A DNA stretch of 64,000 nucleotides from Halichondria panicea (Eukaryota; Porifera; Demospongiae; Suberitida; Halichondriidae), in assembly GCF_963675165.1 (NCBI RefSeq), contig NC_087384.1:5573182-5637181 (forward strand), written 5' to 3'. This document shows positions 1 to 64,000 of this stretch, piece after piece (position 1 is the stretch's first letter; each line of letters starts with the position of its first letter). Below the pieces are notes generated by a model that was not told the DNA's origin, did no database searches, and worked only from the letters and a program-made list of their open reading frames with translations. Made by a program: the position numbers and the translations under genes.

Positions 1-301
1 TTGTTGTGTTGGCCTCGATTAAACCGCAGCGTAGCGCGGATGTTACTCGAGATACCAACCGTTTCCTATGAGTCCCTCTAACTCTTCAATCTGGTAGCAT
101 CAAATGAAGTATGATGATGTCTGCAGCATGCATTACAATGCCATTATTTTATGAGAAATCAATTCTGCTATACACTAGTAACAGTTTATAGTAGACACAG
201 ATCATGATGATGTCATGCATCACTATACAATGAGAATCCCACATGAAGCAGGATGTGATTCTATACTAGTGGCTCTGTGTGATTCTATATAGATCTAGCG
301 C

Positions 302-359
302 TAGCCTCGATTCAAGGCCGATTAAAATACGTATTTTAATCGGCCTTGAATCGAGGCTA
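302..359. repeat. 58-bp perfect palindrome (TAGCCTCG foldback family)
   Basis: The left arm begins TAGCCTCGATTCAAGGCCG and the right arm is its exact reverse complement, with no spacer. The same TAGCCTCG...GGCC ends recur near 5223, 12050, 18845, 41363, 41533 and 61836, so this is probably a minimal member of a foldback (MITE-like) family. Confidence 0.85.
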
Positions 360-399
360 ATCTAGCACTATATACTCTGTGTAAACTGGGTTCACTTAA

Positions 400-1730
400 T
401 TGCGTTTACAGCATGGATAGCCTTCACACAACAATATCTTGGTTTAAATTAGTCTCATGGATCAGCCCCCTCCTGAGAAGGGGATCTGAGCACTCTTGAT
501 GTAGTTTTGTTGCACACGCTGGAATTCCAACGGCTCAATCAGATTGACTTATTCTAGTCAGGTGATATTATAGGAGGCAATAAAGAACTGCACGTTGCTC
601 AACGCATTTGGATAATCATTAACGCATGCATTACGCATGGTAAACGCTTCATACATAGACGCTGCTACGAAGCATAAGCAAGCCAAGCAGGGATCCTTGG
701 GCACAGAGAGTTAGCACCACAGGCAAAAGACATACATGTAATAGATTGAAGCACCTTTTTCAGAGATAGAGAGATGCCTGCGCTTGACGCTTTGTACAAT
801 AACAAATACGCGGGGGCGTAAGGTCAGGAATTGATTACATTCCATTGGTCTGGCACATTCCACTGTGAAATGACCTCAAGACAAGAGTGCTCAGACCACT
901 TCTCAGGAGGGGGCTGATCCATGAGACTAGGTTTAAATAGTGGCAGATTTTTATGTTAAAGCTTCTTTGTCGAGCAAAAGCTAACAAGCTTGTGACTGCA
1001 TGGGTCTGCTTACCTGGATGTTCTAGCACTGCGTTTACAGCATGGGTAACCTCCACACAACAAGTTAGTACTTTTTTGATAGTGGCAGCTTTCGGTGTTA
1101 AGGCCATGCAAAGTCAATTTGTAGTTTCTCAGGCTATTATTCCTAAATAGCAAGCGGATTGAGGCATTTGAATGATAATGATATTCATAGAATTTAACTT
1201 TTTTGTAAAGCTGCCAATTTCCAAGCGCAAGGGCCTGAGAAACTACAAATTGACTTTGCATGGCCTAAAGCTTTGTTGTCTAATAAAAGCGAGCAAAATG
1301 TAGCTTGAACAGACTTGGCACATGCGTTATTTATAACTGAAAGTGATCCTGTACCAGGAACAATGGAAAGCTAGTAGATCTAGCGCCTTGCTGACTACGT
1401 TCGCAGCTGAAGTGATCCCGTACCAGGAACAATAGAATAGCTAAAATTGTGACTGGTTGTTGGCTGACTCTGGATCCTATAGATCTACTCCAGCCTGGCA
1501 GGAGCCATACCTCTCTAAGTCTAAGACTCCAGGCTTCTTTGCTGTGATCCCAGTCCACATTGCATGTACCACTCAATGTTTCAGCATGCCTCCAGTCTGG
1601 TTTAGTTTTATTGCTCTTGAGTTGCTGTGCTAGTCATACATGCTACATGCACTGCATTATCACACTTCTGGTTTCTTTATTATCATGTCACCAGCCGAGG
1701 GTTTGCACTTTAGTGCTCTAGTTATAGATA
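400..1730. repeat. Intergenic stretch, copy 1 of a dispersed repeat
   Basis: Large parts match 20430-21120. Shared landmarks are the GGATGTTCTAGCACTGCG segment, the stretch containing TTAGTACTTTTGATAGTGGC, and the 3' block ending near AGGGTTTGCACTTTAGTGCT. I see no believable gene; the short open frames here are not conserved between the copies. Confidence 0.6.
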
Positions 1731-1920
1731 ATTTCCTGGCTTGTGATAGGTAGATGTACTGAGACCTAGCTCTCGGATAAATAGACTGGTCTGGTACAAG
1801 AGGTGCAGAAGTATAGATCTATACAGACCTACTAGACTGGAAGTTCTCAATTTTTTCTTTAAATCAGTCTGTGATTGTTAATAATCGAATTTGCATTAGA
1901 TCTATACCTGAATAGAGAAT

Positions 1921-3155
1921 GCCATCAGGAGGAGGCAGTGCAGGAGGAGGTTGTGGTGGAGGAGGAGGAGGGGGATTCAGCAGTGACACTCACAGTTTAA
2001 GCCATCACGCACATTAGTAGTGACAGTGACGACGACAGTGGTGCAGTGGGCTTTGGAATTTTTATCGGGGTCATATCTACATTAGGCGTTTTGCTCATTT
2101 GTGGCATAATAATTGGTGTTGCGATAGGACTAAATAAGGCAGGCGAGTCCATGGACAATTCAGATGACGATTTAGATTCTACTGTTACTATTTCCACTGA
2201 CTTCTACTCACCAGGGGATAGTCGACTGCTGTCTCTATCCTCGTTCTTTTGCGATGGTGGTTCTCTTGAGCTCTCGTCCAATTCAGTTGATGCTGAACTG
2301 TTTCTTATCGACGACACGAGTATACCGGCCCTGAATGACACTAATCAATTTACTGTTTCTATCGAGTCGACAATTGATTCAACGGAGTTTCGATTCTGGC
2401 AGTATCATCTTCATCCCAACTCTAACATATCAGTCTCTGTATATATGTACCGATCTGTTGGTTGATCTCTACATTGTGAAAGGCAATAATAATGCAAACA
2501 GTTGGGCTAGTAACCCTAGCCAAGATTTGGCTGAGATGTTCCAATATGCACCTGCCTGTTGTAATGATTTACAGAATACATCGACCATTTCATATCGAGT
2601 CGAGCAAGAAGATGAGTACTATGTAATTTTACACAATTCACTCTCAATGGAGATTATTTTGAGCGCTTCTTTATACTTTGAGAGAACAGAATACAGTGTC
2701 CCTGACCTAAGCTCTAAGGAATCGTGTTTTGTCAGTGAACAAGGAAATTGCCTAGTAGGCATTGACTATAGCACTGGGTCTCAACAATTCTTGGTGATCA
2801 CATCCATTCCCGAGCGTGTGGACTGGGGTGAGAACGTCGGAGTTTCACTAATTTGTGACCAGAGAGGATGGGCCTATGCAGTTGTTATCTTGGTGACCAT
2901 TTCTGTAATAATCATCCTTGTTGTAGCTGCCGTGGTGTTGGGGATTGTCTGTTATTATAAGTGCTGTATACTACCTCCAAATCAGCAAACATCGAATTGC
3001 CTTGGAGTGACTTCAACCCTGACCCTCCTCCAAATAACTCTGGAAATGTGCACACGATTGCGAGTGATTTCGACCCTGACCCTCCGACCAACAATTCAAG
3101 AAGTGTTGACAAGATTGACCCAGACTTCAACCCGGATTATCTTCCTGAGAACTAA
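1921..3155 (+). pseudogene. Broken GlyTM two-pass membrane protein (copy 1)
   Basis: This copy is clearly homologous to the intact genes at 6793, 14749 and 36582 but cannot make a full protein. The Gly-rich start runs only 32 codons to a TAG at 2017, with part of the serine-rich linker missing. The first membrane segment and half of the ectodomain continue in another frame (2046-2465). A 4-nt insertion (TATA-like) near 2445 shifts the second half into a third frame, and another shift after the second membrane segment (near 2960) displaces the acidic DFNPD tail. The two membrane segments, the ectodomain cysteines and the NPDY tail are all still recognisable, so the loss looks recent. Confidence 0.85.
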
Positions 3156-3644
3156 TCTAGTTTGTGTGATGTACATGTGCATGTATATATATATATAGCT
3201 TCACAACCTGGTTAAATGCAGATTCAGTCAGTTTTGTCTCACTTTGCTTTTATTTTTAACAAATTAACACTTTTTTTAATATGCATGGGGTGTTTGAGAG
3301 TACAAGCTTGAGTTAATTCCGTGACTCAGTCTGCAAGTTGCCAAATACTATTATCAAGTGCAAAGACAATAATTATGTATTATAGTGACAGAGCCATTAT
3401 ATTTAGCAGGTATATATATCGATGCGTGCATGGGTAGAAGAATATCAGACACGCATGCACCCCACCCTATAGACTATGGCTTGCATGTATGCATATATAC
3501 TCCTTTTCACTTCACATACATGTATATACATGCGCACCAGAATAGTTATACTGCTCAGAGGGCAAAATATAGCCCATCTATATAATAGCCATGCAATTAC
3601 GCTGGCCCTGTTGATGGACATAATTATGTTTCTAATCTACATGG

Positions 3645-3700
3645 TGTATACGTAGTCAATGCTTACTCCAAGTGGCTGGATCTCCAAATCGCTACTATAA
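3645..3700 (+). pseudogene. Possible Ty3/gypsy integrase scrap
   Basis: The translation VYVVNAYSKWLDLQ resembles the 'D-A-x-SKW' strand of gypsy-type integrases (core Asp here replaced by Asn). Only this short stretch is recognisable. Confidence 0.35.
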
Positions 3701-3859
3701 CCAAGCAAACTCTGATCCAGAACCACAATTTCTATCCTCCAATCGATATTTTTCACCGGGCTCACGGCATAAAGGTTAAAAAAAGTTTTATTTTACAAGA
3801 GTCTCGCCTGTCTCCTTGCATCCAAGAGAGATGATCCCCCTATACAACTCCACTATTGT

Positions 3860-4800
3860 ATGTCCTGGCTGAGATGTCGCCTCACCTTAACTGTCTCCCT
3901 GTTGAGCAATTTGCTGCATCAGGGGAGCATGCTCGCACCCGGGATGTTTCATTAAACCTCCGGTAGACCTCGTGAGTTCTGAATGTGGCCTCATTGTGTG
4001 ACCCTCACAATGATTAGTGTGATTTTTGATCACATAATTATTTCGTCATGGCAATGTGGAAGAATACCTCCAAACTGCATGTAATGAACACATCACTGCA
4101 TTGAGGAATACCTATATGACTGCCCTGAGATATGGATGGTGTCCGCCAAACACTGCTACAAACTGTGTCTGTGGTGCAAACTTCACAATCGAACATGCTC
4201 TCTCCTGCCCACGAGGTGGATTCCCGTCGATACGCCATAACGAGATCAGAGATCTAACTGCCACCCTAATGACGGAAGTCTGCAATGATGTGTGTGTGGA
4301 ACCGGATCTTCAACCACTCTCCTCGGAGACCATGGCAAGACGTACCGCCATTACCACTGATATAACACCCGACTAGACATCGCGGCAAACGGCTTCTGGG
4401 GAGGAAGACTGGAGAGAACCTTCGTAGATGTCAGGGTGTTTAACCCCCACGCACCATTGAACAGGAACACGAGCCTGGAGCAGTGCTTCAGAAAACACAA
4501 AGTAGAGAAAAAAGAGCCTATGAGCAAAGAGTCAGGGAGGTGGAACATGCGTCCTTCACCCCCTTAGTGCTCTCCGCAAGTGGGGGACTAGGAAAAGAAG
4601 CAACAGTGTTCTATAAGATTGGCTTCCCTCCTAGCTGAGAAATGGGACCAACCATACCACCAGGTCATAAACTGGCTAAGATGCTCCTTATCATAATATA
4701 ATCTGCTCAGATCTGCAATACAATGTGTGCGAGGCTCCCGGTCCTCCCGTGGTCGCGCCATCAAGACCATCCCACCAATGGATTTGGTGTCGGCCGAGGC
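3860..4800 (+). pseudogene. Degenerate retroelement polyprotein C-terminus
   Basis: An open frame at 4056-4376 carries a zinc-ligand pattern CVCGANFTIEHALSCPRGGF followed by RHNEIRDLTA, which I recognise from the C-terminal part of invertebrate retroelement proteins. The similarity continues out of frame: DIAANGFWGGRLERTFVDVR, then EVEHASFTPLVLSASGG, then a segment like KWDQPYHQVINWLRCSLS. The frame is interrupted by a stop after 4376 and at least two shifts. The FWG...DVRVF stretch would fit a restriction-like nuclease core, but that assignment is from memory of the family. A second fragment of the same 3' end lies at 31850-32095. Confidence 0.6.
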
Positions 4801-5222
4801 ACACTTATGCCAAATGGACTAACAAGTATATTTTCCTTTTTCCTTTTTGTACTATTTTATTATTTATTTTGCCTAGATCAGTACTACATGTGTAACTTCA
4901 TTTGTTTAACAAAAAATATGACTGCAATGAGCACATAATTATCATTACATTAAGGAATACCTCTAGGAGACTGCAATGAACATGCACATCACTGCATTGA
5001 GGCTAGGGTTGCAAGCCCCCCACTTGGCTGGGGAAAGTACATTAATAATTTAAACAATGGGGGCGGGGAGATTGCAGGTTGTAAATTTTCTTGTTTTAAT
5101 TGTGAGTTTATATCTCATAAATTGAATAGTGTGACAGTGATGACGCACTTTAAGGAAAATGCGGTTCCACGTTTACACAGCAGTTCAACACTCTGGAGTA
5201 CATTAGGAGGAGTATCCAACTG

Positions 5223-5302
5223 TAGCCTCCTTCACCGGCCTTCATAGAAAAGAAGAGTGAAGTTCCCTGAGTAAAGTGCGGCCTGGGATCGAGGCTAATC
5301 TA
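5223..5302. repeat. Short TAGCC...GGCTA foldback element
   Basis: Its ends TAGCCTCCTTCACCGGCCTT and GCGGCCTGGGATCGAGGCTA equal, in reverse orientation, the two ends of the ~600-bp insertion at 41533-42131. It looks like an internally deleted relative. Confidence 0.7.
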
Positions 5303-5782
5303 TAGCTAACTGTAGCTTTAAGTGTAAACCGCGTTAATTTTTACAGTATACAGGTATGTCATATCACGTCACTCTCAGACCGTTAAGGTACGTAAAGTGG
5401 TTAATTAATGATATTGGCAACCAAATGGAATAATCCCTACAAAGATGCCGACTATCGTTCTCTCTCCTCCAATCATCAATCTTATCATGTCCATTATAGA
5501 GGAGCAAGGTCCTCATGTGGGCTAACCCCTATAAAGCTGTGGACAACCTGGTAAACTCTGAATCTAACATTACAACATGAACTATTTTCACTTACTTTCT
5601 ACCATTGCATTATTATGTTCATCATAAAAATTATGATATCAGCACACACACGTGTGGTTTGTACCTTCAGCCCACATTTAATTTTATTCATGGCTGTTTA
5701 CACAATTACTACAACCAGGAGTGCATGAATTCGCACTCCTGCTACAACATGTATAGTATTAGTGACGTACATGTATTCAGTC

Positions 5783-5932
5783 CAGAGGAGGTCCGACAGG
5801 CGCAGTGCAGCTCAAGTAATTAGCCTTTGATTACTCTCAGCAAAAATGTACGACGTGGGGAGGACGTGGGCGAACAATTATTGCTCAATTAAAGGCTAAT
5901 TGCTTGAGCTGCACCGCGTCTGCCAGACCTCT
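5783..5932. repeat. Palindromic MITE (AATTAGCCTTTGATT family)
   Basis: Long imperfect inverted arms: GCAGCTCAAGTAATTAGCCT on the left and AAAGGCTAATTGCTTGAGCT on the right, extending to AGAGGAGGTCCGACAGGCGC / GCGTCTGCCAGACCTCT. A related copy lies at 49463-49592. Confidence 0.75.
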
Positions 5933-6664
5933 GTAACAGTCTAGATGTAGAATTGCATGTGCGTGGGAGTTGCTAATTTATTTATCTACTCTAAATATTA
6001 ATCTATATTCCTTAATGCAGTGATGTGTTCTACTCTTGATTATGAATAACCACAGGGGAAAGGTCACACATAGGCAATACAATCATGTATTGTTTACAAA
6101 GGTGCTCCCCACATATGATTATACTTGTCAGTTCTGGCTGCTAGAATTTACTAGATCTACAATGATAATTGTTGATGCTGCATGGAATAGCAGCCTTTTT
6201 ACAGTACATATATGCATTATAAATTTGTGAGTATATAAAATTAATGTTCGCAGTACATGCTTAATCAGTAAAAACCGCAAAATCACTAGTCCGGCTATAT
6301 CATGCATGCCAGAGGAGGTCACCGTCCGACATGTGCACGAAGTTGCATGTCATTGGCCTGGACGTTATCACATGACCGCAATGACATCAATGCACTGAAC
6401 TTGTAGTGATTCGTGCACACAAAAACTCTGTAGATCTATATAGTTATGCCATGTATGACATCAACATCAGATGATGATGTCATGCACCACTATACAATGC
6501 CATCATGACGTCAATAACACCGCCAACACTGAACTTTAAAGTTTATAGTTCACTGAGATCATATGATTTCCTGCGTGGCTTGTCACTGCATGTCAGTGAC
6601 AGCAGTCTTTTTATAAAAATCTGAATGTGAGACCTCCCTGATAAATCATACTTGTGCTTAAAGT

Positions 6665-6785
6665 ATAGATCTACAGACTACTATAGCTGTGAGTCCTCCA
6701 ATTTTTGCTGGAATTTGATGTGAGTGTTTTATTTATATCTACAAAAATTAGTCAGTGATGTTCATTTTTTAATAGACCTACCTAA
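6665..6785 (+). promoter_or_regulatory. Conserved upstream region with likely 5' UTR exon of GlyTM genes
   Basis: A segment like GTGAGTCCT...TTTGCTGGAATTTG followed by a GTAAGTGTTT-like donor precedes all four GlyTM copies (about 1835-1860, 6688-6732, 14600-14642, 36478-36522). A pyrimidine/AT tract ending in TAG sits just before AAATAAAGAATG. The simplest reading is a non-coding first exon and a short 5' UTR intron. In this copy the donor is GTGAGTG rather than GTAAGTG. Confidence 0.5.
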
Positions 6786-6792
6786 ATAAAGA

Positions 6793-7980
6793 ATGCCGTC
6801 AGGAGGAGGCAGTGCAGGAGGAGGTGGTGGTGGAGGAGGAGGAGGCTTTGGTGGAGAAGGGGAGGGATTCAGCAGTGACACTCCCAGTTCAAGCCGTTAC
6901 TCGAGTAGTACCTACACAACATCCCGGAGTAGTGACAAGGATTCTAGCTGTGGGATGTGCATTGGAGTTGTTGTCGGGGTCGTAGTTACATTATTTGTTT
7001 TATTTGTTTTGGGCATGATTATTGGGCTTAGTGTTGCAGCAAATTCGACAGGCGAGTCCAATGATGATGATTCTACTGTTACTATTTCCACTGACTTCTA
7101 CTCACCAGGGGATAGTCGACTTCTGTCTCTATCCTCGTTCTTTTGCGATGGTGGTTCTCTTGAGCTCTCATCCAATTCAGTTGATGCTGAACTGTTTCTT
7201 ATCGATGACACGAGTATACCGGCCCTGAATGACACTAATCAATTTACTGTTTCTATCGAGTCGACAATTGATTCAACGGAGTTTCGATTCTGGCAGTATC
7301 ATCTTTATCCGAACTCCAACATATCAGTCTCTGTATGCACAGATCTGTTGGTTGATGTATACATTGTGAAAGGCAATGATAATGCAAACAGTTGGGCTAA
7401 TAACCCTAGCCAAGATTTGGCTGAGATGTTCCAATATGCACCTGCCTGTTGTAATGATTTGCCGAATACATCTACCATTTCATATCGAGTCGAGCAAGAA
7501 GATGAGTACTATGTCATTTTACACAATTCACTCTCAATGGAGATCTCTGTGAACGCTTCTTTATATTTTGAGAGAACAGAATACAGTGCCCCTGACTTAA
7601 ACTCCAAGGATTCGTGTAATGTCAGTGAACAAGGAAATTGCCTAGTAGGCATTGACTATAGCACTGGGTCTCAACAATTCTTGGTTATCACCTCCATCCC
7701 CGAGCGTGTGGACTGGGGTGAGAACGTCAGAGTTTCGCTAATTTGTGACCAGAGAGGATGGGCCTATGCAGTTGTTATCTTGGTGCCCATTTCTGTAATA
7801 TTCGCCCTTATTGTAGCAGTGGCGTTGGGAATTGTCTGTTGTTGCAAATGCAGTACTACTACCGAATCAGCAAACATCGAAATGCCTCGAAGTGATTTCC
7901 CTCCGACCAACAATTCAGGAAGTGCTGACAAGATTGACCCGGACTTCAACCCGGATTATCTACCGGAGAACAAATTTTAA
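6793..7980 (+). CDS. GlyTM two-pass membrane protein (copy 2, intact)
   Basis: A single-exon frame of 395 residues. In order: a Gly-rich head (about residues 4-30), a Ser/Thr/Tyr-rich linker, a hydrophobic segment (about 58-80, GVVVGVVVTLFVLFVLGMII), an ectodomain of roughly 230 residues with paired cysteines and several N-x-S/T sites, a second hydrophobic segment (about 326-352), Cys-rich juxtamembrane residues, and a short acidic tail ending in DFNPDYLPEN. That layout predicts both ends in the cytosol. The tail keeps one DFNPDY motif; the paralogues have three DF-(N/D)-P-D repeats. The ectodomain piece VDVYIVKG...W and the later DEYYVILHNSL resemble the middle domain of APD1-4-type membrane proteins, but no RING domain is present. 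Function unknown. Start chosen because all copies share MPSGGGSAGGG. Confidence 0.85.
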   Translation: MPSGGGSAGGGGGGGGGGFGGEGEGFSSDTPSSSRYSSSTYTTSRSSDKDSSCGMCIGVVVGVVVTLFVLFVLGMIIGLSVAANSTGESNDDDSTVTISTDFYSPGDSRLLSLSSFFCDGGSLELSSNSVDAELFLIDDTSIPALNDTNQFTVSIESTIDSTEFRFWQYHLYPNSNISVSVCTDLLVDVYIVKGNDNANSWANNPSQDLAEMFQYAPACCNDLPNTSTISYRVEQEDEYYVILHNSLSMEISVNASLYFERTEYSAPDLNSKDSCNVSEQGNCLVGIDYSTGSQQFLVITSIPERVDWGENVRVSLICDQRGWAYAVVILVPISVIFALIVAVALGIVCCCKCSTTTESANIEMPRSDFPPTNNSGSADKIDPDFNPDYLPENKF

Positions 7981-8247
7981 TATTATTTTATTGTAGATCT
8001 AAATTTTAATATTATTATTTTATTGTAGATCTAGCTAGGCGTCTATGTGTGTGATTTGTATGCTAGCTACGTACGGCCCGGTAAAACAGGTGTACAATTT
8101 CAATTTTCAAACCTCAGTTTGCCATCAAACTATTGACAGTATAAGATTGTGTGGTAATGGTAGTTTTACTGATTTTACAATTAGATCTACTTGTAAGCCA
8201 CCTAGTCTGTGGGGGACCCCTACCCAGTATTTATTAGACAGGACAGC

Positions 8248-11200
8248 ATGCAGCCAAAGGTGCTCCTAAACGCACTAAAAACAAGCTCATTTGTCCGTTT
8301 GGTGGTTGCTACACGTCTAAAGCACTCCTCTACGGACCCTCTGGAAGATGTGCTGCCTCAGAAGTGGACAGAGTTAGGAGAGCGCATACAGAAACAGGTG
8401 ATAGCCACGGGGTATGAGCATCTCCTGGCCAGACGGGCATGTGTGAAGGAGAGCCTGGCCAAGAGAGGCATGGAGACCGATATTGTGGACCAACTGGTGA
8501 GGGAGACGTGCTGTGTGTGTAGACTCACAAACTGATAAAGATAAAAATTGTTCAGCAATTGTAGTTATCATAGATTTATTAGTGGTGGGGAGACCACTTG
8601 GAGACCATGAATATCATTAGGGACCTGGGGGGTACAGGGAGGAGCTAGAGTGGGGGATAGGGGGAAAGAGTTGAGTAAAAAGGAAAATAGAAAAATAGAG
8701 TCGGGGATAGTGGTTAACAGTGGAACCTACGTATTAATAATTTTTATAACGAACACAATTAAGTTTTGGCTGTTACAGAGAGGTGTCCATAGTTAATTGA
8801 GAGGTTTGATTATCCTCCACATGATATAGATTGTGCCCAAAAATGCATATTCAGTAATAATTTTCATTGGCTAAAAGCTGTTCAGGGAGCAGAATGCTGG
8901 TCGTTTTACGGAAAGCGAGGTTGCCGTTCTTCAGGGGTCGTCTATACAGTAAATACATGTGGCTGCAATCCAGACCTTATTTTTCGGACCTGATAGTTGC
9001 TATTCACGGGTGGTCGTCAAGCGGAGTTCCACTGTACATGTATATCAATTTGACTCGAATCTATTATCGTATATCAGGTTAGAATACGAGGTTCTTTCGA
9101 TTGCAAATTTTCGATAGCAATCAGGCTTGTACAGTGCCATTCGCATCGATTAACCTCTCATTCGAAACCCTGGTACTTCTTGCGAAGAAAACAACAGTTT
9201 ATTTCATTCGCAATTGTTCTTCCATAGTTAAAGACGCTAGAGAGGCACAACCTCATTGTTGAGCGTGTGAAATCCCTGGACAAAGAGAGAAAGAATAACC
9301 ATGAGACATTCAATGCAGCCCAGGTGAAGTTGCCTTAATTGTACAGTACGTGTTACTGGTCAGCGAAACTTGCCACTGAAACCATTAGCATCTGCAATAA
9401 TGCTACCTTTTGAAACAACCCAACAATTACCCAGCCCAGTACTGTCCACGCAATACTCAGATCTCTCAATTGAGGCCACAAAGAATGTTTACACTCTATA
9501 TTATGCACTTGATACTACACATTTTAGACACCTGTTGTTGGTCACTGTGTACAGCTTTCGCTATGATTAACTATCCACAGAGTGAAGAAGAAAAGTCACT
9601 GGCTAAGGACAGAGGTGTTCAACTCAAACGAGACATTGCAAAATTTGAGGTAAACATAATAGTGCCAAGTGCTTGGTGTATGCAATCCCATTGGCATGGT
9701 ACCATCTACATTTGTCACTATGGCGTAACTTGCGGTAACATTATGACAGCTTCTTAATGCAGTGAATCCTTGGGTAGACCAACGGTGATTCAAATATAGG
9801 GCCGTTGGTGGCCTGCAAGCGTAAGTCAAAACACATGCTCCAGCATGGAGACTTTGGGGCCCATTAACCAGGCTGTATTATAGAGGCTGGGTGACATGCT
9901 TAATAGGGTGACAAGGTTTCACTGTATAGGTGTATAAAAAATCTGCTTCACTTTAAAGGTTACTCTATTTTTTTCTCTCCAGGAAGAAAGACGAGAGTTG
10001 AAAGACAAGATGATGCCAGTCCTCACTCAGCTCCCGAACGAAGTACATCCGCACACAGTATGGACTGTATTTTTTGAAGTGTGTCTATCATTATAAAGAT
10101 TCCTCTTTTTGCAGCCAGTGGGAGGCTATAAAGATTCGAGAGTGGTAGAGGAGCATGGACAAAAGAGAAGTGAGTTGCATTGCACGTAGAATTGCATGCT
10201 GTTATGTAAAATAACTAATTGTCATCCCATAATTGCAGAGTTCAGTTTTCCTGTAAAGAGTCATATTGAGATAGGGAATCAGCTGGATTTGTATGATTAC
10301 AGGTACTGTAACCTTTTGTATCTTACTTTCAGCTTCACTATAATGACTTATAACATACTTCAATTGTTTGTACTGTAGAGGTTCTTCTAGTGCCTCTGTG
10401 AATGGGTTCTGTAACCTTTTGTATCTTACTTTCAGCTTCACTATAATGACTTATAACATACTTCAATTGTTTGTACTGTAGAGGTTCTTCTAGTGCCTCT
10501 GTGAATGGGTTCTGTAACCTTTTGTATCTTACTTTCAGCTTCACTATAATGACTTATAACATACTTCAATTGTTTGTACTGTAGAGGTTCTTCTAGTGCC
10601 TCTGTGAATGGGTTGTGTAACCTTTTGTATCTTACTTTCAGCTTCACTATAATGACTTATAACATACTTCAATTGTTTGTACTGTAGAGGTTCTTCTAGT
10701 GCCTCTGTGAATGGGTTCTGTAACCTTTTGTATCTTACTTTCAGCTTCACTATAATGACTTATAACATACTTCAATTGTTTGTACTGTAGAGGTTCTTCT
10801 AGTGCCTCTGTGAATGGGTTCTGTAACCTTTTGTATCTTACTTTCAGCTTTACTATAATGACTTATAACATACTTCAATTGTTTGTACTGTAGAGGTTCT
10901 TCTAGTGCCTCTGTGAATGGGTTCTGCTATCTTAAGGGTGCAGCTGCAATGCTGGAGATGGCTCTGGTACAGTTTGCTTTACAAACTGCCGTATCCAAGG
11001 TAGCCTACATACTTTAATTAAGTGGTGTTGTCTAAAAAATTTCTGAAAGCCTTCATCACATGCACTGAGAAGTACGTATACTGAGGCCATATTGACTATG
11101 CTGCTCTATATTGCTAACTATAATTATTAGTTTAGTTTAGTTTGGGCTGTCCAAACCTTTTACCAGCAATCACTTCGTAATCTTCACTAACATTGCGTAC

Positions 11201-13850
11201 TTGTCATTGAGCAAATAATTATTATTGCTGTACAATTTCATTTTGCTCTCACATTTCAGGGATACACGCCAGTAATTCCCCCCGACATCATACGAACAGA
11301 GATGGTGGTAAGCCTGTCTAAATCAATCCACACACTCAATGCATCCTGTGTGAGCGCTTGTAGGAGGGGTGTGGTTTCCAGCCGAGGGGGCCATCCAGTC
11401 AGGTGTTTCATGTGACCTCGAACCATCACCGTGGGACCAATCTCTGTCTAGCTGGGACAGCTGAACTGCCTCTAGCTGGTAAGTTGCATGTGTGATCAGT
11501 GATTCCCTCCAGGCTTTATTTTCTGCATGGAGCAAAATTGACAATTAACCATTGTCCACATTTACATCTGTACACATAATTATATTTTATGGTAGGTTGT
11601 TAGGGATTTCTGAATTCTTGGAAAATGTTACTGTCAAATGATTTCATGTATAGTAACTCCCGTATTCCACTTCTGCAGGCATGTTTGTTGGCAAGAATGT
11701 TCCGTTTAAACAGCTGCCCATCAGGTATGTGTATATAGTACTTAGTGTACATGTACGTATGCATGTGTGTGTATGTGTATCGCAGACAGTATTTGTGAGA
11801 GCCATGATTACAGTCCATTGTTTTAGGCTTGTTGCGTTTGGGAGGTGCTACAGAGCCGAAGCAGGCAAGTGCCAGTACTTGTGAGCTACTCAGTATTAGG
11901 CCTTGCCCAATTATGCTAGCATAATTTTGAGACTAATAGGTGTGGTGGAACATTGAGCATTATGCCAGCTTAATAGGCAAAAAATATTAGCTTATTAGGC
12001 AATTTTACCAAATGTTGGTAGAAAGTATGATTTTATAGCCGCACTATAGCCTCGATTAGTCTCGCAAGTCCAGCCCCTTTACTCAATCAGGTGAGGTAAG
12101 TGAGTGAAGGGGCAGGGCTTGCGAGACTAAGGACTAAGCCTCAATGGCATGAGTAATGCTAATACTGAGTATATACGTATAGAAGGTGTCATAGTAGATT
12201 TTCTAACTCTTTTCTAAGATTTCTTTCACCAATATAGTTCCTTAGAAGATTATGTAGAAGGTCTGTTGCAGTATAATTCTCGTTGATGATTTCTAATGGG
12301 TAATAATTAAAGTCTAATTGGTAAGAATTAAGGTACAATGCATGAGACTTGGAGACGCAACATTTTGAGCATAATTGGGCAAGGCCTACTCAGTATCTGT
12401 TGTATGAGGTTTTGAAATGTTATGTATTTTCAGTGTACGTGGTTTAGAAACACTACAAGCATGATGTTTACGCCTCAGGGTAGCTGCATGTATACTGTGT
12501 GTTTATTACATGTACCTCCTATACCCACCCACACACATACACACACACACAGGAGGATCCACACTGTTAGCTAAGGGCCTGTACCGACTGCACCAGTTCA
12601 GCAAGGTGGAGTTATTCGGTGTGACGAGCCAGGAGACGGGGAGAGAGAGTGTGGAGTCCTTAGAGGATATGCTGAGTGTGCAGAAAGAGATACTCTCAAG
12701 TCTGGGACTCCATTACAGGTATGTGTATATGCATTGTACAAGAACTGTGTTACTAGTAACCCATGCAATGTATTGCTGTGCTAGCCACTAGATTGACACA
12801 TTACTCCATTCATTCGAATTCAGAGGTCAAAGTTTGAATAAACGAAGCAAAAACTTGTTCGTACCCATCTCCTGGGAGACATAGGCCACCCTAAGGGTTA
12901 CACCCATTTAAAATCTTGAAAGCTAGCCCCCCTCTGTTTTATTCATGGATCCACCCCTGCATGTGCCTCCCTGTAGAGTGCTTGAGATGGCCACTGCTGA
13001 GTTGGGTGCGCCAGCCTATCGCAAGTACGATGTTGAGGTCTGGATGCCAGGACGTGGGGAATATGGAGAGGTAACCAGTGCCTCAAACTGTACCGACTAT
13101 CAGAGCAGACGACTGTCCATCACTTACCCCAACCAAGATGGCCGTCGTGATAAGAGAGGAGTACTAGAGACCAAGTATGCCCACACTGTGAGTCCCAACC
13201 CCCAACCCAGAGTGTACTTAGTCTCTTGAGTGGCCACATGCACTTCAGATATTGCAGGGTTGTCACTGTTGACGTGATCGACACTACAGTGATTGAATGT
13301 TGCTACTCTGCACACAAATACCAGTAACACTAGTACTAATACCCAACATTTAATATCTATACTCTTATATCCGTATATACATACATTAGTACGCTATTAC
13401 CGTGCCTGAGCAGGCAAGAGAACTACAATCTACCTGTATCAAATTTTCATTTTATTCACTAATACCAACATTGATCGATGTAACACACATCTATATAACT
13501 ATTATTATATACATGCACAGGTGAATGCAACTGGTTGTGCTGTGCCGAGGGTAATCATCTCTCTGTTGGAGAACTACCAGCAAGAGGTGAGTCTAACCTC
13601 ACATGCAGTTTGTATAGTGTCATACTGTGTACAATCATATAATCAGTAATAGTAGAAGGAAGACTTTGACAATAAGTGAAATAAAGTATAGACTGTGTAT
13701 GATTACGATGTGTGCAATGTCTGACTATAGCTTGAAATTGGGTTGTATAGTGTCGTTACCATCATTATGCCCCCTCTGTAGGACGGCAGCGTCCTTCTCC
13801 CGCACGCCTTGAGGCCTTTCCTACCAGAACAGTACTGGACTATCAGATAG
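8248..13850 (+). CDS. SARS2: Seryl-tRNA synthetase, mitochondrial type (15 exons)
   Basis: Charges tRNA-Ser with serine, probably in mitochondria. Exons: 8248-8496, 9228-9323, 9581-9649, 9983-10057, 10115-10169, 10239-10302, 10894-10999, 11260-11307, 11364-11478, 11679-11724, 11827-11864, 12553-12718, 12977-13187, 13521-13586, 13782-13850. All phases join, giving 490 residues, close to the usual ~500. The first ~28 residues are basic and hydroxylated like a transit peptide ([18 protein letters not shown]). The helical arm follows ([13 protein letters not shown] ... LDKERKNN). Class II motif 2 is RCYRAEAG near 314-321 with [27 protein letters not shown] lies just before it; motif 3 is TGCAVPR with Arg456. 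The intron after exon 11 has a GC donor (GCAG|GCAAGT). Intron 6 is expanded by a tandem repeat. An upstream ATG at 8209 is less likely because it lacks the presequence character. Confidence 0.93.
10304..10928 (+). repeat. 103-bp tandem repeat spanning intron 6 and the start of exon 7 of SARS2
   Basis: Six nearly identical 103-bp units. Each contains an intron body, the acceptor TTTGTACTGTAG and the first ~32 nt of exon 7 (AGGTTCTTCTAGTGCCTCTG). The acceptors end at 10378, 10481, 10584, 10687, 10790 and 10893. Only the last is followed by the full exon. The original intron would have been about 76 nt; it is now 591 nt. Confidence 0.95.
12050..12141. repeat. Foldback element inside SARS2 intron 11
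   Basis: Inverted arms TTAGTCTCGCAAGTCCAGCC and GGCAGGGCTTGCGAGACTAA, framed by GCCTCG / AAGCCTC. Related in end sequence to the TAGCCTCG family. Confidence 0.65.
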
Positions 13851-14748
13851 CTATATTATAGTGAACTATTTATGTTAATTATAAATATCATGCTACTAGA
13901 CACATGTAATTGTCAAATCCATTGAAGGCACATACCTAAAGAAAACTCTCCTCCCGATACGTACAACTAACATGGGGTTTTTATTGTACTCGAGGCACAA
14001 TGGAAAGGGGTCACTAATGTACTAGAAACTTGATCATAATATTTATACCTGAGGCATACATGCATGCAGTCACACGAGGAATACAGAGGCCAATTGTCTA
14101 AGAGGAGTGCAACACGTATCTCTACAGGCAAGTTAAATTAAAATACTGATTAGTAAAAATTGGTGTTAGGCCGTTGCACAGGTTGTCCGACCTCCTCTGA
14201 TATTGATCTACATATAATTATGCATATATATATTGTAGGTAATGCATGAGATGATGTCATATACCACTATACAATGCTATTGTTTTATGGGGAATCAATT
14301 CTGCTGCACCTTACCCTGATCTACATTGTTATCATGATGACGTCATGCACCAGCACTATTATATATAACAAAAGTACAGGAAGCACATGATTCAACTTGA
14401 AAGTTTATAGTCTAGATCTAGATCTAGTTCATGATTTCCTGGCTGGTCACTGCACTGTGCACATGTGACCTAGTACCTAGACTAGACGTACGTGTATAGA
14501 TGTGTATAGAGTCTACATTAAATGTTAGACCTCTCTAGCTTTGTACTGTGATGCATGTGCATATTTAAAGTATAGAGATCTACTGACTAGACCAGTATAC
14601 TGTGAGTCCTTAATCTTTGCTGGAATTTGGAGTAAGTGTTTTAAGGTGTATATCAGATTAACCAGGCCATAGCCACACAAATAATTTATACTGAAAAATC
14701 AGTAATGTTAATTTGTATAATTATTATAATTATAGACTTAAATAAAGA
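13851..14748. other. Spacer between SARS2 and GlyTM copy 3
   Basis: From about 14264 onward this is duplicated at 36199-36580. It includes the likely GlyTM 5' UTR exon (about 14600-14642) and the acceptor just before the ATG. No further gene seen. Confidence 0.6.
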
Positions 14749-16038
14749 ATGCCGTCAGGAGGAGGCAGTGCAGGAGGAGGTGGTGGAGGTGGAGGAGGTG
14801 GAGGAGGAGGAGGAGGAAGTTGGGGTGACGAGAGATTCAGCAGTCACAGCTCTAGCCGTTACTCGAATCGTACCTATCCAGCATATGGTGATGAACAGGG
14901 ATGTGACAACGATTGTTGCTGTTGTAGCTTTGTGTGCGCTAAAGTTATTGCCGGGGTCTTAGCAACATTATTGATTTTACTCGTTAGTGGCATAATAATT
15001 GGTGTTGTAGTAGGAATAAATATGTTTGGCGTGTCCAATAATGATTCAGATGATTCTAATTCAGTCACTATTCGTCCTACTGACATTTCCACTGACTTCT
15101 ACTCACCAGGAGATAGTCGACTGATATCTCTATCTTCGTTCTTTTGCGATGGTGGTTATCTTGAGCTCTCGTCCAATTCAGTTGATGCTGAACTGTTTCT
15201 TATCGACGACACGAGTATACTGGCCCTGAATGACACTAATCAATTTACTGTTTCTATCGAGTCGACAATTGATTCAACGGAGTTTCGATTCTGGCAGTAT
15301 CATCTTCATCCCAACTCCAACATATCAGTCTCTGTATGCACAGATCTGTTGGTTGATGTCTACATTGTGAAAGGCAATCAAAATGCAAACGATTGGGTTG
15401 ATAGCCCTAGCCAAAATGTAGCTGAGATGTTCCAATATGCACCTGCCTGTTGTAAGAATACACGTACATCTACCATTTCATATCGAGTCGAGCGAGAAGA
15501 TGAGTACTACGTAATTTTACACAATTCACTATCAACGGAAATTTTTGTAAATGGTTCTTTAAACTTTGAGAGAACGGAATACAGTGCCCCTGACTTAAAC
15601 TCCAAGGAGTCGTGTAATGTCAGTGAACAAGGAAATTGCCTAGTAGGCATTGACTATGGTACTGGGTCTCAACAATTCTTGGTGATCACATCAATCCCCG
15701 AGCGTGTGGACTGGGGTGAGAATGTCGAAGTTTCGCTAATTTGTGACCAGAGAGGATGGGCCTATGCAGTTGTTATCTTGGTGCCCATTTCTGTAATAAT
15801 CGGTATCACTGTAGCTCTGGTGTTGGGGATTTTCTGTTGTTGTGATTGCAGTACTACCACCAAATCAGCAAACATCAAAATGCTTCGAAATGACTTCAAC
15901 CCTGACCCTCCTCCTAATAACTCTGGAAATGTGGACACGATCGCGAGTGATTTCGACCCTGACCCTTCGACCAACAATTCAGGAAGTGTTGACAAGATTG
16001 ATCCGGACTTCAACCCAGATTATCTTTCTGAGAACTAA
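14749..16038 (+). CDS. GlyTM two-pass membrane protein (copy 3, intact)
   Basis: Single-exon frame of 429 residues with the same layout as copy 2. A long Gly tract (about residues 4-24, encoded by a GGA/GGT microsatellite that differs in length between copies), a Tyr/Ser-rich stretch, a cluster CDNDCCCCSFVC directly before membrane segment 1 (possible palmitoylation sites; inference), an ectodomain with DFYSPGDSRLISLSSFFCDG and YAPACCKN, and membrane segment 2 (GWAYAVVILVPISVIIGITV) followed by CCCDC. The tail has three related repeats: DFNPDPPPNNSGNVDTI, DFDPDPSTNNSGSVDKI and DFNPDYL. NPDY fits the NPxY pattern bound by PTB domains and clathrin adaptors. It is about 95% alike to copy 4, reflecting the segmental duplication. 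Molecular role unknown. Confidence 0.88.
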   Translation: MPSGGGSAGGGGGGGGGGGGGGGSWGDERFSSHSSSRYSNRTYPAYGDEQGCDNDCCCCSFVCAKVIAGVLATLLILLVSGIIIGVVVGINMFGVSNNDSDDSNSVTIRPTDISTDFYSPGDSRLISLSSFFCDGGYLELSSNSVDAELFLIDDTSILALNDTNQFTVSIESTIDSTEFRFWQYHLHPNSNISVSVCTDLLVDVYIVKGNQNANDWVDSPSQNVAEMFQYAPACCKNTRTSTISYRVEREDEYYVILHNSLSTEIFVNGSLNFERTEYSAPDLNSKESCNVSEQGNCLVGIDYGTGSQQFLVITSIPERVDWGENVEVSLICDQRGWAYAVVILVPISVIIGITVALVLGIFCCCDCSTTTKSANIKMLRNDFNPDPPPNNSGNVDTIASDFDPDPSTNNSGSVDKIDPDFNPDYLSEN

Positions 16039-16561
16039 AAATTAGTTATTGTAGATCTTAATATAATTATGTGATTGTGTATAGTTACTAGGGATCAATC
16101 AACTGCTATTTTGTGTGATGTGTATGCTACGTATATTGTATGTAGGGCCTGGAAACGGGTGTACACACAGATATATAATTATACAATTGATATAAATTTT
16201 AATATTATTGCATCACTTTAATTTGCTTCTCTATAATACTGGTAAGTAATTATTAAGCAATTAGATGAGCATTCATTTTTATCATTCTCATGATTATTGC
16301 CAATAACAAAGTTAAGACGTATTATAATATTATTAAAACACACTGATCAAGACATCATGATTCAAAATTAAGAGAAGGGCGGCTGATTCATGAGACAAAA
16401 ATGATCTTTACCAAAAATGGTCATTTGATGCCTTATAGACTTTTAATTAAGACACAGTCACACTAAAATTATTCCGAGCATAATTTATCAGGGCCTAGGG
16501 GTAGCTGTATGTGTACTGCATGAGTGTTTAACATGTATCTCCCACTCACACACATGCACAG

Positions 16562-16728
16562 GAGGATCCACACTGTCGGCTAAGGGCCTGTACCGACTGC
16601 ATCAGTTCAGCAAGGTGGAGTTATTCGGTGTGACAAGCCAAGAGTCGGGGAGAGAGAGAGTATGGAGTCCTTGGAGGATATGCTGAGTGTGCAGAAAGAG
16701 ATACTCTCAAGTCTGGGACTCCATTACA
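16562..16728 (+). pseudogene. Stray copy of SARS2 exon 12 with its flanking introns
   Basis: This matches SARS2 exon 12 (12553-12718), including the acceptor ACACATGCACAG and intron sequence on both sides. [20 protein letters not shown] is still readable, but an extra AG in GAGAGAGAGAG shifts the frame, and no other SARS2 exon is present. Confidence 0.85.
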
Positions 16729-17306
16729 GGTACGTGTATATGCATTGTACAAGAATGTGTTGCTATAGCAATTAATTACTGGCACCCAGGGCCATTGTAT
16801 TATTGTATTGTTGATATATATATATTGGACCTTGGGAGGAAATGAAAAGGCTCTGCACATGCACCTGGACTCGTGATCTGTGTACTGCTTCTATCAGATA
16901 TCACATCACATGCACTCCTGAAAGCATTTCTCGATCATCAGAAACAACCAAAGGTGATGTCATGCTTGTGGTGATCATTACACACTTTACCTATATATAG
17001 GCTGCTGCAGTATTGAAACTTCCCTATACAAGTAAAATTATAGTATATTGACTGGTGAACATTAATCTTGTTTTACATGCATGTTTGATTTACAACTATA
17101 ATTTTGTCATGGCAATTCATTAATTATTATGAATCCTATAATTATACAAAATTGCAAGACTACTGCATGATACATCTCCTATGGCACATCTGCACACTGA
17201 GCGCACAATGTTCTCTATAGTTATAATTTATGGCTATATAATAATGGCAGCAAACATACTAATTTTATCCACATCCATGAGATGCGCAGCAAACATACAA
17301 AATCAC

Positions 17307-18776
17307 TCACTCCCTGCCAGCGCGACAGGAAAGAGGGTAGATGGAATTATCACAACCTTGGATGGTAGGAAGATCAGGCACTGAAACAGGCACACTAGCA
17401 CTGATAGCAGCTGTGTATTGGCTATTGAAAACCTCTGGAACAGAACCAGGTGCAGCTCCCTTCCTTCCAATGATAGCCCAGGCATGATATGTACCAACAT
17501 TCCAAATGTGTGCACTGCCAATGTTTTCGAGAGCTTGTTTTCCACTACTATCGAAATAGCGGATACCATCATAAGACATAGCAGCGACTATAATACGGCC
17601 ATTTGGGATGCTTGCAATAAAAGAATTTAGTCGGCTATCTTCAGTTGTACTACCATATGTGTTGTAGTATATAGTCTGATCAAACTCACAGCTGTTCTCG
17701 TCAACCAACCCAACAATTAGCCCGTATGATGGACAAAGGTTACTAGGAAACGTTCGATGATTTATAGAGATGTGTGTGCCTATGTAACCTGCAGCAGTAC
17801 ATCCAGTCCATTGGGTACTCGAAGCTGCTGAAATTCTACAAAATGAAGAATTCTTTGATGTACCAATTGGTATGTAAGAAGTAGCAAAAGCACGTGCATT
17901 GCTTTTCACAGATTCGGCTACTTCTCCTGGCAAAGCACCCTTTCGCCCAATAATAGCCCAAGACCTATCTATCTGGGCATATCGAATGAGCTTGCTGCCA
18001 ATTTTTTTACAAGCATCCTTGGCCTCCTCTGTAAGGTGAGTGATTGCATCTCCTTTGATAGCGATAGCTACAACTCTGCCGGGAGGTAGTGCGTCGATAT
18101 ACTCAACAAATGCATCGGAAGGTGTATGATCAGAAACAGCTTCAGCATGTGTGTTGAATACTGTAGTGTCCAAAACATATCCTGTGTTTTCATCAAAAAC
18201 AGCAACATTTAGTCCCAGGTTGTTACTATCTTCACTACTAATTTCAACATTCTTTCCATCGATGGTGATAGTCGCCACATTAGCTCCACTTGTTTTCCCA
18301 CCTGAAACCACTGTTACACGGAGTCCATACATCTTAGTTGACTGTAGTTTGACTTGGGTGGAAACATTAACAGCAAAGCTTTGGCTGTGGCTCTCAATAG
18401 CTTTATTTTGCGCCAATCCTTTCACACCAACCATCGACCATGACGAAGCACTATTCATATTGTATGAGTATGCAGACCCTAGCGTGCGAATAGCTCGTTT
18501 TGCTCTGGTGTCGAAATATTTCACTGGATTCCCACTTGAACTCATTACAACCAACGCACCTGGATGCAAGTTCTCAATTTTTGATGCCAACAGTAATGAA
18601 GGAGTATTAGTTGGATATGTGTCATAGTTCATTGTTTCCCTCACTTCACCTGAGACTTCATCGATAATGGCAATGTTTATTCCACGCCTTCTGCCTCCAA
18701 ATATTTGTTGCCAATCCTTGTGCATTGAAAATCGATTACCAACACTTGTCCCTTGACTTATTACATCTATCTGCAT
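17307..18776 (-). CDS. Protein with three ILEI/FAM3-like domains (copy A)
   Basis: A single open frame of 489 codons. Three ILEI-like units follow each other, at about residues 30-120, 150-300 and 325-475. Each has the family's strand pattern: GxNIAIIDE or GLNVAVFDE, then a 'xxTxxxNTY/HAE' segment, then LPPGRVVAIAIKGDAI, and ends with SWAIIGRKGA (or SWSMVGVKGL). In FAM3, CEMIP and POMGNT1 proteins this domain is lectin-like or binds ligands outside the cell; three in tandem is unusual. No signal peptide follows the chosen ATG. The frame stays open upstream for about 25 codons without ATG, so a first exon carrying the signal peptide may lie at higher coordinates. It is almost identical to the copy at 39829. 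Confidence 0.82.
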   Translation of the reverse strand: MQIDVISQGTSVGNRFSMHKDWQQIFGGRRRGINIAIIDEVSGEVRETMNYDTYPTNTPSLLLASKIENLHPGALVVMSSSGNPVKYFDTRAKRAIRTLGSAYSYNMNSASSWSMVGVKGLAQNKAIESHSQSFAVNVSTQVKLQSTKMYGLRVTVVSGGKTSGANVATITIDGKNVEISSEDSNNLGLNVAVFDENTGYVLDTTVFNTHAEAVSDHTPSDAFVEYIDALPPGRVVAIAIKGDAITHLTEEAKDACKKIGSKLIRYAQIDRSWAIIGRKGALPGEVAESVKSNARAFATSYIPIGTSKNSSFCRISAASSTQWTGCTAAGYIGTHISINHRTFPSNLCPSYGLIVGLVDENSCEFDQTIYYNTYGSTTEDSRLNSFIASIPNGRIIVAAMSYDGIRYFDSSGKQALENIGSAHIWNVGTYHAWAIIGRKGAAPGSVPEVFNSQYTAAISASVPVSVPDLPTIQGCDNSIYPLSCRAGRE

Positions 18777-18842
18777 GGCTTCAGTTGTATTTAGCTGGCT
18801 GCATCCTGTACCAGGCCCAAATATAAGGTGTGTTAGTGTAAT

Positions 18843-18942
18843 GCTAGCCTCGTCCCCAGGCTAAGTTGTCTCTACCCTATATATAGGCCACAACGTATAT
18901 TTTCACTATCTGGAAAAATTGGCCTGGGGACGAGGCTAGTGC
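18843..18942. repeat. TAGCCTCG foldback element (block A)
   Basis: Arms CTAGCCTCGTCCCCAGGC and GGCCTGGGGACGAGGCTAG enclose about 60 bp. The same element occurs at the same place in block B (41363-41463), so it is older than the duplication. Confidence 0.8.
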
Positions 18943-21900
18943 AATACGTATAGAGAAAATAATGTGAGGATCAGGCTACTCTAAAAATCACTGTATATAT
19001 ATACATGCATCAATAATTATGTTTACTTAGTCTATATATACATGTAGTGAACTTCTTCAAACAGCATGCACTACAATTATATATGTGCATGCATGCGTGC
19101 TATACACATTCTGTACAACCATATATACACAATCTTATATATGCATGCGAGAATCTCCTAGCCTCATTTATGCACAAGCCGGTTTGGTTTCTCAATGGGA
19201 TTGAAGAAAGATAGGCTATATTTGTGCCTCGAAGCGTAGCTGCACCGGTAAAGCAGATAAGGTAGAAGAGGGTATTGTGAGACGGAACCAATTATGAGAC
19301 AGCTGAAACATGAAGTCTATAAAAACAATTATTTCTGTTTTAACAGTGAATCAGTATTCATAAGCAGCGCTTTCTTTCTCTACTATTTTGACGACTAAAA
19401 TCGGCACACGATCTTTGTGGGTCTCTTTTTCTCATTATTCAAACGCTGCATTGTGACCTTAACCCTTTCCTTGCCATTTGTGAAATCTGGAACAGGAGCG
19501 TCTTTAGGTCGATCAATTAGTGTGGATCCGGCCTCACCACGCCTCCATGTCATTCTATTAGTCTAGATCCGGCTAGCAATTCTAGCTGGGACTCCCAGTT
19601 CTAGCTCCTTTTGTTTAGCGTGTCAGAGACTGGGAGAAGATGATTGGCACTCCCTGGCTCCTTTGGATGTACAGCTGTCCAGATCCCTAGAACATACCCT
19701 CCATTCTGACGAGTTATCAGTGCATAGGGTGCTTACTAGATTCTTGCCAGCCAGTACAGTTCAAGCTACACACAGCACCGCTCAACTATTCTCTACCCCA
19801 TTATCTAGCTAAATCTGGTCCAACTAGACAGCAGACACAGCTAGTTAAATACAGGAATACTCCAAAGTACTTTGACCTCTAGAATAAGCATGTGTGTGCA
19901 TACAATTTAAAACTGTGTACACGTGGCTGGCTCTGTCTTATAGCAGCTTTCATACTCGAACTCCTCCTCCTCCTCCTTCTATATATAGCAGAGTCTTACA
20001 AGTTAACAGTGGCTGGTATGAAGAATAGTGGCCGGCTAGAGTCTACAAGTGCTGGTGGAATGAAGAATGGAATGGTGGCTACAAGTTCTGGTGTGAATTA
20101 GAATGATGGCTGATTGATTTTGAAATGGATGTTCATTAATTGAGTGTCATGACGAACTTTAGTATCTATACAATAGAGCTAGTGCTCATGATCCTTGCCA
20201 GTACATGTATATGAACTTTTTAGCATCAGTTCCTTTGGTTTGCCCATAGGCTCCTGAGTTTTGCTCTGTTTACCACTCTAATCACTCTATATCAGCTGCT
20301 CCAATATTGGAGTAAGTCTGTCAGCTATTTACTTATTACCCGAGGCGCGCGTGGGCGGCCACGGGTATAGTAGTCTGTTGGTTTGTTTGTTTGTTTGTTT
20401 GTTTGTCTGTTTGTCACTAGTATATCTACTCACCTGGATGCCATAGCGCTGCGTTTGCAGCATAGGTAGCCTTCACATAACAATATCTTGGTTTAAATAG
20501 TGGCAGATTTTGATGTTAAAGCTTCTTTGTCGAGCAAAAGCTAAGAAGCTTGAGTAAGCTTGTGACTAGGTCTGCTTACCTGGATGTTCTAGCACTGCGT
20601 TTACAGCATGAGTAGCCTCCACACAACAAGTTAGTACTTTTGATAGTGGCAGCTTTCGGTGTTAAAGCTTCTTTGTCTAATAAAAGCGAGCAAAATGTAG
20701 CTTGAACAGAACTTGCACATGCGTTACTTATAACTGAAGTGATCCTGTACCAAGAACGATGGAACAGGGTCACTACAGTAGAAAGCTGTATATACCAGGA
20801 ACAATGGAACAGGGTCACTAAGTAGAAGCTTGAATATAGCTCCTGCTGCTGACTGGGATCCTACTCCATGCAGAACCTGGAGCCATACTTCTCTGAGACT
20901 CCAGGCTTCTTTACTGTGATCCTAATCCACAGTGCATATATCTATAGTACCACTACCTGTTCTCAAATGTTTCAGCATGCCTCCAGTCTGGTTTAGTTTT
21001 ATTGCTCCTGAGTTGCTGTGCAAGTCGTACATGATAACAACATCACTATATGCTATATTTCTGGTTTCTTTTTAATCATGTCACCAGCCGAGGGTTTGCA
21101 CTTTAGTGCTCTAGTTCACTCAATTTTTAAAGCCTATTCAATTTCTTTTGTGCAAAGCTGTTTCACATGAAATAATAAGATCATTATAGCCATGCATGCA
21201 GTGCCACCAGTTTATATGAACATGATTCAAATGACACATTAATAAGTGCATGCAGCATCAGCAATTGCGATAGCACACAAATAGTTTATATACTGACACG
21301 TCTAGGTACGTGTAGTCACAACTGCAAACCAATTAATGATCATTGCATCCCTCTGGATTGGATTCGGAGTTTACACACAGATATGATACTAGTGCTGCTG
21401 CCGCCTAATGAGGAACACAGTCAATCTGAACCTACTCACTCACTCACCAGTACAGTCAAGTCAGTAGGGTCTGAACCGAATCATTCCCATTTCAACGGCG
21501 GCCTAAAAACGAGGCTATTACTCCAAAGGTCAAAGTACTTTGGAGTATTCCTGTGTTTAGCCTCACTCATCTCTTTGGACACACCCTTTAATTATTCCTG
21601 TGGATGTAATGCGCATGCGCGCTCATTCCCCACGTGTGATATCCAAGATCCAGATCCAGATCCTCCTGGCAGAATCATATTTTTCTTGAGGGCCTGGTAA
21701 GCCACAAAACACTACTGTATAACAATATAGATAACAATATGCATGTACACAAGTCTTTTCTTCTTAAATATTATAATTATACACTGAACTACAGATCCTG
21801 GAAGAATCAATTTTCTTCTTTCTTGAGGTCCTGGTATTAAAGCCACATAATACAACAATAGATGCATGTAATAAGTCTTTTCTTCTCAGTGACTTTATAT

Positions 21901-22458
21901 AGATAAGCTAACTTTATTAGTAAAATTATGCACTTCCGCTTATAATTAATTGAAAACAAAATCTTCTTCTTTGTTGCTTCCTAGATCCTTGAGGTCCTGG
22001 TATAAGCAGCCACAAAACACAACAATGATACCATAAATTATACAATTGAATAGATGCAAGTCAGTTTTAGACAGATTATTTTATACACTTTTCCTCTTCT
22101 ATACTTCCTCTTCTATACTTTTGAGCGAAAGCAAATCATGGCGAGAGGCATTAGCACAGCGCCAGCTTGAACACTAGTTCTTATACTATAACTCTTTATA
22201 ACTCGAGAACGGAGCATTGTTTTGCAAATTCACAAATTGCAATCTTGGACTAAGAAAATGTGTAGAAACTCTTACTTGCATGCATTTCTTAAGCAGCTTG
22301 AGCAGTCCACACATGCACCGTCTTTTAATTGGACAATTATAGTGCCGTATTGGTATATTAATTTCTCACATCATTATTTTGTCTGGTTTTATATTCGTGC
22401 ACTCCTGACAGCACATAATTATATTGACTAGGGCTGGCAACATGCATATAATATATAC
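18943..22458. other. Spacer between ILEI-like and subtilisin genes, block A
   Basis: Contains sequence shared with 43190-43520, a region like 400-1730 (at 20430-21120), a GTTT microsatellite near 20380-20405 next to a CCCGAGGCGC...GGGTATAG repeat end, and a ~640-bp repeat (21545-22180) whose second copy is at 27050-27585. No gene recognised. Confidence 0.55.
21545..22180. repeat. Dispersed ~0.6-kb repeat, copy 1
   Basis: Starts near TGGACACACCCTTTAATTAT and ends near AGCGCCAGCTTGAACACTAG; the second copy at 27050-27585 lies within the first insertion in the Cys-rich gene. Confidence 0.75.
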
Positions 22459-22638
22459 CTGGGGTAGACGACTGTGACTTGAGTATATTGGCCTTAGCTC
22501 GAAAGCCAGAAGAAGTAGTCGTCTCATCACTGGTGAATTCAAGAGTGAGAACATTGCCAGAAGAACTGTAACCACAATTAACCTCAGCGAAATCTCCTAA
22601 ATAATTATTACGAAATTTATCACCAAGTGTATAATAAG

Positions 22639-22675
<37 letters not shown>

Positions 22676-24314
22676 TGAATCTAGCACCTACCAGTTAGTT
22701 TTGCCAGCTGAGTATCTGTTGAACATACTCCGTCACACACTTTCACCCAATCATAGTTCTGCTCTGCCTTTATGAAGTCAAATTGCAGACTGATGTACCA
22801 TCCTTCCGGAGCATACACTGTCCATGTGCATTTCAAGCTATTGTTGTAATGCCTCGGAAAATTTGGTGATTGAATTTTAATGTCTGTGTTTATCACAAAT
22901 GCACCGCCACAATCTATTGGGGAAAATATTATATGTAAAACGTAATTAAAGTGAGTTTTTTGTCAGCTTACCAAAATTTGCTATTCTGTTAGGGGTCAAA
23001 CTTGGCATTGACTTTAAAACATCCTTAGAAGACACATCAATTATAGTCTGCTTGAGACGGGCAGGTTTCATTAATGGGGCGCGAGAAAGATGAACGGCTG
23101 CTATACCACACACAAGAGCAGAAGCCAAACTAGTGCCATTTCTATTTTCAGTTGTACATGTCAAGCAAGAGCTATTAGCTCCTCCGATTTTTTCCCCAGG
23201 AGCGAAAACATCAACACAGGGACCATAGTTGGATTCTTCGAAGATACTGTCATTCACTTTGGTGGCCCCAACCCTCAAAACAAGTTTATTACTTGCTGGA
23301 GAAGAGTAACAAGAATTGCTGTGAGTGTTTCCAGCTGAGCCTACAATTAGTACATTTCTGTCATTGTGCAGAGTTGCAATTGCTGAATTCAGGGACAAAT
23401 GCACACTACCGCTAAGAGTCATACTCACAATAGCAGGCCGTTTTCGCTCGGCAACTTCAGTAGCAATAAAGTTGAGACCATCAAGAATAACGCTCCAAGG
23501 AGCAGCTCTCTCACATCCAAGCACTCGAACACTTATAAGATTCACTTTCTTTGCTGTTCCGTACGTTTTTCCTCCGATCAAGCTAGCAACCAAAGTTCCA
23601 TGCCCATTGCAATCTCTTCCATTCTGTGGCTTGTAATCACGTGTGTTCAATGTAGTGAAATGGTACTCATCAACGGGATCATACCCAGCGTATTTTGCCC
23701 GATTTTCAAATTCAGAATGCTCAAATTCGATTCCTGTATCCAGAACGTACACATCGACTGTTTCTTCTTCCTGGATATTGAAGCTGTTTGTATAGGTGTC
23801 ATCAAGTGGGAGATTTGGCTGATTAAGCCTGTCCAGAAACCACAGTTGTTTGTCTTTTATCTCACAAGTAATGTTATCGCCAATTTTTACTTTCGTGCAC
23901 TCAGTACCAAACGCAATGTCTTCCTCCTCGATATGATTCACTTCATCCAAGTAGCGTATCTGCAATGTAATGTGCGCGTAATATCCAACTCACTATAGGC
24001 ATAATTTATCTGACCTTGTCCAGGACATGCTTTGGTGCATCCACAGTGAGTGTCTTCCCCACATGCTCAGTGTAGCGATGCACAGTGACATCATCCGACA
24101 TCCTCTTCACCTTCTCCACTACTTTTTGCAGGTCACTCTTGGATGAGTCTTGTTTGAGTACCACAATGTGGTGACCAGTAATAGTGGCTCCTGTTGGGGC
24201 TTTCACCAATGGCTTAGCAATACCCTCTGGTGTCAGATAGCCATAGACGATGAATGGTAGCAATACCGCTGCTGCAAAAATGATGTGGTAGAACCTCTTC
24301 ATGTTTGACTGCAT
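22459..24314 (-). CDS. Secreted subtilisin-like protease with CUB domain (copy A)
   Basis: A proteinase K-type serine protease. Exons (minus): 24314-24015, 23959-22972, 22913-22692, 22596-22459; phases 0, 1, 1 agree. Residues 5-25 form a signal peptide or anchor; about 45-105 are an inhibitor I9-type propeptide (GHHIVVLKQD ... HRYTEHVGKTLTVDA). The catalytic residues are all present: Asp174 (VLDTG), His220 (NGHGT), oxyanion Asn311 (GSAGN) and Ser377 (NGTSLAS). From about 430 a CUB domain begins (DCGG, SPNFPRHYNNS, CTWTV, DWVKVCDG, LEFTSDET). The last exon ends at a GT donor conserved in the second copy, in phase 1. So either another exon follows that I could not find, or translation reads on 33 codons to a stop at 22358. 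Probably acts outside the cell after propeptide removal. Confidence 0.88.
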
Positions 24315-25726
24315 GACTTAGTAAACATGTACTGATGTAGCACATGTAGAATCTTCTTATTTATAGGTGAAACCCACGCATACACCTCATGATCAGCACA
24401 ATGCAGTCGAATGGAGCAAGATTATTGTCTCTAGAGTGCTATATGTTTCTACCATTAAAGAGTGGGCATGTGTTATTCTACGAACTTAGATACAGAGATA
24501 CTGAAAGTAGACAAACCAATGCATAGTGCACATATAGTTCTATAGGTTATACGTATACCATATCATTGGCATATAGCTATTAGTAGTGATGTAGACACCC
24601 CAAATCTTAATGGATCTATACATCTCGGCCTCCGCATACACTCATCGACAGGATATACATGATTGTACGTGTACCAGGCTCGCATTTTAAGTACAGGCAT
24701 GCATGCATCTCACTCAGTATACAATGTAGAATTTAACCCAGTGACTATACAGATCGAGATCTAATAATTATTACAAGCATGATTACATTAGTATATGTGT
24801 AGGTCTATACAAGACATACCAGTTTAGCCAATGATCTTTAACTATATACATTTTGTACCATGCATGTATATGGTTGTTCTCCAAACACTTTTTATGATGT
24901 AATGCGATAACGTTGATGCAATCGCTCTCCAGAGCCTTTTTTTTTTTTTACCAGCCTGTTCTCATTGTAGCGTGGGAGGGAGAGCTAGATTATAGGTCTT
25001 TTACGAGCAAAAGTTAGAACGTGTAAACATGTTACTCTAAGAAAAAATTATAGTTCAGAGTATAGTTCAGTTACAGTTTTGTTTTTTCAAGAGATCTGAA
25101 TGTGTATACACACAAGTAAAACAAAATGATATAAATAAACAATAAGTGATAAGTTTATTAAGGACAAGCATTAATTTATTAAGGACGAGCTTCTTGAATG
25201 ACCATGTCCACCGCTACCGAGTTGTTAACTAGGTACCCACATGATGATTAGGCCCCTCTGATGGCTTGTATTATAGCTATTGATGAGCGTAATAGTGAGA
25301 ATGCTAATTTGCATTGTACCCAGCGTAGTGTATTATTGTAGGCGGGCCTGGTCCCATTTGGAGGAAAGCATGGAGGCTATAGTCTCTTATAGAAAGTAGT
25401 GGCCTCCCTAGCTAACCTTCAGTGTCAGAGAGAGGTCGAACTAGGAGGGAAAAGTAGCATGTTTAATTTCGTTCGTAAGCTCTGTTCGTGCTTTCGATAG
25501 ATAGTTTGAGATCTGTGTGTCTGTTAGATGGAGCATGGGGGTTAAATATCCTAACATCAAAGTATGTATGCTCAAAAGCTCACCAAATACCGTTAGCAGC
25601 AATGTCCAGATGTGCTCCTGCCTGTGCGTAGATAATTACATGGGCGTGGATTAAGCACATGCGCACTATCACACATGCAATAGATACCATGCATTTTAAT
25701 CGGCCTGGAACCGAGGCTACTATGAA

Positions 25727-25945
25727 TACCGTATATATAGCGGGTAATTTTCGTGGAATAAAATATTTGTTATTTTTGTGGCAAGCTGGCCTACACAAAA
25801 TTTCCCCCATGAAAATGTAGGTGTGGCTTACCATAACGCATGCAGTGCAGTGCAGTGCAAACAATGAATTTATACTCATGAAAATCATCGTTTTCCAGTG
25901 AACAAATTTTTTACCCCACCCACAAAAATGACCCGCTATACGGTA
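25727..25945. repeat. Foldback MITE, TACCGTATAGCGGGTAATTTT type (block A)
   Basis: Terminal inverted repeat TACCGTATA...GCGGGTAATTTTCGTGG against ATGACCCGCTATACGGTA. Relatives are at 32166-32352, 47709-47913 and, partly, 48735-48826. Confidence 0.85.
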
Positions 25946-26298
25946 CATAATTATCACAACATTACATCTCACAACTGTAGGCTGAGATAATCATGGCATG
26001 GCAATGCATGCAGTGCATGAACCATTTACCTACTGTAGATAATTCGATTCTGCATGACTACATGTATACTAGACTAGGCCAGTTTTTCAGGAAAGTTTGT
26101 CATACACACCACTAGCTCATGCACATGCACAAAACATGAACCATGCAGGTGGTTGAAATGGTCATTGTTTAGCAGCAACCATAATTATTGTGGTGATGAT
26201 TGCTTGGACAAGTAACAATGATTGGTTTATAGATACAGGTGTGGGGATTCCACCAGAAATACACCAATACAAAAGCAGAGGGATAGATCTGTAGATGA

Positions 26299-26588
26299 TT
26301 ATCAGTGGCGTAGCCAGGATTTTGGGAAGGGCAGGGCTCAAATCCGTTGAGCAGGGCCAGAGCAGGCGCTGAATAGCTTGGAATTTTACCTAAAAAAAAG
26401 GTCATCACTTTTCATCAGCAGTAAGCATGCGCAGTAGATGGCCCTGCCCACATTTCCATTGAATGACATCATTCTAGTAACTACGCATGCAGTACAGAGT
26501 GCAGAATAGATTGACAGATCAAGGTTGATGAAGCACAAAAGGGGGGGGGCTCTAGCCCGGTCAGCCCCCCTCTGCCTACGCCACTGAT
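26299..26588. repeat. Insertion with ATCAGTGGCGTAG ends
   Basis: Begins ATCAGTGGCGTAGCCAGGAT and ends TGCCTACGCCACTGATTA. It is absent at the matching point upstream of the other Cys-rich copy (near 35405), so it inserted after duplication. About 290 bp. Confidence 0.75.
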
Positions 26589-27049
26589 TATAAAGTAGAT
26601 AGTATCATGTGCTCCAAGTTAAACATGAAGCAACCGTTTCTTTATTTTGTCTTGATCTTTACAGTTGTTATGCCTCGAGGCGTAGCCGCACGAGGGATAC
26701 GGTAAAGCTGACTGTGTGTGTCTGTGTGTCTGTTCCAGCTGTAACTGCTCAACGGTTGCAATGCGACGAAAACTAACAGCTCTATAGGCTTCTAGCCACG
26801 TTCTCTTGGATTTTGATTTGTGGATTAGCAAACTAAAGCTTCTTTCTCGAGTTATGGCTAGTTTGACTCACATTGAAGGCTGTTGCAGTCTCTTCAGAAT
26901 CTTTCATAGCATCATCTGTCCGCACAAACTTTCTATTCAACATATGAGTTAGCCTTGCACTAAAGCGCTAGCTTTTTGTTAGCTACAAGACTCAGAAAAT
27001 ACCTGTTAAAACAGCTAGCTAGCAGTAGCCATTTGTGAAATTGATCTCT

Positions 27050-27585
27050 TTGGACACACCCTTTAATTATTCCTATGGATGTAATGCGCATGCGCGCTCA
27101 TTCCCCAGATCCAGATCCTCCTGGCAGAATCATATTTTTCTTGAGGGCCTGGTAAGCCACAAAACACTACTATAGATAACAATATGCATGTACACAAGTC
27201 TTTTCTTCTTAAATATACACTGCATGAACTACAGATCCAATTTTCTTCTTTCTTGAGGTCCTGGTATTAAAGCCACATAATACAACAATAGATGCATGTA
27301 ATAAGTCTTTTCTTCTCAGTGACTTTATATAGATAAGCTAACTTTATGAAATAATTATGCACTTTCGCTTATAATTAATTGAAAACAAAATCTTCTTCTT
27401 TGTTGCTTCCTAGATCCTTGAGGTCCTGGTATAAGCAGCCACAAAACACAACAATGATACCATAATTATACAATTGCAAGTCAGATTATTTTATACACTT
27501 TTTCCTCTTCTATACTTTCTCTTCTATACTTTTGAGCGAAAGCAAATCATGGCGAGAGGCATTAGCACAGCGCCAGCTTGAACAC
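27050..27585. repeat. Dispersed ~0.6-kb repeat, copy 2
   Basis: Matches 21545-22180 with small deletions and forms the inner half of the first insertion in the Cys-rich gene. Confidence 0.75.
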
Positions 27586-28002
27586 TAGTTTTGTCCAGTT
27601 GCTACTTTGGACATTGACACTATTTGTGGTGAGGGTTGTACAGCGGCTGATAATGCAAGTGCATCGCATGTTGTAGACGATTTCATTTGTTCTTTAATAC
27701 TTTACAACAGAATTTACAACAGAGTGGGTTAGGGCCTCTCATATACAACTGAATTCTTTATCACAATTTTATTAATCATACAATGAAACAAGGCCAATTT
27801 AGACCAGGAGAGTACCATCTAAGAAAAATCAGTCACACAGCACATTAGCTAGCACATGTGTGTCCGATAACGGAGTGTCCTTTGCATATTCTTATGAGAC
27901 AGTGGGGACATGCCATTGCAGTGTGTTGCTGCTCTCTGCTAGGGATCTTCTCCCGAACACACACTTGACAGCGCCCACGAGACACTCCGACACTATTTGC
28001 AC

Positions 28003-30480
28003 TCACACGTGCGCCCTGTGATGGGGGAAAACGATATTTAGACTGGCCAGACCTGAGGCACTGCTACGAGTACGTGGCACACCCAATAGACTATGAATTA
28101 GTTCCAATCGAAACCCTTTCAAAGGCATGGCCTTTGAACCCACCCTGACACAGTTGTGCCTGTATAGAATGTATGCATTATTCACACTAACGTCAAGGAA
28201 TTGAAAGAAAATCCTGAACCAATACCGCCGACACTTTCTATCGTACCCATAGGTTTTCCTCATACGCCCTGTATTGTCAACTCCTCCCATGTACATGTTA
28301 TATGCAGGGAGACAGGGGGGGGGACACTCTGAGAGTGTAGGGTACCGTCTTTGTGCATTCGCATTACAGTGTAGGGCATACGGTCAGGGAACACATTTGT
28401 TGCAAAGGACACAACTCTACGGTCGTTAAACATAGAGTAAGAAATATCACCAACAGTCATGGACGTATAGTCACCTTTGTCGAGTACCACATCCTTAAGA
28501 CTTGCTGGGAAACCAGCAGCATTCTTCAAAATTGTGCCGACAGTAAACACATTTTGCTTAGCCAACTCTTCTATCAATGGACCGGACGTGTAAAAGTTAT
28601 CCATGTACACAACATGCTGATGACCATAAAAAGGAGTGAGTAAACGATGGACTACATTTTTCACAAGCCCTTTCACAGCTATCTTTTTCCCAGAGGAATC
28701 GGTGAGCTTACCACTGTATACATCAAACACACAGAGATACCCACAGCATGAAAATGAGCAGCACCATACCTTGAACCCCAGTTTAACAGGCTTCTTGGGC
28801 ATATGAATTTTCCCGCTTTTACGACCCTTGTACTTTATCATCATCTCATCAACGGAAAGCTCCTGACTGGGATTATACCTCATGAAGTAGTTGGCTTTAA
28901 GAGTCTCTAAAACAGTTTTTAGCTTGCTAGTTACCCTACGTGCATCAGTGATGGACGTATTGTCCTCACAGTGCAGATACCGCCATAAACTTTGGAACCT
29001 TTTGAGAGACATTACATTGCTCACAGATTGTACACCTAAAAGGGAATCCTTGGACCAGTAGTCCGTAATTTCAGGGAGCCTATGAATGCCCATCTCTAGT
29101 ACAATCCCCAAAAACACCCACAATTCGGCACTGTTTGTAGCTGACCAACCCTTAGCACCACACTGCCTAGCGTACAGGTTGGTCTGTTCGGCTATGTACT
29201 CACACAAACTATCGGGCCAAAGTAACTTAACAAAATCTAGGCATGGAGTTACAGACGGATCAAGTTGATCGACAGGACCGACCACACCGCCAAAGACGGG
29301 GTATCTTCCTGTGGATTTAGCTTTTTGGAGTCCATTGTCCCTCGCCAGCTTCCTCCGTTTGGGAGTCGGAGCCATGCCATCGACCATTTCGTCATCATCC
29401 TCCACTGCAGCATCTGCACGGAAACAAAAGTATGAATATCATTAGAGTACCACAAGAGTGCTCGCCAGTGCAGGTGGGGGACAGGCTATGAATGTCATTA
29501 CGTGGGCGTACCGCACGCGTGTTGTGCTATGAATATCATTAACTACTGGGGGGGTTAGGGCACATAGGTACAGTACAGCAGAGGAAAAGGCTCGTCCACA
29601 TCAAAGGCTTGTGGGAGGAGCCCAACAAACCACAACAACCATGAATGTCATTACGTGGGCGTACCTCACACGCGTGTGGTGCTATAAATATCATTAACTA
29701 CTGGGGGGGTTAGGGCACATAGGTACCATACGGCAGAGGAAAAGGCTCGTCCACATCAAAGGCTCGTGGGAGGAGCCCAACAAACCACAACAACCGTGAA
29801 TGTCATTACGTGGGCGTACCTCACACGCGTGTGGTGCTATGAATATCATTAACTACTGGGGGGGTTAGGGCACATAGGTACAGTACAGCAGAGGAAAAGG
29901 CTCGTCCACATCAAAGGATCGTGGGAGGAGCCCAACAAACCACAACAACCATAAATGTCATTACGTGGGCGTACCGCACGCGTGTGGTGCTATGAATATC
30001 ATTAACTACTGGGGGGGTTAGGGCACATAGGTACAGTACGGCAGAGGAAAAGGCTCGTCCACATCAAAGGCTCGTAGGAGGAGCCCAACAAACCACAACA
30101 ACCATGAATATCAATATGTGGGCGTAACGCACGCGTGTGGTGCTATGAATATCATTAACAACTGGGGGTTAGGGTACAGTACAGTACTGCAGTCAAGGCG
30201 ACGCCAAAAAGAGGCTCACACAATGTGGGAGGAGCCACAAAAGGCATGCACACGACGCCTCCGCCAAAAAGAGGCCACATATCGTTAGGGCATCACAATG
30301 CTGCCTCCCCAACCACTATTTAATGGTGCAATGACACAAACCTGAATCACTCTCCAGATCTGTCTCAAAATCGTCATCATTGGGCTCGTCATGGTCATAA
30401 CAGACTCCCTGGTCGTCCTCAAGCTCTCTGACAGTGTGCTCAAGCTCGCTGACAGTGTCAAGGAGTCCAATCAGCTCCAT
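28003..30480 (-). pseudogene. piggyBac transposase (DDE_Tnp_1_7), two exons, one frameshift
   Basis: Exon 1 is 30480-30342 (MELIGLLDTVSELEHTVREL..., acidic), ending GATTCAG|GTTTGT; exon 2 starts at about 29417 after TTTCCGTGCAG, and the junction is in frame. The catalytic core is clear: first Asp in ELSVDEMMIKYKGRKSG, second in VVYMDNFYTSG, third in YMGGVDNTGR. The third lies in another frame (28296-28003) because of a run of nine C at 28318-28326 on this strand; one base more would join the frames. This could be a real defect or a homopolymer reading error. The C-terminal Cys-rich finger typical of piggyBac is not evident. The ~920-bp intron is largely a 154-bp tandem repeat. Confidence 0.85.
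29488..30240. repeat. ~154-bp tandem repeat, about 4.5 units, in the piggyBac intron
   Basis: Units start near 29488, 29641, 29796, 29951 and 30103 with GAATGTCATTACGTGGGCGT, and contain TAACTACTGGGGGGGTTAGG and GGCTCGTCCACATCAAAGG. Confidence 0.93.
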
Positions 30481-31849
30481 TTGGATTCACAAGTTTTGAA
30501 AAATAAAGCTACCAGCAAAATATCATCTTCGTTGAGCAATGTGGATACGATTATTATGAAAACACAGTGTTTAATAATTCTTATAGGTTTTCTATTGTTC
30601 CCAGACTGAATCAGGCAAATTTTGCGATATCGATAGTCATCTGAGCATAGACATCCCACCTGCCTGTGAAGATCGCTCAACTTGTACTACAGAATGTCAG
30701 TCGTTTCTAACAGAACTGGGAGATAGTGGATGCTGTACCGATCTATATTTGACGACATTTGGATATACTAGGGGTTTCCCAACAACAGAAAGTCGAACAT
30801 CTTGCCCAATCGCTGAGAAATGTAAATTAACCGTAGATGAAATTCCACGCAGCACAGGATCTATGCAGTGCAATAGAGAGTATTTTGTAGATTATGAAAA
30901 GTTGTGCACTATACGAACTGATCTGGCACAGAAAAGAGTTAACAAATTGTACGCAAGCAGTTGTTTAAGAGGTTCGGCTTTTGAATTTTATGCTTACTGT
31001 GATCAATATCCAAATGGAACGTATTGTTCATTCACACCTGGTAAGACGAGTAATGTACGCAGGCATTGCAGCTTGATGACCAATTGCACATCCAACTGTC
31101 GTGATGCACTGATATCAGCCAAAGAAACACACGGTTGCTGTGCAAACTCGTTCATATATTCTGACTATAAAATTTTACCATACATCTGTGAGACTAGGAT
31201 GGACCTATGGAGCCACTGTGGGATTGAGTCTCCTGGGTTCTGCAATAATTAACTAGTGTTTGGTGGTGGCAGTACTAGCTTGAGCTGTGTGATGGAATTG
31301 CTAGTTGTTTTACTACTGATTGCTACTGTCATGATTTGATAATGTAGCATCAGTATACTGAACATTGTGTAGTGTATGAATAACTATAATCGGTATAGAT
31401 TATTGATTTTGTATTACAATAATTCTGTGTATGTCTTAATGTAAATAGTCTCGTGGACCAGCCAATATCCTTATTCAGGGTCTGGGTCCGCGAGACCATA
31501 ATGTAAAGTAGTCTCGTGGACCAACCGATATATTATCGTCTGGCAAATTACACATTAGCTACTTGTGCAGCGGTCTAAGTGGCTGTTTGCATTGATAAGT
31601 GGTTAGTGGTTGGAGGACGGATGTATGAAACCACATAATTAGATTTGTGTAATCTATTTTAGCTAGCAGTGCAGCTGTGCGGTTTCACAACTTACTACAA
31701 ACACTTATCAGCCACTTAGAGCGCCACGATATTTGTGGCGCGCGGTCAACACAACTCTGTAGGCAAGCTACAGCGGTCCCAGGCCGATTTTTTTTTAATA
31801 GAACGAAGGCGACCTAGCGTTCAATTGGAGACGGATCGGCCTGGGGTCA

Positions 31850-32095
31850 AGGCTATAGGCAAGCAAGAAGCCAAGCAAGAAGCCAGTCACAATTCTACCC
31901 TTCTGGCCGCAAAATGGGACCAACCCTATACCTCCACAATGAATTGGCTGAGATGCCGCCTCTCGTTCTCGCTCTCGCTCCTAAGATCTTCAATCCAAGC
32001 CATCAGAGGAGCTCGTTCAACTGCAGGCAAGGCCTCAAAAGCAACTTCCCTCCCAATCGATTTAGTGATCAGTGAGTCACTGATAACAGACCACT
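31850..32095 (+). pseudogene. Retroelement polyprotein C-terminal fragment
   Basis: The translation AAKWDQPYTSTMNWLRCRLS then FSLSLLRSSIQAIRGARS matches the extreme C-terminus of the same element type as at 3860-4800 (compare KWDQPYHQVINWLRC there). Confidence 0.6.
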
Positions 32096-32165
32096 GATCC
32101 TTGAACATTGAACTAACTAGCATAATTATTGCACTGTACATTGAACTAACCTGTGAGTGTGTGTA

Positions 32166-32352
32166 TTACCGTATAGCTGGTAATTTTTGTGGGGCAAAAT
32201 ATTTGTGGTTTTCGTGGTTGGAGGTCTGACCACGAATATTTTACCCACGAATGAAGCGACCTTGCCTACCTTTACCTACAATCCAAGCTCCAACCACGAA
32301 AATATTATCCACGAAATGTCTCAATATTGCTGAAATTACCCGCTATACGGTA
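32166..32352. repeat. Foldback MITE, TACCGTATAGC type
   Basis: Left end TACCGTATAGCTGGTAATTT, right end ATTACCCGCTATACGGTA; internal arms carry CCACGAATATTTT / AAAATATT-type inverted segments. Confidence 0.85.
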
Positions 32353-34019
32353 TAATGTAGAACCCAAAAAAAGCTTTCTATTGTAGTGACCCTTTTCCAT
32401 TGTATTGTTCCTGGTACGGGATCACTTCAGCTGTAAATACTTATAGTGCCTCGAACAAAGGCCGCGTGTAGTTAGCCATAAGGGTGGGTCAGCTCTAGCA
32501 TCGTTCTGCTGTTCCCGTACTAACTATGAATATATTTAATATTAGCCGCGCCTCTAACCACAGCTTCTCAGCTTGCTGCAGAGAAGGGGAGGAGCTGGGA
32601 AGCCAAGGAATGCAAAAACAGTGCTTTTTATGACTTTTGGGGCGATTTGGCTACGTAGTAAGCTCAATTGCCACGCCCCTGTGACACAGAATGACCAACA
32701 CCAACTGTGTATTTGCAGGTAGACATCACATGACCTTTGGATGTAGCAAATAACAACAAGATGATTTGTGATGTCACAAATCAATGAATATCATTGCATA
32801 CGTCAGCAAAAGTAGCAAAACGGAGCAAAATCACCATTTTTGACAAGAAGGGCCGCTCTAGCAAAGAAGAGACTTGTTTAGCTCCTGTAAGTTAGTGCAA
32901 ATGAATTTTACACTATTGTAGTACATCCTTCTCAAAAATCAGACCTTAACTAGCATAAAATCGAAAGTTGTATTCCTAACATATTTGCCACCAAAAAACA
33001 ACAAAATGCAGTATTTCTCAGAACTTACTAGTAGCCCAGACTTCTGTTGAAGCTCAAAGGATGAGCAATATACTCAGGTACATACACAACAAATTTCAGA
33101 TCTTAACTCAAACAAATAAGCTACTTCTATTCCTAACATATTTTCAGAGGTACACATCTTCAGACAGCCATTTTATAGTGATGATGTCATATGATGTAAC
33201 AGGTGGTGGTCCAATGGAAGCGCCAATAGTTGAACTTTCATTACCTGCACTCAAATAGATCATATCACTTTTACTTCAGAAGATACGCCACAAAATGTGA
33301 AAAAAACTGATATAAAAAAAATCTACTCTCTTTGGTTGTTGCACTGTAGCAGTTTTGTTCCACTGCAAGAAATTTGCAGCCCAATCAGATTGCTGCGTTC
33401 AAGTGGAAACCTTACAGCTCAATTTTAGCTGACAAGGCAAGCTGGGACACTGGAGAATGCAGAAACAGCTCCTGCTGGATATCTAGGCTACTAGAAAAGA
33501 AGCATAGTCTATCTTAGCATCTATGAATGAAGCTTGAACAGTAGTATCTTTGTATTAATTAGGACTTGTCTTTGTTTTAAGTTTTGTTGTGCTACCAATA
33601 AGATTAGATCATTAGTTTGGACAAAACCTGTGTTATGTATGCCTTCTTTGGTCTTCGAAAAACTTCTCCAGAAGCCTTGGGGTAGTCTTATAGCTGGCTG
33701 TACCTCTCCTTGTGCTAGATGTCTAACTATATTATAAACAAGTTTATTTCTGCCTGTACTAAATCTTGTATTACAGGCTACAGTATTCTTCTACTTTCTC
33801 TAAGAGTCTGAGGTCTTTCTTGACTTCCAAAACAACTATAGCTAGATCCAGTCAGCTAGAATAGCCATCCAAATATTTCTTTATATCCCACCCCTGAGCC
33901 ATGCGGTTGTCAGCCACTTAAGATTAAACAATATTCATACTCTGTCTCAAGTACCAGTGGAACAAAACTGTTACATGTACTGATACCCAACCCAGAGCCG
34001 AGCTTTGGTTGGACTCCGC

Positions 34020-34195
34020 CCAACTAGTGCACTGCATGAGTGTTTATTACATGTATACCTCCCACCCACACAAGACTCCATTACATGCCAGGTACGTGTA
34101 TATGCATTGTACAAGAACGTGTTGCTATAGCAATTAATTACTGGCACCCAGGGCCATTGTATTATTGTATTGTTGATATATATATAACCAATGTC
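34020..34195 (+). pseudogene. Scrap of SARS2 exon 12 and intron
   Basis: Intron sequence upstream (GCATGAGTGTTTATTACATG, CCTCCCACCCACACA) jumps directly to the exon end ACTCCATTACATGCCAGG and the downstream intron, matching 39010-39320; the exon body is deleted. Confidence 0.75.
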
Positions 34196-34196
34196 A

Positions 34197-34690
34197 ACCA
34201 ACCCAACAATTAGCCCGTATGATGGACAAAGGTTACTAGGAAACGTTTGATGATTTATAGAGATAATTATGTATGCCTATATAACCTGCAGCATTACATC
34301 CAGTCCAATAGATACTCGAAGCTGCTGAAATTCTACAAAATGAAGAATTCTTTGATATACCAATTGGTATGTAAGAAGTAGCAAAAGCACACGCATGGTT
34401 TTTACAGATTCAGCTACTTCTCCTGGCAAAGTACCCTTTCGCCCAATAATAGCCTAAGACCTGTCTATCTGGGCATAATTGTATCGAATGAGCTTGCTGC
34501 CAATTTTCTCACAAGCATCCTTGGCCTCCTCCGTAAGGTGAGTGATTGCATCTCCTTTGATAGCAATAGCTACAACTCTGCCGGGAGGTAGTGCATCGAT
34601 ATACTTAACAAATGCATCGGAAGGTGTATGATCAGAAACAGCTTCAGCATGTGTGTTGAATACTTTAGTATCCAAACAATAACACATGCC
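34197..34690 (-). pseudogene. ILEI-like gene fragment (third unit)
   Basis: Matches the middle of the ILEI-like genes (second domain and the start of the third). It carries small deletions and stops, for example an inserted AATTGT near 34479. Both gene ends are missing. Confidence 0.85.
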
Positions 34691-35235
34691 CACTCATTAA
34701 TTAGCATTCATTTTAAATACAGGCATGCATGCATCTCACTCAGTATTCAGTATACAATGTACAATTTAACCCAGTGACTACATATCGAGATCTAATATTA
34801 CAAGCATGATTACATATAATATATAATTATGTAGGTCTATACAAGACATCTCAGTTTAGCCAGTGTATAGTTATGATCTTTAACTATACATTTTGCACCA
34901 TGCATGTATGGTTGTTCTCCAAACACTTTTATGACGTATTATAATTCATTACTACCCGCAAGCAAATTGGACCCCGCTATTGTATGCCCAATGCCACACC
35001 CATTATAATGAACTTCATTTCTGGTATTTCTCTTTTTAAATTAGTTTTTTCTCTTTTAGTGGCCTAACATGCGCATGCATAAAGCATAAACTATTTCATT
35101 TGCAGGTGGTTGAAACCATATAATTGTTTATTTAGCAGCTATCATAATTTATTGTGGTGATGATTGCTTGGATACAATCAGTAACAATATAGGTATAGGT
35201 GTGGGGATTCCACCAGAAATACACCAATATGAAAA

Positions 35236-35397
35236 CTACGGTGGCCCTGAGAGCTACTTGCAGTTGACGTTCGAAGTAGGTAGTTGGCTTACCTACTTAG
35301 CTTTCGAAGTAGGTAGTTGGCTTAATAGCTAAGCTAACTACCTACTTCGAATGTCAACTACTATAGTAGCTCTCAGGGCCACCGTAGAAAACAGAGG
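35236..35397. repeat. Foldback insertion with CTACGGTGGCCCTGAGAGCT ends
   Basis: Arms CTACGGTGGCCCTGAGAGCT and AGCTCTCAGGGCCACCGTAG, with inner inverted copies of TTCGAAGTAGGTAGTTGGCT. It is missing from the matching site near 26275, so it inserted after duplication. Confidence 0.88.
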
Positions 35398-35450
35398 GAT
35401 ATATAGATGATTACAAAGCAGTAGATAACATCATGTGCTGCAAGTTAAAC

Positions 35451-36260
35451 ATGAAGCAACTGTTTCTCTATTTTGTCCTGATCTTTACTGCTCTCCAGTT
35501 GTTTTGTCCAGTTGCTACTTTGGACATTGACACTATTTGTGGTGCACGTGGCGGTTGTACAGCGGCTGATAATGCAAGTGTATCTCATGATATAGGCGAG
35601 TTCTTTTGTTCTTTAAACTATCATCAAAATATCCTCTACGTTGAGCGATGTGGATACGATTATTATGAAGACACAGTGTTTAATAATTCGTATAGGTTCT
35701 ATTGTTCCCAGACTGAATCAGGAAAATTTTGCAATAGTGATCTGAGCATAGACATTCCACCTGCCTGTGAAGATCGCACAACTTGTACTACAGAATGTCA
35801 GTCGTTTCTAACAGAACTGGGAGATAGTGGATGCTGTACCGATCTATATTTTACGACATTTGGATATAGGATTTCCCCAACAACAAGTCGAAGTCGAACA
35901 TCTTGCCCAATTGCTGAAAAATGTCATTTGACCGTAGATGAAATTCCACGCAGCACAGGATCTATGCAGTGCAATGATGGAGAGATTTTTATAGGTCTTG
36001 AAACCTATTGTACAATACGAATTGATTTGAAACAGAAAACAGTTAACAAATTGTATGCAAACAGTTGTTTAAGAGATTCGGCTTTTGCATCTTATGCTCA
36101 CTGTGATCAATATCCAAATGGAACGTATTGTTCGTTCAGCTTTGGTAAAGGTAATAAAATAAGCAGGCATTGTAGCTTGATGACCAATTGCACGTCTATA
36201 CCACTATACAATGCCATTGTTTTATGGGGAATCAATTCTGCTGCACCTTTTAAACCCTGA
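35451..36260 (+). CDS. Cys-rich secreted protein, 3' truncated by the duplication junction (copy B)
   Basis: 269 codons from the ATG at 35451 (an ATG at 35433 adds six residues and would weaken the signal peptide). Residues 1-25 are a signal peptide (MKQLFLYFVLIFTALQLFCP). Two related Cys-rich modules follow, about 30-130 and 150-245; each has widely spaced cysteines, and the first ends with CTTECQSF...GCCTD. After NCTS (36198) the sequence jumps to DNA that lies upstream of a GlyTM gene (equivalent to 14264), so the last ~20 residues are read from foreign sequence. The copy at 30512-31252 shows the lost end. It was probably secreted; no family recognised. Whether it still makes a stable protein is unclear. 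Confidence 0.72.
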   Translation: MKQLFLYFVLIFTALQLFCPVATLDIDTICGARGGCTAADNASVSHDIGEFFCSLNYHQNILYVERCGYDYYEDTVFNNSYRFYCSQTESGKFCNSDLSIDIPPACEDRTTCTTECQSFLTELGDSGCCTDLYFTTFGYRISPTTSRSRTSCPIAEKCHLTVDEIPRSTGSMQCNDGEIFIGLETYCTIRIDLKQKTVNKLYANSCLRDSAFASYAHCDQYPNGTYCSFSFGKGNKISRHCSLMTNCTSIPLYNAIVLWGINSAAPFKP

Positions 36261-36581
36261 CTATACTTATTGTTATCATGATGACGTCTGCACCAGCACT
36301 AACAAAAGTACAGGAAGCATATGATTCAGTTTATAGTCTAGATCTAGATCGAGTTCATGATTTCCTGGCTGGTCACTGTGCATATGACCTAGATCTAGTA
36401 CCTAGACCTGTATACATTGAATGTTTAAAGACCTCTCTAGCTCTGTACTGTGATACATGTGCATATGACTACCAGTATACTGTGAGTCCTTAATCTTTGC
36501 TGGAATTTGGAGTAAGTGTTTTAATTAAAATAAAAAATCAGTGATGTTAATTTGTATAATCATTATAATTATAGATAAAGA

Positions 36582-37844
36582 ATGCCGTCAGGAGGAGGCA
36601 GTGCAGGGGGTGGTGGTGGAGGAGGAGGAGGAGGTGGAGGAGGTTGGGGTGACGAGAGATTCAGCAGTCACAGCTCTAGCCGTTACTCGAATCGTACCTA
36701 TCCAGCATATGGTGATGAACAGGGATGTGACAACGATTGTTGCTGTTGTAGCTTTGTGTGCGCTAAAGTTATTGCCGGGGTCTTAGCAACATTATTGATT
36801 TTACTCGTTAGTGGCATAATAATTGGTGTTGTAGTAGGAATAAATATGTTTGGCGTGTCCAATAATAATTCAGATGATTCTACTTCAGTCACTATTCGTC
36901 CTACTGACATTTCCACTGACTTCTATTCACCAGGAGATAGTCGACTGATATCTCTATCTTCGTTCTTTTGCGATGGTGGTTCTCTTGAGCTCTCGTCCAA
37001 TTCAGTTGATGCTGAACTGTTTCTTATCGACGACACGAGTATACCACCTCTGAATGACATTAATCAATTTACTGTTTCTATCGAGTCGACAATTGATTCG
37101 ACGGAGTTTCGATTCTGGCAGTATCATCTTCATCCCAACTCCATCATATCAGTCTCTGTATGTACAGATCTGTTGGTTGATGTCTACATTGTGAAAGGCA
37201 ATCAAAATGCAAACGATTGGGTTGATAGCCCTAGCCAAAATGTAGCTGAGATGTTCCAATATGCACCTGCCTGTTGTAAGAATACACGTACATCTACCAT
37301 TTCATATCGAGTCGAGCGAGAAGATGAGTACTACGTAATTTTACACAATTCACTATCAACGGAAATCTTTGTAAATGGTTCCTTAAACTTTGAGAGAACA
37401 GAATACAGTGCCCCTGACTTAAACTCCAAGGATTCGTGTAATGTCAGTGAACAAGGAAATTGCCTAGTAGGCATTGACTATAGTACTGGGTCTCAACAAT
37501 TCTTGGTGATCACATCAATCCCCGAGCGTGTGGACTGGGGTGAGAGTGTCGAAGTTTCGCTAATTTGTGACCAGAGAGGATGGGCCTATGCAGTTGTTAT
37601 CTTGGTGCCCATTTCTGTAATAATTGTTGTTATTGTAGCTCTGATGTTGGGGATTTTCTCTTGTTGTGATTGCAGTACTACCACCAAATCCGCTAACATC
37701 GAAATGCCTGACCCTCCTCCTAATAACTCTGGAAATGTGGACACGATCGCGAGTGATTTCAATCCTGACCCTTCGACCAACAATTCAGGAAGTGTTGACA
37801 AGATTGATCCGGACTTCAACCCAGATTATCTTTCTGAGAACTAA
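36582..37844 (+). CDS. GlyTM two-pass membrane protein (copy 4, intact)
   Basis: 420 residues in one exon, nearly identical to copy 3. Differences include a shorter Gly tract, one tail residue block missing (the repeat after MPDPPPNNSGN lacks the preceding SDFN), and CCC to SCC after membrane segment 2. The upstream region is duplicated from 14264 on, including the likely 5' UTR exon. The tail still ends DFNPDYLSEN with NPDY. All reading-frame features are kept, so selection on the protein is plausible. Confidence 0.87.
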   Translation: MPSGGGSAGGGGGGGGGGGGGWGDERFSSHSSSRYSNRTYPAYGDEQGCDNDCCCCSFVCAKVIAGVLATLLILLVSGIIIGVVVGINMFGVSNNNSDDSTSVTIRPTDISTDFYSPGDSRLISLSSFFCDGGSLELSSNSVDAELFLIDDTSIPPLNDINQFTVSIESTIDSTEFRFWQYHLHPNSIISVSVCTDLLVDVYIVKGNQNANDWVDSPSQNVAEMFQYAPACCKNTRTSTISYRVEREDEYYVILHNSLSTEIFVNGSLNFERTEYSAPDLNSKDSCNVSEQGNCLVGIDYSTGSQQFLVITSIPERVDWGESVEVSLICDQRGWAYAVVILVPISVIIVVIVALMLGIFSCCDCSTTTKSANIEMPDPPPNNSGNVDTIASDFNPDPSTNNSGSVDKIDPDFNPDYLSEN

Positions 37845-38384
37845 AATTAGTTATTGTAGATCTTAATATAATTATGTGATTGTGTATAGTTACTAGGGAT
37901 CAATAAACTGCTATTTTGTGTGATGTGTATGCTACGTATATTAATTTTTTGTATGTAGGGCCCGGAAACGGGTGTACACACAGATATGTAATCATACATA
38001 AATTTTACATTCATCTACTATATCTATGCTTTAATTTGCTTCTCTATAATACTAGTACTGGTTCCGCCCTGTGCATGATTTTATGCCTTGGGGGGGTAGC
38101 TAGGCCCTGATAAATTATGCTTTTTTTCTCCCATTATTAATTCTTGAAAAATGTGCCTCATAAAAAAATCCTATTTATATTCTCTGATTATTCTCATGAT
38201 TAATACCAATAACAAAGTTAAGACGTATATATAAACACAACACACTGTCACATGCAACTAATCAAGATATCTTGACATCAACATGTAAAAGAAGGGCGGC
38301 TGATTCATGAGACACCTTTATGCAAAACTTAATGTAATGATCTTTACCAAAATGGTCATCCTAAAATTATTCCAAGCATAATTA

Positions 38385-38975
38385 TGCCTCGGTGTGCGAG
38401 GTATATGGTAGTGCGTTTGTGTGTCTGTGTGTGTGTCTGTGTGTGTGTCTAGACTGTTTCAGCTGCTCAAGGATCAATGAAGTGCAAGTAAGAGTTTCTA
38501 TAGGCTTCTAGTCATGTTTTCTTGGCTTGGTATTTGTGGATTTGCAAAATAAAGCTTCGTTCTCGAGTTATGCCTAGTTTTGCTTATTTGGAATGCCATT
38601 GCAGCCTTTTCAGAAGAGTCCGTAGCAAAACTTGTTCACCGAGTGTTGCTACTCTACTTAGTAGTTAGCTCTGCACTAGAACGCTAGCTATTGGTAGCTT
38701 CAAGAGTGAGAAGAGAGCTGCAAGGCTCTGCTGACTTGCAGCATTAATTTTAGACTTGAACTTTTGGCATCGATCGTTATTAACAACAATCATCGTCGAT
38801 CATTACCCACTCTTTGAGTTTCCTTGTGATTCTGGATTCTGCATGCAGCAAAATTAAAAATGTTCATCATGATAATTATAATCAATGTGTGTATAAAAGC
38901 TAGCTATTAGTAGCTTTATGTTATGTAGCTTTGGCACCTCCACCGAGGCATCAGCACCCGCGGTGCTTTCATTTA
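38385..38975. mobile_element. ~590-bp insertion with ATGCCTCGGTG inverted ends
   Basis: Absent from block A between GCATAATT and TATCAGGG (16480-16490), so the edges are visible. It starts ATGCCTCGGTGTGCGAGG, and near its right end is CACCGAGGCATCAGC followed by CCGCGGTGCTTTCAT. A reverse-oriented partial copy is at 61365-61510. The interior has no open frame of note. Confidence 0.72.
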
Positions 38976-39058
38976 TCAGGGTGGCCTAGGGGTAGCTGCA
39001 TGTGCACTGCATGTGTGTTTATTACATGTACCTCCCATCCACACACACACACACACAG

Positions 39059-39237
39059 GAGGATCCACACTGTCGGCTAAGGGCCTGTACCGACTGCACC
39101 AGTTCAGCAAGGTGGAGTTATTCGGTGTGACGAGCCAGGAGTCGGCGGGAAGAGAGAGTGTGGAGTCCTTGGAGGATATGCTGAGTGTGCAGAAAGAGAT
39201 ACTCTTAAGTCTGCATGGGACTCCATTACATGCCAGG
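39059..39237 (+). pseudogene. Second stray copy of SARS2 exon 12
   Basis: Same arrangement as at 16562-16728; [20 protein letters not shown] is readable, with small insertions (GGCGGGAAG and CATG) relative to the real exon. Intron sequence is retained on both sides. Confidence 0.85.
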
Positions 39238-39828
39238 TACATGTATATGCATTGTACAAGAACGTGTTGCTATAGCAATTAATTACTGGCACCCAGGGCC
39301 TTTGTATTATTGTATTGTTGATATATATATATATATATATATATAGGACCTTGGGAGGAAATGAAAAAGGCTCTGCACACCTGGACTTGTGATCTGTGTA
39401 CTGCTTCTATTGGATATCACATCACGTGCACTCCAAAGCATTTCTCATCAGAAACAACCAAAGGTGATGTCATGCTTGTGGTGATCATTACACACTTTAC
39501 CTATATATAGGCTGCTGCAGTATTGAAACTTCCCCATACAAGTAAAATTATACTATATTGACTATAATATTATTGACTGGTGAACATTAATCTTGTTTTA
39601 CATGCATGTTTGATTTACAACTATAATTTGTCATGGCAATTCATTAATTATTATGAATCCTATAATTATACAAAATTGCAAGACTACTGCATGATACATC
39701 TCCTATGGCACATCTGCACACTGAGCGCACAATGTTCTCTATAGTTATAATTTATGGCTATATAATAATGGCAGCAAACACATCAATTTTGTCCACATCC
39801 ATGATGCGCAGCAAGCATACAAAATCAC

Positions 39829-41298
39829 TCACTCCCTCCCAGCGCGACAGGAAAGAGGGTAGATGGAATTATCACAACCTTGGATGGTAGGAAGCTCAGG
39901 CACTGAAACAGGCACACTAGCACTGATAGCAGCTGTGTATTGGCTATTGAAAACCTCTGGAACAGAACCAGGTGCAGCTCCCTTCCTTCCAATGATAGCC
40001 CAGGCTCGGTATGTACCGACATTCCAAATGTGTGCACTGCCAATGTTTTCGAGAGCTTGTTTTCCACCATTATCGAAATTGCTGATACCATCGTAAGACA
40101 TAGCTGCGACTATAATACGGCCATTTGGAATGTTTGCAATAAAAGAATTTAGTCGGCTATCTTCAGTTGAACTACCATGTGTGTTGTAGTATATAGTTTG
40201 ATCAAACTCACAGCTGTTCTCGTCAACCAACCCAACAATTAGCCCGTACAATGGACAAAGGTTACTAGGAAACGTTTGATGATTTATAGAGATATATGTT
40301 CCTATGTAACCTGTAGCACTACATCCACCCCAATGGGTACTCGAAGCTGCTGAAATTCTACAAAATGAAGAATTCTTTGATGTACCAATTGGTATGTAAG
40401 AAGTAGCAAAAGCAGGTGCATAGTATTTCACAGATTCGGCTACTTCTCCTGGCAAAGCACCCTTTCGCCCAATAATAGCCCAAGACCTATCTATCTGGGC
40501 GTATCGAATGAGCTTGCTGCCAATTTTTTCGCAAGCATCCTTGGCCTCCTCTGTAAGGTGAGTGATTGCATCTCCTTTGATAGCAATAGCTACAACTCTA
40601 CCGGGAGGTAGTGCATCGATATATTCAACAAATGCAGTGGAAGGTGTATGATCAGAAACAGCTTCAGCATGTGTGTTGAATACTTTAGTATCCAAAACAT
40701 ATCCTGTGTTTTCATCAAAAACAGCAACATTCAGTCCCAGGTTGTTACTATCTTCACTAGTAATTTCAACATTCTTTCCATCGATGGTGATAGTCGCCAC
40801 ATTACCTCCACTTGTTTTCCCACCTGAAACCACTGTTACACGGAGTCCATACATCTTAGTTGACTGTAGTTTGACTTGGGTGGAAACATTAACAGCAAAG
40901 CTTTGGCTGTGGCTCTCAATAGCTTTATTTTGCGCCAATCCTTTCACACCAACCATCGACCATGACGAAGCACTATTCATATTGTATGAGTATGCAGACC
41001 CTAGCGTGCGAATAGCTCGTTTTGCTCTTGTGTCGAAATAGTTTACTGGATTCCCACTTGAACTCATTACAACCAACGCACCTGGATGCAAGTTCTCAAT
41101 TTTTGATGCCAATAGCAATGAAGGATTATTATTTGGATATGTGTCATAGTTCATTGTTTCCCTCACTTCACCTGAGACTTCATCGATAATGGCAATGTTT
41201 ATTCCACGCCTTCTGCCTCCAAATATTTGTTGCCAATCCTTGTGCATTGAAAATCGATTACCAACACTTGTCCCTTGACTTATTACATCTATCTGCAT
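39829..41298 (-). CDS. Protein with three ILEI/FAM3-like domains (copy B)
   Basis: 489 codons, the same length as copy A, with scattered substitutions and no frame breaks. That both copies stay open over 1.47 kb suggests function. Domain endings are again SWSMVGVKGL, SWAIIGRKGA and AWAIIGRKGA. Several differences cluster in the third domain (for example TQWTGCTAAG against THWGGCSATG). As in copy A, the chosen ATG gives no signal peptide, and a preceding exon is suspected. Confidence 0.82.
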   Translation of the reverse strand: MQIDVISQGTSVGNRFSMHKDWQQIFGGRRRGINIAIIDEVSGEVRETMNYDTYPNNNPSLLLASKIENLHPGALVVMSSSGNPVNYFDTRAKRAIRTLGSAYSYNMNSASSWSMVGVKGLAQNKAIESHSQSFAVNVSTQVKLQSTKMYGLRVTVVSGGKTSGGNVATITIDGKNVEITSEDSNNLGLNVAVFDENTGYVLDTKVFNTHAEAVSDHTPSTAFVEYIDALPPGRVVAIAIKGDAITHLTEEAKDACEKIGSKLIRYAQIDRSWAIIGRKGALPGEVAESVKYYAPAFATSYIPIGTSKNSSFCRISAASSTHWGGCSATGYIGTYISINHQTFPSNLCPLYGLIVGLVDENSCEFDQTIYYNTHGSSTEDSRLNSFIANIPNGRIIVAAMSYDGISNFDNGGKQALENIGSAHIWNVGTYRAWAIIGRKGAAPGSVPEVFNSQYTAAISASVPVSVPELPTIQGCDNSIYPLSCRAGRE

Positions 41299-41362
41299 GG
41301 CTTCAGTTGTATTTAGCTGGCTGCATCCTGTACCAGGCCCAAATATAAGGTGTGTTAGTGCA

Positions 41363-41463
41363 ATGCTAGCCTCGTCCCCAGGCTAAGTTGTCTCTACCCT
41401 ATATATAGGCCACAACGTATATTTTCACTATCTGGAAAAATTGGCCTGGGGACGAGGCTAGTG
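41363..41463. repeat. TAGCCTCG foldback element (block B)
   Basis: Same element as 18843-18942. Confidence 0.8.
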
Positions 41464-41532
41464 CAATACGTATAGAGAAAATAATGTGAGGATCAGGCTA
41501 GTCTAAAAATCACTGTATATATTAGCCTCGAT

Positions 41533-42131
41533 CCCAGGCCGCACTTCCCGCTAGGGAAGTGGGCCTGGTATTGACTGCTTGCGCATGCGCTAATATCCCC
41601 CCGGTATCTGGGGGCTTTGGATAACCGATGCTCAGTAAAACTATGACATCACAACGAAAGGAAGTGGATTGAAGGAAAGTTCGATTGAAGGTTTCTAGCC
41701 CATCGGATAGCATTCTCTGATAGCTACCCTTAGCCTGCTATGTTAACAAAGACTCACAGCCTGCAACAGTGTGGATGACGATCATCTGAAAGGAGTGACG
41801 GCTGATAAGAGCCTATATGGACAGGCCACGCCCATTTAACACTAACTTTGGTGAAAGTCTACTATACTACTGCTACTGATTCTATCAGAAGAAAATAGCA
41901 GTACAACAAACCTACACAGCTCTGTTTCTAGCTAGCTAGCTATATAGCTCTGTGTATGACTTTTAGGATATTTTCTCTGATGTACCAGTATTATAGGAAT
42001 ATTTAATTTACGGGTAAAAAATCCAATATTATAGTATTATAGAAATATTTACGGGGAAAAAATCCAATAATTTGGCGCATGCGCAAGCAGTCGATAGCAG
42101 GCCTTCTTTCAAAGGCCGGTGAAGGAGGCTA
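41533..42131. mobile_element. ~600-bp insertion with TAGCC ends, block B only
   Basis: Starts TAGCCTCGATCCCAGGCCGC and ends GGCCGGTGAAGGAGGCTA, inserted in a TATATA run that is uninterrupted in block A (18995-19005). No coding potential of note. The short element at 5223-5302 has the same two ends. Confidence 0.75.
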
Positions 42132-42219
42132 TGTATATATATATATACATGCATCAATAATTATGTTTACTTAGTCTATATATACATGTAGTGAACTTCT
42201 TCAAACAGCATGCACTACT

Positions 42220-43176
42220 ATGATATTATCCTATGGATACTGAAGATTATCACGAGTCTGTGCCAGTAACTGCACGAGTGCCTGCAAGGCACGAGTGACA
42301 GTTACTAGGCACGGACGAGTGATAATCATCAGTATCCATGGGATAATGCATTTATTGCTTGGCAACCAAAATGCAGGTTGAATCTGCGCATGCGCAACAT
42401 GCGGTTGCTTTTATCAACCAGAAGAATGCGTAGCAACAAAATTGAGTTCTCCCAGTTGAAGACGAGTTTAAGAGAAAGAAAACAGCTAGAAAGACAAAGA
42501 AATAAGACTCTAGAACACCAAGAGAGCTTGCAGAAGGCTACTTAAAGATTTTGTAGAGAACAGACAAGAAAAAAAGACAGAAAAACGTTGACAACCAGCA
42601 ACCCGTTTTGAAAATGGATAGTTCTGAAGGATAAACAGCATGTGCTTGCTTTCTATCATGCTCCAGTGGCTCCAGTGTATCAGAAGAGGAAACATGCACC
42701 GCTATAACTGAAGAAAAGTGTGACAACCGTTTTTGAAGCCAAAACGACTTTATACAAGCCTGAACAGGCTTATATGGTGGTGCAGTACACTTCTACATGT
42801 GCAATACTCCGCTCAAAGTACCCACTCCCAACACTGATGCCTGTTTGATGCATTAAATATGAATACTGACAACCTCCTGACCCTCAGCTTCACTGCAAAA
42901 AGAGCACAGAAGTGATACAGAGCATCAGAAAACAAGAAAAGAGACTGATAAACATTGCAATGCATGATTATAAGTGTGTAAACTATGTTTTTCTTGTTCT
43001 CTCACTGCTGAAAACGTTTTATTCCAAATAATAATCACTTCCTAGTGTGCAATAACAAGTGTGCAATAATACTTCCGGGTGTGCAATATGGAAAAATATC
43101 TGCACAGTCGGTGATGAGTCGCTTCCTGTGCAATTTGAATGTAAAACGCTGATGTCAGCACTTATTAAAAAGCAAT
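42220..43176. mobile_element. ~960-bp insertion, block B only
   Basis: Interrupts the block A sequence CATGCACTACAATTATATAT (19065-19085). The left part contains an inverted pair ATTATCCTATGGATACTGA / TCAGTATCCATGGGATAAT. No clear gene seen. Confidence 0.6.
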
Positions 43177-43995
43177 AAAATTATATATGTGAGTGCATGC
43201 GTGCTATACACATTCTGTACAACCATATAATTATACACAATCTTATATATGCATGCGAGAATCTCCTAGCCTCATTTATGCACAAGCCGGTTTGGTTTCT
43301 CAATGGGATTGAAGAAAGATAGGCTATATTTGTGCCTCGAAGCGTAGCTGCACCGGTAAAGTAGAGTAAGGTAGAAGAGGGTATTGTGAGACGGAACCAA
43401 TTATGAGACAGCTGAAACATGAAGTCTATAAAAACAATTATTCCTGTTTTAACAGTGAATCAGTATTCATAAGCAGCGCTTTCTTTCTCTACTATTTTGA
43501 CGACTAAAATCGGCACACGATCTTTGCGGTAAAGTTTTGTCATCTATTTTATATAGCATAATTATAATGATAGCTATAGTGCAAGCTCTGCTTTTGAGCA
43601 ACAGTATGTACATATAGACACATAAAACAATAGAAACAATGTCTCTTTTTCTCATTATTCATGAGCAAACGCTGCATCGTAACCTTAACTAACCCTAACC
43701 CTAATTCTTATACTATAACTCTTTATAACTCGAGAACGAAGCATTGTTTTGCAAATTCACAAATTGCAATCTTGGACCATGAAAATGTGTAGAAACTCTT
43801 ACTTGCATGCATTTCTTGAGCAGCTTGAGCAGTCCACACATGCACTACCGTCTTTTAATTAGACAATTATAGTGCCGTATATTGGTATATTAATTTCTCA
43901 CATCATTATTTTGTCTGGTTTTATATTCGTGCACTCCTGACAGCACATAATTATATTGACTAGGGCTGGCAACATGCATAATTTATAATATATAC

Positions 43996-45837
43996 CTGGG
44001 CTAGACGACTGTGATTTGAGTATATTGGCCTTAGCTCGAAAGCCAGAAGAAGTAGTCGTCTCATCACTGGTGAATTCAAGAGTGAGAACATTGCCAGAAG
44101 AACTGTAACCACAATTAACCTCAGCGAAATCTCCTAAATAATTATTACGAAATTTATCACCAAGTTTATAATAAGATATAATATATATATATATAATTAT
44201 ACTGAATCTAGCACCTACCAGTTAGTTTTGCCAGCTGAGTATCTGTTGAACATACTCCGTCACACACTTTCACCCAATCATAGTTCTGCTCTGCCTTTAT
44301 GAAGTCAAATTGCAGACTGATGTACCATCCTTCCGGAGCATACACTGTCCATGTGCACTTCAAGCTATTGTTGTAATGCCTCGGAAAATTTGGTGATTGA
44401 ATTTTAATGTCTGTGTTTATCACAAATGCACCGCCACAATCTGTTGGGGAAAATATTATATGTAAAACGTAATTAAAATGAGTTTTTTGTCAGCTTACCA
44501 AAATTTGCTATTCTGTTAGGGGTCAAACTTGGCATTGACTTTAAAACATCCTTAGAAGACACATCAATTATAGCCTGCTTGAGATGGGCAGCTTTCATAA
44601 ATGGGGTGCGAGAAAGATGAACGGCTGCTATACCACACACAAGAGCAGAAGCCAAACTAGTGCCATTTCTATTTTCAGTTGTACATGTCAAGCAAGAGAT
44701 ATTAGCTCCTCCGATTTTTTCCCCAGGAGCGAAAACATCCACACAGGTGCCATAGTTGGATTCTTCGAAGATACTGTCATTCACTTTGGTAGCCCCAACC
44801 CTCAAAACAAGTTTATTGCTTGCTGGCGAAGAGTCACAAGAATCGCTGTGAGTGTTTCCAGCCGAGCCTACAATTAGTACATTTCTGTCATTGTGCAGAG
44901 TTGCAATTGCTGAATTCAGGGACAAATGCACACTACCGCTAAGAGTCATACTCACAATAGCAGGCCGTTTTCGCTCGGCAACTTCAGTAGCAATAAAGTT
45001 GAGACCATCAAGAATAACGCTCCAAGGAGCAGCTCTCTCACATCCAAGCACTCGAACACTTATAAGATTCACTTTCTTTGCTGTTCCGTACGTTTTTCCT
45101 CCGATCAAGCTAGCAACCAGAGTTCCATGCCCATTGCAATCTCTTCCATTCTGTGGCTTGTAATCACGTGTGTTCAATGTGGTGAAATGGTACTCATCAA
45201 CAGGATCATAACCAGCGTATTTTGCCCGATTTTCAAATTCAGAATGCTCAAATTCGATTCCTGTGTCAAGAACGTACACATCAACTGTTTCTTCTTCCTG
45301 GATGTTGAAACTGTTTGTATAGATGCCATCAAGTGGGAGATTCGGCTGATTAAGCCTGTCCAGAAACCACAGTTGTTTGTCGTTTGTCTCACAAGTAATG
45401 TTATCGCCAATTTTTACTTTCGTGCACTCGGTACCAAACGCAATGTCTTCCTCCTCGATATGATTCACTTCATCCAAGTAGAGTATCTGCAATGTAATGC
45501 GTAATATCCAACTCACTATAGGCATAACTTATCTGACCTTGTCCAGGACATGCTTTGGTGCATCCACAGTGAGTGTCTTCCCCACATGCTCAGTGTAGCG
45601 ATGCACAGTGACATCATCCGACATCCTCTTCACCTTCTCCACCACTTTTTGCAGGTCACTCTTCGAGGAGTCTTGTTTGAGCACCACAATATGATGGCCA
45701 GTAGTAGTGGCTCCTGTTGGGGCTTTCACCAATGGCTTGGCAATACCCTCTGGTGTCAGATAGCCATACACGATGAATGGTAGCAATACCGCTGCTGCGA
45801 AAATAATGTGGTAGAACCTCTTCATATTTGACTGCAT
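43996..45837 (-). CDS. Secreted subtilisin-like protease with CUB domain (copy B)
   Basis: Exons (minus): 45837-45538, 45486-44499, 44440-44219, 44133-43996, each the same length as in copy A. The Asp (VLDTG), His (NGHGT), Asn (GSAGN) and Ser (NGTSLAS) residues are all kept. Differences are mostly conservative (for example HSDSCDSS for HSNSCYSS, and a GPC to GTC change). The final GT donor after STS-P in the CUB domain is conserved, which supports either a shared unseen last exon or shared readthrough. The retained frame and catalytic residues suggest both paralogues are active. The propeptide again begins after a hydrophobic signal (IIFAAAVLLPFIVYG). Confidence 0.88.
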
Positions 45838-47124
45838 GACTCAGTAAACATGTACTGATGTAGCACATGCACAATCTTCTTATTTATAGGTGAAACCCAC
45901 GTACACCTCATGATCAGCATACAATGCAGTCCAATGGAGCAAGATTATTGTCTCTAGAGTGCTATATGTTTCTACCATTAAAGAGTGGGCATGTGTTATT
46001 CTACGAACTTAGATACAGAGATACTGAAAGTAGACAAACCAATGCATAGTGCACATATAGTTCTAGGTTATACCATATCATTATAGCTATTAGTAGTGAT
46101 GTAGACACCCCAAATCTTAATGGATCTATACATCTCGGCCTCCGCATACACTCATCGACAGGATATACATGATTGTACGTGTACCAGGCCCGCATTTTAA
46201 GTACGTGGGAGGGAGAGCTAGATTATAGGTCTTTTACGAGCAAAAGTTAGAACGTGTAAACGTGTTACTCTCAGCAAAAATTATAGTTCAGAGTATAAAT
46301 TATATAGTTCAGAGTTGTGATATAATAATAATTATGAGCAGGTTCGATTCTTGGGCTACTTAATGAGGTGGCCTTAAGACGATCTTGTTCATGCACATAA
46401 TTGAGGAACGTATAGTATAGAGAGAAAGAGGGCCTGCATTGAGCCAACTCATAGTTGTGATGTAGTATTGGTCGTGTTTTGCCGAGAGTAGTGATGCCAG
46501 TCTTTTGTACACCTCTATATATAGCCTCGAATTCAGGCCGATTAAAATACGATCTATAGTTTTACCGTAAACTTATGTTTTTCAAGAGATCTGAATGTGT
46601 ACACACAAAATGAACAATGAGTGATCAGTTTATTATAAGGACGAGCATTTATTAAGGTTGAGCTTTGGATGACCACGTCCACCGCTACTGAGTTGTTAAC
46701 TATATAGGTACCCACGTGATGATTAGATCCCTTGCATAGCTTGTATTGATGAGCGTAATAGTGCATGAGAATGCTATAATTTGCATTGTAGCTAGCGTAG
46801 TGTATTATTGTAGGTCTGACCCCAACTGGAGGAAAGCATGGAGGCTAGTCTCTTATAGAAAGTATACAGTGGCCTCCCTAGCTAACCTTCAGTGGCGGAG
46901 AGAGAACTAGGAGGGAAAAGTAGCATGTTCAATTTCATTATTCTTTGTTCGTAAGCTCTGTTCATGCTTTCGATAGGTAGTTTGAGATCTGCATGTGTGT
47001 CTGTTAGATGGAGCAGGGGGTTTAAATCCTAACGCCAAAGTATGTATATATATGCTCGAAGGTACCTCCCCAAACACCGTTAGCAGCAATGTCCAGATGT
47101 GCTCCCGCCTGTGCGTAGATAGTA

Positions 47125-47587
47125 CAGTGGAGTAGGAACAGGGGGGGCCAGGGGGCCAGTGGCCCCCCCAACATTGAATGGGCCCACCCTTCCTGAGTTG
47201 GGTAGGTGTTCTAATTAACCAATTGAAAGCATGCAGAATGAAAGAAGGATTGCTTTTTTTGGACATTTCCGGAATGATAATACTCATATTTATTTTGAAC
47301 GCAATTCTGCAGTATACGGTATTATTATATTACAACTTGAATGTATACTCAGTGTGTGTGTCACTGTGTGTGTGGATTTTGAGAGTTATTATATATAGAC
47401 TTTAGTTCTTGTTCAGAGCTAATAAGCTTGTAGCTAGGCCGCATCTAATTATGATGTCATATAATGAGGAGATGTGGCTTCCTGTCTCAAATTTTCCGGC
47501 GCTCTGTGCCAGGGGCAGTCCCATTTAGGTGGTACTTTGCACCACCCAAGTGGCCCCCCTAACCTTTTAACTGTTCCTACTCCACAG
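47125..47587. mobile_element. 463-bp insertion with CAGTGGAGTAGGAAC inverted ends
   Basis: Left end CAGTGGAGTAGGAACAGGGG, right end GTTCCTACTCCACAG, flanked on both sides by TAGTA. It is absent at the matching site near 25632. The CAGTGG start resembles non-autonomous hAT elements, but the 5-bp direct repeat is shorter than the usual 8. Confidence 0.75.
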
Positions 47588-47708
47588 TAGTACATGGGCG
47601 TGGATTAAGCACATGCGCACTATCACACATGCATGCAATAGATACCATGTATATAGGCTGTATTTTAATCGGCCTGGAACCGAGGCTACTATATACCCGG
47701 TATGTAAA

Positions 47709-47913
47709 TACCGTATAGCGGGTAATTTTTGTGGATAAAATATTCGTTATTTTCGTGGCAAGCTGACCTACACAACATTTTGTAGGCATGGCTTATACCG
47801 TAACGCATGCATTGCAGTGCAAGCAATGAAGTTAAACAGAATTTAAACTCATGAAAATCACCGTTTTCCAGTGAACGAATTTTTACCCCACGAAAATGAC
47901 CCGCTATACGGTA
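47709..47913. repeat. Foldback MITE, TACCGTATAGCGGG type (block B)
   Basis: Paralogue of the element at 25727-25945; ends TACCGTATAGCGGGTAATTT and ATGACCCGCTATACGGTA. Confidence 0.85.
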
Positions 47914-48199
47914 CATAATTATCCCAACATTACATCTCACAACTGTAGGCTGTAACTGCATGACTACATGTACTAGACTAGGCCAGTTTTTTAGGAAAAA
48001 TTGTCATGCACACCACTATAGCTAGCTAGCTCATGCGCATGCACCCTAGATTCAATCTATGCATGCACAAAGCTTGAACTATATTTCATTTGCAGGTGGT
48101 TGAAACCATCATTGTTTATTTAGCTGCCAGAAATACACCAATATGAAAACAGAGGGATAGATCTATAGATGATTAGATAACATCATGTGCTGCAAGTTA

Positions 48200-48550
48200 A
48201 CATGAAGCAACCGTTTCTCTATTTTGCTTTACTGCTCTCCAGATCCGGGCCTGCCTCTGGTGTCAGATAGCCATACACGACAAATGGTAGCAATACCGCT
48301 GCTGCGAAAATTATGTGGTAGAACCTCTTCATATTTAACTGCATGACTCAGTAAACATGTATTACATCACTGGGGAGTCTGTTGACCAAGTGTCTCACTC
48401 TGCCTTTGTGGAGCGCGTCCGCAAGAGTGGCTTCGAGGTCATCTACATGGTGGAGCCCATCGACGAGTACTGTGTGCAGCAGCTGAAAGAGTACGAAGGA
48501 AAGACCCTAATACTGTTGTAGCATACAATCTTCTTATTTATATAGGCAAA
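48200..48550. pseudogene. Chimeric junction: Cys-rich exon start, subtilisin 5' end and HSP90 piece
   Basis: In order: the start of the Cys-rich gene (ATGAAGCAACCGTTTCTC at 48201-48245); then, in minus sense, the first codons and promoter side of the subtilisin gene (48256-48358, like 24218-24335); then an HSP90 fragment; then more subtilisin promoter (48528 on, like 24349). Assembled from pieces and not a working gene. Confidence 0.8.
48360..48521 (+). pseudogene. HSP90 coding fragment
   Basis: 54 codons read [20 protein letters not shown], then a GFEVIYM segment, then [19 protein letters not shown], and end at a stop. This is the conserved middle/C-terminal part of cytosolic HSP90. No intron and no other HSP90 sequence is present. 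It replaces about 17 bp of the subtilisin promoter copy (CTGATGTAGCACATGTA in block A). Confidence 0.92.
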
Positions 48551-49462
48551 GCCCATGCACACGTACCTCATGCAGGATGCAATAATGCAGTCACAATGGA
48601 GCAAGATTATCGTCTCTAGTGTTATTATGTTTCTACCATTAAAGAGTGGGCATATGTGATTCGATACAGAGATATACTGAAAGTAGACAAACCAATGCAT
48701 AGTGCTAAGAATGAAGTGACCTTGCACCTGCATGCAAGCAACCACGAAAATATTATCCACAAGTGACTTTAATATTGCTCAACCACAAATGTTTTGCCCC
48801 CCCGAAAATTACCCGCTATACCATGCATAATAATGAAACTTCAAGCATCTCTTGGATACTTATATAGAAGCTATAATTATAGTCATAATAATTATACAAC
48901 AGTTACTGTTCTGACAAACTTGTCCAGGTATAGCTACCTGCAGTGAAGAAATAAAGGAAGGGCATCATAGCAATTATAAATACACCATAAAGTTTAAGCA
49001 AAAACAAAACTTGGTATAATTATATAGTTTCATGAATCAGCCGCACCTCTTAGAGAGGAGGAACGTCTGAGCACCCTCTACGTGAAAACATGGCACAATG
49101 GAATGTATTACAATTAATGTACACTGCATGTACACGCTGGTGAACCATAAAAATGTGTATAACCGTGCCAAAACATGCATGTGCTCACTGCTCAACCGCA
49201 CGTATACAGTTTGCTGCCTTCTATTCAAGTCAAATGATACTTGTGAGCAATCTCATTGGTTACGTTGGAAATCCACCATGGCCCATAAGTTCACGTAACT
49301 GTTCTAACTGCATATTCTGAGGCGCTATAGGCACAAGTGACTGTGAGAGCAATTTTGACTGTCTCCATTGATGTTCAAATGACTATTTTACTGATTTTGC
49401 AGTAAATAAATCAGTTGTTGACTGGGTTGCCTAGTAATTATGGTTTATAACTAACCTTAATC

Positions 49463-49592
49463 TAAATTAGCCTTTGATTGAACAATAATTATCCGCGCAT
49501 ACCCTGCCCACGTCGTATGTTTTTGCTGAGAGTAATCAAAGGCTAATTACTTGAGCTGCACCGCGCCTGCATGTCGGACATCCTCTGGGATT
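49463..49592. repeat. Palindromic MITE (AATTAGCCTTTGATT family)
   Basis: Inner arms AAATTAGCCTTTGATTGAAC / AGTAATCAAAGGCTAATTAC, followed by TTGAGCTGCACCGCGCCTGC as at 5783-5932; the left outer arm is missing. Confidence 0.7.
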
Positions 49593-50397
49593 GTACCATT
49601 CAGACTCTGTTGAAAACATTGGTGCACGTGATGCGTTTCCAATCCCTGTCCTTTACAATGTACTATCTATGGTTTAACAATATGATTGCTATACCTGCTA
49701 CATCAAGACAGGAGTTAAAAAACGAAGGCAAGTGCAGCAACAACTCGATGTTTGTGACTAATCTAAGTTTCTGGCTCATTGCTTCTTATGTTAGAGTAAA
49801 ATATATCAATTATCAGACAGAACGTATAATCAGACAGCTGCCGGAAGAGAACGAATGGGCGAAACAAAGCTGATTTTTCACCCGGCAATATAGGTCTACC
49901 TATTAACAACATAACCTCCAAAAATGATAGCCCAATTCTAAAATATGCATGAAATAATTATACACCAAAATGTTGTGGTGTCTGATATATTGAAAATTAA
50001 ACATAATATCAGACATGCACAGGAACCTACGAATCACTGAAGAGGCAGAGCCACAAGATTAAAGGTGCTTTTGATAGCTAAAAGACTCCTCTTCCACATA
50101 TCACAAAACAAAAAAGCATCCTACGCATGACAACAGCAGTTACAAAACCACTAACAGCACTACACAAATATCAGACAGTGCATGGGTATATAGACGACAT
50201 AGGTCATGCTCATATACACACTCACAAGACCTTTTATCATATGATATGCAAGAATGTTTGTGTGTGAATGGTAGATTCTATTATAATTAATGGTTTAGGG
50301 TCATGAATGGTGTACCAGAGTCTCTCAGCATCCATAACACTCCTGGAGATTAACTTGCTGATTCTGCACAAAAGTATCAGTCAGAGGAATTGACAAT

Positions 50398-50430
50398 CAC
50401 ATTCACTGTTAAAAGTTCCCTTTCTCTTTT
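50398..50430 (+). repeat. Left terminal inverted repeat
   Basis: Begins CACATTCACTGTTAAAAGTT and ends TTTCTCTTTT. The reverse complement of 60183-60215 is identical except one C/T difference at position 23. The internal piece ATTCACTGTT occurs again at 50447. Confidence 0.88.
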
Positions 50431-50648
50431 GCAGGATCAGAATAGAATTCACTGTTTTATTAGTTAAGTGAAACAAAAATTGTTTGATTTTTTGTCTATT
50501 TGTAAATCTTATCTGCATTGTTATGTTATTGTTGTATTCCATGGTTGTGTTAACTTGTTTTTATTGACTCTGTTTAGCATACTAGATTTGGAGAAGCTAA
50601 CAGAGATATATTTTGTATCACGATAAACAGAATGAAATATACACAACA

Positions 50649-53600
50649 TTAGGTGTTACTTTGCTTTAGCTCTTGGTATACACTCTTTAAATGTTCTATT
50701 GTCTTTTTACGTAGATGACCGGTGGACGTCAACTGGAAATCGTACAAGAGTATTGAGGATTTCGTGACTGAATCTTCCCACTCAATTCGCTTCCTCTTGT
50801 TTTCTGGATCCTGTCTTCTTGCCACTTTCCATTTGCTGTTGTACTTCCCTTCCATCCAGACAACTCCTACCTCTGAATCTGAGATTGATCGAAGTTGAGC
50901 AATCCATGGCTCGATGTTACTGCTTGGACAGCTTCTGACTGCCAGCAACTGATCAATCTTGAGACCTGCTAAATCCTGCACCTCCCTAACGTCTGTCCGT
51001 GATTGCTTTCGGTAGGCCCCAGTGTACACCTGTATGACATTGAATTTGAAGGTAGATACCATGTGAACAAAGCAACCTAAATTTAGGAAGCCTACTCAGT
51101 GACCTAAATTTAGGGATGGTATAATTTGTGTGTGTGCATGCACACATTGACCTAAATTTAGGGAATTGTGTGTATATACTTATGCATTACGTATATACCT
51201 AAGTTGAAGAATTATGCAAAGTGACCTAAATTTAGGTTATTATAAATTTAGGGAAAGTGCAATAGGTGTGCTGAACTGTCGTATAATTATTGCTTACATT
51301 GCACTCTTCATTCTCTGCAGCAAATAGAGCTTGAAGCTGGGTATTCTGAGGCGCATCACAGCTCATATCTGCTGATCCTGAGGCTGGGAGTTGGGCCAGT
51401 TGACGAACTGTGTAATAATTATTAGAATATAAGTGATATACGTAATGTAAAGTATTATTATGGTGTTACGTATATAATTCTGATTGAAATGAGAGTTTGC
51501 TCACCTTCTTGGAGATGTAGCAAGGGCCAGGGGGTAATTCCAAATTCATCATCAGAGTAGACAGCGTCCATATCAAATTGCTCCCACCAAATACGAGCAT
51601 CATCAGAGATCCAAGAATAAAACTTTGGAATATCTATGTGTAGACGTGGCAGGTCTATCTTGTTGTCAGACAGGTGAACTCTATTTGGAATGCCACATGG
51701 AATCTCCTGCACAGTACATTTTGCATGTAAAGTTAAAAGCGTGTAATTTGATCTATACGAATGCATGAGCTTAATTTATAGCCATAAGAGGTGTAGGTCG
51801 ATAAATACATTGTCCATTTTTGTTACAGTAAAATGCACGAATCAGTAAAAATTTAACCCTCAAAAATGTTACGCTATATAGTGCAAAATCCAAATTTTTA
51901 TGAACATAATAGGCACATTAATTTTTTAAAGAATTCAAGAATCGAATGGGTGTATTATCAGGGCCTAGAGAGCTGTAGAATATACTTATGGTTCGAACTT
52001 CAGCGTCTGTAAAAAACTGCTATTAATTATTATAACAACTGCATATACCCTAACACAAAGTGTGTTGCCATACATAATGTAGTATGCATGTGCTTGTACG
52101 GTATTTATTATGATCACTGACAAAAAAAACGTTATTACATGCGGACTTGCCAGAAGTAGTTTCACTGCTACATCAGCATTGCACCAAGCATCACTGCTCC
52201 AATGCCGAAAATACATCACAGCTTTCCCATCTTCTAAAAAGAATTTGAAGCAATGTGGAAGAGAGTGACCATTTAGTCCGTCAATACAAGGTTCCAGCCA
52301 CGACCTCACATCAGAAACAGTATTGAGTACCTCAACCGTTGGGGTAGGTGTGCTTGACTGTGTAATCTGCTTTTGGAGATCTGTACAATTATACATGCAA
52401 CAATAATTATGTAATGTCACAATCAATTCAAAACCAACCTTAATAAATTTATAGGAAGTATAATTATAGCTATAATTATAATTGACCACCATGCATAATA
52501 CCTACATACTACATGTATAATTATGAATGCATAATTATTACCTGGTAAAGATTCAGCTCCTTTTAGAGTGAGCTGCTTAGATATCCTTGAGAAAAGCTGG
52601 TCAATGTCCTCATGAGTATGACCAACAGGTAGGAAGTTTACCCGCACCTATTATAGCACAATGTATACAGTGTCATATGCATGCATGGGCAACCATGCAT
52701 TGACAATGTGTGCATGAATGATTATAATTATAGTCATTAGGGCAGGGCAGTGCATGCAGTTGCTATGTAATAATTACTATAATGATACCTTAGTGAATAT
52801 CTTCCGTTCTACCAACAATGCACAAAACCCCAGGAAGAACTTGTTTTTGTTTTCTTTTGCTGTATTGTCCAGTTGGATGTTGAGAACTGGTGGGAGATGA
52901 TCTAGAGCAATCAAGGATTTGAGCAGCACATGAATCGTAACATTGCAGTCATGAGGGAATTGCAGCATGTCAATGTAGACGTGAGCTAACTTTCCATGAG
53001 GTGCCCGGGTGTGTACTAGCACTCCAGTGACGTGTGTTCTGAGAGGAAGCAATCCCTGCACAGACTTTGGGATCTTTGCGAGGCGAGGAAGATTGGTCTT
53101 GTGCTGATCCATGCCATCAATGATGATGGTAACACTGTGTTGTGGATTTGTTCTAGATTTTTCCCGATGACCATAATACTTCCGCCTTTCTTGCCTGTCA
53201 CCATAATAATAATAGCAAGATGGAATAAAATTCGTATGCATATAATTGTGAGTCCCATGCACCCATGCATAATTACGTTTTGGACGTATAATTATGCACA
53301 TGGGACGAGTAATTTAGGTACATTTTATTGCTGTCTGACTAAAGGCAAAGAATTAATTGCGTGGAAATGTAATGTGTACTCGAATACAAGGTAAAGGCTT
53401 GCAGAGTCACTTACTGAACAATCTGTAGATGTTGATCATACTCCTCCTTAAATCTACACCTCCATCCACTCTTCATTCTTTCCTGGTCAAACTTAGTGCA
53501 AATATCACACTTGCTGAAAGCGCTTTGCTGTAAATTGGATAATTATATGGTTATGGTTATATAATAATAGTATAATAGAATTAATACTTACACTGGGAAT

Positions 53601-54812
53601 GAGCACCTTCGAAAAATCTTCTTTCCAAAAGCGGTAAAAGGTAGAAACTTTCACAACAGCATCTTCTGGGATTCCTCCAGCCATGAGCTCCCTCTTCATC
53701 CTGACGTACACATCGTACTTAGTGAGGAAATGAGGAAGGTGTACACGATCGATGTTAGGCATCTGATCTCCAATGAGATTAAAGTATTGCCTCATCCAAG
53801 TCTTGGCTTCAGACATTTTTGAGGCCTCGGCTCTCACGTGGGGTTTTCTAGTGGCTTTGTGAATGCCATTTGAGAATTGTTCGGTTACTGTTTTGAATCT
53901 CTTGTTTGAAATTCCAAGAATATTCAAGAAGGCGTTCTTGCATACATGCTTTCCTTCGAGCATCATCGTAAGCTTGCTTGAGCTCGATGATTGTCTGCTT
54001 GACGAGGGAATAAATATCAATGAGGTATCAAACAGAAACTGTTTCTGGTCAGCTCTTCTCTTTTTGTTAAAGATACCTCTAACTTTCTGTACTTCCTGCT
54101 GAGTAAATGCAGCAATACACACCCTTCCACAACATTGAAACCGATGAGAGCTTACAGGAGATTCACTCTCATATTCCAAAGGATCTTCTGTCCTTCGCTT
54201 CTTGACAGGTGTTGAATTCAAAGGAGCTTCAAATTGGGGATCAAAATCCATGAGTTCGAGTAGTTCGGAGTCAGCATCACAGTTAGTGAAGCTGGAGGAC
54301 ACAAACAACTCTTGGCTGCTGTCTACAACAGGAGATAAGAGCAGAGAGTTTTGCGTGTTGGTAGTCATGCTTGTCTCTGGAGACACAATAAGAAGGGAGT
54401 CTTGCGCTATGCTTGTTTCGAGTTCTGGTGACACAAAGAGGAGGGAGTCTTGCGCTATGCTTGTTTCGAGTTCTGGAGACACAATGAGGAGAGAGTCTTG
54501 CGCTATGCTTGTTTCGAGTTCTGGAGACACAATAAGGAGAGAGTCCTGCGCTATGCTTGTTTCGAGTTCTAGTTCTGGAGACACAATGAGGAGAGAGTCT
54601 TGCACTATGCTTGTTTCGAGTTCTGGAGACACAATGAGGAGAGAGTCTTGCTTGTTGTTAGCTATGCTAGCAGGAGTGCATGCACCCCTGATGCTAGTTT
54701 GTGAGTCTTGCTTACTGCTTGTCCCTGGTGACACAATAAGGAGAGAGTCTTGGCTATAACTGCCATCATAGAGAGGACATGAATCATTCATCATTGCATG
54801 CATGCAAGCCAC
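50649..54812 (-). CDS. DDE/RNase H-like transposase-type protein (DUF7869 type), 8 exons
   Basis: Exons (minus): 54812-53592, 53527-53415, 53194-52789, 52647-52542, 52380-52151, 51706-51505, 51407-51298, 51029-50649; all phases join to give 922 residues. Residues 21-163 are an imperfect repeat of QDSLLIVSPELETSIA; a basic KKRR (204-207) could be a nuclear signal; RFQCCGRVC (about 224-232) and KHVCKNAFLNILGIS (288-302) follow. CDIC (414-417) looks like half of a zinc site. The core has the spacing of an RNase H-like nuclease: IIIDGMDQHKT (Asp471/474), NIQLDNTAKENKN (Asp554) and VGHTHEDIDQLF (Glu593, Asp594/596). I recognise this last signature from DUF7869-type proteins of marine invertebrates, plants and oomycetes, whose activity is not established as far as I know. 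The intron after exon 5 uses a GC donor. Start could also be the Met at 54797 or 54794. Confidence 0.8.
51075..51253. repeat. Cluster of ACCTAAATTTAGGT palindromes, left side
   Basis: Four full CCTAAATTTAGG sites (51075-51088, 51102-51115, 51150-51163, 51224-51237) and one partial site (51243-51253). All are in the last intron of the DDE-type gene. Confidence 0.9.
54360..54760. repeat. ~48-bp coding minisatellite
   Basis: Encodes the repeated QDSLLIVSPELETSIA of the DDE-type protein; about seven units, with one unit carrying a two-residue insertion and the outer ones decayed. Confidence 0.92.
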
Positions 54813-54984
54813 AAATCATGCGCACTGAACTATCACACCTGCGGGTTCACGCATGGCTACTTTATTGCGCATGCGCCGATGGACTAGCACTATTCAGCTG
54901 CATTTAAAACTGCACTGCACTGCGCTGCACTTAGTAGTACGTGCTTAGCTACTGTAGCTCCCTAGTTTACAGCATAGGTGAAGA
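54813..54984. promoter_or_regulatory. Divergent promoter gap of the two-gene element
   Basis: 172 bp separates the two start codons. It contains GCGCATGCGCCGATGG (an NRF1-like GCGCATGCGC palindrome, at about 54868-54877), a GCATTTAAAACTGCAC TATA-like piece (about 54900) and repeated CACTGCACTGCGCTGCAC. Both genes must start in or near it. Confidence 0.55.
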
Positions 54985-57900
54985 ATGCCTGCAACCAAGA
55001 GGTGGCACTTTGAGTTTCTCGTGGGTGGAGTCAGTGGTATCACTGTGTACAAGAATGGTGCAAGGATTAAGAGCTACAAACTCCCAAATCGCCCAGTCTT
55101 GGAAAGTGTATATTCAATAGGTACTCCTTCTACTAGAAAGACTTGTGATAAGGTTAAAGAATACCTAGATCAAGCCATTGAGGTAAGCTATAATGTATAA
55201 CAATGTTGTAATTTTAGTAATAAGCACCACAGATATAATCCTGGTTTTTATTGGTCATACAGGTCACATTTAAATGCAAGACTACTGTGCTCCTGAACCG
55301 GAAGGAGTTTGAATGGAATAAATCAGCATTTTGTCGACTGTTGAGGCTGTCTCCTGGGGCGAGAGGAGCAGTCGACTTCATTCAAGTCTTCAACCAACTG
55401 ACAAAGGTATCATAATAATGTGTCTTGCCCATTTCTGCGTGATTGCTAAGGTGTACAACAGTTGATACAGTCCCTGTTTTTACATAGGAATAATGGGGGG
55501 GGGGTCATATAGATCCTTGTGATAGGGAAAATGTAATAATTGATGTACAATGCGTTTTCATGTACATCACTTGTTTACATACATTGTACATAAAATTAAC
55601 ATAATAATAACTCTATATAATTATAAAGTTTACTTAATAATTATAGTATAGAGTTCATGTATGATCGCTAACCCACCAATATAATTATAACCGTTCAAAT
55701 TGCTGTCTGCATGCATGCTTATAATATTATATACCCATGCATGCATCATGCGTGGGAAAACAGTTGAACATACAATCAGTGCATGGCAATCAATGTTTGT
55801 ACGTGTGAATTCTATATCTTGACATCATGCACTGTATACAAACCTCGTGTTTATAATCTACACTAGCTAACCTGATAAGGTGTTAAAATTGTTACAGCAG
55901 CTATATGTATGTACATATTCTTACTTTATCTACAGTTCAATTCTGACCGAGGCTTCTTAGTTCCTGTAAGCCCCCTGCCAACCAGTTCGGAGTTGCTAAC
56001 TGAGGAGGCGTTGTCTGATGGTGGTGACTCTGAGGATGACCACCCGCTGTCTTCATTGACAAGTACCCAAAGCATAGACGGCAGCCACCAACTTGGAGAA
56101 AAGAGAAGTCAGCAGGAGGAGGAAGTATCGAGAAAGAGGATGAAGCACAAAGATACTATGGACGATGCGATCTTCACCAAGAAGATTGGTAAGCTGCATG
56201 TGTGCCAACTGTATCACACATGCAATTTCAACCTTGCTTGCGCATGCGCACCAAGGCACAATTGAACTTCTCTCACTTGATATTGTATATGCATGCATGC
56301 AGGAACTATTGATCTCCAGCTGAGAAACCTCTCAGAACCCAAAACACAACGCTGTTTAAGAACGGTTGACACTGTATTTGTGGAGGAACTAGTGAAGAAG
56401 TTCACTAAGGATCCCTCTGCTCCAGGTGTACCTCCGATTGCTGTTCTGTGCATTTCTGTTGAGAGCATAGATGTGTTTGACACCAACAGAGTGGACGCCT
56501 ATAAGTACGAGCTGCTTGGAGGCCAGCATACAGCCTTGGCAAGAAGGATAGTAGCAGCCAAGTCTCCAGACAATACGTTGCTACAGACTGTCCTTGCTGA
56601 GGTGTATGTTGGTCTGACAGACGATGAAGCACTTAGGCTCGCCTCTCGCCACAACACAAATAGTCATTTTATCCACAAGATGACACATCGGGACTATGTA
56701 AGTTAAAGAATTCAAAATTCCTCTAAGAAATAAGCTGTGTTCATTCATTTTGCTATGATTATAGCTTGAGGCCTGCCGATCGAAACTGTTTTCAATGTGC
56801 GGTAAGGCTCCTGAGGAGGAAACCCCAAAAGACTCGGTGGAATGGAAGGATGTGTGCAAGCGATGCATTTTACCTCAGGTATTATACTATTTCGTCTGTT
56901 AATATACATTGTACTTTACAGAACTGATCCATGCATGCTCATAATATTTGTCCAAATCTTAGGATATGGGCCGCTGCACAATGGAGAATATCTTTAAGCA
57001 GGCAAGCTTTACTAAGGAAGTCTGGGCATTGGCCGTATCGGTCATGAACTTGTACGAGGAGGGGGAGCTGAAAGACCAGACCCTCTCAACAAAATCTCTG
57101 ACTACAAAGCCCGAGTTTAAGCAGCAAAATTTTAGCCCAATCCAGTGCCTTCCTGATGAGTTCAAGCTGGAAATGTTATCAAAGGTATACAAGCGCTTGA
57201 GAAGATTTTCTATAGACAAAATAATATTGTTACGTGTAAAAAAGCACATGCAGAGGTATAATATAGGAGCCTGACAGCGTAATCTATTTATATCTGCATT
57301 GAAGTTGTTATGAATTAATAGTAATAGTTTTTTAGATCATGTTTGCCTGCAATCTGATAGGCTATAGAGGAAGTGTTCTATCCAACTTAGTATACTTACC
57401 GTATAGCGCGAATTTTCGAGGCACTTATATTTCGTGGATTGGCCTCTAAAAACCATTTCGTTGCACAATGTTCGCGGAATGACTGCTTACGGGAAGCCAC
57501 GCCTTTAAATATTTGCACGATAGCAGGTAATTCTAATTAAAGAACAATTTTCGTGGACTTAATTTTCGTATAGAATTCTAACCCACGAAATCCGCGAAAA
57601 TTAAGCCCCTCGAACATTTCGCGCTATACGGTATTTACTTCACTTATGTAGCAAAGATTAGATAAGAATAGTGCATGATTGACTAAATTGAGAATCATGG
57701 TTGCTATATTATGCATGATCTATAATCAGGGCTAGTAGAACCCTCTCTACACGTTCGGGATACTACAACCATGCAGCTCTAAATATTAATTATTAATTTT
57801 CCAGGTTTCAAGCAGTGAGCTAAGCCTTGCCGAATTAAAGGAAGAAGCTACCAGCTACAGATCAAGAAAGTCTCTGCAAAGGGCTTTCTGCAAGTAAATT

Positions 57901-59951
57901 AACAATCACATGCATGCATTTGTATAGACACTGTTTAGGAAGTTTCTAGAAGCCCAATTAAAGGGCTGGTAATTGTAGTATCCCGAGGGTTCTACTAGCC
58001 CTGACTCGTGAGGACTTCTAAATCATGTGGAAACTTCCTTTTTTTGATCTAAAGTGTATTATTTCTATAATCACATTTTTTAAGTCAAGTATAATTCCAT
58101 CCCAGGATAACTACTTCCAGTACGTGGTGCGAGGCAAAACGTAGATTTCCTGCCTTCACTACCCCAGAGCGTCTGAGGACATTCCACCAGATATGTTTAA
58201 CCAAAACAATACCGGCGTCTTTTCGTTCATATTGTGAGGCAGCTCTAAAAGCAGAAAAATCAGGCAGCACAGACAACACTGTTGTCCCCTCGGCTGATAT
58301 ATATAAGTTCAGGCACTGCAAGGCTTATGTGGTCGAAGGGGATGCAGCAAACATGTGCTGCCAAGATGTTAGGGATGTCTACCCTACATTCATGGGCTCA
58401 AATCTCTTCCTGGCTGACATACCCGTGGTATAATTATGTGCATGCATGCACGTACAGCTATAACACATGTATATGTTATAGCTACGTATATAAACACTCC
58501 TGATATTATACTTACATGTTGTTCAACTTCGTGCAGGCGTGGACAACAGAACAAATTCAAAGCCTTGTGTACACCACAAAACAGCTGAATACAATACCCG
58601 AGAAAACTGTGAGCACATTTAATGTTGCATTGATTAGCACCAGTCTCTCAAAAATTGAAGAACTGAAGAATTGTTTGTTGAAGTGCTACGAACACGTCAG
58701 TGTGTGCTACTGGCAGACAGGGTGCACAGGTAAACTATGTTCAATAATAATTCATCGACATTGTACATTTAACAACTTGTGTCACACGGTGTGTGCAAAT
58801 CCATCGGTTTTTCGCCTCCGCTATAATTATACACTCAAAATAACAACGCTATAAATATTTCGCATGACTGTATATAATATTTATCGTGTAACAACTGTAT
58901 AATAGCGTGAACTTTTTCGAGGTGCTTAATTTTTCCTGATTTCGTGGGTTAGCAATCCTACTAATTATCTGCTGTAACTCGCAAAGATTTAAGGTGTGGC
59001 TTCTGGTAAGCACGAACATTGTGCAACGAATTGCTTTTAGAGGCCTTTACAAAATATATAAGCACCTCGAACATTTCGCACTATTATGTACACATGCAGC
59101 CTATTATATCGTACATAACTATAAGCATAATAATTATTATACAGCCCATAACATTATTGTTATAGGTGGCTTAGATTCCACTCATCCACTGGGATTTATC
59201 CCATCAATTGGATGTGTGGTAGTGGGACACTACTCACTCAGTGGAAAGCTGGAGGAGGACCACTTTAACTTCGTTGAGGAAGGGCGGTCCAATTTCTTCC
59301 CCTGTATTGATCAATCCACTGCTAAGATTCCGATTTGTGTGCTGACAGGCATTATAAAGAAGCTGTCTTTTGAAGGGAGCACTGTTATTGATGCCACAAG
59401 TGAATCTGGTAATTATTATAGGATGACAGTGCATGCATGCATGATTACTATTTTATGTTTTAGATACCCAGCATGATTGTGATGTACAAACAACTATGGA
59501 CCACCTGCCATGATAGTCAGATAGTTTCGGCCTTGTTGGGCCTCGTCAGCATAGCGTAGTTGTATATATGTAATGAGTACATGTAATAAGATTACATGCA
59601 TAATAATTATTATATACATGCACATACATGTAATTATCATGTGTATAATAGTGCATGGGAATGTATCCATGCATGCACATGTACACAAGTAGAGTTCATG
59701 TATGCATGCAGTTTACCTAAATTTAGGTATTATTATAATGCAACTGTCTCTAAATTTAGGTACAACGTACAAAGTTAATGGTACATGTATACCTAAATTT
59801 AGGTAGAATTGCATAACACATCGTTTCATGCATGCATGCAGGTAACTGTGCAATTGCCTCACTACAAGCAGGAAGAGATGTGGTGGTACTCAAGGCATTG
59901 GCCCAAGCAGCACTTGCAAGAAGCCAGCTTGCAGAACTGTCAACAACATAG
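54985..59951 (+). CDS. ParB-like domain fused to degenerate N6/N4 DNA methyltransferase, 11 exons
   Basis: Exons: 54985-55182, 55263-55406, 55936-56188, 56303-56697, 56765-56878, 56963-57184, 57805-57893, 58106-58427, 58537-58729, 59166-59408, 59842-59951; all phases join, giving 760 residues. Residues about 115-198 are an acidic then basic low-complexity linker (KRMKHK). Residues about 200-330 fit the ParB/Srx fold: a leading IDLQLRNL strand, PPIAVLCI, then YELLGGQHTALARR (motif at 271-274), VYVGLTDDEALRLASRHN. The C-terminal half fits a beta-class methyltransferase in order: VVEGDAANM (about 547-555), LFLADIPVAW where DPPY/W is expected (576-579), and VIDATSESGNCAIASLQAGR (from 717) in place of DPFxGxGT. 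The DPPY change to DIPV suggests loss of catalysis, perhaps with retained binding. ParB-methylase fusions are known in phages and bacteria; a eukaryotic transposon copy is unexpected. Residues 1-110 are unrecognised. Confidence 0.82.
57397..57633. repeat. Foldback MITE, TACCGTATAGCGCGAA type, in intron 6
   Basis: Ends TACCGTATAGCGCGAATTTT and ATTTCGCGCTATACGGTA; interior arms CGTGGATTGG...CCACGAAA. Nearly the same element, reversed, at 62009-62245. It lies between exons 6 and 7 of the ParB-methyltransferase gene. Confidence 0.9.
58896..59084. repeat. Decayed TACCGTATAGCGCGAA-type MITE in intron 9
   Basis: ATAGCGTGAACTTTTTCGAG at the left and CACCTCGAACATTTCGCACT at the right; an older copy of the same family. 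Confidence 0.75.
59715..59804. repeat. Cluster of ACCTAAATTTAGGT palindromes, right side
   Basis: Two full sites (59715-59728, 59791-59804) and one partial (TCTAAATTTAGGT, about 59749-59761), in the last intron of the ParB-methyltransferase gene. Confidence 0.9.
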
Positions 59952-60182
59952 CTAGCTATGGACTAGACTATACTATACTGTTTCAAGCGTTCCGTTAACT
60001 TCTATGTTACTTTGTATATGCGGAGTATACGACTCGATCTTCATCTTATTGAATGTTCATCTGGTTAAGCAAGTCAATGGGTATCAATAGAAAATAATTG
60101 GTGTTCTCTAATCTTTGAGAAATTAACAGGGATATTAAACTAAAAAAAATGATTATGAACAAAAAACATAGCATATTAAAAT

Positions 60183-60215
60183 AAAAGAGAAAAGGAACTT
60201 TTAACAGTGAATGTG
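60183..60215 (-). repeat. Right terminal inverted repeat
   Basis: Reads AAAAGAGAAAAGGAACTTTT and then AACAGTGAATGTG, the reverse complement of the left repeat but for one base. Lies 232-264 bp after the ParB-methyltransferase stop codon. Confidence 0.88.
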
Positions 60216-62302
60216 TTCGACAGCATTTCTAGCTAGGATCACAGATAACTAACATACTTCCATATAGAGATGTGCTCTCACATTATAACTATCATAATCA
60301 TACAAACAGCATCTCACTTCACTGCCACATGTTTTATTTGAAACTCAAGAACCAGCTTGAGCTAGCTGAAGCAACAACTTGATCTAGATATAGTATCTAT
60401 ATATATACCAGTTCTCCAAGGTCTTGTAGTCAAAGAGAGATCAATCCAGTACCCAAGGACGAGGACACAAGTGTATCAAAGCAAGACAGCTATACATCAT
60501 TTATATAGCCAGGAGTATATACTCCTGATATAGTACCCACATGCAAGTCATTTGTTATACACTATTATTATAGTATAGCTTAATAAAGGTTATCTTCATC
60601 TTTTTACACAGGGAGCTCGTCTACATGTCTATGCCAGTGGATGACAATTCTTGATGTGATACACGTACTGAATAATTCTTTGTCGAATTATTACTATAAT
60701 AGCTATGAATGTATTCATCCAGGCTGATGAGAATGTGGATACAAACATGAAGATCCCATGACAAGCCCCATGAAGTCAGCAGATGCATGGTATCCGTCAG
60801 ACTGCTTCAGCAAATTACGAGTGACTTTGAAATAGATTTACAGCTTAGATGCATTCTATATGTACGTTATATTGTTTTTTTCTTGTGACATACGTGTACT
60901 CTATACTGTTTCATCACTGCTAATATCTTTATTGATCAGATGATTGTGTAATTGTTAAATGCATGGCATGCATATAGGCATGCTTTGGCATGTAAGGCTA
61001 GCACACTAAGGGTATTACTTTACATTCATTATGTGCAGTAGAGTGCACCACAGCAGTGTCCCTGAACACCCTTAAAATGGGTTAGATAACACATCATCAT
61101 AGGTATGTTTTTTACCACACTTTGTGTGTGTAAAACTTAAACAGTCATACCAACACATGAAAAATGTGTAAAGTAGCACGTCATTTTTAACAGTGTATAC
61201 TTGTGGCGCCTAAGAAGACATAGTCATAGATTGACAGCCATATACATTTCCAGCACACACTCCCAATTATAGAAAACTATATTATGGGCCATATTAAGTC
61301 GGTTGCACTGGTATAGAGCCATAATTATAAACTGTGTATGACAACACTGGAACCTATATCTAATGAAAGCACCGCGGGTACTGATGCCTCGGTGGAGGTT
61401 CCAAAGCTACTTAACATAAAACTACATAGCTAGCTTTCATACACACATTTATCATGATGAACAGTTTTAATTTTGCTGCATGCAATCACAGGGAAACTCA
61501 AATAGTGGGTAATGATCTGCTTGCCATTGTTTCGGCTTATATAATTGAGAGTGACAAAGATTAATGTGGTATTGTTTTAATGGATTATGAAGCACATGTA
61601 CAGCAAGCAGTAAAAGTCAACATCATGTACACAATATTTAATGTTCATCTTTGTGAGACTCGGTATATAGTCTAAGTAGTCTAGCGAGTGCATGTGGAAG
61701 GTATACTGGTCGCCATGGCAAATCTTATTAGTTATGTTCCGCCATGCAATCTCTTGGATAGTACAGTGACTCAGAGAACTGACTTATTAAGATCGTACCA
61801 AACACGCGTGGAATGAGGTCGAAGTTCAATTAAATTCGGCCTGGTCTCGAGGCTAAGTGTAAACATTTGGCTTTAGACGTCCGTGCGCATGCGCAGCAGG
61901 TTAAAAGGTGAGACAACACAATGTACTTCTCCTTCCTACAAAACATATATAATACACGAGTTCAGTCAATACACTATAGACACAAAATAATAAAGCGTAA
62001 GTACTATCTACCGTATAGCGCGAAATTTTCGAGGGGCTTAATTTTCGCGGATTTCGTGGGTTAGAATTCTACACGAAAATTAAGTCCACAAAAAGTGTTC
62101 TTTAATTAGAATTACCTGCTATCATGCAAAGATTTAAAGGCGTGGCTTCCGGTAAGCAGCCATTCCGCGAACATTGTGCAACGAAATGGTTTTTAGAGGC
62201 CAATCCACGAAATATAAGTGCCTCGAAAATTTCGCGCTATACGGTATATAGAAGTATATCTGCATTGGTACATATACTTATATACTGCTACACTATATAT
62301 AG
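60216..62302. other. Spacer right of the two-gene element
   Basis: Contains a reverse partial copy of the 38385 element (61365-61510), a TAGCC-type end near 61853 and a MITE (62009-62245). A stretch at 61040-61195 has several TTTTACACA / TGTGTAAA pieces suggestive of another decayed foldback. No gene seen. Confidence 0.55.
62009..62245. repeat. Foldback MITE, TACCGTATAGCGCGAA type
   Basis: Ends TACCGTATAGCGCGAAATTT and AATTTCGCGCTATACGGTA; reverse-oriented near-copy of 57397-57633. Confidence 0.92.
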
Positions 62303-63009
62303 TCAGGAAGTCCAAACATCAATTAGGTCCGCTTCGGCATAGCTAGTCTCCTGATTGGGAATATACTTATAGACTGCAAACTCAAATACACAGGAAATGT
62401 TGTTGATCATCACTGTGCGTATACGTTGCTCTTTTCCAAATTTATCTGTCAACTGTGACAAGGCGACTGATTTAAACTGCCTGCATGCAAACAACAGTGC
62501 ATTCCAAATGTCAAAATTGATTGTGATTGGCTACTAACGTACTGTTTAGGGGGCTCATAGAGGCGAAACTGATTGGTGAGCTTCTTTGAGCCAACCTTCA
62601 CTGGACGAATAATGAGCAGACATGTGTTCCTACGCTCGTACATGTAGTTATCAGGGAATAAATGACTCAGGAGCAGTTTCACTGCATGTGCGTAAAATTA
62701 TACGTATACAATTAAAGTGTGTGATGTTATTAATTTACCTATCACCTTCCTTGGTGATGCCTTTATTAGTGGCCCAACAACAACCAAGTCAATGTGTGTA
62801 CTGTCAATCGCTCCGTCTATTTTCTTTTTTACCTTAATTTATCAGAAAATAATAATTATAGCTAGTTACGTATGTCTATATTTATACTTACCAATTCAAT
62901 TTTGTCTGTGTTTTTGGCGAAACAGTTATCAGGGAGCCTCAACGCTTTGTAAAAGTGATCAATTTCAGTTGTTTCCTCAACATCACTACTAAAATCCAAA
63001 GAGACGACC
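62303..63009 (-). CDS. 3' part of an unrecognised multi-exon gene
   Basis: Four consecutive exons on the minus strand join in phase: about 63009-62892 (VVSLDFSSDVEETTEIDHFY...), 62833-62739 (IDGAIDSTHIDLVVVGPLIK), 62681-62539 (VKLLLSHLFPDNYMYERRNT...) and 62476-62303 (FKSVALSQLTDKFGKEQRIR..., stop at 62303). Acceptors and donors fit GT-AG. The protein is soluble-looking, mixed alpha/beta, without a signal. I do not recognise the family. The 5' end lies at higher coordinates; a frame at 63740-63973 (VHEDEIMQFLKSG near 63800) could hold an earlier exon, which I cannot confirm. Confidence 0.55.
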
Positions 63010-64000
63010 TAAAGAAGGAATCAAAAAATAATTGGCTTGGTTGTGTATAATTATTTTTGTACATGTACTTGATAGGCAACAAATAATATACCAGGAGCAC
63101 ATGAGAAGATTATACTACGCGGATTCTGTATCCTCCTGCCATATATACAAACCGCAAACCATGGGTCTACCTACCACTATAAGTCTTGCTATATTCATGC
63201 AGAGGTGCAGCTGTTATCGCATTGCTGCAAACATTATTCACTGCACTTAATGATATTCACTATTATAATTATTATATCAAATGGCGTTAATAAGCCTCAC
63301 ACAGAGCACTTGGCACATTATAAACAAGGAAATGTGGTTAATTAATGGACGATATTGAGTCCGCAATACTATATGCATATATAGTAGTATAAGATGTGCT
63401 CCTGATATAGTTAGACACTGGGGATTTATAGATTCCCAAAGGTACTGGTTTAGTATCCCGAGCATATAGCGAGTGTACTACAAGTGGCTGAGGGCTTCTA
63501 AATCACATGGACACCGATAAAACAGACTATAGTGTCTAACTCAGTGCGCATGCATGCGCAAACCTTGCCCTCGAGGCTTGACTATACAATACAATGTTGA
63601 TTGACAACGGATATATATATTAATTAATATGTAAGTTGCAGGTATAAGTCCTGTAGAGTGCATAAGCCCTGTAGAGTGCATGTATACCTCATCTGAGGCA
63701 CTTTTCTCATGCATGCATGCTATATACTTCCCATGCATGCTATACTTCCCATGCATGTATATCTATAATTATATGCCAATTATAAAAACCGCTTTTCAGA
63801 AACTGCATGATTTCATCCTCATGCACTGCACGTAATGAAAAGAGGGTAAAAGAATTCGTAAGAGTTCTGCATGGAAGCCGTACAATCAGCCAGCACAAGT
63901 ATAGCTGAGGCAGAGGCAATGATGACGGGAAAACCCTTGCAAGGCAAATGCAGCTGGGCACACAAGGTTTCAATATATGTGGTGCAGAAGCCCACTAGTT
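63010..64000. other. Upstream region of the unrecognised gene
   Basis: AT-rich with GCATGCATG repeats (about 63700-63760). Possible further exon material at about 63790-63960 on the minus strand; nothing else supported. Confidence 0.4.

Follow-up and report, generated by a model that had tools for sequence, protein, structure and literature searches.

The window, that is, the whole 64,000-nucleotide stretch of Halichondria panicea DNA analyzed here, contains two genes arranged head to head between 33-bp terminal inverted repeats at 50398-50430 and 60183-60215. The repeats match at 32 of 33 positions and the stop codons of the two genes lie 251 and 264 bp inside them, exactly as claimed in the original prediction, which was made from the DNA letters alone. 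Both gene models were built by hand with GT-AG introns and read without a stop, in agreement with the earlier claim of two intact multi-exon genes. The exons of gene 1 come from this model alone, and exons 1-7 of gene 2 correspond, but for one missing glycine, to the NCBI prediction for another copy (P0001, LOC135344519, 471 aa). The features are as follows.

50392..50395, no strand: target-site duplication, left copy (GACA), which occurs just once at the related empty sites C9 and C4
50396..50430, + strand: left terminal inverted repeat, AT + 33 bp CACATTCACTGTTAAAAG...
50649..54791, - strand: gene 1, DUF7869 transposase, 8 exons, 919 aa, hand-spliced and open; exons 54791-53592, 53527-53415, 53194-52789, 52647-52542, 52380-52139, 51706-51505, 51407-51298, 51029-50649
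50649..51029, - strand: last exon of gene 1, encoding a C-terminal domain with homology to the C-terminal end of the Nipped-B-like protein in PDB
51075..51238, no strand: subterminal array on the left, within the final intron of gene 1, with four palindromes of the sequence CCTAAATTTAGG (51076, 51103, 51151, 51225)
54328..54752, - strand: repeats of 48 bp in the coding sequence of gene 1, with seven occurrences of QDSLL(I/F)VSP
54792..54984, no strand: putative divergent promoter region, 193 bp between the two start codons of the gene models
54985..59951, + strand: gene 2, ParB-methyltransferase-like, 11 exons, 760 aa, hand-built model, open; exons 54985-55182, 55263-55406, 55936-56188, 56303-56697, 56765-56878, 56963-57184, 57805-57893, 58106-58427, 58537-58729, 59166-59408, 59842-59951
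56303..56697, + strand: exon with the ParB-like domain (GGQHTALAR ... GLTDDEALRLASRHN)
58106..59951, + strand: exons encoding the methyltransferase-like domain, whose motif IV is ADIPV and whose motif I is VIDATSESG
59715..59806, no strand: subterminal array on the right, within the final intron of gene 2, with two palindromes (59716, 59792) and a shorter one (59750)
60183..60218, - strand: right terminal inverted repeat, 33 bp + TTC
60219..60222, no strand: target-site duplication, right copy (GACA)

A multicopy transposon with 4-bp target duplications

A genome search identified about a dozen loci that share the end sequences, more than expected by chance, and most of these loci also have gene 1 or gene 2 sequence. 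The limits of the insertion in the window were refined to about 50396-60218, with GACA on both flanks (50392-50395 and 60219-60222), and GACA is present once at the related empty sites C9:1859562 and C4:3051576, which read ...AGAGGAAT(G/C)GACAGCATTTC.... Most other copies have AA ahead of CACATT at the left end, where the window copy has AT, and TT after the right repeat, where the window copy has TTC. All five copies with both ends in order are flanked by 4-bp target duplications (ATAT, CTAT, AAGA, AAAG and GACA), not all of which are AT-rich. An alternative parse of the window copy, with a TGAC/CGAC duplication that contains one transition and an extra T at the left end, is equally good and also gives 4 bp. 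A 5-bp duplication was rejected, as it fits the window copy only, with one transition, and none of the four other copies.

The window, C8b and C3 copies differ by 0.34-0.47%, and the C11 and C12 copies, which have different flanks, show no difference over 8568 compared positions. In this C11/C12 form gene 1 is open, and exons 3-5 and part of exon 6 of gene 2 are missing, hence the ParB domain is gone. The very recent movement of this derivative without the ParB exons means that gene 2 is dispensable in cis; another derivative, at C1:17.48 Mb, likewise moved while carrying no intact gene 2. The 9.8-kb, two-gene element is a multicopy and recently active DNA transposon family of H. panicea, probably of the cut-and-paste type: the transposon of the original prediction recurs, as repeats plus genes, at multiple loci with a target duplication of fixed length and with empty sites. 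Head-to-head gene pairs do duplicate, and two C5 copies with common flanks may have arisen by segmental duplication. That the locus is no element at all, and only an ordinary gene pair spread by such duplication, has practically no probability given the fixed ends, the differing flanks and the deletion derivatives with the same ends, and it is ruled out by the empty sites and target duplications. The C3 copy is circularly permuted, which suggests a circle with joined ends as a possible stage of the element.

The DUF7869 transposase and the ParB-methyltransferase-like protein

Gene 1 matches PF25273 (DUF7869) of Pfam over residues 482-672 with an E of 4.3e-68. Membership in KDZ was rejected, as Pfam returned DUF7869 alone at E up to 1 and the KDZ transposase domain was absent. 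Among gene 1 and 120 listed of its 308 database matches, D464 is conserved in all 121 sequences and D547 in 97% of 118, while the motif GHTHED.D (GHTHED587ID589 in gene 1) is found at 99-100% of 121. RNase H-type catalysis may be inferred from these residues, with D464, D547 and E586/D587/D589 as the candidate acidic triad; the triad noticed originally in gene 1 alone is thus conserved across the large DUF7869 family. Like the DUF7869 proteins of animals and Chara, gene 1 has the whole domain, the acidic residues, the cysteines and the C-terminal domain. Its listed database matches are labelled uncharacterized, hypothetical or DUF7869, and DUF7869 as a term was not found in the literature searched; this widespread, undescribed animal domain is now tied to a DNA transposon with defined ends, a target duplication and near-identical copies. 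Because the C-terminal domain of gene 1 is homologous to the C-terminal end of the cohesin loader NIPBL, one may ask whether part of NIPBL is related to transposons.

Gene 2 was originally described as joining a ParB fold to a DNA-methyltransferase fold, and each of these segments is weakly supported by sequence comparison. The ParB part matches two ParB families in PHROGs (0.041 and 0.0064), hhalign gives it a P of 6e-5 and a probability of 65, and at residues 69/70-123 of the query it matches 12 records from 9 phages, all annotated as ParB-like, with E of 1-7. The corresponding part of the C6 relative matched three phage records, none of which is ParB. The C-terminal part, around motif I, matches DNA methyltransferases in PHROGs (E 7e-4) and NCBIfam (0.097), and its best match in PDB is RsrI (E 1.5). 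Gene 2 had no match in Pfam, and PDB profile searches with three-member alignments of gene 2 found neither ParB nor methyltransferase: the one for the ParB part gave no match, and the other gave one irrelevant match. In tblastn, the methyltransferase part matched 109 plasmid records, of which those listed are all unrelated, and five phage records, including one annotated as 'DNA adenine methylase' (E 4). The methyltransferase piece of the C6 relative matched no methyltransferase in Pfam or NCBIfam, its sole NCBIfam match (0.092) being unrelated. Two protein searches for gene 2 in other species, with at least 7999 and 289 candidates scored, listed the Halichondria protein alone among the matches, which is no proof of absence, since such searches depend on shared exact words; in viral contigs, 44 stretches fit a pattern and none was confirmed.

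In the beta class of DNA N6/N4 methyltransferases, catalytic motif IV is [DNS]PP[YFW]. Gene 2 has ADIPV at this position, not DPPY, so that methylation is doubtful, and motif I, the FxGxG-like SAM site that follows motif IV in this class (consensus DPFxGSG), is DATSESG in the window protein and DATTGSG in the C6 relative; the window and C14 proteins deviate from the glycine pattern. The methyltransferase of gene 2 thus looks catalytically degenerate. ParB partition proteins possess a CTP-binding box, GERRxRA, which is absent from gene 2 and replaced by GGQHTALAR.

Subterminal palindromes and diverged relatives

Element-specific palindrome arrays, which were not part of the original prediction, are found near both ends, about 680-840 bp from the left end and 410-500 bp from the right end. 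The ACCTAAATTTAGGT palindrome, searched with the pattern ACCTAAATTTAGG, has 71 of its 75 genome-wide strand matches inside element copies, whereas the backwards-pattern control gives 5. In a sister lineage, represented by C14 and C1:8422k, a different palindrome, TGTACAAATTTGTACA, flanks the gene pair on both sides; 15 of its 33 genome sites are at these relatives (control, 0) and 18 are away from any known gene pair. Both palindrome motifs have an AAATTT center. C14 and C1:8422k share TGTACAAATTTGTACA as well as the closest gene 1 cores (mutual closest, 59%), which indicates that the motif follows the lineage. No such palindrome was found in the lineage of C7 and C1:8266 within the readable 1 kb of the 3' part of gene 1. 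Palindrome conservation in the C5 copies does not clearly exceed that of the adjoining sequence (0.98 vs 0.94 and 0.81 vs 0.93), and at the right end of C6 both palindromes are intact by eye, in a gappy alignment.

The gene pair itself is kept across lineages whose proteins are about 40-60% identical. A gene 2 homologue and a DUF7869 match face each other head to head at C1:8262-8267k, C1:8422-8426k, C14:4826-4829k and C1:8308-8312k and, at a distance of 13 kb, on C7. Near seven other homologues of gene 2 no DUF7869 match is listed, and many DUF7869 matches lack a gene 2 match (one of the searches scored 59 of 102 candidates).

Possible roles of gene 2 and known systems

We propose that gene 1 cuts at the AACACATTC...GAATGTGTT ends, which would generate the 4-bp target duplication, and that gene 2, as a putative descendant of a ParB-DNA methylase-like fusion, is the element's own sequence-specific DNA-binding protein. 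Gene 2 may recognize the AAATTT-centered palindromes of both arrays and, when bound there, may mark element DNA, help join the ends and/or prevent silencing. Its methyltransferase part would probably be a binding or scaffold remnant and not an active enzyme, and gene 2 could also work in trans on deletion derivatives that retain ends and palindromes. Of the functions suggested originally for the modification-like protein, recognition of element DNA is retained and marking it is the less likely one, because the methyltransferase looks degenerate. On balance, we consider it somewhat probable that the element is a two-gene transposon with gene 1 as transposase and gene 2 as its own palindrome-binding protein, with a probably inactive methyltransferase part. 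More tentatively, and with rather less confidence, we suggest that transposons of this animal, as well as some algal ones, have a ParB/parS-like module, in which a ParB-methylase-derived protein on palindromes at both ends, with protein and palindromes changing together between lineages, may pair the ends or shield the element from silencing without methylase activity, and that the element also has a joined-end circle.

Subterminal repeats are commonly bound by transposases, for example in several hAT and CACTA elements, and gene 1, or a host factor, could bind the palindromes instead of gene 2. If they were the transposase's own sites, gene 2 would act elsewhere, such as in DNA modification or on host proteins, an explanation that partly overlaps with others considered here and that we regard as fairly unlikely. 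The recent movement of derivatives with an open gene 1 and no ParB part in gene 2 is in line with it, and so is the tracking of gene 1 phylogeny by motif type, which is compatible with co-evolution with either protein. It is countered by the classic pairing of ParB-type proteins with palindromic sites; the C7/C1:8266 lineage has gene 1 and no array in the part seen, but as it also has a gene 2 relative it does not discriminate. It is improbable that gene 2 works as an active methyltransferase, binding element DNA and modifying it: the ADIPV of motif IV, the deviating motif I in the proteins of the window and of C14 and the missing methyltransferase match of the C6 piece in Pfam and NCBIfam outweigh, in our view, the motif I matches in three databases, the DATTGSG kept in the C6 relative and the transposons with DNA-modification genes described in PMC12477816, PMC12730594 and PMC5890265.

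A passenger or decaying gene 2 without a role in the element is a still more doubtful explanation. The two derivatives that moved without it in cis, the DUF7869 relatives without a gene 2 match and the frame-shift of gene 2 in the C3 copy all point in this direction. However, the pair stays head to head between diverged lineages, gene 2 is open in the window and C8b copies, its rough dN/dS is below 1 in six of six copy pairs (0 to 0.58, from 4 to 14 changes per pair), and the algal transposons hold the same kind of protein (PMC12477816).

The combination of genes, which the original prediction did not recall, is already on record: it has precedents in transposons of brown, green and red algae, whose ParB-methyltransferase proteins have been proposed to bind and modify the element that encodes them (PMC12477816, with citations of Iyer et al. 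2011 and Petroll et al. 2025). As in Sola1-1_Ec32 of Ectocarpus and the green and red algal elements described there, gene 2 has a ParB-like and an N4/N6-type DNA methyltransferase domain (weak domain calls in the sponge) and lies on the strand opposite to the transposase. The likeness described here is one of domain arrangement, and the sponge element differs in its size (9.8 vs 21.5 kb for Sola1-1_Ec32), in the length of this protein (760 vs 1104 aa) and in its degenerate methylase motifs; its palindrome arrays have no counterpart in the algal descriptions in the available text of PMC12477816. What is new is the animal host, the transposase of DUF7869 type, the retention of the gene pair in diverged relatives and the element-specific palindromes. 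This kind of transposon is thereby extended to an animal, and candidate binding sites are supplied for the bind-and-modify proposal of PMC12477816. Because the palindromes are confined to the element and differ in the sister lineage, the idea of own-element binding is directly testable.

The logic of gene 2 and its palindromes would, on the best reading, resemble that of VANDAL VANC, which belongs to another sequence class, or that of TnpA of Spm, which binds subterminal repeats. Like Arabidopsis VANDAL elements, the sponge element encodes a second protein and carries element-specific short noncoding motifs that differ between related elements (PMC5735166; PMC10398659); anti-silencing is proven for VANC, and the sponge element is similar in logic alone. 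Maize Spm/En also has two proteins, TnpA and TnpD, of which TnpA activates the element in correlation with demethylation (PMC10398659), but its proteins, ends and target duplication length are all different. In its order of ParB and then methyltransferase, and in the motifs G(G/A)(Q/N)HT..A and DD(E/D).A......N, gene 2 is like bacterial ParB-DNA methylase fusions and ParB-like proteins of phage DNA-modification clusters; unlike the bacterial fusions, it is eukaryotic and intron-rich, has an extra N-terminal part and degenerate methylase motifs, and is found within a DDE transposon. Nicking activity has been described for one ParB-methylase, Bce_0392 (PMC5512222). Genes of DNA-modification type are also carried by fungal TET/JBP transposons, DIRS elements with Dam-like methylases and DNMT retrotransposons (PMC12730594; PMC5890265), all with a different enzyme class; ParB is not mentioned in the available text of PMC12730594. 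Finally, 4-bp target duplications are shared with Sola2, in one family of which the transposase has 888 aa, and the Sola2 duplications described are AT-rich (PMC3627910), unlike some of those of the sponge element.

Copies of the element and a permuted insertion

In a host genome of 131 Mb in 39 contigs (C1, C3, C8 and so on), the window occupies C8:5573182-5637181. As originally predicted, the two 33-bp inverted ends of the element match at 32 of 33 positions and enclose two intact multi-exon genes, head to head, both open in the window copy. In our hand-spliced models, the two start codons are separated by 193 bp:

Gene 1, minus strand: putative DUF7869 transposase gene, 8 exons, 919 aa
Gene 2, plus strand: putative ParB-methyltransferase-like gene, 11 exons, 760 aa

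Exons 1-7 of gene 2 equal the NCBI prediction for another copy, bar one missing residue, and its single match in the protein database is an uncharacterized Halichondria panicea protein. Gene 1 contains 48-bp coding repeats (window 54328-54752), with QDSLL(I/F)VSP occurring seven times near the N-terminus. A 238-bp repeat in inverted orientation (window 57397-57633 and 62009-62246, 96% identity), one copy of which lies within a gene 2 intron, is probably a nested small transposon.

Nine further genome places match most of the left 603 bases of the element, and five match its right 376 bases. The check proposed with the original prediction, for recurring ends with a target duplication of fixed length, was run: in all five copies with both ends in order, a 4-bp duplication was found by eye outside the ends as extended by AA...TT.

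Copies with both ends in order and their target duplications
Window copy (C8:5.62 Mb): GACA, one base displaced
C8b (C8:3.31 Mb): AAGA
C12:5.02 Mb: ATAT
C11:2.90 Mb: CTAT
C1:17.48 Mb: AAAG, with six extra bases at the right end; 2.9-kb deletion derivative, neither gene complete

When the window flanks are joined, four other genome places match across the junction (71-88% identity); the two that were read each have a single GACA, and such places are related empty sites for the window insertion. Recurring ends, target duplications and empty sites thus bear out the predicted transposon. The window, C8b and C3 copies differ from one another by 0.34-0.47% and from the C12 copy by 1.4-1.6%, while the C11 and C12 copies show zero differences at 8568 compared positions and have unlike flanks. 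Movement of the family is recent. A comparison of five copies shows an open gene 1 in the window, C11 and C12 copies, whereas that of C8b stops early and that of C3 is shifted; gene 2 stays open in the window copy and C8b and is likewise shifted in C3. An 18-bp end sequence also occurs seven times in C13:5504400-5982393 (five times exactly and twice with a single mismatch), in each case on the minus strand and at 44-131 kb spacing; these places were not matched in the genome searches with the left 603 and right 376 bases.

The copy at C3:1.89 Mb (L026/L027, C3:1891.8-1901.7k) runs from base 7810 to 9818, then GTG-TTGAA-CAC, then bases 1-7807. It is a near-complete circular permutation in which 5 bp link the two ends, or 1 bp when AA and TT are assigned to the element, and about 11 bp (TACCGGCGTCT) are repeated at both outer borders. 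On the simplest reading, an excised circle would have been opened and captured at a break; a deletion inside a tandem pair is an alternative that requires two coincident breakpoints.

Predicted domains of the two proteins

Residues 482-672 of gene 1 match DUF7869 (E 4.3e-68), the only Pfam family found at E up to 1. A search with 485 residues of gene 1 yielded 308 relatives, and those named among the best 120 include proteins of other sponges, corals, a sea anemone, echinoderms, an acorn worm, lancelets, bivalves, a nemertean and the alga Chara, many of the others being unnamed metagenome proteins. In the alignment of gene 1 with these 120, D464 is invariant (121/121), D547 is conserved in 97% of 118 rows, G582-H-T-H-E-D-x-D589 at 99-100% with I588 at 90%, and C220, C221, C225, C284, C407, C410 and H433 in 98-99% of 93-120 rows. 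The conservation of these acidic, cysteine and histidine residues is consistent with gene 1 encoding a transposase of RNase H type that has zinc-binding parts. Its C-terminal domain, encoded at window 50649-51029, matches the C-terminus of a Nipped-B-like protein in the PDB, presumably the human one (E 2.2e-9), as does a profile built from the C-termini of eight other DUF7869 proteins (E 2.3e-17). Given this homology, the cohesin loader may contain a transposon-related domain.

Gene 2 has no Pfam family match. Its ParB assignment is built on several weak signals: ParB-like PHROG families match the window domain (E 0.041) and the C14 domain (E 0.0064); 12 phage records from nine phages, all annotated as ParB-like, align at query residues 69/70-123 (E 1-7); and profile comparison with three of these phage proteins gives P 6e-5 and probability 65. 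The same phage search returned nine crAss-type records, the eight displayed aligning to an unrelated stretch; the corresponding domain of the C6 relative had three phage matches, none ParB, and a PDB search with a three-member profile of the ParB part was empty. For the methyltransferase part, matches were to a PHROG methyltransferase family (E 7e-4), an NCBIfam DNA methyltransferase (0.097) and RsrI methylase in the PDB (1.5); a PDB search with a three-member profile of this part gave no methyltransferase. The basis of this assignment is motif I, DATSESG in the window and kept as DATTGSG by the C6 relative, and the motif IV position reads ADIPV. Both predicted folds are thus upheld, weakly, and we conclude that the gene 2 protein descends from a ParB-methylase-like fusion; judging from ADIPV, it is probably not an active methylase. 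At L072 and L073, phage ParB-like proteins matching the gene 2 domain adjoin queuine-tRNA-ribosyltransferase and QueC-like genes, and these neighbourhoods are probably DNA 7-deazaguanine modification clusters.

Age of the gene pair and subterminal palindromes

At least 72 exon matches to gene 2 were found in the genome (59 of 102 candidates scored), and its pairing with gene 1 appears to be old. Continuous reading across both genes covers the C14 pair and the C1:8308-8312k relic; the other pairings are from match positions.

Gene 2 homologues head to head with DUF7869 matches, outside the window-family copies
C1:8262-8267k: 47% identity in the ParB part
C1:8422-8426k: 43%
C14:4826-4829k: 42%
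C1:8308-8312k: relic, 78%
C7: 36% in a later part, 13 kb between the two

Another homologue, at C1:8433k, is 6 kb away from a DUF7869 gene that belongs to another pair. No DUF7869 match was listed beside the homologues at C6:5847k, C4:2472k, C4:3751k, C1:8373k, C1:9453k, C1:15655k and C12:4440k, and DUF7869 loci on C5 and several others had no gene 2 match among the candidates scored (59/102). The C6 homologue (C6:5846.4-5848.8k, 63% in the ParB part) is possibly a host-kept or differently mobilised copy.

Near the element ends, CCTAAATTTAGG occurs four times at 678-839 bp from the left end, in the last intron of gene 1, and twice, with a shorter third, within the last intron of gene 2 (412-500 bp from the right end). 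Genome-wide, ACCTAAATTTAGG has 75 strand matches. Copies of the window family hold 71 of them, counting as copies the derivative at C1:17.48 Mb, those on C5 and the right end at C6:1188k; a backwards-pattern control has five. The C14 relative has TGTACAAATTTGTACA instead: its gene 1 side holds eight exact sites and its gene 2 side four. This 16-mer has 33 genome sites (control 0): these 12, three placed to either side of the C1:8422-8426k pair (8420.9k, 8430.8k) and 18 elsewhere, at no known gene pair. Some of the latter are clustered by three or four (C3:400992-401445, C6:2289861-2289976, C11:5123548-5123638), perhaps as ends of small non-autonomous relatives. The gene 1 cores of C14 and C1:8426k are mutually closest (59%, vs. 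29-53% with others) and both have TGTACAAATTTGTACA; palindrome type therefore tracks lineage. AAATTT is common to both types. No such palindrome was found in the readable portion of the C7/C1:8266k lineage, and in the C5 copies the palindromes are not clearly better conserved than the background.

Possible function and precedents of gene 2

Rough dN/dS values, from 4 to 14 changes per copy pair, indicate that gene 2 evolves under constraint (window-C8b 0.12, window-C3 0.58, C8b-C3 0.16, vs. C12 0-0.10). In the C11 and C12 copies, a deletion has removed exons 3-5 of gene 2 and part of its exon 6, and gene 1 is open throughout. These copies nevertheless moved recently, so gene 2 is dispensable in cis. 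It may act in trans from intact copies or be dispensable for movement itself. We prefer the reading that its product would be an element-specific DNA-binding protein on the subterminal motifs, with a role in either end pairing or anti-silencing. This would liken it to TnpA of Spm, which acts on subterminal motifs. VANC of VANDAL elements is likewise an element-encoded protein that acts on motifs of its own element (PMC5735166, PMC10398659).

The combination of a ParB-methyltransferase protein and a transposon, for which the original prediction named no precedent, has one and is of a known kind. According to PMC12477816, the 21.5-kb Sola1-1_Ec32 of the brown alga Ectocarpus encodes a 1104-aa accessory protein, on the strand opposite the transposase, in which a ParB-like domain is combined with a DNA methyltransferase domain of N4/N6 type. 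Green and red algal transposons have such proteins too, and they are proposed there to bind and modify their own element; Iyer et al. 2011 and Petroll et al. 2025 are cited. ParB-methylase fusions occur in bacteria (PMC5512222), and DNA-modification genes of other kinds are carried by fungal transposons and by retrotransposons (PMC12730594, PMC5890265). In the open-licence literature, mostly titles and abstracts, we found no such protein in an animal transposon, with element-specific palindromes or with a DUF7869 transposase, the term DUF7869 itself being absent there; a Repbase entry under another name is possible.

Elsewhere in the window, 14256-25984 and 36194-47952 form a large segmental duplication in pieces (81-97% identity), both units of which contain a 489-aa ORF and one resembling subtilisin (named by eye), and a 381-aa ORF at 28260-29405 resembles, by eye, a piggyBac-type transposase.
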